A stretch of 64,000 bases of DNA from Pteria penguin (Eukaryota; Mollusca; Bivalvia; Pterioida; Pteriidae): positions 7,267,430-7,331,429 of the forward strand of contig CM068581.1 in the NCBI GenBank assembly GCA_035048485.1, written 5' to 3'. The notes beneath the pieces were generated by a model that did not search any database, had not been told where the DNA came from, and saw nothing but the letters and a program-made list of their open reading frames with translations. Within the stretch, counting starts at the first letter, position 1. Each line of letters begins with the position of its first letter. Below are positions 1 to 64,000 of the stretch, piece by piece. Position numbers and translations under genes: made by a program.

Positions 1-179
1 ATATTGTTGAAAATGATATATGAAAGTGTATTTTTAATTAACAACCATACATTTAATGTGTAATTGCAATATTTTCAAAGGAGAGCATAAAGATATTTAA
101 CAAAACAAAAATCCATATATATGTATAAACAAAATTAAATAAAAAAATGATAAAAAAGACATAGAAAGACATCAAGAGA

Positions 180-312
180 AATTCATTTGTAATGCAGTTG
201 AAGCACCAACTTAGGATAGTCAATGGAAGTAACGATAGTTACTCAATTGCTATGGCTAACCGGTTTACAGGCCCACCTTCCCACTCACCACAACGACAGA
301 ACAATTAAAGGA
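180..312 (+). repeat. Degenerate copy of a Penelope-like element 3' end
   Basis: This stretch matches the block at 23690-23815, downstream of the reverse transcriptase ORF at 22391-23338. Shared words include GGTTTAC, GGCCCACCTTCCCACTCACC and CAGAACAAT, in the same order and with similar spacing. No coding remains here. It is read as a solitary, decayed 3' end of the same family; related ends lie at 26440-26540 and 62548-62650 on the other strand. Confidence 0.6.
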
Positions 313-361
313 TATACATGTACTTTTGAAATATATAAATTACACTTCATACATACCAAAT

Positions 362-700
362 TTAAGAGGTCTTAAACATACAACCTATTCTCAAATCAAA
401 ACTTGATAACATGGAGCAGTAACGCAAACATAACTCGTCAGGATTACAGGCATCCCAGAATCCTCGGGTGAGCAGACAAAGGATACCACCTAAGTGGCCA
501 TTGTTGATGCGCGGGTAGCCTTCAAATTGGAATCCGCCGACGTTGAAAGGTCCAACCGTATAGGACCGTGTAAATCTAACAAATCCCAGTCCATCTTTCT
601 CCACCTCACCAAAAAGAAGCTCGTCAATCCAACAAACTCTCCAACAATTAAACCCTAGTCCATCTTCTCCCACCTCACCAACAGAAATGCATAATTCCAA
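362..700 (-). other. Unidentified open reading frame, 112 codons
   Basis: I do not recognise this product. It runs on the minus strand from just outside the 52-bp minisatellite, and its first third is translated from diverged copies of that satellite, so that part is probably not coding. The remainder, roughly residues 45-112, has a normal amino-acid mix (for example VGGFQFEGYPRINNGHLGG) and could be a real exon or transposon fragment. No splice signals or domain were convincing. Confidence 0.15.
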
Positions 701-2095
701 CTAATCCAGGTCTACCCTCCCCCACCTCACCAACAGCATTGCGTCAATCCGACAAATCCCAGTCTACCCTCGCCAACAGAAGCGTGTCAATCCAACAAAC
801 CCAGGTCTACTCCCTCCCACCTCACCAACAGAAGCGCGTCAATCCGACAAACCCAGGTCTACTCCCTCCCACCTCACCAACAGAAGCGCGTCAATCCAAC
901 AAACCCAGGTCTACTCCCTCCCACCTCACCAACAGAAGCGCGTCAGTCCGACAAATCCAGGTCTACTCCCTCCCACCTCACCAACAGAAGCGCGTCAATC
1001 CAACAAACCCAGGTCTACTCCCTCCCACCTCACCAACAGAAGCGCGTCAATCCAACAAACCCAGGTCTACTTCCTCCCACCTCACCAACAGAAGCGCGTC
1101 AATCCAACAAACCCAGGTCTACTCCCTCCCACCTCACCAACAGAAGCGTGTCAATCCAACAAACCCAGGTCTACTCCCTCCCACCTCACCAACAGAAGCG
1201 TGTCAATCCGACAAAACCAGGTCTACTCCCTCCCACCTCACCAACAGAAGCGCGTCAATCCGACAAACCCAGGTCTACTCCCTCCCATCTCACCAACAGA
1301 AGCGCGTCAATCCAACAAACCCAGGTCTACTCCCCCCCACCTCACCAACAGAAGCGCGTCAATCCGACAAACCCAGGTCTACTCCCTCCCACCTCACCAA
1401 CAGAAGCGCGTCAATCCAACAAACCCAGGTCTACTCCCTCCCACCTCACCAACAGAAGCGTGTCAATCCAACAAACCCAGGTATACTCCCTCCCACCTCA
1501 CCAACAGAAGCGTGTCAATCCAACAAACCCAGGTCTACTCCCTCCCACCTCACCAACAGAAGCGTGTCAATCCGACAAACCCAGGTCTACTCCCTCCCAC
1601 CTCACCAACAGAAGCGTGTCAATCCGACAAAACCAGGTCTACTCCCTCCCACCTCACCAACAGAAGCGCGTCAATCCGACAAACCCAGGTCTACTCCCTC
1701 CCATCTCACCAACAGAAGCGCGTCAATCCAACAAACCCAGGTCTACTCCCCCCCACCTCACCAACAGAAGCGTGTCAATCCAACAAACCCAGGTCTACTA
1801 AAGGCTCTTGGTCGGCACTTTTGCTAACAGTTTTATACACTTGATGCACTTCAATCAAGGAATGTAAAAACAGGTCTACTCCCTCCCACCTCACCAACAG
1901 AAGCGCGTCAATCCAACAAACCCAGGTCTACTTCCTCCAACCTCACCAACAGAAGCGTGTCAATCCAACAAACCCAGGTCTACTCCCTCCCACCTCACCA
2001 ACAGAAGCGTGTCAATCCAACAAACCCAGGTCTACTCCCTCCCACCTCACCAACAGAAGCGCGTCAATCCAACAAAACCAGGTCTACCCTTACCT
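590..2095. repeat. 52-bp minisatellite, about 27 units
   Basis: The unit reads approximately CCCACCTCACCAACAGAAGCG, then YGTCAATCCRACAAACCCAGG and TCTACTCCCT, repeating every 52 bp. Units near 600-720 are diverged and the centre is nearly homogeneous, with only C/T and A/G changes. Because 52 is not a multiple of three and the unit lacks stops, three overlapping long reading frames arise on the + strand (739-1827, 1148-1801, 1200-1844); I regard these as by-products. A 63-bp foreign insert interrupts the array at 1798-1860. Confidence 0.93.
1798..1860 (+). other. Chimeric insert joining two distant sequences of the window
   Basis: Positions 1798-1834 are identical to 15425-15461 (the 26-28-bp minisatellite in the SLC22 gene). 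Positions 1832-1860 are identical to 34362-34390 (Polinton right terminal repeat, with a reverse-complement counterpart in the left repeat). The two blocks overlap on a run of T. The insert sits inside the 52-bp array, which resumes shortly after. It reflects a template-switch type rearrangement or an assembly error. Confidence 0.8.
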
Positions 2096-2175
2096 CACCA
2101 ACAATTCTAAGCGACAAAGATGTACGCTATAACGAGGAAGCAGTACCCGTGAAGTATTTATGTCAATGAGGACCT

Positions 2176-2199
2176 CAAAAAAAAAAAAAAAAAAAAAAA
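2176..2199 (+). repeat. Poly(A) tract
   Basis: A run of about 23 A lies between the 52-bp minisatellite and the MULE pseudogene. It could be the tail of a retrotransposed sequence, but no target duplication was found. Confidence 0.7.
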
Positions 2200-2436
2200 G
2201 CGCAAAGCGAAATTGCATATCGTGTACGTTGCCTGGTTGAAGTCCAGCACTTTCAAGAAGTCCTGGAATGACGATGGTAAAAGTTTGGTTATAGATCACA
2301 ACGACATAAAACACTTGGTCGAAAACAACAAACAACTTGAACTACTCAAATATAAATTGATCCATCTCTTTTACAACACTTTGCATTCACTTTTTATGAA
2401 TAACATATTTCGAATATGTATTAAACTTCAAAAGCC

Positions 2437-3141
2437 CTCCTACCCGGGAAGAGCGAGCACCTCTACACCAGACTCCTTTGCATACTCAAAGATGCATGTC
2501 AATGCATCGGTCATCAACTCAATCCAGAGGTCTTCTTTGCCGACTTCGAGACTGCAGTACGGAACGCCATCCACACAGTCTTCCCCACTACTCACATCCG
2601 AGGCTGCTTCTTCTGCTATACACAGGCTATATGACGACGAACTCAAGCAGAAGGGTTTGCAGTACCATACAGAGAGGACCCAGAAATCCAGCGCTTCATC
2701 CGACGTGCCGCAGTACTGCCATTCATCCCTATTCCACTGGTTGACGACGTATGGTTCCAGGCCCTCGTAAACATAGAACACCATCCGACCAACGTAACTC
2801 CATTCGCAGACTTCGTCACCGACTACTTGGTAGAGGGCGACCGCGAGAGATGGAACCACTTCACCAACCAGGGACCGAGGACCAACAACAACGTAGAGGG
2901 CTGGCACAGTAGAATTAACAAGAGACTTAACCATGGTCACCACAACATATTTTAGCTGATCGAATTGCTGCAGAAAGAACGCGCCACTACAGAGGCAACC
3001 AGAATCCAGCTGTCGACAGGCGGTAAGAGGAAGCTGAAGAAGAAGTACCAGATGATCGACAGCAGACTCACGCGACTGAAGCAACAACTTGTGGCATCCC
3101 ATATGACCATCATGGAATGGAATCTCCTCCACCTCGAATAG
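2437..3141 (+). pseudogene. MULE-type transposase pseudogene (C-terminal part)
   Basis: One + strand frame, mod-3 class of 2632, reads through this region with only two internal stops and ends at TAG 3139-3141. It shows the MULE (Mutator-like) transposase pattern: an acidic residue in FADFE, then RGCFF with an aromatic-rich helix, a block VDDVWFQAL, and GPRTNNNVEGWHSRIN followed by a Lys/Arg-rich tail. The stops are TGA 2632-2634, where the family has Trp, and TAG 2953-2955. The N-terminal third, with the first catalytic Asp and any FLYWCH zinc finger, is missing upstream of about 2437. A 230-codon ORF on the opposite strand (3132-2440) is a shadow of this conserved frame. No terminal inverted repeats were located. 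Confidence 0.75.
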
Positions 3142-3539
3142 TAATGTGACTTGTGTGATATTTAGGACGTTGTGTGCTACTAATTACATGTGCAGTGCTT
3201 TCAAATTCATATTTCCAATGCAATGTAATAGAATACATGTACTCTTGCACATGTAATATTTATGAATATGTGTTATGAACTGCCTGTGCATGTGTAAATA
3301 TGAACAAATGTAAACTATTATTAAATGCCTTATTTATCTTTATTGCGTCACTTTATTTTTGACTGAAACATACAGGTAAATTACAGGTAACCAAAATTTG
3401 GTGTGTTTAGATAAGCACACAATTGCCGTAATTAAGATCATTATCATAATTAAGCATTGGAATTGTTTGCACGTTTCTCCATCATTTTTCTCTACCTTTT
3501 TAGTACCAAATATTAGAATGTTGTAGAATCTTGCAGACA

Positions 3540-5510
3540 ATTCAATTCAATAGTTTATTATAGTGTCACATTTTGATATAAGTAACATACAACAACATGC
3601 AGTACACAATTTAAAATACACGTAAATATATCAAAATCTGGCCAGATCTGACCTATGAGACACTTTCCATTAAAACATCTTTACAGTTAAAATCTACTTA
3701 AGTACATGTAGATCGCTTTAAAAACATCTTATGTAGACATTTCCCTAAAATTGTTGTGAGTTCTTTTTCAGTCATTAAGAATATAAGTTTTTGGTTATCG
3801 TTAAAATAAGTAAACTGTGGAACAAGTTGAATGGCCGTTAAAAATAACTGAGATCTTATATCGCTATAAAATTCACAATGTAAAAGAAAATGTTTTTCGT
3901 CCTCAATCGATCCATCGTTGCAATATATACACAATCGTTCATGTACTGGAGTTATAGGTTTGGTGGAGTAGTGCGCTACCGCAACGAAGTGAAGCTAACG
4001 CACGTCTCTGCGACCTATTTATAGCGCGATTGTATAGGTGCGATTCTGTTATGACGTCATTCTTAAATATACGGTATGTTCTTAGTTTATTCCCATTTAT
4101 CACATTAGAGTTTGAATCGTTCCATATTTTCATAGTAAACTCCCTTTGGTCCATTAATCTAGGCGATTCGCGAGCGGTCAATAAACTCATTGCGCCTTCT
4201 TCTGGATCCCAACCGAGGTCCCTCAATATAGTTTTCACTCGACCTTCCCACGAACGAATTCGCCCAAGCGACCATCTGTGAACCTTCGAAATAAGACGGT
4301 CACCATCGGAAGTACACAATTTATTCCAGTAGCGAATCACCTCAAGTCCAATGTTCGCAACGTTCGATAGCCAGCCCATCTCTCCTCTCACCGCGATATT
4401 TGAAGTGTGTTTGCGGACTCCCAGGAAAAATCTGCATGCTTTCGCTTGGAGCGAGTCTAGTTTCGGGTATTTACATGTTCCCCATATTGCGCTGCCGTAG
4501 TACATAACTGGCTGCACCAATGTTTTATACAGTTTGTCATATACTTCGAACGACATACCACCAGCATATGAGAATTTCGCCTATAATGCCCCAAGCGCGC
4601 GACTCGCCGACTTAGCGAGTTCAGAGACCGTGAACTGCATATTTATGTGTTCACTGAACCACAACCCAAGGTACTTGTACTTATGAGAATATGAAACGGA
4701 GAGGTCGCCACAATTAAAAACTGTCTGTGAACGTTGAACGCTTGGCGGCCGGAAATGCAGTATTTTCGTTTTGTCGCAATTAACGAGTAGACGCCATTTA
4801 CGACACCATCGGTTTAAGACATCGAGAAGCTTTTGAAGGTCTTTTTCGCATTCGGCTAAAAGCACTATATCGTCTGAGTATAATAAAATGCTGATGACGT
4901 CATCTTCGTAGTGAACGCCAATACCGGAAGCCTTGATTTCCTCCGCAAGATAGCAAATAATGTAGGCGAAACATTACAGCCCTGCTTTACACCGGATAAG
5001 ACAGGAAATTCTTCTGTATACATGTCATTTACACGAATTTTCGAAGTAGTGTTACGATATAACGAGACAAGTGCGTTGAGAATTTTCCCGCTGACACCAG
5101 TTTGACGTAATTTATACCAAAGTAAATCACGATTGACGGTATCGAAGGCCTTTTTGGCATCCACGAAACATTCATACGTCGATTTTCTGGCAAGTTTCCG
5201 GTTATTCACTAAACTATAGAGTGTATATAAGTGGTCTTGGCAACTGCGCTTCCGGCGGAAACCGTTCTGTTCGTCAACCAGTTAATAATTAGCTTCTAGC
5301 TATTCACACAGTCTAGCGTTTAATATCGCTGTATATATCTTGCATGGTATTGATAGCAAAGAGAGACCACGGTACGACATTGGGTCACGGCGATCATTAT
5401 CGCTCGATTTCGGAATTGGCGATATAATTCCGGTTCTCCAGATCGACGGTATATCTCCTAGTTCAAAGCAGCCCGATATCAATGTGAATAAAATATCAAC
5501 ACAAATGGCC
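3540..5510 (-). mobile_element. Degenerate non-LTR retrotransposon (LINE), ORF2 C-terminal half
   Basis: Minus-strand blocks follow in LINE order: 5482-5300 (reverse transcriptase start, with IPK and SYRGLSLLS), 5209-4865 (FVDAKKAFDTV, then VKQGCNVSP), 4865-4581 (thumb region, WRLLVNCDKTK), 4556-3939 (connection region) and 3934-3698 (a Cys/His box, CIYC followed by DEKHFLLHC). The catalytic YADD box falls at a frame break near 4870. At least four frameshifts or stops make it dead. The 3' end at about 3540 carries an AATTGAATT-type tail (seen on the + strand as TTCAATTCAATAG). The C-terminal architecture resembles the LINE nested at 31250-32750, so both may belong to one clade of I/CR1-like elements; clade assignment is uncertain. 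Confidence 0.8.
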
Positions 5511-5639
5511 TAATCCCCCCCCCCTTTTTTTTAATTCATAAAAAATCCAAGAATTGAGATATTGATAAAATTCTTTCACAATAATATTCCTTACCATATT
5601 TATGATCAAATAGCCTATAAAATATCATCATTATCAATT

Positions 5640-5960
5640 ACGTGAAAAACGTGACACTTTCTGCATTGAAATCTGTATGCCCCCAGTCTGAAGAAGAAGT
5701 TTGTTAAAGAGGGTACCCTCTGTGACAAACTTTTGCCTGTGGTGGTGCCACCTATTGACGGATCTGGACGAAAAACAACAACACTTGTAGGGGACCATGA
5801 GTACTTCATGCATACCAAGTTTCATCAAATTCTGTTTAGCTGTTCTGAAGAAGAAGTCGAAAATGTGAAAAGTTAACGACGGACGGACGGACGGATGACA
5901 GACAACGGATAATGATTGATCACAATAGGTCTCTTGAGCCTTCGGCTCTGGTCAGCTAAA
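5640..5960 (+). mobile_element. Short non-autonomous repeat with GGAC tetramer
   Basis: The block contains AAGTTTCATCAAATTC, GAAGAAGTCGAAAATGTG, a run of ACGG/GGAC units (5877-5896) and a hairpin (GAGCCTTCGGCTC near 5937). This arrangement is typical of a short repeat dispersed in bivalve genomes. It has no coding capacity. Exact ends and TSD were not determined. Confidence 0.5.
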
Positions 5961-6035
5961 AAGGGGCCAAAATTTGTGATTTTACAAGAATTTAGCTATG
6001 AAATTTGCAAGCACAACCATTTTAAAATGAAATAA

Positions 6036-7532
6036 AATCAAGAGAGATGTTATGGTGCAAAATTATAACAAAGGTGGTTTAAAAATGATAGATATACAAA
6101 AACATATTATGGTTATAAAACTAACATGGATAAAAAAGCTCTTATCAAAAAATGCGGAATACGTTCATCTTTTTGAAAGTACAGTCTGTACAATTTACAA
6201 TTTGGTTAACAGGGGGGACAATTACTTAGATATACTAATACAGAATACAGACAATACGTTTTGGGTGGATACACTCAATGCATGGAAAACTATGTTGAAA
6301 AAAGTGAAAATAAATTCTCTAGATGAAATCATAAACACTCATATCTGGAATAATACTGATTTATGTATAGTAGATAAACCATTTTTCTTTGGGAATTGGT
6401 TTAGAGCAAATATTTATACAATCAGAGATATTATGAATAATAATTTTGAAATCTTGAGTCAAAATGAATTGAAGGGAAAGTTCAACTTGAGAACTAATTT
6501 TATTGAATACTACAATATAAAACATAGTATTGAAGCATATTGTATAAAGTACAAAACTATTATTGACAATAATGAATGTATCTTGAATAATCTGTCCTTG
6601 CCTCCTATAATTAAACCTTTTTATAATAACAAGAGTGGTTGTAAATATTATTACTCACTTTTAAGTGTTTCTGAAAATATATCTAGTCCAAGTAGTATGA
6701 AAAAATGGAATGATATTATACTCCTTAATGATATAGATTGGAATTTTATATATAGTAACCCTTTCAAAATTTGTGCTTCAACAAAATTACAATGGTTTCA
6801 ATTCAGAATTAATCATAGAATCCTAGGCACAAATACATACATGAGGAAATTAGGAATTACTGAAAATGAAACTTGCTATTTTTGCAAAGCTGCACCTGAG
6901 AGTATAATTCATATTTTTTATTTTTGTCCAATAGTTCAAGATTTCTGGGAAAATATTACCAAATACATTTATGATAATACAAATGTTCTTTTAGATATAA
7001 ACATGAAAACAGCAATATTTGGTAAAAACTACAAAGTCAATAGAACTTCCAAAAATCTTATATTACTGATTGCAAGATTTTATATTTTTAAATGCAAAAT
7101 GCAAGAAAGAGTTTTGAATATAAATGCTTTCAGAATAGAATTAAAAAACTATATCATTAGTGAAAAAATGCTAGCAGTAAATAATAGCAATCTTCCTTCC
7201 TTAGAAAAGGAGTGGAGTGTGTGGACAAACATTTTTAATCTTGAGTGATCAGGATACTTTTTCTATACTCATTATCAGAATTATTTAAAAACTATGATTT
7301 TTCAATGTACTTTTTGAACTACTAATATGAATGCCTGTATGAAATCTCCTAGTTCTTTCGATTAACTTTTCATACACGATAAAAACGCTATCAAAATACA
7401 GCTTATTAATGTAAAATATATGATACATGCCAAATAGTAGTGTTGTATACACTTATACTTACAATGTTTATATTTTTCTGTGATGTTTTTGTGATGTGAC
7501 TGAATGAAAATAAACTATGGAGAAAAAAAAAA
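6036..7532 (+). mobile_element. 5'-truncated L1/Tx1-like LINE with a perfect target duplication
   Basis: The insertion is bounded by identical 15-bp copies of TTTAAAATGAAATAA at 6021-6035 and 7533-7547, and ends in an A-rich tail after ATAAACTATGGAG. These are hallmarks of target-primed reverse transcription. It is severely 5' truncated: only the C-terminal 398 codons of ORF2 and about 280 bp of 3' UTR remain. The clean duplication and uninterrupted ORF suggest a young insertion. Confidence 0.92.
6052..7248 (+). CDS. LINE ORF2 protein, C-terminal fragment (post-RT region)
   Basis: This intact 398-codon frame covers the region downstream of the reverse transcriptase domain in L1/Tx1-like ORF2 proteins. 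It starts in the GGLKMIDI block typical of the RT C-terminal side, passes through LQWFQFRINHRILGTN, and ends with a Cys/His zinc-like box (CYFC at about residue 277, then HIFYFCP). No catalytic residues are present, so the fragment cannot retrotranspose. The first ATG is only the first Met after the truncation point. The element at 54.9-57.2 kb has a related C-terminus (KWFQYRIFYRILGTN), so both belong to one family. Confidence 0.85.
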   Translation: MVQNYNKGGLKMIDIQKHIMVIKLTWIKKLLSKNAEYVHLFESTVCTIYNLVNRGDNYLDILIQNTDNTFWVDTLNAWKTMLKKVKINSLDEIINTHIWNNTDLCIVDKPFFFGNWFRANIYTIRDIMNNNFEILSQNELKGKFNLRTNFIEYYNIKHSIEAYCIKYKTIIDNNECILNNLSLPPIIKPFYNNKSGCKYYYSLLSVSENISSPSSMKKWNDIILLNDIDWNFIYSNPFKICASTKLQWFQFRINHRILGTNTYMRKLGITENETCYFCKAAPESIIHIFYFCPIVQDFWENITKYIYDNTNVLLDINMKTAIFGKNYKVNRTSKNLILLIARFYIFKCKMQERVLNINAFRIELKNYIISEKMLAVNNSNLPSLEKEWSVWTNIFNLE

Positions 7533-8120
7533 TTTAAAATGAAATAAGGCCATACATAGCCTTAAATCTGTTATATGGACTATTCCAAATACCTGAGCAA
7601 TGAAACAAGTAAATTGGATGAATGTTGCATTTTTAAGATGAGAAAAAGGGTCATTATATCTTTTTGCAAGGATTTAGCCGTGAAGTTTGCTAGCACACAC
7701 ACCTTAAAGAGGAAAAAGGTCACACATAGTACTCAATATCTTATTAGGACTATACCTTATATCAGAACAATGAAATGGGTAAATTCTGATGAGTAATGCA
7801 TTTGCTGTGTGTAAAAAGCAGTCTTAACAGCTTATTTTACAAGATTTCAGCCGTGAAAATTGCCAGCACACCCACCTTAAAGAGAAATAAACCCATATAT
7901 AGACTTCAATGTGTTGTATGGATTATTCTCAAAGTGTGAACCAGAATATAGGCACATTCAGATGTATTGTACCATTGCAATAACAGAAAGGGAGCCAAAA
8001 TATGCGATTTTGAAAGGATTTAGCCATGAAATTTGCCAGCACACCCACCTTTAAGAGGAAAAAGGTCACGCATAGTACTCAATATGTTGCATTTGTTGTA
8101 TGTGAAATGCAGTCTTAACA

Positions 8121-9214
<1,094 letters not shown>

Positions 9215-11047
9215 TAGACCAATCCAGTATTACTTGTACGAGTTATCTACCGTGCGCAACGATTGACGCGCCACGGTTAAACGTTACTTCCGGTGTAAAC
9301 AAAGCGTCATTAGTAACTGTCTATAGATGAGAGTTAACACACCATAGCGGTTGATTATTGCAAATAGAAGTGCCGATTTTTTGTATGATGTTCTCTTTGT
9401 CAACTTTTTGTATATATTTACTGTAGACTTTTTGTACAAATAAACTGTATATAGCTTTGATGACTTTTCATGTATTTTACTATGGATAATGATATCGATG
9501 ATCTCCCTTCTCTCTCGGAAAATTGATGAACTTCGTTCTTTCCTAGAAAAAAGGGGTCTAAGTCGCAATGGAACCAAAACTGAACTCGCCGCTTTATGTT
9601 TTGCAGCGTCAAAAATGCAAGTTCCAAATGTCACTTCTTTTAAAAATGCATTGAAAAAAGACATCCGTCAATATTACCGAATTTCGACACTGGAGGATGG
9701 AACACCAACCTTTTTATATGTATAGGCCTATTGTTATATATTCGGGGAATCTGAGAATGGTGTGATGAATGTGCTGTATGAAGTGATGCAGTAGATTTAT
9801 TTTGAGAAGTTCTGTTGGATTATCTATTGAAGTTTCATCATTTATAGGTCAAAGCATAGTAATTCCATTTCCAATAGGGTCCCATGTTAAATTACCAAAC
9901 TTCCATTAAGATTTACACAACATCCTACATTTTAGCTATATACAATCCATATATCAAAATGTTTGTCAGACCATCCACTGTCAGAATTTTAACAGTTTAC
10001 CATAGGTTATCCACCTTAATATTGAGAAAATCATGCTGGAAAAGGGTCACCCCCCCCCCCCCCCCAAATTGCCAAATTTCAAATGTAAACAACAACCCTT
10101 TTTTAGGTCTTACAATTTTTACATTAGTCAAATGAGATAAAAAATCATGATTTTACAGCAGAAGTCGATCATAATTTATAGATAGATCAAATAATTTCAT
10201 CCAATCACAGCTTCTGATACAATGAAATAGTAGTCCCTCTCTCCCTACATCACATCAGTCAATCATGATTCTCATTAATTACTGTCCTTTGACCTTAAAA
10301 CTGTTTTTGACTTTTTGTTTGGAGTAGGTAGATGAAGTATTTCCCTTTCCTAAAGGGAGGGGGGCTCTAGGAGTTGTAACAGACTGACTATGACCTATGA
10401 CAAGTTGTATATTGCGCCACAATTTCCGTCATATATTTTGGTTTCAACACTGCTCTTCAAATATTTATATATTATGAGAATTCCAATCATTTGACAAAGT
10501 GCATCACTGAAGATACCTAAGTTGCTGAAATGTGCATGATCTGGTGCACAAATTAAAAGGTGCATGTTCTATGTTTATTAAACCTAGTAATACTTAAATA
10601 TACACTGCGTGTAACTTGATCAATACTCTACGATAAGGGGAACAACCTGTCATATGAGAGAATGACTCATAATTATGAGTACTAGTCTGTCGAGTTGTCA
10701 AATGCAAAATTCCCCATCCTGTCCGTCAGTACCATCATGACCATTGCCATTGCCTTCACCCGTCAAGCCAGTTTATTGAGTATAACGGGGATTTAATCAC
10801 ATTATTTTTCGAGCATCTATGAAAAAATAAACATGACATTGTAATTACTGTAGCTGTAGCTACCTTTTTAATCCGCCATAATTGTTAAATGTTAGTGGAA
10901 CAATCATACATTCGCGTTTTAACGTTGTTTTGGAAGGTGTATAGATATTTCAAAGGCGTGGAAATAGAAACCGGAAGTAGCGTTTAACCGTTCAAGAAAG
11001 GTAACTCTTGTGAAAAAAAATGGCAGCTGTAATACTGGATTGGTCTA
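9215..11047 (+). mobile_element. TIR DNA transposon, non-autonomous (SAP-gene fragment inside)
   Basis: The left end (TAGACCAATCCAGTATTAC, 9215-9233) recurs exactly as its reverse complement at 11029-11047. Farther in, GGTTAAACGTTACTTCCGGT near 9276-9295 matches a reverse complement near 10970-10990 with one change. The ends are therefore imperfect inverted repeats of about 80 bp enclosing 1.8 kb. A TA dinucleotide flanks both ends if the element starts at GACC. Inside is a short SAP-domain reading frame at 9481-9725; the rest shows no coding. Superfamily is unproven; a 2-bp target duplication and a SAP-containing first exon would fit IS4EU/ISL2EU-like elements. Confidence 0.75.
9481..9725 (+). 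pseudogene. SAP-domain protein fragment
   Basis: The frame 9489-9725 encodes about 78 residues with a SAP (DNA-binding helix-extended-helix) motif at residues 11-33: IDELRSFLEKRGLSRNGTK followed by ELAAL. A better start, ATG at 9483 with an acidic beginning (MDNDIDDLPSLS), lies in another frame and meets a stop after 14 codons, so one frameshift near 9518 probably separates them. The frame ends with LEDGTPTFLYV and a stop, consistent with a first exon or truncated gene. It lies just inside the left inverted repeat of the 9215-11047 element, so I take it as the N-terminal remnant of the transposon protein. Confidence 0.5.
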
Positions 11048-11463
11048 TACATTGTATGAGCTGATTGATGCAGTGCTGTGTATTTATTTATCAGAAAATT
11101 AGTAGATTTGCTCTGGTATTTAAATCCAGCGTCTAGATTTACTGTATTTTGCCTGATACTAGCGATTGAGAGTACAAGTAGTTTGAATGAAACCTCGAGT
11201 GGTAGATAATTAACGTTTTGTATGCGTTTGTATCATCTAAACAGACTCGTCGTTCGAAGTGAAAGTAGGATATCCATGAGCATTTCATTAATAATAATAT
11301 TTTTTATACTCGATAATTTTTTGACAGTGCTCAGATTGAATCAGTATTAGATTGCCTTATACTATAAGCAGCAAATGATTACAATTAACGTAATTTAAAG
11401 CAATATATCAACTTTAAACTAGCCTGACTGGCAAATTTCACGAGGGGTGTTGATATGATGCTT

Positions 11464-11473
11464 GCGCATGCGC
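11464..11473. promoter_or_regulatory. NRF1-type palindrome GCGCATGCGC
   Basis: A perfect GCGCATGCGC lies about 475 bp upstream of the SLC22 exon 1 start and is flanked by three copies of CTGGCRRATTTCACG (about 11427, 11475, 11494). NRF1 sites of this form are common in metazoan core promoters. No TATA box is evident near 11900. Confidence 0.4.
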
Positions 11474-11947
11474 ACTGGCAAATTTCACGGTGCTGGCGGA
11501 TTTCACGCTACACCGGTACGCAGTAGCTACTGTTAACAGTGTTCGGTCAGTGATCACCAGTTGTGTTGTATGTATACTACGTGAACCAAATATCGTTTAT
11601 AAGTGTCATTACCTTAGCAACCCTCTATCACAGAACAACTTAATCATGATTCATATTTAAAAAAACAAACTCATCTACTGTGCAACTGCAGATTTAAATA
11701 TTATATATGCAATGAAAAAGTACATTAAGAGTTGCATTTGCGATAACAAACTGGTGCATTAAAACATGTAAGGGTATTTGTACAGAACCGGTAAACATTA
11801 TACATAAGCATGATCACATTCGTGCGATCGCGTTAGTATAGCGAATTTGGCAGTGCATTTAGCTGTCAATGGATTAGATTTAACAGTCTTTCTACGTGTA
11901 TGTTTTGTTTACATTCCTCTATTTGTCTTATATCGAGTCGTTGAGAC

Positions 11948-12376
11948 ATGGACTTTGACGATATTCTGAAGGTGCTGGGAGAATTTGGTCGATACCAAAT
12001 TATCCGTCTGTTCTTGGTATGTGTGGTGGCCATGATCTGTGCTTTTCATGCCATGAACATGGTCTTTGTTGGCGCCAATCCCGGGAAAACATGCCATGTC
12101 CCACCTACATCATTAAGTGGCATGCAGTATGGCTGGATAAACGTGTCATACACACACTAGCAGAATTTGATGGCAGTAGACAGATATGTCGCAAAAGAGG
12201 GAAAGAGCTGTTATATGTACGATATAGAGTTTGTCGAGGAGTACTCCAAGGTCAATAATTTAACCTTTAAAGAGTTGTCAAACGTTGTCCGTTATAACAA
12301 TTTCTCCTTAAGGTTGAACAAGTGCACAGAATGGGATTTCTCCACAGAGGTGTATGGTCCTACTATTGTAACTCAG
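11948..12376 (+). CDS. SLC22 exon 1 (N-terminus, TM1 and extracellular loop), with in-frame stop
   Basis: ATG 11948 opens a frame whose first 70 residues are typical SLC22: a cytosolic MDFDDIL start, then TM1 at about residues 18-42. TAG at 12158-12160 interrupts it, and the same frame continues through a Cys-containing extracellular loop to TIVTQ at the donor CAG/GTACAT. Total length is 429 nt, phase 0. N-glycosylation sequons (NVS, NLT, NFS) are present, as expected for the large loop between TM1 and TM2. Confidence 0.8.
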
Positions 12377-12679
12377 GTACATTGTTTATTGTGGTCTAAC
12401 CATAGTATAGTATTGTTAAAAATGACCAATCCTTAAAGGTAACAACACTTGTTGTAATCTACCCATTATGCCATTATTTTTAAAAATGATTCTTGCATCC
12501 AAAAAAAGATATAAGGACATGTTTGAAGTTTTAATCAAATTTCTTAAAAAACAAAAACCCCTAGATTTGTGTAGGCTAAATTAAATTTGATAACTACTGG
12601 TACATTTTGAATTTGATAACACCCTATTATATACATCAACACATTTCCAATACATTAAACTTAATGAACGTGTTGCTTA

Positions 12680-13420
12680 AATACTTCGTTTATTCAAAAT
12701 AGCCAATACAACTGTAGTTTAAAATTTGGGTTTATAGATGGTGAATGCTTTATGACTAGCTGAAAGCCTGTTCAGCTTGGCTTTAAAGCCCTTTAGTGAT
12801 GACTCAGATGTTATGTCTGGAGTTATCTTATTCCACAGCCTGATGGTTCGTGGGTAAAATGATTGCCTATAAGCCTCTTTGGATTTTCCAGATTTCCGGA
12901 ATTTGTTCGAACCACAGGTGTGACTGTCTCCTACCACTAGGTGTTCGCTTGAGATGTCTTCTAGTTCATGGGTGATCTTAAACATCATGGACAGTTTACT
13001 CTTCGCCCGCTTGGTGGTCAAGTTCTCCCAGTAAAGATGGTGAATCATGCTGGTAACTGCACCTGGTGTGTAGTCTCTATAGTTGTTCTGTACTAAACGA
13101 GCTGCCTTTCGCTGGACCTTTTTAACTGATGGTATGTGTTGGTTGGTATATATATCACAGACGGATGCTGCATATTCCAAAGTTGGTTGACCGATGGTAT
13201 TGACTGCAGCTTTGACTGGTGGTTTGCAACCTCGCAGGTTTCTCTTAATAAAACGTAAAGACCTTTTTGCCTTTGTTGTTATGTTTCTAACATAGGTGCT
13301 TCACTTTAAATCCTGACTGATGGTAACTCCGAGGTATTTGCTGCTCTGTTCTCTTTCCAGAGTATGTCCGTATAGTCGGTAGTTGGTTATCAACTACTTC
13401 TTTCTGTTGGTGACGTGTAT
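12680..13420 (-). mobile_element. LINE fragment (jockey/CR1-like ORF2 C-terminus) in SLC22 intron 1
   Basis: On the minus strand, 13180-12719 is an open frame of 153 codons with the post-RT pattern of jockey/CR1-like elements: EYAASVCDIYTNQHI, VQRKAARLVQNNY, YPRTIRLWNKI. The frame continues 5' to about 13250 (KAAVNTIGQPTL), and the region up to about 13400 codes for the RT thumb (LGVTISQDLK, KAKRSLRF) with frameshifts. The RT catalytic core is absent. Confidence 0.82.
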
Positions 13421-13600
13421 CACCAATGGTTATATTTAACCTGACTATATCTTTATAATTAGAAATAGCCCTATTTAACTGACCACTTTATTTGAATAAC
13501 AATGCCTGTCATGTTAATAATAAAAGTGTATCATTTTCATGATACATTTATAGATAATAATATTCCTTTTTTAATTGCATATGGTGTCTATTTTTCTCAG

Positions 13601-13791
13601 GTTGATTAAACGGGAAGGAGCAAATGATTTTGCACCAATTTACCAACATTGTGCCAAAAATACACCATACATTGATCTATTTTGTAGTTCCAGCTTGTTT
13701 GTGACAGAGACTGGTTACGTAGCACATCGAAGACATTTTACTTTTTTGGGCGCCTACTTGGAGCTGTCCTGTTTGGCCAGCTGTCAGATAT
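13601..13791 (+). pseudogene. SLC22 exon 2 (TM2-TM3 start), frameshifted
   Basis: The 3' part, GAVLFGQLSD followed by donor AT/GTAAGT at 13792, is a clear SLC22 exon 2 end. The 5' part (DLFCSSSLFVTETGY, about 13674) is in another frame; the shift falls in the T-run near 13740-13746. The upstream AG at 13599-13600 would put a stop in frame, and no alternative acceptor sits next to the DLFC codons, so the 5' border is degenerate or unclear. Confidence 0.65.
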
Positions 13792-14164
13792 GTAAGTCAA
13801 TTTCTGATAAAATCGTACATATATACTGCTTCTTTTATTCTCGGTAATCAGTGCATATATCGATTCATCACATGCTCTGTTGTACCTAATATACATTGTC
13901 AATACTATTTATAATGAATGCTCTATGAAATAAAGACTGTTCGGCAAAATTGTTCAATGTTTTTAAAAAAGTTTTCAGAATCTACTTCTACCAATCAGCG
14001 TTTTAACATTTCTTGATTTTAATAAATACTTAAGTTCCATTCCATTATTACTTTAATCCATATTCATAGTTAAAAGAATGAAGACGAGTTACGTATTCGC
14101 TATGAACTTTAAAATTGAAATAATTTACTAGTGCGTGAATAACGATATGCTACTTTTGTAACAG

Positions 14165-14319
14165 ATTTGGGCGACGCCCCCTTTTCTTTACTGGTCTTGT
14201 CCTATTGTTAGTGGTGGGATGTGTGACGGCAGCCTCTCCCTCTATATATGTCTTCATTCCTTTCTATATTCTACAAGGTGCAGCGCAGACTGGACTATAT
14301 CTCGTCTCATTTACCATAT
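14165..14319 (+). CDS. SLC22 exon 3 (loop 2-3 signature, TM3-TM4)
   Basis: Between acceptor ACAG at 14161-14164 and donor GTGAGT at 14320, 155 nt encode FGRRPLFFTGLVLLL and a second hydrophobic helix ending YLVSFTI. The FGRRP start completes the MFS GxLSDxFGRR loop begun in exon 2. Phases fit exons 2 and 4 (the codon for Cys spans exons 3/4). Confidence 0.85.
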
Positions 14320-14477
14320 GTGAGTTTATGGTAGTTATACGAGGTCATGTTATGCACTGCTAATGAGGGTTGGTTTCCTGCAGGTAAACAGGTAACCAAT
14401 TCACATACAGAAAAATAACATCGATAATCCTAATGTGTGCCTCTTCATTAAATCGGTAAAATGCCGGCGGTCGGTTT

Positions 14478-14479
<2 letters not shown>

Positions 14480-14569
<90 letters not shown>
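14480..14569. repeat. (AT)n microsatellite
   Basis: About 45 TA dinucleotides in SLC22 intron 3. Confidence 0.98.
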
Positions 14570-14572
<3 letters not shown>

Positions 14573-14672
14573 CGCCATACTTATCGACCAAATACTTTTC
14601 GAGAATATTTAGTCAAAACAGTATATTTTTGCCTATTGTATCTAGAAGTACTGAGCTATTTGTGGTTTGTAG

Positions 14673-14785
14673 GTACAGAGCTGGTGGGCAAATCGTATCG
14701 CTTGTTTGCTGGCTTCTTGATCAAGGTGTTCTACAGTGTTGGATACATGATATTGCCCGGTATTGCATATCTAGTATATGACTAG
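14673..14785 (+). pseudogene. SLC22 exon 4, 3' end lost in a minisatellite
   Basis: After acceptor TTTGTAG the frame reads TELVGKSYRLFAGFLIK and a helix ending GIAYLVYD, the typical SLC22 TM5-TM6 region. TAG at 14783-14785 follows, where the family normally has Trp. Immediately afterwards the 26-28-bp minisatellite begins, so the rest of the exon and its donor are not identifiable. A short duplication CTAGTATATGA is seen at the junction. Confidence 0.75.
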
Positions 14786-15935
14786 TATATGACACCTTTG
14801 CTAATAGTCTTTGGTTGGTACCTCTGCTAAAAGCTCTTGGTCGGCACTTTTGCTAACAGTCCTTGGTCGGTACCACTGCTAAGTGCTCTAGGTCGGCACC
14901 TACTGTTGCGATAGTGCCCTCCTCTCAGATCCCGAGGTGTGACACCACATGCCTACACAGCTGCGCTGCTGCGATAGTGCCATCCTCTCAGGTTCCGAGG
15001 TGTGGTACAATTCTACGCAGCTGCGTTGCTCTGGCAGTGTCCTCCTCTCAGGTCTCGAGGTGTGGCACAGTGTTTGGTCGGCACCTCTGCTAAAGGCCCT
15101 TGGTCGGTACCTTTGCTAACAGTCTTTGGTCGGCACCTTTCCTAAAAGTCTTAAGTCATCATCTCTTCCAGAATCACTCGATCGGCATCTCTGCTATCAA
15201 TGTTTGGTCGGAACCTCTACTAGAAGCTCTTGGTCGGCACCTCTGCTAAAGGCCCTTGGTCAGCACATTTGCTTAGTCTTTGGTCGGTACCTCTGTCAGA
15301 AGCACTCGGTCGGCATTTCTGCAATCAATATTTGGTCGGAACCTCTAATAGAAGCTCTTGGTCGGCCCTTTGCTAACAGTCTTTGGTCGGCACCTCTGCT
15401 AAAGGCCCTAGGTCGGCACCTCTGCTAAAGGCTCTTGGTCGGCACTTTTGCTAACAGTTTTTGGTCGGCAGCTTTGCTAAAAGCCATTGGTCGGCCCCTC
15501 TCTTAAAGGCCCCTGGTCGGCACCTTTCCTAACAGTCTTTTGTTGTCTTCTCTGCTAAAAGCCCTTAATCGGTACTTCTGCTAACAGTCTTTGATCGGCA
15601 TCTCTGCTAAAAGCCCTTGGTTGGCACCTCTGCTTAAAGCCGTTGGTCTGCACTTCTGCTTACAGTCTTTGGTCGGCACCTCTGCTAAAAGCCCTTGGTC
15701 GGCACCTCTGCTAACAATCTTTGGTTGGCACCCCTGCTTACAGCCATTGGTCTGCTAGAGCCCTTAGTCGTCACTTCTGCAAATAATCCTTGATCGCCCC
15801 TTCTCACAGCCCTCGTTCAGCATTTCTGCAAAAACCCCTTGGTCGGCACCGCTACTAATAGAACTTGGTCGGCTCCTCTGGTCTCTCTTGGCTCCTCTTG
15901 GTCTGCACTTCTGCTAACAGCCATTGGCAAATATG
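14786..15935. repeat. 26-28-bp minisatellite in SLC22 exon 4/intron 4
   Basis: Diverged units of the form TTGGTCGGCACCTCTGCTAA plus AGGCCC/CAGTCT repeat about 40 times. The array begins directly where exon 4 coding stops. The first unit, CCTTTGCTAATAGTCTTTGG, is open in the exon frame, so the array may have been seeded by exon sequence. One array segment (15425-15461) also occurs at 1798-1834. Confidence 0.9.
14895..15075. repeat. Second, about 61-bp tandem repeat nested in the minisatellite
   Basis: Three copies of GATAGTGCCCTCCTCTCAG, then GTYCCGAGGTGTG and a GCAGCTGCG block interrupt the 26-28-bp array. The unit is unrelated to the host array. Confidence 0.75.
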
Positions 15936-16348
15936 ACAGTACAATAGAAACAAAGAGAGAGTATTTACCTTCAGAATCTAATATTAGACTAAATTAAACT
16001 ACAGAGTCCTGATGAAGGAACAGATAGTTCCGAAATATTGACTACAATATATACCATATTAGATCATTTATTACACTGTCGTTCACGTTAAGCCTTTGTG
16101 CTTTATATAAATCTATTATACATAAAGTGTAGTATCGACATTTGCCGATCTGTTAGTCTTGGATGGAGATCGTTGCTGCAATCCTTTTGTGTTTATGTAT
16201 ATGTTCACAGTGCATTTTCGTGGTGACTTTTGTCTTACGACTAAGTCCGATGCTTCTATCTTTTCCCGTGCATAAAATGAATAAAACATTGACACGTTCA
16301 TCTCCCTGAATTAATATAAATTCATGCTCAATCATGTTATCTTAACAG

Positions 16349-16579
16349 GTTTTTACCAGAATCTGTAAGATGGCAACTTTCCAAAGGAAAGTATGAAGAC
16401 GTCAAAACGACAATTCGACATATGGCAGTTACCAACAGGGTGAAATTACCCGAAGAAATGTTAAAAGATATTACCAGTAGTGACCAAGACGTAATCAAAC
16501 ATGACAGGAAATATACTATATTGGACCTTTTTCGGCCCTTGAAAATGTTTTTGCTGTCACTGAATGTCTGTTTTCAGTG
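16349..16579 (+). CDS. SLC22 exon 5 (central cytosolic loop, start of TM7)
   Basis: Acceptor TTAACAG at 16348 and donor GTATGT at 16580 bound 231 nt encoding FLPESVRWQLSKGKYEDVK (the PESxRW sugar-porter-like motif), a charged loop, and the hydrophobic start of TM7 (MFLLSLNVCFQ). No stop or frameshift. Phases agree with exon 6 (TG/G makes Trp). Confidence 0.88.
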
Positions 16580-17086
16580 GTATGTGTTACACCGACATTA
16601 ACATTGTTTCTTTTCTGGATATTGAGATATTTTTCTCCAAATCCAAAAAAATCAGCAATAACATTAAAAATTTTGGCGGTATGTTGACAACAAGCAGATA
16701 TGTCACTAATGTGTATATAGTAGTTCTGCTGAGGATCATGCCAGCTAAAGGCAAACATTTTGTTCATTTTACACAAAACAACAAATGTTTTCCAGCTCCT
16801 AAAATGATAGTAAGTCATTTAGGGGAGGGGGATTAAAAAAAAAAAGAATTCAGACTTAATCTACTTCATCTTTTTCATTTCCATTTTTGTGGCATTATTT
16901 TGCTTTTTAATTGTATTAATTGTATAGAAGCAAGTTTATAGTCTTTATCAGTTTTCAAAACACAATAAACAAGGTAATATATGTATCTGCGCATTAATCC
17001 GGCAGGCAGTTGTTCGCGAAGAAGTGAATTGTTGTCAGTTGAGCGACATAGGCCTATTTGGACCTCTTGTTCAATGTCATTACCAG

Positions 17087-17307
17087 GTTGGTGAATTCTA
17101 CGGTTTACTATGGCATGTCGCTGGGGACGGACACTATCGGAGGTAATCCCTATATCAACTTTTTGATAACTGGAGCAGTAGAAATCCCTGCCTATATCTT
17201 GTGTATACTATTTCTCAACAAAGTGGGAAGGTGTAAGCCACCAGCATTCTCAATGACACTCGGCGGAGGTAGCTGTATCGCATCGGCGTTTATTCCAGAA
17301 ACCGGCG
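17087..17307 (+). CDS. SLC22 exon 6 (TM7-TM9)
   Basis: The frame VNSTVYYGMSLGTDTIGG, NPYINFLITGAVEIPAY and a NKVGR loop is characteristic of SLC22 TM7-TM8. Acceptor TTACCAG ends at 17086. The donor is best placed at G/GTAATT (17308), which leaves FIPETG and phase 1, matching exon 7. The reading frame stays open to 17375, but that extension is intronic. Confidence 0.85.
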
Positions 17308-17537
17308 GTAATTTACATAACAATGTATTCCCATTCATTCCATTATCTCTCCATCTAGCACTTGGCTTAGGATAATTACACTTTCTGTATGCATCTTCAT
17401 ACTTGCCTACGCATATACATTTTGTATGTTCTTGTTTTACCCGAAATCAGTGATAAAACCCACTGTACCCATGTATCATTTACCTTTTACAGATGTATTC
17501 ATACTTCTACCTCTCTCTAGTATGCAAGTGAGTGTCA

Positions 17538-17670
<133 letters not shown>

Positions 17671-17743
17671 GTTGGTCCGCGGCCGTGTTGTTTTGCATAC
17701 GATTAGCTAATGATTGGCCATTAAAACTCTATATTTGTGGGGG

Positions 17744-17815
17744 TCGGATGCATGACAGCTAGGTGAGTCGGTACCATAGGTCGTGGGTTCGAGTCCCCGT
17801 CGGGCAACGAATATA
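17744..17815 (+). repeat. tRNA-like SINE head fragment
   Basis: GGTTCGAGTCC near 17785 is a good RNA polymerase III B box, preceded by an A-box-like GCTAGGTGAGTCGG. No full cloverleaf can be drawn, so this is a tRNA-derived repeat fragment and not a tRNA gene. Confidence 0.4.
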
Positions 17816-17959
17816 AGTGAAATATAGGGTGCTTTGTTAACTGTAGTGTATTTGTGTTTTATATGTTTGTCTAATTTGTCTTTATTTTCTACAGGTATTT
17901 CTTCGGAGATCCAAGGTCCATAGTACTCCCAGGTGTTTCACTGATTCTATTTGTTCTAT

Positions 17960-17960
<1 letters not shown>

Positions 17961-18036
<76 letters not shown>
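17961..18036. repeat. (AT)n microsatellite
   Basis: About 38 AT dinucleotides in SLC22 intron 6. Confidence 0.98.
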
Positions 18037-18038
<2 letters not shown>

Positions 18039-18164
18039 GTACATGTACCGTGGAAGTTGGAAAATCCTCGTTGCCTCGGTGGGCAGTCCACGTCTGTCCT
18101 CCGTGGACACCACGGGAGGCCAGTTTTCTGTCCACGTAAATGTTAATAATACAATTTGCCATCT

Positions 18165-18275
18165 ACCTGTACTTGTCCTCTCGAGGTCAAAGTGGACAAG
18201 GTTTTCACACCTTTTACCTGTACGTGTCCTCTGGTGGACAAAACGGACGAGCTTTTCACACCTTTTAATTAAAAT
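18165..18275. repeat. Imperfect tandem duplication, unit about 58 bp
   Basis: CCTGTACTTGTCCTCTCGAGG with AAGGTTTTCACACCTTTT is followed by CCTGTACGTGTCCTCTGG with GAGCTTTTCACACCTTTT. Only two copies are present, with nothing coding. Confidence 0.55.
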
Positions 18276-18887
18276 TGTCCCACAGTGGACGTAAGGGACA
18301 TTACATTGATGTGCCTGTATTTTACAAACCGTCATACGTAACGTGTTGTCATCTCGTCTTTAAAAATACGATCGTGAAACTTCCAGATTATTTATATATA
18401 TATTTTTGCTTCCACTAAACCTCCTGAAAGACAGACACAAATATTAATTACGGCCCCGATAACCTATAAACCGGCTGTTAACAGAGCGCAGTTTTGAAAA
18501 ACGAGTGAATACAACAATATTGCCGTGGAAATGGTGTCAGTTATTTTAAGATTTATTATTATTATTATTATTTTTATTTTTAATTTTTTGTAACCATGTG
18601 CCCGAATATCTTTCTTGCCGGTATTATGTCATGCTAATCAAAGAACTTTAACGATAGTTTCACTTGTTCACAGCAGGTATCGGACATTTACGATTAACTT
18701 CTTTGTTACCAAAATACTTGCTGTAAGTTCGGCTATCACATTTCAATGGACAGTCATTAATCAGCCGTCGTTTATTGCCATTTGGTGTAATTAATTTATA
18801 ACTAGGTACGTGTAGGTCATTCAAGTGAGGGAATGTAGGAGTACAGCAGTGCCTGTTTACTTGGGAATTTTTACATCGTTTAAGAAA

Positions 18888-19170
18888 ATCCAGGGTCCGG
18901 CGCCATAAATTGAGAAAATACTTATATTTATATATACATAATTATACATAATTTTTTGTTCAGCAATGAATCTTTAACGTGGATTTGGATTTTTTTGTTT
19001 TATTCTATCCATAAATAGAATAAACCTATTCTGTATGACAATTTATTTGAATGTTTGATAATCAAGGACTTATAAACAAATTGTTTATACTAGTAAGTCC
19101 TTGTGATAATGGAATAAATTAAAACTGAAATAATTGAAATGATTTTCTGTTTATGGCGCCAGACTCGGGT
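18888..19170. mobile_element. MITE-like inverted repeat element
   Basis: CCAGGGTCCGGCGCCATAAA near 18889 is mirrored by TTTATGGCGCCAGACTCGGG near 19150; both arms continue with ATTTTCT/AGAAAAT homology. The 280-bp interior is AT-rich and holds a smaller hairpin (GGACTTATAAACAAATTG against AATTGTTTATACTAGTAAGTCC). No ORF. TSD not established. Confidence 0.6.
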
Positions 19171-19796
19171 GTTTTGCTAAAAATCAGAAAACACGATGTT
19201 TTATTTTAGGAGTTTTTGATTAAAGAAAAATAAATAAATAAAAATCACAATGTATTTAAATCACCCTTAGTTGAAAGCATCCAAGGTGTTCCCCTGTTGT
19301 GGAAAACGTCTAATTATTCATGTGTGAACCAACTTTTTTTTTAAATTTGAGCCACAGAGGTGTGAAAATCTCTAGTGTGAAGACTGTCATACACGTACAT
19401 ACCAATGCATATACATGTATTCTATCATTGTATGTGAATGTGTATTAATAAATTGTGTACTAGCATTACTATTTTATATTTGAAAATTAATTATTATCAG
19501 ATTTCTTGTGATTTATTACTCCCCCTCAACAGCAAAATCTAAGAACCATATCTCCGGCAAAGAGAGAAAACCCAAAACTGAATACCCCCCCCCCCCCCTT
19601 CTTTTCATTTGTACTTGTTGATAATGAAGAATTGTACGACGTTTCAGTCAAATATCTTATTCGCCAATACAATGGGTGATTTCCCTATTGCAAGTCTAAG
19701 CATTGTGCTGTAAGCCTACAGGGCAATAAATTTAAGTGAAAGATCGACGCCACCTAACGACCGAGTTAAAGTAACGACACGTCACCCCCCCCCCCC

Positions 19797-19832
<36 letters not shown>

Positions 19833-19974
19833 TGTGCACGAGAAATCGTTTGCAAACGTATTTAAAACTTTTTCAATACAACCAAAATATATATTTGTGT
19901 ATGTATTGATGTAAAACATGCAAGATTCAGTGTTCAGTTGGGTCATCATCTTTTACATATAATTGCATGATCGT

Positions 19975-20380
19975 ATCCGTGAAATTAATACAAAAATAGA
20001 TACGATCGTATTGGGAAAAATATGTAACGAGACAAAACAATAAAAAAAAAGGGGGGGGGGGCTTTTCCTCTCTGTTTAGGTCAAACGGCACTTAGTCCAG
20101 GTAACCTTACGACTGGAGCACGCTTGTTGTGTGAAGTCTATTGTTTTACTTCACCCTGGTAGCGAATAAGGGTTGGACTTATGGCACTGATTAATACACG
20201 GAATTAGACGATCGTATCCGATGAAATCATAAGATACATACGGCCCTATATCTGGCAGGAATATGTAAGAAGATAAAAAAAAAATGAAAGGGTGGGGGGT
20301 ACTGAAAGATATTTTTCTTTACTGTTTAGGTAAGAAAACGACCGACACTCTAGTTTCCCTTGCGACTCCAATGCACATGC
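19975..20380. repeat. Two diverged tandem copies of about 240 bp
   Basis: GATCGTATCCG, ATATGTAA, an A-run with a G-run, and CTGTTTAGGT, then a run of short matches, occur in the same order starting near 19973 and near 20211. Homopolymer G/C tracts (19586-19600, 19786-19798, 20051-20062) and (CT)n at 19801-19830 lie close by. No coding. Confidence 0.55.
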
Positions 20381-20728
20381 TTTGTCTTTTGTTCTGAGAT
20401 TATAGATATTTTTCAAAAGTTTGCCTGCACTTCACCTCGAAGAAAAAAAGAATACATAAAAAAGAAGAAAACAGACCAAAGAAAATAATAGTGAATAAAA
20501 TAGAATGAAGATCAATGTCCATATATATATGACACTCGCTTGTATACTACAGAGTTTGATTCACAATTCTGTGACATTTCTTGGGTTAGTTGTCTTTTCT
20601 TGCATGGTTAGCTGTCCTTTTTCAGGATTGGTTATCCTTTCTATATGGTTTATTGTCCTCTTTTTTACAGGATTAGTTTTGCTTTTTACAAGGTTATTTG
20701 TTTTTTACAAAGTACGCTGTTTTTACAG

Positions 20729-20837
20729 GGTATATTGTCTTGAAGATCACAGTAGCTATGGTAGGAAAGTTTGGCATTACTGCGTCGTATGGTATCATTT
20801 ATCTCATGGCAGCTGAAGAATTCCCCACAGTGATCAG
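20729..20837 (+). CDS. SLC22 exon 7 (TM10)
   Basis: Preceded by a long pyrimidine tract and TTTTACAG, 109 nt encode a helix with VAMVGKFGITAS, then AAEEFPTVI, the usual SLC22 TM10 motif. Donor AG/GTAATA at 20838. The split Arg codon AG/G joins exon 8 exactly. The 13.8-kb intron that follows is almost entirely the Polinton. Confidence 0.88.
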
Positions 20838-20944
20838 GTAATAAATTTGTACTGTTCTATAACAAAGGAATGAAAACGAATAAAGTATCCAATTTAATGC
20901 TATGTAAATGTCCAAGATATTTAAAATAATCTGGTGTCTGTGTG

Positions 20945-21058
20945 GTTTTTGGGGGGGGGGGGGGGGGGGGGGGGGTTGTTTTTTGTTTTTTGGGGTTTTT
21001 TTTTTTGTTTTTCTTTGTTTGTTTTTGTTTTGAGGGGTTTTTTTTGGGGGGGGGGTTA
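20945..21058. repeat. G/T-rich low-complexity tract
   Basis: A run of about 26 G is followed by alternating T and G runs up to 21058. It lies in SLC22 intron 7 just left of the Polinton insertion. Open frames here are artefacts. Confidence 0.9.
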
Positions 21059-21132
21059 TTTGCCTCACACTAAGATTCAATATTCAGTTCTTTTGCGACA
21101 TAAACTTATTGTTTTGCGCCGAATGACCAAGC

Positions 21133-21138
21133 CGCATG
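21133..21138 (+). repeat. Polinton target-site duplication, left (CGCATG)
   Basis: The hexamer next to the left terminus is identical to the one at 34509-34514. Confidence 0.85.
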
Positions 21139-21375
21139 AGTAGTGTACCGCGTCCCGCTGTCACAAAAATGTACTATAGTAGGACCTAGTTTGCCCTTGA
21201 GTTGACCTTAAATTGCCCTTGTTTGAAGGTGCCCTTGAGTTTGACCTTGAATTTGACCTTGATTGAAGTGCATCAAGTGTATAAATAGAGTTCTAGAAGA
21301 GTATAGAATAAATGAAACGTGTTATAGTAGGTGAATGTTGACCTTGATCAAGAGCAAAAAATCAAGAGGAAAGCG

Positions 21376-21600
21376 AGAGCGCGGGAGCGCACGTGCTATG
21401 ACGTCATCGATTTGCCCTTGGCGCGAAAAGCCCTTGGTGGGAGCGCACGTGCTATGTCGTCATCGATTTGCCCTTGGCGCGAAAAGCCCTTGGCGGGAGC
21501 GCACGTGCTATGACGTCATCGATTTGCCCTTGGCGCGAAAAGCTCTTGGCGGGAGCGCACGTGCTATGTCGACATTGAATTGACCTTGCGCACGTGCTAT
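21376..21600 (+). repeat. 56-bp tandem modules with E-box and CRE in the left terminal repeat
   Basis: The unit GGGAGCGCACGTGCTATGAC plus GTCATCGATTTGCCCTTGGC and GCGAAAAGCCCTTGGC is present about 3.5-4 times. Each unit joins an E-box (CACGTG) to a CRE-like TGACGTCA. In the right repeat only one to two units remain (34180-34275). The arrangement looks like an enhancer or promoter array; function is inferred from motifs only. Confidence 0.7.
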
Positions 21601-21787
21601 GTTGGCATTGAATTGACATTGAGTGATGTACATGTATTTAGTTGTGTTGAAATAAATCATATAAAAAAAGGATAATAATAAAATAAGACTTACCGTGTTT
21701 TTGTTATTGCATCAGCAGCCCTTGAGTTACTTTTCATTTTATGATTTGTAGTGTTACATCAGCCATTTGGCTACTTTTCTAAAGATA

Positions 21788-21807
21788 TGGTGGCCCTTAA
21801 AAGGACC
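21788..21807 (-). terminator. Histone-type 3' end stem-loop (left terminal repeat)
   Basis: On the minus strand the sequence is AAAACGGTCCTTTTAAGGGCC followed by ACCA: a 6-bp stem (one G-T pair), a 4-nt TTTA loop and the ACCA flank. A purine-rich TTTAGAAAAG follows a few bases later, where a histone downstream element would be. The layout matches metazoan replication-dependent histone pre-mRNA 3' ends. It would end transcripts running leftwards. Confidence 0.6.
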
Positions 21808-22059
21808 GTTTTGTGTTTTCTTTGGCGGGTAGATCTTCTCACCGCTGGTGGTGGCCTTCGCGGCGGCTCCGCCCTCCATGGTTGATCTGCCCTCCACGGC
21901 ACCTATATAAATCTAACGAGATCCATTATTTCTTCGTCTATGGCCACCAATGATCTATACGTTATATGCTTTATACGTATTGATTTATACGTCATCATGT
22001 GTTTTAAATGTGATGCCCCTATGTACGTGTACACTTGGTTTTTAATTATCGAGTTTTTA

Positions 22060-22270
22060 TTCGTGGGGAATAAAATTTAAAACCGTGTGGAATAATTGTG
22101 CACTTAAAAATAATGGTGTGAATTAAATGTTTTTAATGGTGTGGAATAATTGTACACTTTAAAATAGATTTTGATTTTAAAATGTTTTATTAAGGGTGTG
22201 ATATTTTTATTTCAAAAATCATGTGAATGTACACTTTAAAATAAGTTTTTATTTCAAAGTGTTTTAAGGG
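22060..22270. repeat. AT-rich imperfect tandem repeat, about 65 bp, three copies
   Basis: GGTGTGGAATAATTGTRCACTT recurs near 22082, 22141 and in diverged form near 22195-22245. It lies between the Polinton left repeat and the Penelope-like insert. Which element it belongs to is unclear. Confidence 0.5.
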
Positions 22271-22274
22271 TTTT

Positions 22275-23830
22275 GAAAGAAAAAAGAGGAGTTACCGGCT
22301 CAGTTATGTGGCAGAAGTCACCATGGAGCTATACAATACATGAATATAAATAATATAATAGAACATTAATCAAATTAATTAATTAATCAAATGTGGATCC
22401 TTAAAAATTCAAAAGAGTTGTTAGAACATCTAAAATCAAAAAGTTTTACTAAAATTCACTCCATCAAGTCTTTTGACTTTTCGACTCTGTACACAACGAT
22501 CCCTCATCAGAAATTAAAAGACAGATTAGCGGAAATTATTCAAAATGCATTTACTAGTAAAAACGGAAGCCGAAAATTCAAATATATAGTAATAGGCCAT
22601 GATAAAACTTACTTTGTTAGGGAAAATTCTGATTCCAAAAATAAATACACTGAAACAGCTGTCATTCAGATGTTGAACTTTCTTATCGATAACAATTTTG
22701 TGGTGTTTGGAGGTAAGGTTTTTCAACAAATTGTCGGCATTCCAATGGGCACTAACTGTGCTCCGCTTCTGGCTGACATATTCCTTTATTCATACGAAGC
22801 TGAGTTCATTCAGTCTTTGCTTTCGCAAGGAAAAAAACAATTGGCTCTTGGCTTCAATTTTACTTACAGATATATAGATGACTTGCTTTCAATTAATAAT
22901 CTTTCATTCGCGGATTACCTTAGCATCATCTATCCAAGTGAACTGGAGGTCAAAGAAACCACAGAAACTAGTAATTCTACTTCGTATTTAGATATTATGT
23001 TGTCTTTCGACATTAATGGTCAATTGATCACCTCACTCTATGACAAACGTGACGATTTCAATTTCGCTATCACAAACTTTCCTTTCATAAGTAGCAACAT
23101 TCCATCATCGCCCGCATACGGCGTATTCATATCTCAGTTAATACGTTATTCCAGAGCATGTTCAAATTACAATGACTTTGTTCTGAGGGCTAGGCGACTT
23201 TCAGTTAAGCTGCTCAACCAGGGTTATATATGTGCTAGACTAGCATCGTCACTGAGGAAGTTCTACGGTCGTTACGAGACTCTTATTACTCCATATGATA
23301 TCTCGTTATCCAGACTTTTAAATGATATTCTGGACTGAGACCGATTCCGATCACTTTACACAGATTTGACACCTTCTATACTAGAGGGTTACCTACTTTG
23401 ACTTCTCCATATATAGATACATATGGAATTCACACGATTTGACTCTTTCTACGGGATATATGTGACGGGTGTTGCTAGCAAGCAGGAGATGCTCACTCTC
23501 CCCGGGCACCTGATCTCACTCCATCACAGGGGTTCACATATGCTCTTCAAGTAGACATATTTTGTTATTTTCCATTTGTTTTTCATTTTCACTGATTTTG
23601 TATGTCCTATGGTTTCTTGATTTTTGGATTTGTGGTTTGGATTTATCAATCATCTTTACATTTAACACATTACAAAAATATTTGATTGTAGTGCAATTAC
23701 GATACCGACTTAGGACGGTCATTTAATTTGACAAAAGCCAAACAAATGGTGTGGTTAACCGGTTTACGGGCCCACCTTCCCACTCACCGTAACAGCAGAA
23801 CAATCAAAATTGAGACACTTTACATGATCA
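22275..23830 (+). mobile_element. Penelope-like retroelement inserted in the Polinton
   Basis: The insert has the reverse transcriptase frame at 22391-23338, about 100 bp of 5' flank beginning AGGAGTTACCGGCTCAG, and about 490 bp of 3' sequence ending in the GGTTTACGGGCCCACC block. The outer parts are defined by comparison with 26440-26632, where the same 5' and 3' ends are joined directly, and with similar 3' ends at 180-312 and 62548-62650. No GIY-YIG endonuclease frame follows the RT. Exact ends and TSD were not resolved. Confidence 0.65.
22391..23338 (+). CDS. Penelope-like reverse transcriptase (N-terminally incomplete)
   Basis: A 315-codon intact frame carries reverse transcriptase blocks in order: FDFSTLYTTIPHQKLK (motif A with Asp at about residue 29), GIPMGTNCAPLLADIFLYSYE (motif B region, about 115-135), and FTYRYIDDLLSIN (motif C, catalytic YIDD at about 157-160). 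Then come SYLDIMLS and YDKRDDFNFAITNFPFI, typical of this family. It would copy element RNA into DNA at a nick. The protein lacks the usual N-terminal third and any C-terminal endonuclease, so it is a truncated or EN-lacking copy. I assign it to Penelope-like elements by motif pattern; some other RT lineage remains possible. Confidence 0.75.
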   Translation: MWILKNSKELLEHLKSKSFTKIHSIKSFDFSTLYTTIPHQKLKDRLAEIIQNAFTSKNGSRKFKYIVIGHDKTYFVRENSDSKNKYTETAVIQMLNFLIDNNFVVFGGKVFQQIVGIPMGTNCAPLLADIFLYSYEAEFIQSLLSQGKKQLALGFNFTYRYIDDLLSINNLSFADYLSIIYPSELEVKETTETSNSTSYLDIMLSFDINGQLITSLYDKRDDFNFAITNFPFISSNIPSSPAYGVFISQLIRYSRACSNYNDFVLRARRLSVKLLNQGYICARLASSLRKFYGRYETLITPYDISLSRLLNDILD

Positions 23831-23999
23831 TTACCCAGACATTACAAAGTCACGTCTAGATATAGAAAAACAGTAAGAGTTTTTACAATTTAAAACCTTT
23901 AATTAGAACGACATGTTTTTGCACATATACCAATGTATCACCACCATACAGTAAAGTCACTGGAATTCCATGGCATCTTGGCGTTTCAGAGAGTGTTTC

Positions 24000-24350
24000 T
24001 TAGATATCTTCATTACGAGAAGGCACCTGCTTGCGTTTCAGATTTCCGCTCACTAGATTTTTGAGTTCTTTCACGGCGTTCTGGATGTCGGTAAGATGTA
24101 CTTTCATCTCGCCGATTCCCATGTTGGACGGCATGGCCTCTACCTTCGTCTCGACCGCGATATTTTTCACGGCGGTGAGATTCTCATTGACGGTGTGCAT
24201 GACTTCTTTGCGATTTTTATTCATCACGCTCTCGAGGTCTGTCATCGTTTTATCGGTGGTTTTGGCTTCCCAAGCGTCTTGCGCGGTAAACACGTCCAAA
24301 ATCGACTGAGAAATCTCGGGAATTTTGTTGATCGGTTGCTGTTGAGCCAT
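24000..24350 (-). CDS. Polinton small protein, unidentified (116 aa)
   Basis: Start ATG is at 24350-24348 on the minus strand, chosen because a TATA-like TATTTAAG lies about 60 bp upstream and the longer upstream frame overlaps the divergent promoter region. The protein is polar with a long helical segment, probably coiled coil, at residues 40-100 and a basic end (LKRKQVPSRNEDI). No known domain was recognised. It is transcribed away from the polymerase gene; its downstream side is now occupied by the Penelope-like insert. The frame is intact, unlike its neighbours. Confidence 0.55.
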   Translation of the reverse strand: MAQQQPINKIPEISQSILDVFTAQDAWEAKTTDKTMTDLESVMNKNRKEVMHTVNENLTAVKNIAVETKVEAMPSNMGIGEMKVHLTDIQNAVKELKNLVSGNLKRKQVPSRNEDI

Positions 24351-24622
24351 GGTAGTTGTAACTCGTTCGATGTATCGAATCGAAATGAAACGTAGAGATC
24401 GAGACGGGCTTAAATATCTGATATTTCGTCCTTGAAATAACGCGACCACCTCGTAGAGGTCGTTCCATACATTATAGTAATTCGATCGGTGACGTGGTAA
24501 TTCACACAGCGCGAGTGGTCGTTTCAAAGTCGCGGTGACCTCCGTATACCAAAACGAGGCCGTCCAAGTCACATAAATAGAGAGTTTTTGATTTCGAGTT
24601 CATTTACGATTTCGTAGTCAAC
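24351..24622. promoter_or_regulatory. Divergent promoter region between two Polinton genes
   Basis: The 272-bp gap between opposing start codons holds a TATA-like TATTTAAG for the minus gene (near 24407-24415) and CATAAATAG for the polymerase gene (near 24571), each 50-60 bp from its ATG. No other signal was identified. Confidence 0.4.
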
Positions 24623-27600
24623 ATGCCAACAGCTAAAGATTTACCGAGATCGCAAAAATTTCGCACGCTTTTCAAAAGATGGGTGCGAAGACAGGGTGGA
24701 ATAGAAGGAGCCAGAGATAGACTTCGAGAGGTCCGAATCGAGAGTAAAAAGCCCAGAGACTTCTTTACCATCAAGACGAAAAGAGAACATCAGTCTCGAA
24801 AGTTTAAGACGAAGGGCGCCCGCTATGACGTGCAGTTCAAAGATCTGAGTCGAAAGATGCGGGTTAGTGACTTACCGAGATTTTTGCCTCGTATGATGAA
24901 TTCGTTAGTGAACGATTTGAAAAGAAAATGTCATGCCAAATACAAAGATTACATCAGGCTGAACATCATTCACTCTCTTTGAAATCCGAAATCTGGAAAT
25001 CACGCTGAGTCAGAATCTAACGGGGAATACGATCATGGACTAAATTCAGAAGGTGCAACAGAGTAACGAGAACTTTAAGTTGGAAGACGGGCAGACCACC
25101 ATGGACGTCTTCCACATCGAGTTGCCTTACGGATCCGGTGGACATAAGACGAAACATCTACATGCTGATGAAGAGGCTTTCAGGAAAAGCAAGAAGTCCA
25201 TCATACCGATCGAGAACGATGGAGATAACATGCGGTTAGCAAGAGCCATCGTGGTGGCCCGTCTACACGCTCAAAAACCTACGGACTCTCAAGAGATGCA
25301 AGATTGGAAAAGGGCATAGCATCGAATGATACAACCCAGATACCGGGATCAAGAGAGAGCGGCAAAATCACTATGTCAGGAGGCGGGCGTGTCGATGGAA
25401 CACGGATGTGGACCCATCGAGTGGACCATATTTCAGACGGTCTCCGCCTGAAAATAAATCAACAAGTACCAGAGACCCGGAAGATCAAACTGCAGTTACT
25501 GTACAAGGGAAACGTTAGAAACAACATGCGACCCAAAATGTTAAACAGCTTGTACTCGGAACATTATTACGATACCGTGACGTGCATGGCCGGTTTGATC
25601 GAAAGTTCATACTACTGCGACTTTTGCGACATGGGATATTCTCACAAGGAAGATCATCTCACGCGATGCCCGGTGAGGTGTAATTACTGCTTGAATTCAC
25701 CGCCGTGCCCCCGGGACGATTGCAATATCACGTGTCAGAGCTGTAAAGGACATTTTCCCAACATGCAGTGTTATTGGAGCCATCTGAAACCGTACAAAGT
25801 GGGAAAGAGCATATGCGAACTCATGACGAGATGTCGGGATTGTGGGAGTCGAATGAGTAAATCGCTGATGAGAATACATCGATGCGGCGATAAAGATCAC
25901 GTCTGTTCCATCTGTAAGACCGTGGTGGAAAAGGATCATCTCTGTTACGTGCAACGCAAACCGAAACCTAAGAAAAAAGGAGAAAAGAACTCGTACATCT
26001 TCTACGAATTCGAATGTAGCCAGGACACGGGAGTTCCAAACTTTTGCGTGGCACATCGAGTTTGCGATGCATGCATACACTTGCCGATCGAAGAAGAATG
26101 TGAGACGTGCAGTCCGTTACCAGAAGGAAGAGAAGTCATCTTTCAAGGAGAGAATACCTTAAAAAGTTATTCTCCTGTTGTGTCACGAACAAGAACAAAG
26201 AAATCTTGCCACGGCGGCGTGACGGCCATCGCTCACAACATGAAAGGATACGACGGACAATTCATATTACATTTCCTGGTCATTAGTGCGTGCATGAAAC
26301 TTGACTTCTTGATGAGCGGAGCCAAGATCATGACGATGTCAACGGGATATGTTTCATCGATTCCTACAACTTCATGAGTTCCTCGTTGAGTAAATTACCC
26401 AAGGCCTTCGTATTGACCGAATTGAAGAAAGGTTAAGAATTGAAGAAAGGTTAACCACACCATTTGTTTGGCTTTTGTCAAATTAAATGACTGTCCTAAG
26501 TCGGTATCATAATTGCACTACAATCAAATATTTTTGTAATGTGTAATATGTTCTAGTATATTATTTATATTCATGTATTGTATAGCTCCATGGTGACTTC
26601 TGCCACATAACTGAGCCAGTAACTCCTCCTTTTTCTTCCCTCATCTTTTCAACAGTCCGGTCAACCAGCAGTACTCGGGTACCTATTCTCTGATGGAAAA
26701 GTACTTGCCCGACTCCATGGATACCGAGGCTCGACGACAGTTCATCTCATGGTACGAAGACAAAGTGAAGAGCGGAGAACGGTTAGATTTTGCCACCGAG
26801 ATGCGAAAGTATTGTCGATCGCATTGTCGACGTAGACATATTGAGGAAATGTTGCAGGAAGTTCCAATAAACACTACTGAACTTGTCGACGTCGATCCCT
26901 TTACGGAATGTGTCACAATAGCGAGTGCTGCCAACTTTGCGTTTGGACGTCAATTCATGCCCAGATATCGTTTGGCCATCATACCTACCAAAGGATACCA
27001 ACCCGAACACAAGTATTCCATCAAAGCCTTACGATAGTTGAAATGGATCGCTCACGATACCAATCACGAGATACGACATGCTCGCAACGGAGCGGAAATC
27101 AGAATCGGACCTTACACCGTGGACGGATATGATATCAACACCCAGACCATTTACGAGTTTCATGGATGTTTCTGGCACGATTGCCCCGATTGCTATCCAA
27201 ACATGCAACTGGAAAATCACCCCTTGCGATATGACGTCACCTTTGCCGACTTGTACGATGCCATGCTGGAACGACAAAAAGAGCTGAACGAAATGGGATT
27301 CAACGTGACCATTATATGGGAACACGAGTACGATCAGAAGAGGAAGGACGACCCTACCTTTGGCGACTTCGTTCTTTCGATGTATAAGCAGTTAGCTGAT
27401 CCGTTGGAACCCCAAGACGCGCTGTTCGGAGGTCGTCCCAATGCTACCCGTCTATATTGTGACGAAGGAGACATGCGCTTCATCGACGTCTGTTCCTTAT
27501 ATCCTAACATGTTGAAATACGGAACCTTTCCCATCAGACATCCTACCATCGTCACGGAGGAATTCGGGGACGTGAGGGAATACACGGGCCTGGTGAAATG

Positions 27601-28755
27601 TCGCATGTTCCCACCAAGTGGATTGTATCATCCTGTCTTAACGTTCGGCACGGATCACAAGTTACTGTTTCCCTTATGTCAGACGTGCGCAACGACCAAA
27701 GAGAACGTAGGACCCGACTACCGGTGCGAACAAACGGATGACGAGTGAGCACTCATGGGTACCTGGACCACGCCCGAATTGAACATGACCTTAGACATGG
27801 GTTATCGAATAGATCGTATTTACGAAGTGTGACATTTCGAACAATCCAGCAACACACTATTTCGAAAGTATATAGAAACCTTTCTACGCATCAGACAAGA
27901 AGCCAGCGGATTCCCTAGCGATTGCGATACGGAGAAAAAGAAGTCGGCCTACATCAAGGACGTGTTCCAGCATGGAGGTATACGGTTGCAGGAAGTACGT
28001 AAAAATCCCATGTTACGTACCATTGCCAAATTATTTCTGAACTGTCTGTGGGGAAAGTTCGCTCAGCGACTGGCTCTGACTCAGAATCAATACTTTACGG
28101 AACAGAGCGAACTGATCGAGTTGATGCACGACGATACCAAAGATTTCAAACAAGTGGAAGTCATCAAAAATGACGAAGACGATTCCTTAGACATGGCATT
28201 GGCCAGTTTCACGGACAGCGACGATTTCGTACCACCGTGTCCCTTTAGCAACGTGATCATCGCCTGTTTTACCACGGCGCTGGCCCGTCTCAAGCTGTAC
28301 GATGCATTACACCGACTAGATAGAAGAGAGCTTTATTTCGATACGGACAGCATCATCTACATGTACATTCACGACGACGATGGATGGCAACCTAACATCA
28401 TGGATAGTTTGGGATGTTGGACCGACGAATTGAACAGTAAATCCATCACGACGTTTGTATCGGAAGGACCGAAGAACTACGCTTACCAATTAAGCGACGG
28501 AAGCACGACGTATAAAGTCAAAGGATTGACGTTGGATTTTCGCACCAGTCAAATCGTCAACTTCGAATCCATGAAAGACATGGACGAAAATTGGACGACA
28601 GAGACAAAGGAGAGGACAAGATCAAGGTCGTTTATCTTTCGAAGATCGTGTGTGCCAAAGACCATACGATTCACACGAATATGACCACCAAAGACTATCG
28701 CGTGGTGTACGATAAAAGACAAGTGTTAAAAAACTTGAACACCTTAAGGATACTG
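24623..28755 (+). pseudogene. Polinton protein-primed family B DNA polymerase, multiply broken
   Basis: The gene would replicate the element by protein priming. Visible parts: a basic N-terminus (24623-24982), a linker (25053-25319), a Cys/His-rich region (25600-26110), ExoI YEFE (about 26005), ExoII HNMKGYD (about 26235), a Cys-box FHGCFWHDC (about 27165), motif A DVCSLYPNM (27485), motif B region AKLFLNCLWGKF (28030) and motif C YFDTDS (28338). Breaks: frameshifts near 24975, 25304, 26345 and 28590; stops at 25038-25040 (TAA), 27035-27037 (TAG), 27746-27748 (TGA) and 27830-27832 (TGA); and a 190-bp insertion at 26440-26632. Catalytic residues survive, but no functional product is possible. 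Order and motifs match the Polinton/adintovirus pol B family. Confidence 0.88.
26440..26632 (-). mobile_element. Internally deleted Penelope-like element inside the polymerase gene
   Basis: Read on the minus strand, this is the 5' end of the 22275-23830 element (GGCTCAGTTATGTGGCAGAAG) joined directly to its 3' end (TTTGATTGTAGTGCAATTA, then GGTGTGGTTAACC), with the RT gene deleted. It interrupts the polymerase reading frame between the lysine-rich end of the exonuclease domain and the following PHLF segment. An 18-bp direct duplication GAATTGAAGAAAGGTTAA stands at its left edge. Confidence 0.8.
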
Positions 28756-29214
28756 AAAGGAACAAGATGTGCCACGACATCATTCGTCCGATGTTTAAAC
28801 TGGTACTGTGTATGAATATGAGATTACATAAATGCAACGGTTGTCACGAGGGAAAGGAATGTAATGTGATTATCACTTCGAAAAATGGATGGATGATATG
28901 TTACGAGATGGGAATCTCCCATCGGACGTCAACCTGTTAGTGGTTTGTTTTCACAAGACTTTTGTACCTAGTCTACGTGAAAAGAGAACTGTTGAACATT
29001 TTACCTTCGTATTATGCTAAACTTCTTTCCATGTATTGTTGTCAGTAATTTGTGTTCACAAAAAATTGTTGTTCATTAAATGTGTTGTCATTAAATTCGT
29101 AAAAATCAAAAAATTGTTTTTGTTTTTGTGTTCACCAAAAAAAAAAAATTCACAAAGATCACACTCTGTCCGTAGTCATAAAACGAGCACAAGTTCTTGC
29201 CGTCATTTGACGTC
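28756..29214. other. Polinton intergenic stretch
   Basis: Between polymerase end and ATPase start there is AT-rich sequence with a GTTGT/CATTAAAT repeat near 29040-29095 and an A-run at 29138-29150. Short ORFs here are unconvincing. Confidence 0.4.
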
Positions 29215-29841
29215 ATGTCGTCGTCCTGTGTACTTGCACTAGACCCGGTAGCCGGACCTAGTCGATCGGGAAAGATCGAGTTCGTCAAAAACGTGATGAC
29301 GTCGAAAGAGGCAGTCATACGACCACCGCCACATAAAGTGGTCTGGTGGTATCGGGAATGACAGAAAGCGTACGAAGACATGATAGACCACGTGAAGTTC
29401 GTCAAAGACATTCACGAAGACGACGAATTAGTGTCCGATACAAACGTTCCCCATCTCTTGGTCTTTGACGACATGATGGGAGATAAAGCCGGCGAATACA
29501 TCGTGGATTGGTTCACAAGAATAGCACAACACCGTAATACCAGTGTGGTGTACATCACTCAGAACTTATTCGACCGAGGTCCCCATCATCGCACCATCAG
29601 TTTGAACGCTCACTACCTGGTGTTCATTAAAACTCCACGAGACAAGGCACAGGTAGATACCTTGTCTAGACAGTTGAAATTTCCTTGCATGAACCATGCC
29701 TATCAAGATGCCACCAGTCGCACTCACGGTTATCTGGTGGTGGACATATCACCCACGACACCCGACGATCTGAGACTGCGTACCGACGTATTTCATCATT
29801 CCGAGGAAGGTGGCATCGTGGTGTACATGCCTAAGGCATAA
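29215..29841 (+). pseudogene. Polinton DNA-packaging ATPase (A32/FtsK-HerA type) with one stop
   Basis: ATG 29215 opens a 208-codon frame that would power genome packaging into a capsid. It has the Walker A loop GPSRSGK at residues 15-21, Walker B HLLVFDD near residue 80, and the sensor-like YITQNLFDRG near residue 112, followed by IKTPRDK. Length fits Polinton ATPases (about 200-250 aa). TGA at 29359-29361 (residue 49) interrupts it just after VVWWYRE; the family usually has a Trp there. Everything else is open, so this is the least damaged core gene. It sits between the polymerase and the basic protein gene. Confidence 0.85.
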
Positions 29842-29890
29842 AACGAAGCGTTCCACTCCCCACGAGATTATTTAGCGAACGACAGTTGTC

Positions 29891-30567
29891 ATGAGCACAT
29901 CGTCTTCTACCGGTAAGCTGATCCCTCTTTTGGGAAAACTCCACCGCACCAGAGATGTGCGACGGAGACAGTTATTATTGGAGGCCGGACGTAAAGCTCT
30001 GGTGAATTGGTTCAGCACGGGTGCTAAGAACATTATCAACGGGAGCATGTCCATGACAAACTGACCAAGAAATTCGTCAAGAAATATTTCGAGACCTTGG
30101 GAGCATTGGCCGATGGCAACATGGATCCCGAAGAGAGACAACGTCTCATCTTGAAACTGGGTGGTTCCGGAATTGTTGGGGGTGTCATCATACGTAACAT
30201 GATGCATTGGCCACAACGAGAGAAATCGAGACAGAAATTTTACATCGTATGTAACAGTCATCTCCTGGAGAATCCTTTCCTCAGACGACGTACTACCAAA
30301 GCCCCAAAGAAAACCCAAAAGAGGGCCCCAAAGAAGACAGCCCCTACTACGCCCAAGAAGACGTCGACGTCCACGCCGTTATTAGCTGCACGTGCGGGAA
30401 AATCGATCGACTCGTCGGACGGGGAGGACGAGACGGGATTCTTTGACGCTTCCAGTATTTTTGACTTAAATGCGACGGCCAAGACTCCCAATACTCAGTC
30501 GCAGATCGAAAAGAATTGGTTGAGTTTGGGCAGTCCCATATCATGGTTCGGCAACGACAAGAAGTAA
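29891..30567 (+). pseudogene. Polinton basic protein, unidentified, frameshifted
   Basis: ATG 29891 starts a basic helical segment (KLIPLLGKLHRTRDVRRRQ) that hits TGA at 30062. The next frame takes over near 30045 (DKLTKKFVKKYFETLGALA) and runs to TAA at 30567, so one frameshift splits a gene of about 220 codons. The middle has a Gly/Ile-rich hydrophobic patch (GGSGIVGGVIIRN), then a Lys/Pro/Thr-rich stretch (KAPKKTQKRAPKKTAP) like a histone-H1-type or DNA-condensing tail, and a C-terminus with SWFGNDKK. A virion core or membrane-active minor protein would fit its place beside ATPase and integrase, but this is inference. Confidence 0.5.
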
Positions 30568-31127
30568 CTCTATCCAAACTACCACAGAAAGTGTATTACG
30601 ATCCCGCACATCCGGGAGGATACGGGGGAGTCGAGTCTATCGGCAAGTCAAGCGTTTGGCACCCAAGTCTTCAAAGGTGAGGAAGAAGGACGTTATACGA
30701 TGGTTACGAGAACAATCTACGTACACGTTACATCGACCTATTCGACGAAAATTTTCGCACAACCACACGGAAGTGAGGAGATCCGCATACGAGAGACCTT
30801 CTTCTTCTCGAAAGAGACGTCGTCCGCGTTTTGCCGTGGGAGATTGGGTGAGAATCAGCAAATTGAAACATGTGCTCGAAAAAGGATATCTCCCCAATTG
30901 GACGACGGAACTCTTCATCGTCACTCGATGCGTTCCAAAGTATCGATGCGTATCCTTACGTCTACGTCATCAGAGACGATAACGACGAGCAGTTACGTGG
31001 AACGTTCTACGAGTCCGAGTTACAGAAGGTGATCAAGACGGACGACATTTACGACGTGGAGAAAGTTAAAATTAGCTCATGCATTCTCTTTCTACTGTTC
31101 CTTACTTCGTTAATTAACAGCTGCTGA
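30543..31127 (+). pseudogene. Polinton retroviral-type integrase, catalytic core deleted, frameshifted
   Basis: ATG 30543 overlaps the previous gene by 25 nt. The N-terminus has the Polinton pattern YYDPAHPGGYGGV, then a frameshift near 30638 leads to VIRWLREQSTYTLHRPIRR. Only about 30 residues later comes the C-terminal chromodomain-like part, VGDWVRISKLKHV with KGYLPNW, which in intact integrases lies some 200 residues downstream. The DDE core is therefore missing through an in-frame deletion near 30760-30820. A second frameshift near 30940 leads to the last block, RGTFYESELQKV (about 31000-31030). The protein cannot have catalysed integration after the deletion, so this copy was either mobilised in trans or deleted after insertion. 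Confidence 0.85.
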
Positions 31128-31237
31128 TTACCTTCTAATCTCGCTATTTTCCTTTCGTGTACGATGTACCGGGTCTTTGATTCGTCGGGTTGAACCGGTC
31201 TAGCGGGAGGCCTGGACTTCTTTGGTGTCTTAACCAC
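31049..31237 (-). CDS. Polinton minus-strand gene, C-terminal part (62 codons left)
   Basis: The frame reads towards the integrase end and overlaps its tail by about 80 bp. It is basic with a helical segment (HERKIARLEGNQQLLINEV) ending FSTS and a stop. The nested LINE begins about 10 bp upstream of its first Met, so the 5' part of the gene is cut off. The minus-strand frame at 33061-32738, on the other side of the LINE, may be the missing N-terminal part. No function recognised. Confidence 0.35.
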   Translation of the reverse strand: MVKTPKKSRPPARPVQPDESKTRYIVHERKIARLEGNQQLLINEVRNSRKRMHELILTFSTS

Positions 31238-31245
31238 CCTCGTCG

Positions 31246-32750
31246 ATGACTTGGGAATAGCAGTTTATTTGCAGGATATTGCTATGTTCTTACTCATGTA
31301 TGCTGACGACACTGTTTTGTTATCTGAAAGTCGTAACGGTCTACAACATATTCTTGATCAATTGAGCTGTTATTGTACCGAATGGGACATTTCTGTAAAT
31401 ACCGAAAAAACCAAAATTGTTGTTTTCAGGAATAATGGAAAGTTGGGCAAGGACGATAACTGGTGTTTTAACGGTTCGAAAATTGAAGTTGTCTCCTCTT
31501 TTAACTATTTAGGTGTCACATTGAATTTTAATGGTAAATTCCATAAAACTCAAAGTATACTTGCCATGCAAGGTAAAAAATGTATGTTTGGTGTTTTAAA
31601 AACATGTAATGATTATTCTTTAAATGTTGAATCGAAACTCAAAGTTTTCGATACATATGTTTCATGTGTTCTAAACTATGGCTGTGAAATATGGGGTCTT
31701 CATCAGGGAAAAGATATTGAAACAGTGCACTTGTATTTTTGTAAAAGAATTTTAAAGGTTAAACGCAGTACCCCTAACTTCATGGTTTACACTGAACTTG
31801 GTAGACTTCCATTAAAGATTTTACGTACTGTTAGAGTAATTAAGTATTGGTTAAAGCTCTTGAAAACAAGTAATTGTATACTGCGCTCACTTTTGGACGA
31901 AATGTTTTTAAATATGCATGAAAACAGCTGGTTATTTAATGTAAAAAATATCTTATGTACAGTTGGTTTTGGTGAAGTTTGGAACGATCAAGGTGTTACA
32001 GATGAGAATGCATTCCTGTATATTTTCAAACAGCGACTGACTGATATTTTTCTCCAGGAGAGAAACGTATTCTTTGAAACTTCTTCTAAATGTTTCATGT
32101 ATAGATACCTTACCAACTCGTTTACGCTTCAATATTATCTTCATAAATCTCTTCCAGATGATTTAGTTGTGCTTCTGTCTAAATTTAGATTACCTTCACA
32201 TTCACTTTGTATAGAACAAGGTAGATATAACAGGGTAGATAGAAATAATCGTGTCTGTCCTTTTTGCTTAGACACGGTCGAGGACGAGTATCACTTTATT
32301 CTTATTTGTCCTGCGTACTCTGATATCCGAAGGGTATATATTAAACCATATTACTGGATTCGACCCTCAATGTTCAAACTTGTTCATCTTTTCTCGATTG
32401 AAAACAAAAAACAGTTATGTAACTTTGGGAGATTTCTGAAACAGGCTTCTCAAATAAGAGATCTGAGAGTGTGATTTGCCTATTGTTGTTTTCTATTATG
32501 TGTTTACTATTTAGTTTCGATCCCTTAGGTTAAGTAAAGTTTGTATATACATGTTTATATATATTCATTTATATGTATGGTTAGTTCATTGTCTGTCCTC
32601 TTCAATTTAATTATCTCTAATTTACTGTGTAACAGTTAACTGCTAATCTTCATCTGTCTGAACGTTCACTCTGTATGTCTTTTGTGAATTTTGTACTTCT
32701 TGTATGCATATAAACCATATGGTTCTTTGCAAATAAACTATACTATAGCA
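31246..32750 (+). mobile_element. 5'-truncated LINE nested in the Polinton
   Basis: The sequence starts inside a reverse transcriptase gene and ends after a 3' UTR with GCAAATAAACTATACTATAG. It interrupts a minus-strand Polinton gene. A clear target duplication was not found. The ORF below is intact, so the insertion may be recent relative to the decay of the Polinton genes. Confidence 0.75.
31251..32474 (+). CDS. LINE ORF2 fragment: RT palm/thumb to zinc box
   Basis: An uninterrupted frame of 407 codons begins just before the RT catalytic box FLLMYADDTVLLSE (residues 13-26), continues through WDISVNTEKTKIVVF and FNYLGVTLNF (thumb), LNYGCEIWG and the long connection region, and ends with a Cys/His box CPFCLDTVEDEYHFILICP near residue 340. 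RT motifs before YADD and the endonuclease are missing because of 5' truncation. Similar C-terminal order is seen in the dead LINE at 5510-3540. The first Met is not a natural start. Confidence 0.85.
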   Translation: MGIAVYLQDIAMFLLMYADDTVLLSESRNGLQHILDQLSCYCTEWDISVNTEKTKIVVFRNNGKLGKDDNWCFNGSKIEVVSSFNYLGVTLNFNGKFHKTQSILAMQGKKCMFGVLKTCNDYSLNVESKLKVFDTYVSCVLNYGCEIWGLHQGKDIETVHLYFCKRILKVKRSTPNFMVYTELGRLPLKILRTVRVIKYWLKLLKTSNCILRSLLDEMFLNMHENSWLFNVKNILCTVGFGEVWNDQGVTDENAFLYIFKQRLTDIFLQERNVFFETSSKCFMYRYLTNSFTLQYYLHKSLPDDLVVLLSKFRLPSHSLCIEQGRYNRVDRNNRVCPFCLDTVEDEYHFILICPAYSDIRRVYIKPYYWIRPSMFKLVHLFSIENKKQLCNFGRFLKQASQIRDLRV

Positions 32751-33061
32751 AAATTCGACTGATACACATTGAGTGACTTCTCTACCGAAGTAGAAGGCAC
32801 TAACAAAGTCTGAGCGACTACTTTAGGCTTCTGCTGATACTGCTGTTGCTGTGTTGTAGATGTGGTAGACGGCCTTAGCTGTACTGTAGTAGTAGTAGTA
32901 GTAGTAGTAGTAGACGGCATTAGCTGTAAACTTTCCATAAATTCCGACTTCTTTGCCGAAGTAGATGGCATCAGTAAAGTATGCATCTGCGGGATAACTT
33001 TAGACTCCTGCTGCTGCTGTTGCTGCGGTACTGTATTACTAGTAGACGACATCGTCGGCAA
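32738..33061 (-). CDS. Polinton minus-strand low-complexity protein (N-terminal part)
   Basis: ATG at 33061 gives a 107-codon frame rich in Gln, Thr, Ser and Pro, with runs of Q and T encoded by CAG/ACT-type triplet repeats and a duplicated phrase (TLLMPSTSAKK and TLLVPSTSVEK). The frame ends a few codons into the 3' end of the nested LINE, so the true C-terminus has been displaced, perhaps to 31237-31049. Nothing indicates function; such repeats can also arise without selection. Confidence 0.35.
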   Translation of the reverse strand: MPTMSSTSNTVPQQQQQQESKVIPQMHTLLMPSTSAKKSEFMESLQLMPSTTTTTTTTTVQLRPSTTSTTQQQQYQQKPKVVAQTLLVPSTSVEKSLNVYQSNFAIV

Positions 33062-33482
33062 AGTCGGTGTGATATTTTGCTAGATCGCCATCGTCGTTTG
33101 ACTCCTTGGCGGTATTCTCCTCCTCTGTCATTAACATCTCCAGCTTGGCGGTATTCTCCTCCTGTCATTAACATCTGCAGTAAACATTCGAATTTAGATG
33201 TTTCCATCATGGCGTCTTGGATTAGACTGATGCACTATGGAATACGCGCTCGTGCTGTAAATTATGACGTCATTTTATCGTTGGCATATAACTGAACATT
33301 TAAACTGCACGATAATCTCAATGATCATTAGGTATAAATCAATTCGAATATAGCATATAACGTATAGATCTTTGAATCGATGGCGATGGAATACGCACAC
33401 ACGCTGCGAATTAAGACGTCATCCCTGTCCGGGCTGCATTTTCCTCGTTCGCTATTGATTTTTTTTTATAAAGAACAACACC

Positions 33483-33980
33483 ATGGAGCAGATTGCAAAT
33501 CGATCGAGAGCAGTGGCACAGAATCAAAGAGTGAAAGCGCTAGAGCTAGTGCAGATTGCCGACATACTAGATGAGATAGCGGGGGAAATGGAGAACAAGA
33601 AGAATATGTTAGCTCAGAAAAGGAAAAGAGAACAGCTAGAAGAAAAGATAGGAGACGTAGATGAAAGACGGGTAGTGGAAGTCGTAAGATGTCCGAACGG
33701 ATTGTGGAGGCCCAATCAACATCACGGGCCTCCGAACTACACGCTACCCCCTCCACCACCACCAGTAGTAGAAGACTGGGAAGCGGAAATTCGGAGTGAT
33801 CCAGAACCTCCATTCCGGCCTGATTTGTTTCAATCAAGCCCCCGTCCTCTAGCAGCATTTTCCCGTGCTGCTAGGACACGGGCACGCTCCTGTCCGGCGT
33901 GTGGCTCCCGCAATTGCGGGACCACTGAGTTCTTTTTAAGAACTAAAAAACGGCCCCTTATGGGGCCACCATATCTTTAG
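33483..33980 (+). CDS. Polinton right-end protein, unidentified (165 aa)
   Basis: ATG 33483 follows TATAAAG (33467-33473), too close to be its TATA box. Residues 1-65 form an amphipathic, probably coiled-coil helix (LVQIADILDEIAGEMENKK, then a KRKREQLEEK stretch). Residues 84-100 are proline-rich (YTLPPPPPPVV). The end has a CPACGSRNC knuckle at about 138-146 and a basic tail. The last 12 codons lie in the terminal inverted repeat and run through the histone-like stem-loop, so the natural end of the gene is doubtful. No family recognised; position and intact frame argue for a real accessory gene. Confidence 0.5.
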   Translation: MEQIANRSRAVAQNQRVKALELVQIADILDEIAGEMENKKNMLAQKRKREQLEEKIGDVDERRVVEVVRCPNGLWRPNQHHGPPNYTLPPPPPPVVEDWEAEIRSDPEPPFRPDLFQSSPRPLAAFSRAARTRARSCPACGSRNCGTTEFFLRTKKRPLMGPPYL

Positions 33981-34508
33981 AAAAGTAGCCAAATGGCTGA
34001 TGTAACACTACAGAACATAAAATGAAAAGTAACTGGAGGGCTGCTTATGCAATAACAAAAACACGATAAGTCTTATTTTATTATTGTTCTGTTTTTATAT
34101 GATTTATTTCAATACAACTAAATACATGTATATCACTCAATGTCAATTCAATGCCAACATAGCACGTGCGCAAGGTCACTTCAATGTCGACATGGCACGT
34201 GCGCTCCCGCCAAGGGCTTTTCGCACCAAGGGCAAATCGATGACGTCGTAGCACGTGCGCTCCCGCGCTTTCGATTTCTTCTTGATGTTTTGCTCTTGAT
34301 CAAGGTCAACATTCACCTACTATAACACGTTTCATTTATTCTGTACTCTTCTAGAACTCTATTTATACACTTGATGCACTTCAATCAAGGTCAAATACAA
34401 GGTCAAACTCAAGGGCACCTTCAAACAAGGGCAATTCAAGGTCAACTGAAGGGCAAATTAGGTCCTACTATAGTACATTTTTGTAATAGCGGGACGCGGT
34501 ACACTACT
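33945..34508 (-). repeat. Polinton right terminal inverted repeat
   Basis: Inverted counterpart of 21139-21808. It contains the C-terminal codons of the 33483-33980 reading frame, a stem-loop at 33952-33967, fewer 56-bp units, and three exact TCAAGGTCA words (34300, 34385, 34436). Confidence 0.88.
33952..33971 (+). terminator. Histone-type 3' end stem-loop (right terminal repeat)
   Basis: AAAAACGGCCCCTTATGGGGCC with flank ACCA gives a perfect 6-bp stem and a 4-nt loop, then ATATCTTTAGAAAAG. It is the inverted counterpart of 21788-21807; stem bases differ but pairing is kept. Two other palindromes precede it, CCCGCAATTGCGGG (33909-33922) and GTTCTTTTTAAGAAC (about 33929-33943). The 33483-33980 reading frame has its stop nine bases past the hairpin. 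Confidence 0.6.
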
Positions 34509-34514
34509 CGCATG
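34509..34514 (+). repeat. Polinton target-site duplication, right (CGCATG)
   Basis: Matches 21133-21138; 6 bp is the length expected for Polinton integration. Confidence 0.85.
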
Positions 34515-34622
34515 CCGCCCTTTCAATTTCGTCTCTGATAAATTGATACATAAAGCGTAAGATCATGGAAATGACAATAGTCTCGTTGACACTGTAGCAC
34601 AATCTTAACATATCTCGTCTAG

Positions 34623-34835
34623 GAATATCGGTATGGGAGTGTCGTCGTTGTCCGCTCGTATAGGAGGTATGTTTGTACCACAGATATTGGAGCTTAAGAC
34701 TATCTGGGCGCCTCTACCATTCCTGGTGTTTGGCATACTGAGCTGTGTAGGGGGTGTGCTAGCTATTTTGCTGCCAGAGACGGCAGGTCGACCGTTACCA
34801 CAGACTATAGAGGATGTTACTCACCCTGTACTTCA
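34623..34835 (+). CDS. SLC22 exon 8 (TM11-TM12 and C-terminal signature)
   Basis: After acceptor CGTCTAG, 213 nt encode NIGMGVSSLSARIGGMFVPQ, a last helix, and LPETAGRPLPQTIEDV, which is diagnostic for SLC22 proteins. Donor CA/GTATGT at 34836. Phase matches exon 9. Confidence 0.9.
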
Positions 34836-36459
34836 GTATGTCAAAATATCTAATCTCTTTTTGCATGCCAATTAATCAAACGGCTGTCTTCTTTTAAATT
34901 ACTAACCTAATATTGTTTTAAAAAATAAAGATTTATAACAGATCATTCTATAAACAAATTAAATCAAGAATTTCTGAAAGAAATATGCATTTACATTATT
35001 TGCATTGATTAATAATTGAATGAAATCTTATCTGCTGTGTGTAAATCGTAAAGATTCACGGGGGCCTGAAATTATGTTACTAATATTTTCATAATATCCC
35101 TAAAAGAAATAAAATAAATACATACATTAAAATATAAATAAAAAAGAGATAAAAAAAAGTAAAATAAATAAATGGAAATAATATCTAAAAATCATGGACA
35201 GTGATATTTTAATAGCTTACAACCCTGCCGTTTTCTATTCGTGTTTCATAAAAAGAGAGAAGGGAAGACACTGATTCTGGTATAAAATAACTCTCGAGCG
35301 TTTGCAGACAAATGTGGACGAAATAACTATTAATCAGTCTAATCCGACTAAGTTTAAATTAATCCTTCCCAATTTGCAAAAAGAAGAAGAAGAGGGAGAA
35401 ACCACTCTAATTAAACAGTCTGGGAGATGAATTCATATTAGTGTTTAATTTGTTTTCAAATCCCTTACATATCATTGTTATTGCATTTGTATATACCGTG
35501 TTTTGACAATTATATCTAAAGAAGTTTGCACCAAGTAGCTACGATCTTGACATCTCTGAAACGTGTTGACACAATATCCTCGTAAATATCCAGTCTGGTA
35601 ACAGTCTGGCAAGCACTGTTTGTTACCATAATTTCACTTTGGAATAAGTCACCCAACTTGTTTTGCAATAATTTGATTGCAAAACGGGTTTTATTGCAAA
35701 ACGGATTTTATTGCAAAACGGATTATAACAAAGCACTACATGGAATGTACAATCTGACTGACTAAGAACCAAGATTTGCTCGAGACTGGAAAAGAGGGAA
35801 ATTCAGAGAAATTCAAATTCCACAATGGCAACCTCATAGTCATGAACTTGGTTTTCAGTTGAAATAAGGGGGTGTTTTTTTTTTTTTTGGCAAATCAGGT
35901 CAAAATACAAAATGATTTAAACTCAATCGTATAAGATTGACACAGTTACTTGTACGCTAATAAAGCCTCAATGTCTGTGATTTCTATGAATTATTAAGTT
36001 TTTTATAGCATAAATACCACTTACATAACTTAAGGCCCTTGCGTATAGATCTTATCTGGGAGTAACCCTAATTTCTCATGAACCTTTCCAGTACCCATCT
36101 TAAATGAATGCAATGCATACTTTATTTCTTGTATGCAACCAAGTTATGACATCCAATCAGTTTCATAATATCAAAGAAGATCCATTCTATTGTGAGATTA
36201 TTTAACATTCAACCAATTAATGACATTCACTTCAACTGCTCTGTCAATTTTCGTACATCTATTTCGAAGAAAATGATGCACTACTGCCATTTAAGCAGAG
36301 TTTAACAAATTTTGGGATTTAAAAAAGTTACATAGTTCTATGCTAAACCTTCAAATTCGTTTGAAGCTAAGTTAATGAAGTTGTACATTAATTTTACATT
36401 TCACTTGGCTTGTACTATACTTCTGTTTAATATAAACTGAATAAAATGTTTGATTCCAG
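34836..36459. other. SLC22 intron 8, no gene seen
   Basis: AT-rich intron. A short triple repeat TTATTGCAAAACGG (35660-35725) and an A-rich segment (35100-35200) are the only structures noticed. Confidence 0.6.
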
Positions 36460-36553
36460 CCACACAGATGACAATCTACAGGATGCAGTAGTACATGAGA
36501 ATGAACACCACTTAGCATTATTAATCCATGTAGTTAGAAACAAAAGTATATAA
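36460..36553 (+). CDS. SLC22 exon 9 (C-terminal tail)
   Basis: Acceptor GATTCCAG at 36459 opens a frame in the phase required by exon 8. It encodes a 31-residue polar tail (HTDDNLQDAVVHENEHH) ending at TAA 36551-36553. Tails are poorly conserved in this family, so the call rests on splice phase and position. The tyrosine-recombinase retroelement starts only 174 bp downstream. Confidence 0.55.
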
Positions 36554-36727
36554 ACACAAAAACCTCATACAATATGTGGTCAAATGTGAAAAAGGTAGAT
36601 ATGATTCAAACAAGTTATAAATTCCACAATGGGTGAAGAAAGCCTAAAACTGAAAATTCTACTGGGCAAACCACACGTGGAGAAGAAGTAAAATGGAGGA
36701 TAATATGGTGATTCCGGTACTAAGTAA

Positions 36728-36895
36728 AAATATAATTTCATACGTTTAAGCAAAGCGCATTAGAATGAAATTATTTTCTCCTGTATTGGGCCTCGTATGA
36801 TAAACGGAGGTCGTTTTCCCGCCTTTTTGGTTAAGGAGTGTTCGATTTGTTCATGAGGTATCATTCGACACGCAAACGCCGACCTGTAAACAGCT
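36728..36895 (+). repeat. Split direct repeat A1
   Basis: Begins AAATATAATTTCATACG and ends GTAAACAGCT; repeated at 40837-41005 with one extra T. The gag reading frame begins immediately after it. Confidence 0.93.
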
Positions 36896-36900
36896 GTGCT

Positions 36901-37638
36901 ATGTCTACTAATCAGAGTTTCAATGAAGACGATGTTTCTCTAAGAGACATATTTAACCTCGTCAAACAACAAGGAGCTTCACTACAAAATTTGGATTGTA
37001 AGTTTACTAGTGAACTTTCGACGCTCAAACATGAGGTTAGTGGGTCTTCTCAGGCGGTGAAAAAGTTAGAGTCTGAATCCTTGTTTAAGTGGAAATTTGA
37101 AGGCAATAGAGTCCAGCACAAATTTAACCTTGAACTTACAGACGATTTGAAACAAATTTCATGGGCGGTGGAGAATTCTAAATCGTCATATGCTAGTGAG
37201 TTGTTAGTTGCGGCTTTGAAAAAGGTAAATCAACGAAACAAACTTATTAAAATTGCCGATAGCAGTGAAGGAGGGTGGGAGACTGTGAGACAGTACGAGT
37301 CTAACCCTATCGCCAGCGATTCAGAAGATGAAAGTAGAATCATCAAGGCTGAAAACAGAGCTATTCGTAAGCGAAAACAATCTCAAGATGTCAAAAAATC
37401 TACAAAGAAGGGCAAATCTATTGATAAAGAGAGTGCAGTTTCTACTCATCCTGTATACATGCCTATGCAGCCCTTTCTCGGGCCTCGTCCATGGTTCAGT
37501 GAACACCGGGAATTTAACGGCGGCTTTGGACATGGCTACCCCAAGCAGAGAGGAGCATGCTTCGGTTGCGGGTCGTTCCAGCATTGGAGGAGTTCCTGTC
37601 CTTACAACCAAAAGTCAGCCACTAAATCCAAAGAATGA
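36901..37638 (+). CDS. Gag-like protein with one zinc knuckle
   Basis: ATG 36901 (MSTNQSFNEDD) lies six bases after A1 and is the best start; the frame is open from 36838 but that part is repeat. The protein of 245 aa has helical segments in its first half, a basic linker (IRKRKQSQDVKKSTKKGK), and a retroviral-type knuckle CFGCGSFQHWRSSC (C-x2-C-x4-H-x4-C) at about residues 220-233. It would package element RNA. The RT frame overlaps its 3' end in the +1 frame, so RT is probably made by frameshifting or by its own start. Confidence 0.85.
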   Translation: MSTNQSFNEDDVSLRDIFNLVKQQGASLQNLDCKFTSELSTLKHEVSGSSQAVKKLESESLFKWKFEGNRVQHKFNLELTDDLKQISWAVENSKSSYASELLVAALKKVNQRNKLIKIADSSEGGWETVRQYESNPIASDSEDESRIIKAENRAIRKRKQSQDVKKSTKKGKSIDKESAVSTHPVYMPMQPFLGPRPWFSEHREFNGGFGHGYPKQRGACFGCGSFQHWRSSCPYNQKSATKSKE

Positions 37639-39634
37639 GTTAAAAGATGAGTATTTAGAGCTTTCACATATTATTCCTTTGACAACAAGTTATTTTGAAT
37701 ATGAACAAGGGATAGCTCAAATCATTGTGAAAGGCCGTTTAAAGTCATGTTTACCTTTTTGGAAAAAGATAGGTGCCTGTGAATTTATTTTGGACATTAT
37801 TGAAAATGGTTATAAAATACCCTTTTATTCCACACCGGAGTCTGTTGTTTTGAAAAATAACAAATCAGCCTTTGATAATTCGTCTTTTGTTACAGATGCC
37901 ATTAATGATCTTTTGATCCGTGGTCTAGTGGTAGAGTGTTCGAACACTCCCTGGGTTGTGAATCCCTTGACTGTCTCAGTACAGAGTAATGGGAAAAAGA
38001 GATTGATTTTAGACTTGAGACATGTCAATAAACATCTTTGGAAACAAAAAGTTCATTTTGATGATATTAAGATCGCTATGCAGTATATAACAAAAGATTC
38101 TTATATGTTTAAATTTGACCTACATTCTGCATATCATCATGTAGATATTTTTGATGACCATTGTACATTTTTAGGTTTTTCGTGGAAATTTGGTGAACAT
38201 GTTAAGTACTTTGTGTTCAAAGTTTTACCTTTCGGCTTAAATTCTGCATGTTACCTGTTCACAAAATTAACTCGCCCTCTTTTAAAGAAATGGCGTAGTG
38301 AGGGTAAACAGGTATTGATGTACCTTGACGACGGCTTAGCTGTGGATCAATGTTTTGATCAGTGTGTGCGCATGTCAGCTGACATGAAAAATGACTTGTT
38401 AAAGTCTGGATTTGTACCTAAAACAGAGAAGTCTCTTTGGTTTCCGTTAAAACAAATGATTTTTCTAGGGTTTTTTATTGATACTGAAAAAGAAATATTG
38501 CAGATTACAGATGCAAGAATGGAGAAATTAGATCTCACATTAGAATCTATACAAGAAGATTGTTTACAGAACAATCCTATTCATGTGAGGAGAGTGGCCG
38601 GTTTGGTTGGCCAGATTATTTCTATGCATTATGTTTTGGGAAATATAGTATATTTGATGACAAAGGCAATTTCTATAGATGTGCAGAGAGCGATATCTTG
38701 GAGATCGAGAATCATGCTTAGTGAGCAAAGTGTTCGCATGATTGATTTTTGGAAATCAAATGTAAAAGTTCTTAATCAGAGGAAATTTATTTCAGATTTT
38801 GCAAGTAATGTCATTGTGTACAGTGATGCAAGTAGCACCGGTTACGGTGGCTATGTTGTTGACACTCCCTACAGTATTGTACATGGGATGTAGTCGGAAA
38901 GTGAAAGTGCATTGAGCTCCACTTGGAGAGAACTTTCAGCAGTGTATAGAGTGCTCTCGTCTTTAGAAACCTCATTTGTTAACAAGAATGTTAAATGGTT
39001 TTCAGATAACCAGAATGTTATCAGTATTATTAGAAAAGGAAGTATGAAATTTCATCTGTTAGAAATTGCCTTGTCTATATTTAAGATATGTTTTTCATCT
39101 AGAATTAAATTAGAAATTGAATGGGTACCACGTACCTTGAATACCCAAGCAGAGTTTCTGAGTAAAATTGTTGATATGGATGATTGGGCTGTTTCTTCAG
39201 AAATTTTTGAGTATTTGGATTACATTTGGGGTCCACATGAAATTGACTTTTTTGCAAATGAAAAGAATAATAAATTACCAATTTTTTATTCTAGATTTTG
39301 GACACCTTTGTCTATTGGCATTGATGCATTTACAGTGAGTTGGGGTGGGGTAAACGGTTGGTTTGTTCCACCAATCCCCATCATATCCAAAGTTATTAAA
39401 TATATGATGCAATGTAAGAGTTACGGAACTTTGGTTATACCTGCTTGGTATTCGGCTAGTTATTGGCCTTTGCTTTGTGATGAAAGAGGAAACTTTGACA
39501 AAGCTATTGTTAGTTTTGTAGATTTACCTGTTAACAAAGAATATTATATTTCAGGTAGATTTTCAAAAATATTTGGACGTTCAGATTTGCCATTTCGCAT
39601 GTTAGCGATTAGATTAGATTATTCGCTGTTTTGA
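37611..39634 (+). pseudogene. DIRS-order reverse transcriptase-RNase H, one in-frame stop
   Basis: The frame (open from 37328, following gag from about 37611) shows RT motifs FDLHSAYHH (about 38116), VLPFGLNSACYLF (38224) and the catalytic YLDDG (38321). RNase H residues are in YSDASSTGYGG (38819), STWREL (38918) and FSDNQN (39000). A C-terminal region starting near WGPHEIDFF (39229) is a module common in this order. TAG at 38891-38893 cuts the frame after VHGM, where relatives have Trp; the same frame then continues intact to TGA 39634. Apart from that single change the protein is full length, about 670 codons. Confidence 0.9.
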
Positions 39635-39660
39635 TAAGAATATTAATGTCATGTTTACAA

Positions 39661-40665
39661 ATGTTTTTGCAGGAGTTTAAAAATGACATTGAGACGCTCC
39701 CTGAGGCCTTAGTTGAGAAAATTCAAGTGCTCTCTGATCTCCAATTTGAAAGTCGGTCATCCGCAACCATTAGAGGCTATTTTTATGCATTCAAGAGATG
39801 GAAGTCATGGGCCGTTGCTCATGGCTTACTAGAGGAAGAAATTCTCCCAGCTAAGGCCTTTCATGTGGCGCTTTACCTTGCCAGTTTGACACAGTCAAGT
39901 CGATCACCCAGTCTAGTAGTGAATGCGTATTATGCATTAAAGTGGATTCATAATCTCGTGTGTGTTACATCTCCGATGGATTATGATCTTGTGAAAAATA
40001 CGCTTGAAGGAGCTAGAAGGCGTCTTAGTGTACCGATCAACAAAAAAGACCGGATCACTCCAGAAATGTTGGATAAAATGTACGACACATTCAACATTGA
40101 TTGTGATTTGTATAAACAAAGAACGATAACTTTATGTTTAATTTGTTATGCTGGGTTTTTCCGTATTAGTGAATTATTAAACTTAAAGAAGGGGGATATA
40201 AGAATTTTTGATACCCATATGGAGGTGTTTGTTGAGAAAAGCAAGACAGATATATACAGAGACGGAAGTTGGGTCATTATTGCTCGAACTAATACCAAGC
40301 TCTGTCCAGTTACAAATTTTGAGAGATATTCGCAATATGCATGTTTTGATTCAGATGAAATTTATGTATTTCAAAACTTAATGAAGCGTGGCAATATCTT
40401 TTGTTTTAGAAATACAAACAAACCTTTGACTTATTCTAGAGCTAGAGATTTATTTATTGAAGCATTTTCCCCCATTGTTTCAGATATTAGTAAATTTGGA
40501 TTGCATAGTCTTAGATCTGGGGGCGCCACAGTAGCTGCTAATAGTGGTGTTCCAGATAGACTGTTTAAACGTCACGGTCGATGGCGATCTGAGAATGCAA
40601 AGGACGGGTATATTAAAGATAGTTTATCCAAGCGACTTTCCGTTTCCAAAAACCTTTTCATATAA
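39661..40665 (+). CDS. Tyrosine recombinase of the Ngaro/PAT-like element
   Basis: The frame is open from 39631, overlapping the RT stop by 4 bp; ATG 39661 (MFLQEFKNDIETL) is the likely start, giving 334 aa. It has an N-terminal SAM-like core-binding domain (residues about 20-110) and a catalytic domain with the first Arg in GFFRISELL (about 171), the HSLR box (GLHSLRSGG, about 279), HGRW (about 301) and the nucleophile Tyr in DGYI (about 311). It would integrate a circular cDNA. No lesions, so this enzyme could be functional. Confidence 0.92.
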   Translation: MFLQEFKNDIETLPEALVEKIQVLSDLQFESRSSATIRGYFYAFKRWKSWAVAHGLLEEEILPAKAFHVALYLASLTQSSRSPSLVVNAYYALKWIHNLVCVTSPMDYDLVKNTLEGARRRLSVPINKKDRITPEMLDKMYDTFNIDCDLYKQRTITLCLICYAGFFRISELLNLKKGDIRIFDTHMEVFVEKSKTDIYRDGSWVIIARTNTKLCPVTNFERYSQYACFDSDEIYVFQNLMKRGNIFCFRNTNKPLTYSRARDLFIEAFSPIVSDISKFGLHSLRSGGATVAANSGVPDRLFKRHGRWRSENAKDGYIKDSLSKRLSVSKNLFI

Positions 40666-40754
40666 TGGGAATGATTTCATTTATAGAAATTTCTGCGTAT
40701 AAAGATCTATATTTTGTTTACATAATGACATCATCCCGTTCTTTGGGTTTCGAG

Positions 40755-40838
40755 CTCGTGGCAGCGTTTCCGCGTGCTTGCTAACTTAGTATTTGTAGTT
40801 GTGTTTTGTTTATCATAGAGGTGTGTTGTACAGGAGAA
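40755..40838 (+). repeat. Split direct repeat B1
   Basis: 84 bp beginning CTCGTGGCAGCGTTTCCGCG; identical in length to B2 at 41169-41252. Confidence 0.93.
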
Positions 40839-41005
40839 ATATAATTTCATACGTTTAAGCAAAGCGCATTAGAATGAAATTATTTTCTCCTGTATTGGGC
40901 CTCGTATGATAAACGGAGGTCGTTTTTCCCGCCTTTTTGGTTAAGGAGTGTTCGATTTGTTCATGAGGTATCATTCGACACGCAAACGCCGACCTGTAAA
41001 CAGCT
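40837..41005 (+). repeat. Split direct repeat A2
   Basis: Copy of A1, directly adjoining B1. Confidence 0.93.
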
Positions 41006-41168
41006 AAATTTTTGAATACTGATTAAGGGGTGATATGGTATGGGTGGTTGACTTGCTGTTGTAATTATTAAGTATCTAGGTAGATTAGATTGAAAGAGAG
41101 ATGGTGATGAATGATGTTAATTTATGAATATAGAAGAAAAATGAGATGTGTTATCTGATTAAATAGCA

Positions 41169-41252
41169 CTCGTGGCAGCGTTTCCGCGTGCTTGCTAACT
41201 TAGTATTTGTAGTTGTGTTTTGTTTATCATAGAGGTGTGTTGTACAGGAGAA
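41169..41252 (+). repeat. Split direct repeat B2 (3' terminus)
   Basis: Copy of B1 ending CAGGAGAA; marks the right end of the element. Confidence 0.93.
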
Positions 41253-41389
41253 CGACGGTTAATTAATATTCACTGTAACTAAACTAGAGCTTTAGATTGA
41301 TACGAAAGCTTTAGGACCTTGATTTTAAACTGTAAGAAATAAACATGTCTATGATATATATATTCTTCGTGAGTAGATCATTATCACGG

Positions 41390-41560
41390 GGTTTTTCTTT
41401 TTGCCCGGATCGATAGATCAAGGGCATAATGTTTTCGTCCCGTCTATCTGTCTGTTTGTCTATTGTCAATTATAACCTTGGGCATAACTTTTGAACCGTG
41501 ATGGATAGAGACTTCATATTTCACATATGTCGATATTTTACTTTGTGGCGTTTACCCATG
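41390..41560 (+). repeat. Short dispersed repeat, CTGTCTGT-type
   Basis: GGGCATAATGTTTTCGTCCC, TCTATCTGTCTGTTTGTCTA and ACCTTGGGCATAACTTTTGA form a block resembling non-autonomous repeats of molluscs. No coding. Borders unknown. Confidence 0.35.
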
Positions 41561-41694
41561 AACCTGTTAGAAATGAATTAAATATCTCTAGATAGAAAGA
41601 GATAGTGTAGTCACATTTGTAGAGAAATTTCTGTTTTTTCTTGTTGGTTTTGGTCGGATAATTGATTTTGTTATGCAATACCTTGGATAAAATA

Positions 41695-41875
41695 ATGATT
41701 TACCTACATGTAGCTAATAAATTGTATGTTTACCTACATGTAGATGATAAATAAGAGATTTACCTATATGTAGATTAATAGATCATAGGTTTACCTGAGT
41801 GTAGATAATAAATTATAGATTTACCCGAATGTAGATAATAAATCATAAGTTTACCTACATATAGATAACAGATGA
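41695..41875. repeat. 36-bp tandem repeat, about five units
   Basis: GTTTACCTACATGTAGATRATAAAT recurs about every 36 bp with substitutions. Confidence 0.75.
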
Positions 41876-42365
41876 CAGGCTGACCTCAGTCCCTGATATT
41901 ATATGGATATACGTACATTAAATCATACCATATACATAATAATAAAACAATTTGGATAAGAAAAGAAAAATCCATGGGATTTGCTTTAGCTTATCATCAG
42001 ATATTCATTCAAAATTTATGGAAGTAGCATTCACTAAAACCTGTAGGTTTTGTTACAACAACACACTTTGATTAAGTTTGAAATACAGAAGAATGCATGT
42101 AAGAATGCATTATCTCTTGACAACAAAATATTTTATTCTGTAAAAATGTGTTGGATGCAAAAACAAAAAAAAAAAAACAAAAGAAAAAAAACCCAAAAAC
42201 AAACAAAATACAGTATGTTATGAAATGGGCAAACTGCCTTCACATATTTTACAGAAAATTAAAATTATAAAAATCTGGATGAAATTTTAAGATACTGACA
42301 ATTGTCTCCTTCAAACAACTATTAGGTATTTAATGTTAAAGCAGAGTTATGTAAATAAGGACTTG

Positions 42366-42616
42366 TTTATATTTATGAGGACCACACTGTCTGTTCATTG
42401 TTTATATTTATGAGGACCACACTGTCTTTTCATTGTTTGTATTTATGAGGACCACACTGTCTGTTCATTGTTTATATTTATGAGGACCACACTGTCTGTT
42501 CATTGTTTATATTTATGAGGACCACACTGTCTGTTCATTGTTTATATTTATGAGGACCACACTGTCTGTTCATTGTTTATATTAATGAGGACCACACTGT
42601 CTGTTCATTGTTTATA
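42366..42616. repeat. 35-bp minisatellite, seven units
   Basis: TTTATGAGGACCACACTGTC plus TGTTCATTGTTTATA is repeated seven times almost without change. It lies 50 bp downstream of the stop of the ARM-TIR-SAM gene, so it falls in its 3' UTR or just beyond. Confidence 0.93.
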
Positions 42617-42664
42617 TCTGTTCCTTTGCTTTTGCATGCATTTGACCTTTGAGAGTGTTAAGGG

Positions 42665-42763
42665 TTAACGTAAATTCTCCACCGCATCACTAAATCTCAT
42701 TAATTCCTCTAAACTTTTCATTCCAAGTTTTTCTTGAATACAGCGATAGAAAGCTTCCGGTGC
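42665..42763 (-). CDS. ARM-TIR-SAM gene, last exon
   Basis: 99 nt after acceptor GTTTTAG encode the final helix (EAFYRCIQEKLGMKSLEEL, FSDAVENLR) and stop TAA at 42667-42665. Confidence 0.87.
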   Translation of the reverse strand, partial: APEAFYRCIQEKLGMKSLEELMRFSDAVENLR

Positions 42764-45700
42764 CTAAAACAAATAAACAACATTCAAAATAAATACACCA
42801 TTAAATTTCACTCATGTTTTTCTAAACAGAATCAGCACTCCTTTTAAACAACTATCAGCAAGGAAAATGCTTTTGGAACATGATGGTAACAGCCCCCACC
42901 CCGGGAAAATGCTTTTAGTGAACATGATGAAAACAGCCCCCACCCCGGGAAAATGCTTTTTGGAACATGATTGAAACAGCCCCCACCCCGGGAAGATGCT
43001 TTTATGGAACATGATGGGAACAGCCCCAACCCCGGGAAATGTTTTTGGAACATGATCAAAACTGCTCCCACCCCGGGAAAATGCTTTTATATAGCATGAT
43101 GGAAACAGCCCCTACCCCAAGGAAATGCTATTTGGAACACGATGAAAACAGCCCCACCCCGGGAAAATGTTTTCTTGGAACTTGATGGGAAAAGCCCCCA
43201 CCCCGGGAAAATGCTTTTATGGAACCTGATGGAAACAGCCCCTCCCCAACCTGGGAAAATGCTTTTATAAAGCATGATGAAAACAACCCCCACCCCGGGA
43301 AAATGCTTTTATAGAATATGATGGATACAGCCCCCACCCGGGAAAATGCTTTTTGGAACTTGATGAAAACAGCTCCCACCCCGGGAAAATGCTTTTATTG
43401 AGCATGATGGAAACAGCCCCCACCCCGGGAAAATCCTTTTATGGAGCATGATGGAAACAGCCCCCACCCCGGGAAAATCCTTTTATGGAACATGATGGAT
43501 ACAGCCCCCACCCCGGGGGGAATTGTTTTAATAATTTTAAACTTCATTACCCTATGGGAAAGTTTGTAGAGAAATCCAATCTGCTCTGGAGTTAAGTTCT
43601 TGAGTCCAGAAAACCTGAAAAAGAAGAAATGTACCCTATTAATACCGTAAATATAAAACTTCAATAGATTTTTCAAGGATCCACATAAAACTGACCCCGA
43701 TTCTGAACTAAGAGAAATATAGTTACTACAATTGATTGATTATCAATTTACGTCAATCCACGGCATCCGCCAGATGCATAGAAATTTAGACAACGGACCC
43801 TACCTTATATTTAACAGCGCGGAATCTTTAACGTGCCACGCCTACTGTGGCATGGTACCTCGGTTTTCACTATCTCATCCAAATGGCAGGACACCGGTGA
43901 GCCCATGGCGGGAGTCCAACCCGGGACCTTCGGTCACGAGCCGAGTACCTCATCCACTTGGCTACACCGGCTCTTATACGATTATTAGAAATAGTTACGT
44001 ACGTTTCCAGCTTGTTTTGTTTGAGCCATTTATCTATGTCTGCTTTTGTCCATTGTGATGTTATTAAGCCCAATGTCGCCGGTTGTTTTATGGAGCTAGC
44101 TATGGCAGTCCATTTCTCTTTTGGTGCCATGGATGTAGCCTCCTGAAATGTTATATTGTTATATGCTACTTTTTAATCATACATCTATGTTTAATTACTT
44201 GTCTTGTGTAGTGGTTAATGTGTGGTGTGGTGTGGCTTGGTGTAGTGGTTAATGTGTGGTGTGACTTGTTGTAGTAGGTAATGCGTGGTGTGGTGTGGCT
44301 TGGTGTAGTGGTTAATGTGTGGTGTTGCGTGGCTTGGTGTAGTGGTTAATGCGTGGTGTGGTGTGGCTTGGTGTTCTGGTTAATGCGTGGTGTGGCTTGG
44401 TGTAGTGGTTAAAGTGCAGAGTGGTGTGGCTCGGTGTAGTAGTTAATGTGTGAAGTGGTGTGGCTTGGTGTAGTGGTTAATGTGTGATATGGTTTGGTGT
44501 AGTGGTTACCGGTAATGTGTGGTGTGGTGTAGCTTGGTGTTGTGGTTATTGTGTGCTGTGGCTTGGTGTTGTGGTTAATGTGTGGTGTGGTGTGGCTCGG
44601 TGTTGTTGTTAATGTGTGGCGTGGCTTGGTGTAGTGGTTAATGTGTGGTGTGGTGTGGCCCGGTGCTGTGGTTAATGCGTGGTCTGGTGTGGCTTGGTGA
44701 AGTGGTTAATGTGTGGTGTGGTTTGGTATAGTGGTTAATGTGTGGTGTGGCATGGCTTGGTGTAGTGGTTAATGCGTGGTGTGGTGTGGCTTGGTGAAGT
44801 GGTTAATGTGTGGTGTGGTGTTGTTTGGTGTAGTGGTTTAATGTGTGGTGTGGTGTGGCTTGGTGTAGTGGTTAATGTGTGGTGTGGATTGGCATAGTGG
44901 TTAATGTGTGGTGTGGTGTGACCTGGTGTTGTGGTTAATGTGTGGTGTGGCTTGGTATAGTGGTTAATGTGTGGTGTGGCATGGCTTGGTGTAGTGGTTA
45001 ATGTGTGGTGTGGTGTGGCTTGGTGAAGTGGTTAATGTGTGGTGTAGTGTGGCTTGGTGTAGTGGTTAATGTGTGGTGTGGCCTGGTGTTGTGGTTAATG
45101 TGTGCTGTGGCTTGGTGTAGTGGTTAATGTGTGGTAAGGTATGGTGTAGTGGCAATCTTATTGAAACGCGACTTGTACTTCGTTCCTCTACGCTACACTC
45201 CATGTACAAGATCTTACAACTGCCGATTCGAGGTCATCTCAAGATGACCTTTCAGTACAGCCAGTAAGAATTTGAGTTAGAGATCTTTCGGTATTGTTTG
45301 TATGTAAGATAACACCGAAAGATCTCTAACTCCAATTCTGATTGGCTGTTCTGAAAGGTCATCTAGAGATGACCTCGAATCGGCAGTTGTAAGATCTTGT
45401 ACATGGAGAGTATCGTAGAGGAGCGAAATACAAGTCGCGTTTTAATAAGATTGGGTGAAGTGGTTAATGTGTGGTAAGGTATGGTGTAGTGGTTAATGTG
45501 TGGTAAGGTATGGTGTAGTGGTTAATGTGTGGTGTTGCGTGGCTTGGTGTAGTGGTTAATGTGTTGTATGGTGTGGTTTGGATGAAGTGGTTAATGTGTA
45601 GTGTTGTTTGGTGTAGTGGTTAATGTGTGTTGTGGCTTGGTGTAGTGGTTAATGTGTGGTGTGCTGTGGCTTGGTGTAGTGTGATTAATATGTGGTGTGG

Positions 45701-48700
45701 TGTGGCTTGGTGTAGTGGTTAATATGTGGTGTTGTGTGGCTTGGTGTAGTGGTTAATATGCGATGTGGTGTGCTTTGGTGTAGTGGTTAATGTGTAGTGT
45801 TGTTTGGTGTAGTGGTTAATATGCGGTGTGGTGTGGATTGGTGTAGTGGTTAATATGCGGTGTGGTGTGGCTTGGTGTAGTGGTTAATATGCGGTGTGGT
45901 GTGGCTTGGTGTAGTGGTTAATGTGTGGTGTGGTGTGGTTTGGTGTAGTGGTTAATGTGTAGTGTTGTTTGGTGTAGTGGTTAATGTGTGGTGTGGCTTG
46001 GTGTAGTGGTTAATATGCGGTGTGGTGTGGCTTGGTGTAGTGGTTAATATGTGGTGTGGTGTGGCTTGGTGTAGTGGTTAATATGCGGTGTGGTGTGGCT
46101 TGGTGTAGTGGTTAATGTGTGGTGTGGCTTGGTGTAGTGGTTAATATGCGGTGTGGTGTGGTTTGGTGTAGTGGTTAATATGTGGTGTGGTGTGGCTTGG
46201 TGTAGTGGTTAATATGCGGTGTGGTGTGGCTTGGTGTAGTGGTTAATGTGTGGTGTGGCTTGGTGTAGTGGTTAATATGCGGTGTGGTGTGGCTTGGTGT
46301 AGTGGTTAATTTGCGGTGTGGTGTGGCTTGGTGTAGTGGTTAATGTGTGGTGTGGCTTGGTGTAGTGGTTAATATGCGGTGTGGTGTGGCTTGGTGTAGT
46401 GGTTAATATGTGGTGTGGTGTGGCTTGGTGTAGTGGTTAATATGTGGTGTGGTGTGGCTTGGTGTAGTGGTTAATATGCGGTGTGGTGTGGCTTGGTGTA
46501 GTGGTTAATATGCGGTGTGGTGTGGCTTGGTGTAGTGGTTAATATGTGGTGTGGTGTGGCTTGGTGTAGTGGTTAATGTGTGGTGTGGCTTGGTGTAGTG
46601 GTTAATATGCGGTGTGGTGTGGCTTGGTGTAGTGGTTAATATGCGGTGTGGTGTGGCTTGGTGTAGTGGTTAATGTGTGGTGTGGCTTGGTGTAGTGGTT
46701 AATATGCGGTGTGGTGTGGCTTGGTGTAGTGGTTAATATGCGGTGTGGTGTGGCTTGGTGTAGTGGTTAATATGCGGTGTGGTGTGGCTTGGTGTAGTGG
46801 TTAATATGCGGTGTGGTGTGGCTTGGTGTAGTGGTTAATATGCGGTGTGGTGTGGCTTGGTGTAGTGGTTAATATGCGGTGTGGTGTGGCTTGGTGTAGT
46901 GGTTAATATGCGGTGTGGTGTGGCTTGGTGTAGTGGTTAATATGCGGTGTGGTGTGGCTTGGTGTAGTGGTTAATATGTGGTGTGGTGTGGCTTGGTGTA
47001 GTGGTTAATATGTGGTGTGGCTTGGTGTAGTGGTTAATATGTGGTGTGGTGTGGCTTGGTGTAGTGGTTAATATGCGGTGTGGTGTGGCTTGGTGTAGTG
47101 GTTAATGTGTGGTGTGGCTTGGTGTAGTGGTTAATATGCGGTGTGGTGTGGCTTGGTGTAGTGGTTAATATGTGGTGTGGTGTGGCTTGGTGTAGTGGTT
47201 AATATGCGGTGTGGTGTGGCTTGGTGTAGTGGTTAATATGTGGTGTGGTGTGGCTTGGTGTAGTGGTTAATATGTGGTGTGGTGTGGCTTGGTGTAGTGG
47301 TTAATATGCGGTGTGGTGTGGCTTGGTGTAGTGGTTAATATGCGGTGTGGTGTGGCTTGGTGTAGTGGTTAATATGCGGTGTGGTGTGGCTTGGTGTAGT
47401 GGTTAATATGCGGTGTGGTGTGGCTTGGTGTAGTGGTTAATATGCTGTGTGGTGTGGCTTGGTGTAGTGGTTAATATGCGGTGTGGTGTGGCTTGGTGTA
47501 GTGGTTAATATGTGGTGTGGTGTGGCTTGGTGTAGTGGTTAATAAGATGTGTGGTGTGGCTTGGTGTAGTGGTTAATATGCGGTGTGGTGTGGCTTGGTG
47601 TAGTGGTTAATATGCGGTGTGGTGTGGCTTGGTGTAGTGGTTAATATGCGGTGTGGTGTGGCTTGGTGTAGTGGTTAATATGCGGTGTGGTGTGGCTTGG
47701 TGTAGTGGTTAATATGCGGTGTGGTGTGGCTTGGTGTAGTGGTTAATATGCGGTGTGGTGTGGCTTGGTGTAGTGGTTAATATGCGGTGTGGTGTGGCTT
47801 GGTATAGTGGTTAATATGTGGTGTGGTGTGACTTGGTGTAGTGGTTAATATGCGGTGTGGTGTGGCTTGGTGTAGTGCTTAATATGTGGTGTGGCTTGGT
47901 GTAGGGGTTAATATGTGGTGTGGTGTGGCTTGGTGTAGTGGTTAATATGCGGTGTGGTGTGGCTTGGTGTAGTGGTTAATATGCGGTGTGGTGTGGCTTG
48001 GTGTAGTGGTTAATATGCGGTGTGGTGTGGCTTGGTATAGTGGTTAATATGCGGTGTGGTGTGGCTTGGTATAGTGGTTAATATGCGGTGTGGTGTGGCT
48101 TGGTGTAGTGGTTAATATGTGGTGTGGTGTGGCTTGGTGTAGTGGTTAATATGTGGTGTGGTGTGGCTTGGTGTAGTGGTTAATATGTGGTGTGGTGTGG
48201 CTTGGTGTAGTGGTTAATATGCGGTGTGGTGTGGCTTGGTATAGTGGTTAATATGCGGTGTGGTGTGGCTTGGTGTAGTGGTTAATGTGTGGTGTGGCTT
48301 GGTGTAGTGGTTAATATGTGGTGTGGTGTGGCTTGGTGTAGTGGTTAATGTGTGATGTGGTGTGGCTTGGTGTAGTGGTTAATATGCGGTGTGGTGTGGC
48401 TTGGTGTAGTGGTTAATGTGTAGTGTTGTTTGGTGTAGTGGTTAATGTGTGGTGTGGCTTGGTATAGTGGTTTATATGCGGTGTGGTGTGGCTTGGTGTA
48501 GTGGTTAATATGTGGTGTGGTGTGGCTTGGTGTAGTGGTTAATATGCGGTGTGGTGTGGCTTGGTGTAGTGGTTAATGTGTGGTGTGGCTTGGTGTAGTG
48601 GTTAATATGCGGTGTGGTGTGGCTTGGTGTAGTGGTTAATATGCGGTGTGGTGTGGCTTGGTGTAGTGGTTAATATGTGGTGTGGTGTGGCTTGGTGTAG

Positions 48701-51700
48701 TGGTTAATATGTGGTGTGGTGTGGCTTGGTGTAGTGGTTAATATGCGGTGTGGTGTGGCTTGGTGTAGTGGTTAATATGCGGTGTGGTGTGGCTTGGTGT
48801 AGTGGTTAATATGCGGTGTGGTGTGGCTTGGTGTAGTGGTTAATGTGTGGTGTGGCTTGGTGTAGTGGTTAATATGCGGTGTGGTGTGGCTTGGTGTAGT
48901 GGTTAATATGCGGTGTGGTGTGGCTTGGTGTAGTGGTTAATGTGTGGTGTGGCTTGGTGTAGTGGTTAATATGCGGTGTGGTGTGGCTTGGTGTAGTGGT
49001 TAATATGCGGTGTGGTGTGGCTTGGTGTAGTGGTTAATATGTGGTGTGGTGTGGCTTGGTGTAGTGGTTAATATGTGGTGTGGTGTGGCTTGGTGTAGTG
49101 GTTAATATGCGGTGTGGTGTGGCTTGGTGTAGTGGTTAATATGCGGTGTGGTGTGGCTTGGTGTAGTGGTTAATATGTGGTGTGGTGTGGCTTGGTGTAG
49201 TGGTTAATATGTGGTGTGGTGTGGCTTGGTGTAGTGGTTAATATGCGGTGTGGTGTGGCTTGGTGTAGTGGTTAATATGCGGTGTGGTGTGGCTTGGTGT
49301 AGTGGTTAATATGCGGTGTGGTGTGGCTTGGTATAGTGGTTAATATGCGGTGTGGTGTGGCTTGGTATAGTGGTTAATATGCGGTGTGGTGTGGCTTGGT
49401 GTAGTGGTTAATGTCTGGTGTGGTGTGGTTTGGTGTAGTGGTTAATCTGTGGTGTGGTGTGGCTTGGTGTAGTGGTTAATATGTGGTGTGGTGTGGCTTG
49501 GTGTAGTGGTTAATATGCGGTGTGGTGTGGCTTGGTATAGTGCTTAATATGCGGTGTGGTGTGGCTTGGTGTAGTGGTTAATGTGTGGTGTGGCTTGGTG
49601 TAGTGGTTAATATGTGGTGTGGTGTGGCTTGGTGTAGTGGTTAATGTGTGATGTGGTGTGGCTTGGTGTAGTGGTTAATATGCGGTGTGGTGTGGCTTGG
49701 TGTAGTGGTTAATGTGTAGTGTTGTTTGGTGTAGTGGTTAATGTGTGGTGTGGCTTGGTATAGTGGTTTATATGCGGTGTGGTGTGGCTTGGTGTAGTGG
49801 TTAATATGTGGTGTGGTGTGGCTTGGTGTAGTGGTTAATATGCGGTGTGGTGTGGCTTGGTGTAGTGGTTAATGTGTGGTGTGGCTTGGTGTAGTGGTTA
49901 ATATGCGGTGTGGTGTGGCTTGCTGTAGTGGTTAATATGCGGTGTGGTGTGGCTGGGTGTAGTGGTTAATGTGTGGTGTGGCTTGGTGTAGTGGTTAATA
50001 TGCGGTGTGGTGTGGCTTGGTGTAGTGGTTAATATGCGGTGTGGTGTGGCTTGGTGTAGTGGTTAATATGTGGTGTGGTGTGGCTTGGTGTAGTGGTTAA
50101 TATGCGGTGTGGTGTGGCTTGGTGTAGTGGTTAATGTGTGGTGTGGCTTGGTATAGTGGTTAATATGCGGTGTGGTGTGGCTTGCTGTAGTGGTTAATAT
50201 GCGGTGTGGTGTGGCTTGGTGTAGTGGTTAATGTGTGGTGTGGCTTGGTGTAGTGGTTAATATGCGGTGTGGTGTGGCTTGGTGTAGTGGTTAATATGCG
50301 GTGTGGTGTGGCTTGGTGTAGTGGTTAATATGTGGTGTGGTGTGGCTTGGTGTAGTGGTTAATATGTGGTGTGGTGTGGCTTGGTGTAGTGGTTAATATG
50401 CGGTGTGGTGTGGCTTGGTGTAGTGGTTAATATGCGGTGTGGTGTGGCTTGGTGTAGTGGTTAATATGTGGTGTGGTGTGGCTTGGTGTAGTGGTTAATA
50501 TGCGGAGTGGTGTGGCTTGGTGTAGTGGTTAATATGCGGTGTGGTGTGGCTTGGTGTAGTGGTTAATATGTGGTGTGGTGTGGCTTGGTGTAGTGGTTAA
50601 TATGTGGTGTGGCTTGGTGTAGTGGTTAATATGTGGTGTGGTGTGGCTTGGTGTAGTGGTTAATATGCGGTGTGGTGTGGCTTGGTGTAGTGGTTAATGT
50701 GTGGTGTGGCTTGGTGTAGTGGTTAATATGCGGTGTGGTGTGGCTTGGTGTAGTGGTTAATATGTGGTGTGGTGTGGCTTGGTGTAGTGGTTAATATGCG
50801 GTGTGGTGTGGCTTGGTGTAGTGGTTAATATGTGGTGTGGTGTGGCTTGGTGTAGTGGTTAATATGCGGTGTGGTGTGGCTTGGTGTAGTGGTTAATGTG
50901 TGATGTGGCTTGGTGTAGTGGTTAATATGCGGTGTGGTGTGGCTTGGTGTAGTGGTTAATGTGTGGTGTGGCTTGGTGTAGTGGTTAATATGCGGTGTGG
51001 TGTGGCTTGGTGTAGTGGTTAATATGCGGTGTGGTGTGGCTTGGTGTAGTGGTTAATATGTGGTATGGTGTGGCTTGATGTAGTGGTTAATGTGTGGTGT
51101 GGCTTGGTGTAGTGGTTAATATGCGGTGTGGTGTGGCTTGGTGTAGTGGTTAATGTGTGGTGTGGCTTGGTGTAGTGGTTAATATGCGGTGTGGTGTGGC
51201 TTGGTGTAGTGGTTAATATGTGGTGTGGTGTGGCTTGGTGTAGTGGTTAATATGCGGTGTGGTGTGGCTTGGTGTAGTGGTTAATATTCGGTGTGGCTTG
51301 GTGTAGTGGTTAATATGCGGTGTGGTGTGGCTTGGTGTAGTGGTTAATATGCGGTGTGGTGTGGCTTGGTGTAGTGGTTAATGTGTGATGTGGCTTGGTG
51401 TAGTGGTTAATATGCGGTGTGGTGTGGCTGGGTGTAGTGGTTAATGTGTGGTGTGGCTTGGTGTAGTGGTTAATATGCGGTGTGGTGTGGCTTGGTGTAG
51501 TGGTTAATATGCGGTGTGGTGTGGCTTGGTGTAGTGGTTAATATGAGGTGTGGTGTGGCTTGGTGTAGTGGTTAATATGTGGTGTGGTGTGGCTTGGTGT
51601 AGTGGTTAATATGCGGTGTGGTGTGGCTTGGTGTAGTGGTTAATATGCGGTGTGGTGTGGCTTGGTGTAGTGGTTAATATGCGGTGTGGTGTGGCTTGGT

Positions 51701-54700
51701 GTAGTGGTTAATATGCGGAGTGGTGTGGCTTGGTGTAGTGGTTAATATGCGGTGTGGTGTGGCTTGGTGTAGTGGTTAATATGTGGTGTGGTGTGGCTTG
51801 GTGTAGTGGTTAATATGCGGTGTGGTGTGGCTTGGTGTAGTGGTTAATATGCGGTGTGGTGTGGCTTGGTGTAGTGGTTAATATGAGGTGTGGTGTGGCT
51901 TGGTGTAGTGGTTAATATGTGGTGTGGTGTGGCTTGGTGTAGTGGTTAATATGCGGTGTGGTGTGGCTTGGTGTAGTGGTTAATATGCGGTGTGGTGTGG
52001 CTTGGTGTAGTGGTTAATATGCGGTGTGGTGTGGCTTGGTGTAGTGGTTAATATGCGGAGTGGTGTGGCTTGGTGTAGTGGTTAATATGCGGTGTGGTGT
52101 GGCTTGGTGTAGTGGTTAATATGTGGTGTGGTGTGGCTTGGTGTAGTGGTTAATATGCGGTGTGGTGTGGCTTGGTGTAGTGGTTAATGTGTGGTGTGGC
52201 TTGGTGTAGTGGTTAATATGCGGTGTGGTGTGGCTTGGTGTAGTGGTTAATATGTGGTGTGGTGTGGCTTGGTGTAGTGGTTAATATGCGGTGTGGTGTG
52301 GCTTGGTGTAGTGGTTAATATGCGGTGTGGTGTGGCTTGGTGTAGTGGTTAATGTGTGGTGTGGCTTGGTGTAGTGGTTAATATGCGGTGTGGTGTGGCT
52401 TGGTGTAGTGGTTAATATGCGGTGTGGTGTGGCTTGGTGTAGTGGTTAATATGTGGTGTGGTGTGGCTTGGTGTAGGGGTTATTATGTGGTGTGGTGTGA
52501 CTTGGTGTAGTGGTTAATATGCGGTGTGGTGTGGCTTGGTGTAGTGGTTAATATGTGGTGTGGTGTGGCTTGGTGTAGTGGTTAATATGTGGTGTGGTGT
52601 GGCTTGGTGTAGTGGTTAATATGTGGTGTGGTGTGGCTTGGTGTAGTGGTTAATATGCGGTGTGGTGTGGCTTGGTGTAGTGGTGAAGCCCTTGGCCTGA
52701 GGTACGGACGATCTGGGTTCAATGTTTGAAGCTTGGTTATCTCCTGCACCCATGTTGTGATATAACTGAAAAATTGTTGAAAGCATATAAAACACCGCTC
52801 AGCCTATCGGTGTTTTATGTCTCTCCCGATTGACAGAAAATACATAATTAAATGAAGAACAAATTATTTACATGTAAACAGCAGCCACAATTGAACTGAT
52901 AATAAAGCCGAACGATTACAGATGATACAAACTATAGCGGTATGCAGCAGTTCACAGCCTAACACTGAATACATCATGTCTCTGCCACAAGATACCAGAA
53001 AACGTTATGGAAATACTAACTAGGTAAAACTCTTAAAAACAACACACATTTATATATCATTTCAAGGTTTCCCACATACTATGTCTAAAATGTCTAGGCT
53101 TTAAGCAGTCACAAAGCAATGTACCTTTCCCCGAAAGGAAAACTAAACATATGCTACTTACATTAGTCTGCTTCGGAATGAGAGCAGATTCGGGTTCCTC
53201 GGTTATACGGCCCAAACTCTGTAAGTTTCGAATGAGTTCATTGTATTTAGACTCTATAGGATATTTGACACCTGTGAAATCGTAGAAGAGCTTTGATCCT
53301 ACCAGTATCCCCAGCCAACCGTCCGGTTGATAGCCCTTCTGCATGAGAAGAGGAACAGTCTCCTTCTTCAATTTATATGTGTATTCAGCTTCTGAGAAAA
53401 AGTACATGTATAATGTATACAATGAAATTCATATAGGAATCTAACTGAATATTTGTAGGATTCCTAGTTATACATCTCACTGAGAATGAAAAGACGTTAA
53501 CAAATTTAGTTAATTTCAAGAGCGGATTCATCTGTTTTAAATTTTGTATTTACTTATTTACCAACCCAGTTAGACTGAAAATTTAAAACATGAGATTCAG
53601 ACGGGGCCAACCCGGTGAATAACGTTTATAAAGTTACTGTCCAACAAGTTGACCGGAGAGTACCCTACTTCAAACCTACGAAGAGATTAGTACAGAAACT
53701 ACACTTCAAGTTTTCTTTGAAAAACAATTAAGAAACTGAGTGATTACGAAAATTGGAAATACATGTAATAACGTTTTGTATATTATGCCATTTAATATGC
53801 TTACATGTATATACATTTTATAGATTTCATTGAAATTTTGTAACGAAATATTCATGGGCATACTATACGTAAATTTGATTTGTTAATACATTTTTGTAAA
53901 TATTTTTAAAGTGATTTACAGTAGAGAAATCCCATTGCAATAGCTTATTTTATGTCTCTCGCTTCTAATGAGTTTTCTAAAGGAAAACATCATGTTAAGT
54001 AAACATATCTTTATGATACCATACATCATGGTTGTTTATGATACCATACATCATGGTTGTTTATGATACCATACACCATGGTTGTTTATGATACCATACA
54101 TCATGGTTGTTTATGATACCATACATCATGGTTGTTTATGATACCATACACCATGGTTGTTTATGATACCATACATCATGGTTGTTTATGATACCATACA
54201 TCATGGTTGTTATGATACCATACACCATTGTTGTTTATGATACCATATATCATGGTTGTTTATGATACCATACATCATGGTTGTTTATGATTCCATATAC
54301 CATGGTTGTTTATGATACCATACACCATGGTTGTTTATGAAACCATACACTATGGTTGTTTATGAAACCATACACCATGGTTGTTTATGATACCATACAC
54401 CATGGTTGTTTATGAAACCATACAACATGGTTGTTTATGATACCATACACCATGGTTGTTTATGATACCATACAACATGGTTGTTTATGATACCATACAC
54501 CATGGTTGTTTATGATACCATACACCATGGTTGTTTATGATACCATACACCATGGTTGTTTATGATACCATACACCATTGTCGTTTATAATACCATACAC
54601 CATGGTCGTTTATGATACCATACACCATGGTTGTTTATGATACCATACACCATGGTTGTTTATGATACCATACATCATGGTTGTTTATGATACCATACAT

Positions 54701-57700
54701 CATGGTTGTTTATTTTTCCCCATTTAAAAGGCATTTTGTGTTATGTAGATAATATTGTCAAAATAGCATTGTAAATGTGAACGCGCAAAGTGAAGACAGT
54801 AGCACTAACAATAGCCATCAGTTGTAAGGACTTATGATGCAAAATTATGTGTAATTTAAAATGGGTATTTCTCAATTTTTCTATAGAACGTGGCTGTCGT
54901 CAAGGTGATCCCGTGTCATCACATTTTTAATATCTGTGTAGAAATTATGAGTATAATGATCCGCCAAAATATAAATATCAAAGGTATTCATATTGGTGAA
55001 GAAATATGCTTACTACTGTATGCGGATGATACTGTTTTATTTCTAGATGGAAGTGAAAAATGTTTAAAATCTGCGCTCGATTTATTATTTCAATTTTCAA
55101 AATATTCTGACTTAAAGCCAAATATTACAAAAACAAGAGCCATTTGGATTGGCTCTAAGGTACACTGTGAGGACATTCTGTGTAAAACACACAATTTAGA
55201 ATGGTCTGATTCACCTTTTAACATACTGGGAATAAATTTCACGCCTGATTTAAAAAATATTGAAAAATTAAATTTTGTTAAAAATCTAATCCAACTTGAA
55301 AAAGATATACATTCTGGAATAAACGTAAATGATCTCCTATGGGTAAAATAACTGTTATCAAGACTTATTCCAAAATTAATACATTTATTCATAACACTTC
55401 CCAATCCATCAGAAATTTGGATTAGTAAGTTGGAAAAAAATCTATTCAAATTTATTTGGCATGGCAAACCAGACAAAGTATCTAGAAAGTTACTACAACA
55501 AGACTTCCATCTGGGTGGGTGCCGTATGACTCATATCAATTCTTTTATAAAATCACTTAAGCTAACATGGTTTAGAAGACTTACATCTGAAACAAGTGAT
55601 ACACTAAAATCAATATTTAATTTCATATGTAAATGTAATTTCACATTTCTATGTCAGTTTGGATCAGATTATCCAAAATATTCATCTGAAAACATTGAAA
55701 ATCAATTCTGTAAAGAATTTTTAATAGTCTTACATGAATTCATCTTTCTAAGTTCTATTAAATTAACTTTAAATGTATCACATTGATGGTAAATCTGTTG
55801 TTTTCAAACCATTCCAGCAAAAGGAGTTCCATGTTGATTCAGATGTTCTTCAAGAAAATGGAAACTTCATACCATATGATGAGTTAAAACAAAAACATAA
55901 TATTAATTTACCCTTTACCTTTAGGCTTAAAAATATCTATATTAAAGGCATGGCCTCACCTAGATGGAAGATTTGAACACACAGAATGTCCTCATAAACC
56001 AAGTCTCATATATATTATTCTGAAAACAAAGAACGGGTCAAAACATATATATGACCTGTTTTTAGAAAATATTCAACATAGATCAAAACATGAAAATAAA
56101 TGGAAATCTGTAATGGATCTAGACAATACATTTGATTTTAAAATGTACTACAATCTTTTACACCAATGTACCAAAGATTCCAAATTAAAATGGTTTCAAT
56201 ATAGAATATTTTACAGAATTCTTGGTACAAATAAGATCCTTAATGATTATAAGATCAAATCAAATAGTAATTGTAGTTGGGTCCAATACAGAAACAATAG
56301 AACATTTGTCCTTTCAATGCTACTATACATAGCAACTTTGGATACAACTAAAACAGTGGCTTGAACCACAGTATACATGTAATATAAACTTGAATTTTAC
56401 TATTAATCATATTTTATTTGGAATTCCTGGTAAAAACAATAAAGCACTTAATACTGTTTTGCTATTAGTAAAATACTATATATTTACTAAGTCTAGACAA
56501 AATGTTCATCTCAGTTTTAATGAATTAAAACATAATATCTTAACATATTGCAAAGCAGATAGAATGTCATACGTTCTTAATATGAAATTGAACGACTTCA
56601 CCAATAAATGGAATGCTATTGAAAACATTATAACTAATATAGATTACATTATAACTAATATAAATCTAATTAGATTATCATTATTGATATCTTTATAACT
56701 TGTATCATGTATATATATCTCTACTACATTTCCCCATAAATTACATGTTTCATAGTGCGTTGCAGGTATATATATGTTTAAGCACCTATATGTATATATA
56801 TTTGTATATGTATGTATGTGTGTGTATGTGTATATATATAATGTGTGTATATGTATGTACCAGTATATGTATCTTTGTATGTATATGTATATATATACAT
56901 GTATATGTGTATGTGTATGCATATATGGATACAAAAAATACTTACATGAAGTATAACGCTCAACTTTTGAGTACACTTCGTATTGGAAGAAGAAGAATGC
57001 AACCTATTTATGATGCGTATGTGCAATGGATTTACATTTAACATACATATCCAGTATTTAGTATTAGTGCCTATCAAAAGTTGTGAGTGCTGTGAATGTA
57101 TCTTGTCTTATATATGTTGTGCTGCTAAGTATGTTGATGTTTATATTGAAAAATAGAAAACAAAAACCAAAACTAAAAAAAGAAAACAAAACTCAAAAAA
57201 CAAAACAAAAAAAACCCCAATAACAAAAAACAAAACAAAAAAACAAACCCCAATCAGTTGTAAAAATGGCAACAAAATATTCTCATGAAATAAGCAAAAC
57301 GACTTGTATACGTAAAGGTTAATGAGTTTTCCGACCTGTTCTACAGTTTTGACTGTCTTTATACTTCTCCGAGTAACACATTAGTACCACAGTGGCATTC
57401 TCTATTGCCCTTGCCATACTCTCCAAGAGAGAGCCTTCCATGTTCTCTATGTCCATCCAAACCTTGAATCCATCTCTCACCAACCACTCCTTGACCTTCA
57501 GACAACAAGATTAAGTCGTGTTAGGAAAATCAAACAATGTCATGTTCTAATTTTCGAATTTACTTGGGAGGGGATTAAACACAAAAAATAGAACATAACT
57601 GTATTTAACAAATCCCAAGTAAATTCAAAAATTAGAACATGACAACAGTCTTACTTATTTTACTATGATTTCACCAGGAAATACAAATGTAATAGATATC

Positions 57701-60700
57701 TTTTATCGACACACATTGTAACAGGAATAGAATTTTCAAATATACTGTAAATTATGATTAAAATTACCTTTATAATCAAATCAACACAGTTAACGTTCGC
57801 CTTTGAAAATTTCATTTCGTCAAATTCTCACATATTTAGAAACTGATAATAACATGTATACCTTATGTTCTATTATCTACCGATTAATCATCCATTTCTT
57901 GTATTACATGTATGCCTTATGTTCTATTTTCTACCGATTAATCATCCATTTCTTGTATTACACGTATGCCTTATGTTCTATTATCTACCGATTAATCATC
58001 CATTTCTTGTATTACACGTATGCCTTATGTTCTATTTTCTACCGATTAATCATCCATTTCTTGTATTACACGTATGCCTTATGTTCTATTTTCTACCGAT
58101 TAATCATCCATTTCTTATATTACATGTATGCCTTATGTTCTATTATCTCCCGATTAATCATCCATTTCTTGTATTACACGTATGCCTTATGTTCTATTAT
58201 CTCCCGATTAATCATCCATTTCTTGTATTACACGTATGCCTTATGTTCTATTATCTACCGATTAATCATCTATTTCTTGTATTACACGTATGCCTTATGT
58301 TCTATTATCTACCGATTAATCATCCATTTCTTGTATTACACGTATGCCTTATGTTCTATTTTCTACCGATTAATCGTCCATTTCTTGTATTACACGTATG
58401 CCTTATGTTCTATTTTCTACCGATTAATCGTCCATTTCTTGTATTACACGTATGCCTTATGTTCTATTTTCTACCGATTAATCGTCCATTTCTTATATTA
58501 CACGTATGCCTTATGTTCTATTATCTACCGATTAATCGTCCATTTCTTATATTACACGTATGCCTTATGTTCTATTTTCTACCGATTAATCGTCCATTTC
58601 TTATATTACACGTATGCCTTATGTTCTATTTTCTACCGATTAATCGTCCATTTCTTATATTACACGTATGCCTTATGTTCTATTTTCTACAGATTATTAG
58701 TCCATTTCTTGTATTACACGTATGCCTTATGTTCTATTTTCTACAGATTAATAGTCCATTTCTTGTATTACACGTATGCCTTATGTTCTATTATCTACAG
58801 ATTAATCATCCATTTCTTGTATTACACGTATGCCTTATGTTCTATTTTCTACCGATTAATCATCCATTTCTTGTATTACACGTATGCCTTATGTTCTATT
58901 TTCTACCGATTAATCATCCATTTCTTGTATTACACGTATGCCTTATGTTCTATTTTCTACCGATTAATCATCCATTTCTTGTATTACATGTATGCCTTAT
59001 GTTCTATTTTCTGCCGATTAATCATCCATTTCTTCTATTACACGTATGCCTTATGTTCTATTATCTACCGATTAATCATCCATTTCTTGTATTACACGTA
59101 TGCCTTATGTTCTATTTTCTACAGATTAATCATCCATTTCTTGTATTACACGTATGCCTTATGTTCTATTTTCTACCGATTAATCATCCATTTCTTGTAT
59201 TACACGTATGCCTTATGTTCTATTTTCTACCGATTAATCATCCATTTCTTGTATTACACGTATGCCTTATGTTCTATTATCTACCGATTAATCATCCATT
59301 TCTTATATTACACGTATGCCTTATGTTCTATTATCTACCGATTAATCATCCATTTCTTGTGTTACACGTATGCCTTATGTTCTATTTTCTACCGATTAAC
59401 CATCCATTTCTTGTGTTATACGTATGCCTTATGTTCTATTTTCTACCGATTAATCGTCCATTTCTTATATTACACGTATGCCTTATGTTCTATTATCTAC
59501 CGATTAATCATCCATTTCTTGTGTTACACGTATGCCTTATGTTCTATTTTCTACCGATTAATCGTCCATTTCTTGTATTACACGTATGCCTTATATTCTA
59601 TTTTCTACCGATTAATCGTCCATTTCTTATATTACACGTATGCCTTATGTTCTATTTTCTACCGATTAATCGTCCATTTCTTGTATTACATGTATGCCTT
59701 ATGTTCTATTATCTACCGATTAATCATCCATTTCTTATATTACACGTATGCCTTATGTTCTATTTTCTACCGATTAATCATCCATTTCTTGTATTACATG
59801 TATACCTTATGTTCTATTTTCTACCGATTAATCATCCATTTCTTGTGTTACACGTATGCCTTATGTTCTATCATCTACCGATTAATCATCCATTTCTTGT
59901 GTTAAACGTATGCCTTATGTTCTATTATCTACCGATTAATCATCCATTTCTTGTGTTACACGTATGCCTTATGTTCTATTATCTACCGATTAATCATCCA
60001 TTTCTTGTATTACATGTTTACCTTATGTTCTATTTTCTACCGATTAATCATCCATTTCTTGTGTTACACGTATGCCTTATGTTCTATCATCTACCAATTA
60101 ATCATCCATTTCTTGTGTTACACGTATGCCTTATGTTCTATCATCTACCAATTAATCATCCATTTCTTGTGTTAAACGTATGCCTTATGTTCTATTATCT
60201 ACCGATTAATCATCCATTTCTTGCATTACATGTATGACTTATGTTGTATTATCTACAGATTAATTATCCATTTCTTGTATCATTGTTCTATATAAAGTGG
60301 TTGATAAATGACAGACATAATTGATGATTAACTTTTTACAAGAAATGTCGTCTTTTTATAAACATATTGATTTTCAAATAAATATGATGAAAACCATATA
60401 ATTTTGTTCTTTCTCAGATTAGGTGGTAATCGTACCTTGATAAGAGTTTTCTGGTCTCCCCAGTTATAACTGATCATGATGTGACCATCTTTAACTCGTC
60501 CCACCTGCGCTTTTGTTGTGTTTTTAGGTGCAGCTATAAATGTAAAAAAAAAGGATATAAGAATAGTTCAGTCTTATAAGCATGCAGCATACATTCCATG
60601 TAGATGTGGTCAGGAATATGTATGAGGATAAAAGAGCACATCATTACTTGACTTTACCAATGACAACAATGTAAAGATTGTTGTGGTTGAACTCTTCTAT

Positions 60701-63700
60701 AGCAATCTATGTTGCAGCAAGTACCTGTCATATCTTCCTGGTCTATCACGAAACAAGCACCATCTGCTGCTTTCTTAAGATGAACATCATCGCTCTCTTT
60801 ACACCTCTTCAGTTTTGCCATTAAAGTTTTATCATTCTACAAAAATTTATAAAACAAAAAGTGCGATCTTAGTTTCCACTGGTAACTATTAAAGATAAAA
60901 ACCACAACATACTTGTACTTATCTTATGGAACATACTCGAGAGCAAATACACATGTAAATAAATAAAAAATAGATATAAAAATAGGAACGGAAACTGAAT
61001 TTGTTTGTTAAAAACATATATTAGCCAATGTTTGTTTGATCCTAGCTTGTCTTGTCCTTGTTTTACTTCACACCACGATTATTACACAGACACCACGATT
61101 ATTACACATACCCGGTGTGTCTACCATGATACCATGACATAGTTCCTCGGTGTTTACTGTCTACCATGACATGGGACCTTGGCTTTTATTGTCTACCATG
61201 ACATGGGGCCTTGGTTTTTATTGTGTACCATGACATGGGACCTCGGTTTTTACTGTCTAGTACCATGACATAGGTCCTCGGTGTTTACTGTCTACCATGA
61301 CATTGGACCTTTGGATTTATTGTCTATCATGACATGGAACTTTGGTTTTTATTGTCTACCATGACATGGGACCTCGGTTTTCACTGTCTACCATGGCATG
61401 GGTCCTCGGGAACGTTTTTACTTCTACCATGACATAGAACCTCGATGTTTACCGTCTTCCATGACATGAGGCCTCGGTTTTTACAGTCTCATCGGAATGA
61501 CAGGAATGAGCCACCGGTGTTACTTGGACCAGGGACTTCTCGGTCACGAGCCATGCACCTCACCGATTGAGTAACACAGGCACCACAAACTAAGACCGAG
61601 GTAGAGTTTGCTGCAGACAGACACAAAAAAAAACCCCTACATGCCCAATTTTTTTCGATTCCGAGAGCATAAGAATGGGCTTAAACATTTACATGTACTC
61701 AGTTGATAAGGAACATTGTACATTATCAGTAAACACATGTAGAAAAAAAGCCAGAAAAAGTCATTTGATGCATAAAACGTCATTATGGTAATTTATTATT
61801 ACATCTAGTTTTACCTTAAGTATACAAAGCATTGAACAAAAATGTGCAAATTTCGGTTATATTTGCCGACCGTATTCGAATCGACCGCAGATGGCAGACC
61901 TACCTTATATTTACGTTGTTGCTATGGCAAATATTAAAATATTAATGAAATGGATATTCATGGTTTTGATTATGATAAGTGGTGTCTTTTACACTACATG
62001 TATAATAACGTTATTTTTTCCCGCAAAATGACACTTTGAATATTTTTGTAATGACATAACGTCACAAATGTGACGCTGGTACAGTTTTACGTCATGAAAG
62101 TGTAATCATGTGTATCTAATATATGTTTAAGATTTGTTAAAATTTTCATAAATAAATTGTTTGATGACGGTTTGCTGTTTATGCAGTGAAATATCGCTAT
62201 GTTATAAATTAATTTATAATAAAGGTGACATCACAGTTTACGTAGCGCATCCCCTTGACTTGTGAAGATGGTGACGTCATAGCGTGGAAAAGAATTGTGT
62301 CAAGCCGATGTTTGATGAAATAAGTGTAAACATGTGATAAAAAGAATCTGAACTAAATTTTCATTTCCTACGGTATCAATTTTCATCAATAAATTGTTAT
62401 AAGGATACATGTATATAATAAAATACTATCGACTGAAAATCGTGAAATCTTCACCCGCGGTCTTTTTTGCGGGCGATGACGTCAAAATTTCGCTTCTCTG
62501 TGGCTGTCCCGGGCAGGAATATTTCACGATATTCAGTTATACTATAACCGGTTAACCACACGTTTCCCACTTCAATTGACCGTCTTAAGTCGTTATCGTA
62601 ACTGTAGCTCAATCGAATATTTTTGTTATGTGCATTCTACTATTATCATGTTTTGTGTGCAGGTCCTTGGTGATTTGTGTTATACAGCTTTGTCAGATGT
62701 CTTCTGTTTTCTCTTCTTTAGGAATGAGATGAACCAACTCATTTTGTCGTTACTAGATAAGGTCATTTTTGCTCGTATGTCTTCCAAGTTGGATGGTATA
62801 TCAATTTTATTGCTTTGATATGGGATTTCCTATGTTAAAATGTTCACATGTTTACCTTTCTTGTATGTGTGTGTGTTTTGGCGATGAATTAAAACATTGA
62901 AGATTATTCTATCGCTTGCGGGTGGACACGCTCGTTTCTCATGAATATTAACAATGCATACCTAAATTCTCTTGGCCAACGAAATTGTCGTTTAGAGATT
63001 TCGGATATACGTATCAGCCGCGCTCAATGCGGAGAAACAATGGGTACTGGCAAAGGGAGATAGATCGCTACGTGTAATTAGTCGAAGCTTTCTGGTAAAA
63101 TCTTCCCTGATTGGTCAATTAGGGCTCATTAATATTCATGATAAGCCAGCGTAATCGTGCAGAGACAGCCACGGGTTATAACCGTGGCTTGCGACAATGA
63201 TAGATTTATATATATCTAGATCGAACCAGAGTTGTGTTTACGTGCAGCCCCGATTATGTATTACTCGAAGGGACATTGTCTACACAGGAATAGACTTAAT
63301 TTTTCTCCATGCGTTTGCATATGCATATGCGTTTTACGGTCAATGTGTAAATTATTTCATGATTATCAAATACACAGGTATAACAAAATAGTTATATACA
63401 TTTTACTCGATGAATAGACTTTGTCTTTGATATAAATATGTATTTATAAAATCCAGACTGACCACAGTATATTCACTGAGTAAATAGTACAGAATTGTAT
63501 GACTCTTAATAATGAATACAATATACCTACACGGAATAGTTTTTTGTTTTTGTGGGCAAATGATAATTCCCACAGCGCATTTACAACTGTCGTCTGCTCG
63601 ATGATGGATCCCTTCAATAGAATGTCCTTTAGTAAAGGGTAGGCGTCTCTCTCCATGATGAGGATCTTGTTATCGTCATTTTTGGCGAGCTTTGCTAGAC

Positions 63701-63871
63701 CATCCACCAATTCATGGACAGAGAAACCAAACTGGCGTCTGTTCTGGGTTTTTGTCGCCTTGCTGATGATTTCGATGAGGAAGTCAAAGATGTGAATATC
63801 GGCTGTCAGAATGCGATTCTCTTCTTCATTAACAATGTGGGATAAAGCCAGTAACGACACGAGCTTCACAT
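42665..63871 (-). CDS. ARM-TIR-SAM protein gene, eight 3' exons (5' part outside the window)
   Basis: Eight minus-strand exons (63871-63531, 60836-60725, 60533-60436, 57495-57336, 53391-53162, 44142-44003, 43614-43551, 42763-42665) splice in perfect phase into about 415 codons without a stop. The order is armadillo-type helical repeats, a TIR domain (start HIMISYNWGDQ, then NMEGSLLESMARAIENA and KGYQPDGWLGILVG) and a C-terminal SAM domain (QWTKADIDKWLKQNKLE to FSDAVENLR). TIR domains of this kind can be NAD-cleaving enzymes or signalling adaptors. Glu in the CRTE segment is the likely catalytic residue by analogy to SARM1. SARM1 itself has the order ARM-SAM-SAM-TIR, so this is a rearranged relative or separate family, plausibly in innate immunity or cell death. 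Introns are full of satellites. Confidence 0.88.
42860..43520. repeat. 42-45-bp minisatellite in an ARM-TIR-SAM intron
   Basis: About 15 units of ACAGCCCCCACCCCGGGAAA plus ATGCTTTTATGGAACATGATGG repeat with length changes of one to three bases. Minus-strand ORFs over this array are artefacts. The CCCCACCCCGGG core makes the + strand strongly C-rich. Confidence 0.93.
43551..43614 (-). CDS. ARM-TIR-SAM gene, SAM exon 2
   Basis: A 64-nt microexon between TTTTTCAG and AGG/GTAATG encodes FSGLKNLTPEQIGFLYKLSH, the central SAM helices (the L-x2-L-T-P-E pattern). Confidence 0.87.
43740..43985 (-). mobile_element. tRNA-derived SINE
   Basis: On the minus strand an A box (TAGCCAAGTGG, 43964-43954) and a B box (GGTTGGACTCC, 43921-43911) stand at tRNA spacing, with CTCGTGACCGAAGGTCCCGG between them. 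The body continues with GTGGCACGTTAAAGATTCCG and a tail near 43740. It occupies the short intron between SAM exons 1 and 2. Confidence 0.75.
44003..44142 (-). CDS. ARM-TIR-SAM gene, SAM exon 1
   Basis: 140 nt from TTTCAG to donor AC/GTACGT encode a linker (MAPKEKWTAIASSIKQ) and the first SAM helix, QWTKADIDKWLKQNKLE. Confidence 0.88.
44203..52680 (+). repeat. 34/29-bp megasatellite, about 250 units, grown from a SINE head
   Basis: The common unit is GGCTTGGTGTAGTGGTTAAT plus ATGCGGTGTGGTGT (34 bp), mixed with a 29-bp form lacking one GGTGT. Every unit contains TGGTGTAGTGGTTAA, which matches the A box of RNA polymerase III genes. The array ends by running straight into a SINE at 52660-52830 whose own head has the same words. 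Units before about 45.9 kb are diverged; the rest is homogeneous with larger repeats of 340 bp and about 1296 bp. It fills the intron between TIR exon 3 and SAM exon 1. Confidence 0.95.
45153..45453. mobile_element. Foldback MITE inside the megasatellite
   Basis: Two arms of about 140 bp are near-perfect reverse complements (start CAATCTTATTGAAACGCGAC, end AATAAGATTG) around a short loop near 45295-45315. No coding. It interrupts the satellite once and was not amplified with it, so it came after the early growth of the array. Confidence 0.9.
52660..52830 (+). mobile_element. tRNA-derived SINE at the end of the megasatellite
   Basis: GGTGTAGTGGTGAAGCCCTTGG (A-box part) is followed by GATCTGGGTTCAATG (weak B box) and a body with TGTGATATAACTGAAAAATTG and AAAACACCGCTCAGCC, a layout known from mollusc SINEs. 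It is joined without a gap to the last satellite unit. Confidence 0.75.
53162..53391 (-). CDS. ARM-TIR-SAM gene, TIR exon 3 (C-terminal part)
   Basis: 230 nt encode AEYTYKLKKETVPLLMQKGY, DGWLGILVGSKLFYDF and a linker ending PKQTN at donor AAT/GTAAGT. The KKETVPLL strand with GWLG is characteristic of the invertebrate ARM-TIR group. Followed by the 9-kb intron holding the 34-bp satellite. Confidence 0.9.
54005..54713. repeat. 25-bp minisatellite
   Basis: About 28 units of CATGGTTGTTTATGATAC plus CATACAC with few substitutions. Intron between TIR exons 2 and 3. Confidence 0.95.
54880..57250 (+). mobile_element. Degenerate L1/Tx1-like LINE in an ARM-TIR-SAM intron
   Basis: Blocks of an ORF2 follow in several frames: RGCRQGDPVSSH at about 54887 (RT motif B region), LLLYADDTVLFLDG at about 55010 (catalytic box), LFKFIWHGKPDKV at about 55440, and KWFQYRIFYRILGTN at about 56180. 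Many stops and frameshifts. The 3' part contains AT/GTAT-rich sequence (56700-56930), and the element ends in an A-rich tail (57150-57250). Related to the younger element at 6036-7532. Sense strand is opposite to the host gene. Confidence 0.85.
57336..57495 (-). CDS. ARM-TIR-SAM gene, TIR exon 2 (box 2 region)
   Basis: 160 nt encode VKEWLVRDGFKVWMDIENM, then ARAIENATVVLMCYSEKY and CRT at the donor ACAG/GTCGGA. The SMARAIENA helix and YSEKY strand are typical TIR features; the next exon supplies the Glu of the C-x2-E motif. Confidence 0.88.
57842..60290. repeat. 54-bp minisatellite, about 45 units
   Basis: Unit: CGTATGCCTTATGTTCTATT, TTCTACCGATTAATCATCC, ATTTCTTGTATTACA. Because 54 is divisible by three and no stop occurs in two frames, open frames of 700 and 790 codons cross it on the + strand; they encode 18-residue hydrophobic repeats but have no proper start context and lie in an intron of a minus-strand gene. 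C/T variation at the ACACGTA site suggests CpG decay. Confidence 0.95.
60436..60533 (-). CDS. ARM-TIR-SAM gene, TIR exon 1 (box 1)
   Basis: 98 nt between TTATAG and AAG/GTACGA encode a linker and the first TIR strand, DGHIMISYNWGDQ. It matches TIR box 1. Confidence 0.88.
60725..60836 (-). CDS. ARM-TIR-SAM gene, last armadillo exon
   Basis: 112 nt between TTTGTAG and ACAG/GTACTT encode NDKTLMAKLKRCKESDDVH, then KKAADGACFVI, the usual closing helices of an ARM array. Phase 0 in, phase 1 out. Confidence 0.85.
61085..61480. repeat. About 40-bp minisatellite
   Basis: TCTACCATGACATGGGACCT plus CGGTTTTTATTG is repeated about ten times with insertions. It lies in the intron between the two armadillo exons. 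Confidence 0.85.
61480..61600 (-). repeat. tRNA-like SINE head fragment
   Basis: On the minus strand GTTACTCAATCGGTGAGGTG, GGCTCGTGACCGAGAAGTCC and GGTCCAAGTAACACC resemble the tRNA-derived head of the SINE at 43740-43985 (shared CTCGTGACCG). It directly adjoins the 40-bp array. Confidence 0.55.
62431..62537. mobile_element. Small palindromic MITE
   Basis: GACTGAAAATCGTGAAAT at the left is mirrored by ATTTCACGATATTCAGT at the right, with about 70 bp between. No coding. Confidence 0.55.
62548..62650 (-). repeat. Penelope-like element 3' end, solitary copy
   Basis: GGTTAACCACACGTTTCCC, TTGACCGTCTTAAGTCGTTATCG and CAATCGAATATTTTTGTTATGTG match, in reverse orientation, 23640-23760 and the terminal part of 26440-26540. 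Confidence 0.65.
62651..63530. other. Intron sequence, nothing coding recognised
   Basis: Two inverted words TCATGAATATTAA (62939) and TTAATATTCATGA (63127) and a small palindrome around GGTTATAACC (63173) are the only structures seen; they might mark another short MITE. Confidence 0.4.
63531..63871 (-). CDS. ARM-TIR-SAM gene, armadillo exon
   Basis: Acceptor GTTCAG and donor CGT/GTAGGT bound 341 nt (2 nt, then 113 codons). The product is helical with ARM-like repeats: LVSLLALSHIVNEEENR, ELVDGLAKLAKNDDNKILI and TTVVNALWELSFAHKNK. Upstream exons are beyond 64000. Confidence 0.85.
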
Positions 63872-64000
63872 CTGAACAGAAACCAGGTATTCAACATATC
63901 AGGTAATAATTAAGAGACATTATATTATCGTTTCGGTTATCTTATAGATACAGTGAACATGGGTCATTTGAAATTACTGAGAAAATTCACCTGATTTAGA

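Follow-up and report, generated by a model that had tools for sequence, protein, structure and literature searches.

Polinton/Maverick elements are recognized by their terminal inverted repeats, 6-bp target duplication, family B DNA polymerase, chromodomain integrase and A32-like ATPase. The replication-dependent histone genes of animals end in a signal of their own (RF00032), which is handled by SLBP and U7. Here we report that one Polinton lineage of the bivalve Pteria penguin shares all of the above Polinton features and, unlike the described elements, carries accessory genes with histone-type 3' ends. Its signal has the 6-bp stem and 4-nt loop of the histone system, AAAC before and ACC after, the motif GAAAAGTA 12-14 nt past the stem and a short distance between stop codon and stem; it departs from that system in following four small non-histone genes, and in that the copies in the window (the whole 64,000-nucleotide stretch of DNA analyzed here) score below the Rfam gathering cut-off. 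The first-pass annotation of the window knew of no described case for Polintons, and our literature searches likewise listed no description of histone-type 3' ends in these elements. Judged by its sequence, the hairpin together with GAAAAGTA is probably the host's replication-dependent histone 3'-end signal, serving as the 3' end of the small accessory genes of this lineage.

The window holds a decayed Polinton with two such hairpins (Table 1). Their assignment to Polinton terminal repeats in the first-pass annotation is borne out, and a 6-bp target duplication is confirmed as well. The polymerase pieces align with the polymerase of a relative (DNA match to L041/L040), and the packaging ATPase has 135 homologues at E <= 0.001 in a search of a protein collection and 150 scored matches across the host genome. 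The gene B frame reads through its hairpin, whereas gene B of the relatives stops upstream of it. As a member of the family, the copy in the window is old and decayed, with two histone-type signals retained.

Table 1. Features of the decayed Polinton and its hairpins, in window coordinates
Feature	Position	Strand	Remarks
Decayed Polinton	21139-34508		6-bp target duplication CGCATG
Target site duplication CGCATG, left copy	21133..21138
Left terminal inverted repeat	21139..21812		starts AGTAGTGTACC; hairpin forms the inner edge
Left downstream element TCTTTAGAAAAGTAGC	21770..21785	-	GAAAAGTA begins 12 nt past the stem
Left stem-loop GGTCCT-TTTA-AGGGCC	21792..21807	-	6 pairs including one U-G
Reverse transcriptase frame within element	22379..23338	+	weak, 20.6 bits, below Pfam cut-off of 29.6
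Family B DNA polymerase, broken pieces in several frames	25229..28684	+	PF03175 in 27038-27745 and 27833-28681
Packaging ATPase, C-terminal part	29362..29841	+
Integrase-region remnants, two stretches	30481..31066	+	67% and 72% DNA identity to that of a relative
Reverse transcriptase frame within element	31194..32474	+	PF00078, 40.6 bits
Gene B homologue	33483..33980	+
Right terminal inverted repeat	33947..34508		hairpin forms the inner edge
Right stem-loop GGCCCC-TTAT-GGGGCC	33952..33967	+
Right downstream element TCTTTAGAAAAGTAGC	33974..33989	+
Target site duplication CGCATG, right copy	34509..34514

Both hairpins were found where they had first been noticed, with AAAAC before them and ACCATA plus TCTTTAGAAAAGTAGC after. 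In each, a 6-bp stem with G-C as its second pair closes a 4-nt loop and is followed by ACC, as in histone-type ends; the right loop, TTAT, is atypical and unlike the usual U-rich loop. When positions 20500-35500 were scanned with 4227 Rfam families, the two hairpins were the top two matches, both to RF00032 (Histone3), at 26.7 bits (E 6e-4) and 22.3 bits (E 0.027), both below the Rfam gathering score of 34 and absent from the list at that threshold. When the search is widened to the whole window, these E-values become 0.0026 and 0.11, and several sites elsewhere give matches of microRNA type with better values. The first-pass annotation had also observed that the stem bases differ between the copies with pairing kept, and this is so: 5 of 16 stem-loop positions differ (one pair changed on both sides from U-A to C-G, one U-G changed to C-G, and two loop bases), and the following 45 bases are identical.

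The host's own histone genes bear the same signal sequence. A covariance model, R1, for which seven host histone-gene ends and nothing from Polintons were used, scores the left hairpin at 57.6 bits (21764-21813) and the right at 55.1 bits (33946-33995). Among 27 Polinton hairpins, 26 score 48.5-64 bits and one 34.5, compared with 17.3 for the best unrelated match; the scan covered 161,458 bases from 22 of 60 sources, and E-values of such models are rough. Hairpins of L004 and L005 also exceed the Rfam gathering score, at 41.6 bits. A purine-rich downstream element stands at the host's own spacing, with GAAAAGTA 12-14 nt after the stem in Polinton signals and 13 nt after it in host histones, and the longest exact run, of 16 bases, is common to the right downstream element of the window (the left is identical) and the host H3 3' end. 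Identity is 75% between Polinton signal and host histones, 79% among host histones and 43-57% in the flanks. Consensus patterns matched the host genome 210 times, against 0 for reversed controls, and a second count gave 241 against 4. The reading of the hairpins as histone-type 3' ends is supported by these results, and related elements have kept the signal, one of the points on which the first-pass annotation had made that reading depend.

The placement of the signal was followed in two mapped relatives of 19.6 and 17.5 kb, flanked by the target duplications TGGGCT and CACTAT. A relative's integrase (PF00665, E 5.3e-13, with a chromodomain), family B polymerase (E 3.1e-50) and ATPase (PF04665, 23.6 bits against a cut-off of 22.8) were identified by profile, and the candidate jelly-roll capsid and protease frames of L040, for which no Pfam or NCBIfam match was found, were assigned by look and position. 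Each relative carries five signals behind four small accessory genes (A, B, D and E), all in the sense of the preceding gene and with stop-to-stem gaps of 17-23 nt, or 13 nt in two cases. No hairpin was found within 300 nt behind the 16 core frames of the relatives that could be read out of 17, and R1 had no match in L040 or L041. On the host sequences C1-C4, 23 of the 32 close-family ATPases listed have all five signals in a fixed order, and 131 of the 162 places listed outside the histone array have a close-family ATPase no more than 15 kb away, in about 0.3% of the sequence, a tally made among the places listed, with type letters assigned by hand and the length of C4 assumed.

Hairpins that serve the DNA, for instance by acting in the terminal repeats during its replication, packaging or integration, might be expected from the location of both window hairpins at the inner edges of the repeats and from gene A, which with its signal sits close to either end of the relatives. 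Signals B, D and E, three of the five, are nevertheless interior to the end genes and outside the outer ends of the repeats; with the fixed sense, the position about 20 nt past a stop codon and the same sequence on host histone genes, this makes a role in DNA rather than RNA exceedingly unlikely. The placement in terminal repeats put forward in the first-pass annotation holds for the inner edges of both window repeats; the signal is a property not of such repeats in general but of the 3' ends of accessory genes. The same position and sense behind four coding genes would not be needed by decoys drawing off host SLBP or U7 instead of finishing the element's own mRNAs, an explanation to which we give hardly any weight despite the hundreds of copies in the genome.

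Hairpins marking transcript ends have been described in the related world of eukaryotic DNA viruses: Mimiviridae transcripts are reported to be cut and polyadenylated by viral enzymes at palindromic hairpins (PMC4402537). A virus-specific signal of this kind, whose likeness to histone ends is only apparent, is very unlikely here, as both sequence and structure track the ends of host histone genes, down to the downstream element and how it is spaced. The Mimiviridae palindromes resemble the Polinton hairpin in that a hairpin marks where transcripts of a eukaryotic DNA virus end; unlike those palindromes, the Polinton hairpin follows the host histone signal and is found on accessory genes only and not on the element's genes in general, the 16 core frames being without one.

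Histone 3' ends acquired once and then carried along without function would be consistent with the youth and likeness of most copies and with the decay of the window copy. Because most copies are young, much of their agreement reflects common descent. Between subfamilies, however, 45 of 49 signal bases are kept where gene A has a dS of 1.16 (dN/dS 0.08), and, of the four that differ, two re-form a base pair; these figures, and a near-equal distance from stop to signal behind four gene types, leave little room for passive hitchhiking, which we consider very improbable. Pairing is kept through compensatory changes. The covariation score was 0.324 against 0.211, with none of 500 shuffles as high; a second covariation measure, the number of further pair types, was not above shuffles (6 against 6.1), and alignment A5 includes the decayed D hairpin of L005, which lowers its counts. 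Genes A and E are under purifying selection; substitution figures for gene B are left out, as they involve the frame-shifted L014.

In light of these observations, a host-dependent mechanism may be proposed. The stem-loop would be bound by host SLBP and the downstream element by the host U7 snRNP, for which GAAAAGTAG is a candidate pairing stretch, and cleavage a few bases past ACC(C)A would yield an mRNA ending in the hairpin and free of poly(A). Cleavage of the accessory mRNAs by host SLBP/U7, leaving no poly(A), is the most likely outcome, and we infer a coupling of accessory transcripts to S phase. The core block, which comprises polymerase, ATPase and integrase with the genes lying between them, is without the signal and appears to rely on ordinary poly(A) signals, so that two classes of mRNA would result, one of which would be linked to S phase. 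AATAAA also occurs downstream of gene E, at +15, +105 and +122, and of gene A, at +258 or +269, and poly(A) ends are therefore possible there. It is rather likely that a single Polinton lineage makes both a polyadenylated core class and a poly(A)-free, SLBP/U7-made accessory class, with the accessory proteins produced during host DNA replication. These findings suggest that the element borrows the mRNA finishing that the host links to DNA replication.

The SLBP domain (PF15247) has two matches in the host, both on C4, at 54.7 and 38.6 bits, one of them with an internal stop codon in the matched stretch. For U7 snRNA, Rfam RF00066 gave no match in the host or in any control genome; one sequence pattern gave 26 matches against 26 in the control and a second gave 8 against 39, and no convincing U7 layout was seen among the 10 and 8 candidate loci inspected for the two patterns.

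If this account is true, a virus-like element applies the pathway that makes histone 3' ends to protein genes of its own, and the presence of the signal on four gene types of a mobile element family would extend the pathway past histones. Poly(A)-minus, S-phase transcripts would give a direct handle on the timing of Polinton activity in animal cells, and poly(A)-selected RNA-seq could overlook these accessory genes.

Capture of a histone gene had been raised, as unproven, from a frame ending in PPKKTQ, vaguely likened to an H2A tail; capture of an H2A gene is not supported. This frame has no stop before the left hairpin, and its H2A likeness is near chance, as the score of the 93 bases before the hairpin against host H2A was equalled by 38 of 1000 shuffles.

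Outside this genome, no relative was found in viral contigs, which were scanned with part of the polymerase and with two alignments of the ATPase, in a phage collection, or in protein searches with gene B of the window and gene A of a relative. ATPase homologues are known as proteins without their DNA, and conservation of the signal is thus shown within one genome only. At four more distant Polinton loci (ATPases 41-49% identical; on C13, C8, C1 and C9), R1 scored nothing higher than 17.3 bits in eight stretches around the ATPases, with element ends mapped on C13 and C8. The three highest-scoring of these distant matches are hairpins within repeats of the elements on C13 and C8, which lack G-C as second pair and an ACC flank, read ACCTCA-TTTT-TGAGGT and are followed by GAAAAAG or GCGAAAG.

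The first-pass annotation placed a histone-type hairpin in each terminal repeat of the Polinton in the window, and both were confirmed, each at its repeat's inner edge (see table). They gave the top two matches among 4227 Rfam families over positions 20500-35500, both to Histone3 (RF00032), at 26.7 and 22.3 bits, below the gathering score of 34; across the whole window their E-values were 0.0026 and 0.11, and microRNA-type matches elsewhere outranked both. Under R1, a covariance model of host histone-gene 3' ends, the window's two signals (hairpin plus downstream element) scored 57.6 and 55.1 bits. The training set of R1, free of Polinton sequence, comprised the five histone ends of the array plus the single H1-like genes L001 and L002; the model was run over 22 of 60 sequence sources. 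Of 27 Polinton hairpins, 26 reached 48.5-64 bits and one decayed copy (L005) 34.5, while the highest unrelated match scored 17.3. The host histone array, on contig C1 of the window's genome (838 Mb), encodes H1, H2A, H2B, H3 and H4, every gene carrying a stem-loop 26-38 nt past its stop and then, 13 nt behind, GAAAAGTAG; the run TCTTTAGAAAAGTAGC occurs both in the window's right signal and in that of host H3.

Positions of elements, genes and hairpins
Feature	Position	Remarks
Polinton in the window	21139-34508	terminal inverted repeats beginning AGTAGTGTACC
Left hairpin	21807-21792, minus	
Right hairpin	33952-33967, plus	
Gene B homologue	33483-33980	frame reads through hairpin; no stop ahead of hairpin
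Second perfect palindrome	33928-33944	AGTTCTTTTTAAGAACT, immediately 5' of right hairpin
tRNA match	43900-43971, minus	33.9 bits
Relative on C13	31775118-31794693	6-bp duplication TGGGCT
Relative on C1	24343780-24361288	duplication CACTAT (ends read only)
Region with close relative of window repeat (L023, L005)	C13:25090236-25098013	
H1-like gene L001	C9:18321560	
H1-like gene L002	C9:18338212	frame broken
Tandem array (L006, L007, L008)	C2:70598128-70681422	repeat ~1385 bases
113-aa gene (L003)	C3:31082530	
ACCTCA-TTTT-TGAGGT hairpin	L056:2670-2714	R1 17.3 bits
ACCTCA-TTTT-TGAGGT hairpin	L057:2396-2440	R1 17.3 bits
ACCTCA-TTTT-TGAGGT hairpin	L058:3125-3169	R1 16.4 bits

A 6-bp duplication, CGCATG, borders the window element on either side, a usual feature of Polintons. 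Inside are fragments of a family B DNA polymerase (PF03175) scattered across several frames, a partial packaging ATPase with 135 homologues, and two reverse transcriptase frames, one a weak match. Given the decay of this copy and the unusual loop of its right hairpin, the signals in it may have lost their function. A palindrome similar to the one beside the right hairpin occupies the same position in most gene B relatives. The tRNA match is the window's sole Rfam match above gathering score.

When the right signal was used as a DNA query, 41 matches came back: two in the window's own repeats and the rest at 38 further places, one of which was hit as two pieces. The relative on C13, whose map was assembled from separate stretches, encodes an integrase with chromodomain, a polymerase and an A32-like ATPase. 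This relative and the one on C1 each carry five hairpins, all in the sense of their gene: behind accessory gene A at both ends, and behind genes B, D and E. In the loci examined, the stem begins 17-23 nt past the stop of gene A (24 of 26 frames), 22-23 nt past that of gene B (22 of 26 frames, two of them at 13 nt instead), 23 nt for gene D (its single frame) and 22 nt for gene E (two of three). The seven accessory frames lacking the signal are all shortened (59-133 aa). None of the four genes matched a Pfam family above cut-off. Less than 5 kb separates the nearest relative of the window's terminal repeat from another group of A and E signals with a decayed D signal, in what looks like two Polintons adjacent or nested.

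Genome-wide, GGYYYTTHTHARRRCCACC occurs 210 times versus 0 for its reversed control, and RGYYYTTHTHARRRCYAACC 241 times versus 4. Placement was analyzed on C1-C4, among the matches listed and with the histone array excluded. There, 131 of 162 signal places fell within 15 kb of a close-family ATPase, zones making up about 0.3% of the sequence, and none lay near a divergent ATPase. Of the 32 close-family ATPases, 23 were surrounded by the complete set of five signals, arranged as A-B-ATPase-D-E-A or in mirrored order, and the other nine, the window's included, had 0 to 4; one C3 group among the 31 remaining places makes up a complete set with no ATPase listed beside it. At four ATPase loci of greater divergence in the same genome, no clear signal was seen. 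The relatives, and the signal conservation measured in them, come from one genome and one Polinton lineage.

In an alignment of 17 Polinton hairpins, 14 of them distinct, pairing holds in 96.4% of cells. Both-sided change was seen in three of six stem pairs (equalled by 5 of 500 shuffles) and the covariation score was 0.324 versus 0.211 (matched by 0 of 500), in shuffles that ignore relatedness; all measures drop when the partner is slid, and further pair types were no more numerous than in shuffles. At the outer pair, most gene A copies and host H1 have A-U, and L004 and L005 have G-C. Between L005 and L043, gene A shows dS 1.16 and dN/dS 0.08, and the signal nonetheless keeps 45 of 49 bases; for gene E, dN/dS is 0.20 (L042 versus L043). 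Signal similarity is 76% between the four gene types, 75% between these and host histones and 79% within the host histones; that of the flanks is 43-57%.

No R1 match was found in L040 and L041, which cover most of the C13 copy's core block (polymerase, ATPase, integrase and the genes between), and none of 16 core frames has a hairpin within 300 nt behind it; AATAAA stands at +61, +72 and +83 behind the last. Since core frames lack the hairpin and the last carries AATAAA, the sequence likely encodes two classes of 3' end, core and accessory. AATAAA also follows gene E (+15, +105, +122) and gene A (+258 or +269), which counts against a clean split; behind genes B and D there is none within 300 nt.

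On the host side, the SLBP RNA-binding domain gave two matches on C4, 2.5 kb apart and jointly spanning the whole model, one containing an internal stop codon. U7 snRNA was not found in the host genome with the Rfam model, two sequence patterns or inspection of candidate loci, a failure we ascribe to the limits of the search, given that the downstream element is present on host histone genes. Among the matches listed from the open-licence literature, none combines Polinton, histone, stem-loop and SLBP, and none describes such a case, an unseen report being possible; the term-searched text of PMC8097293 mentions no hairpins, stem-loops, polyadenylation or histones.

Histone-like hairpins also occur elsewhere in the genome. 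The stem-loops of L001 and L002, genes with an SR-repeat N-terminus lying 16.7 kb apart outside the array, have the host's top RF00032 scores (43 bits). The tandem array on C2 accounts for 51 of 75 scored RF00032 matches; its three loci read encode a 116-aa non-histone protein, with no clear match in Pfam, NCBIfam or PDB, and a histone stem-loop 20 nt past the stop. L003 holds a similar 113-aa gene, judged by eye, also with a histone stem-loop, and these are possibly non-histone host genes with histone-type ends. In a more distant Polinton family, the terminal repeats carry the hairpin ACCTCA-TTTT-TGAGGT, facing outward and with a GAAA-rich stretch behind it, which faintly resembles the histone signal.
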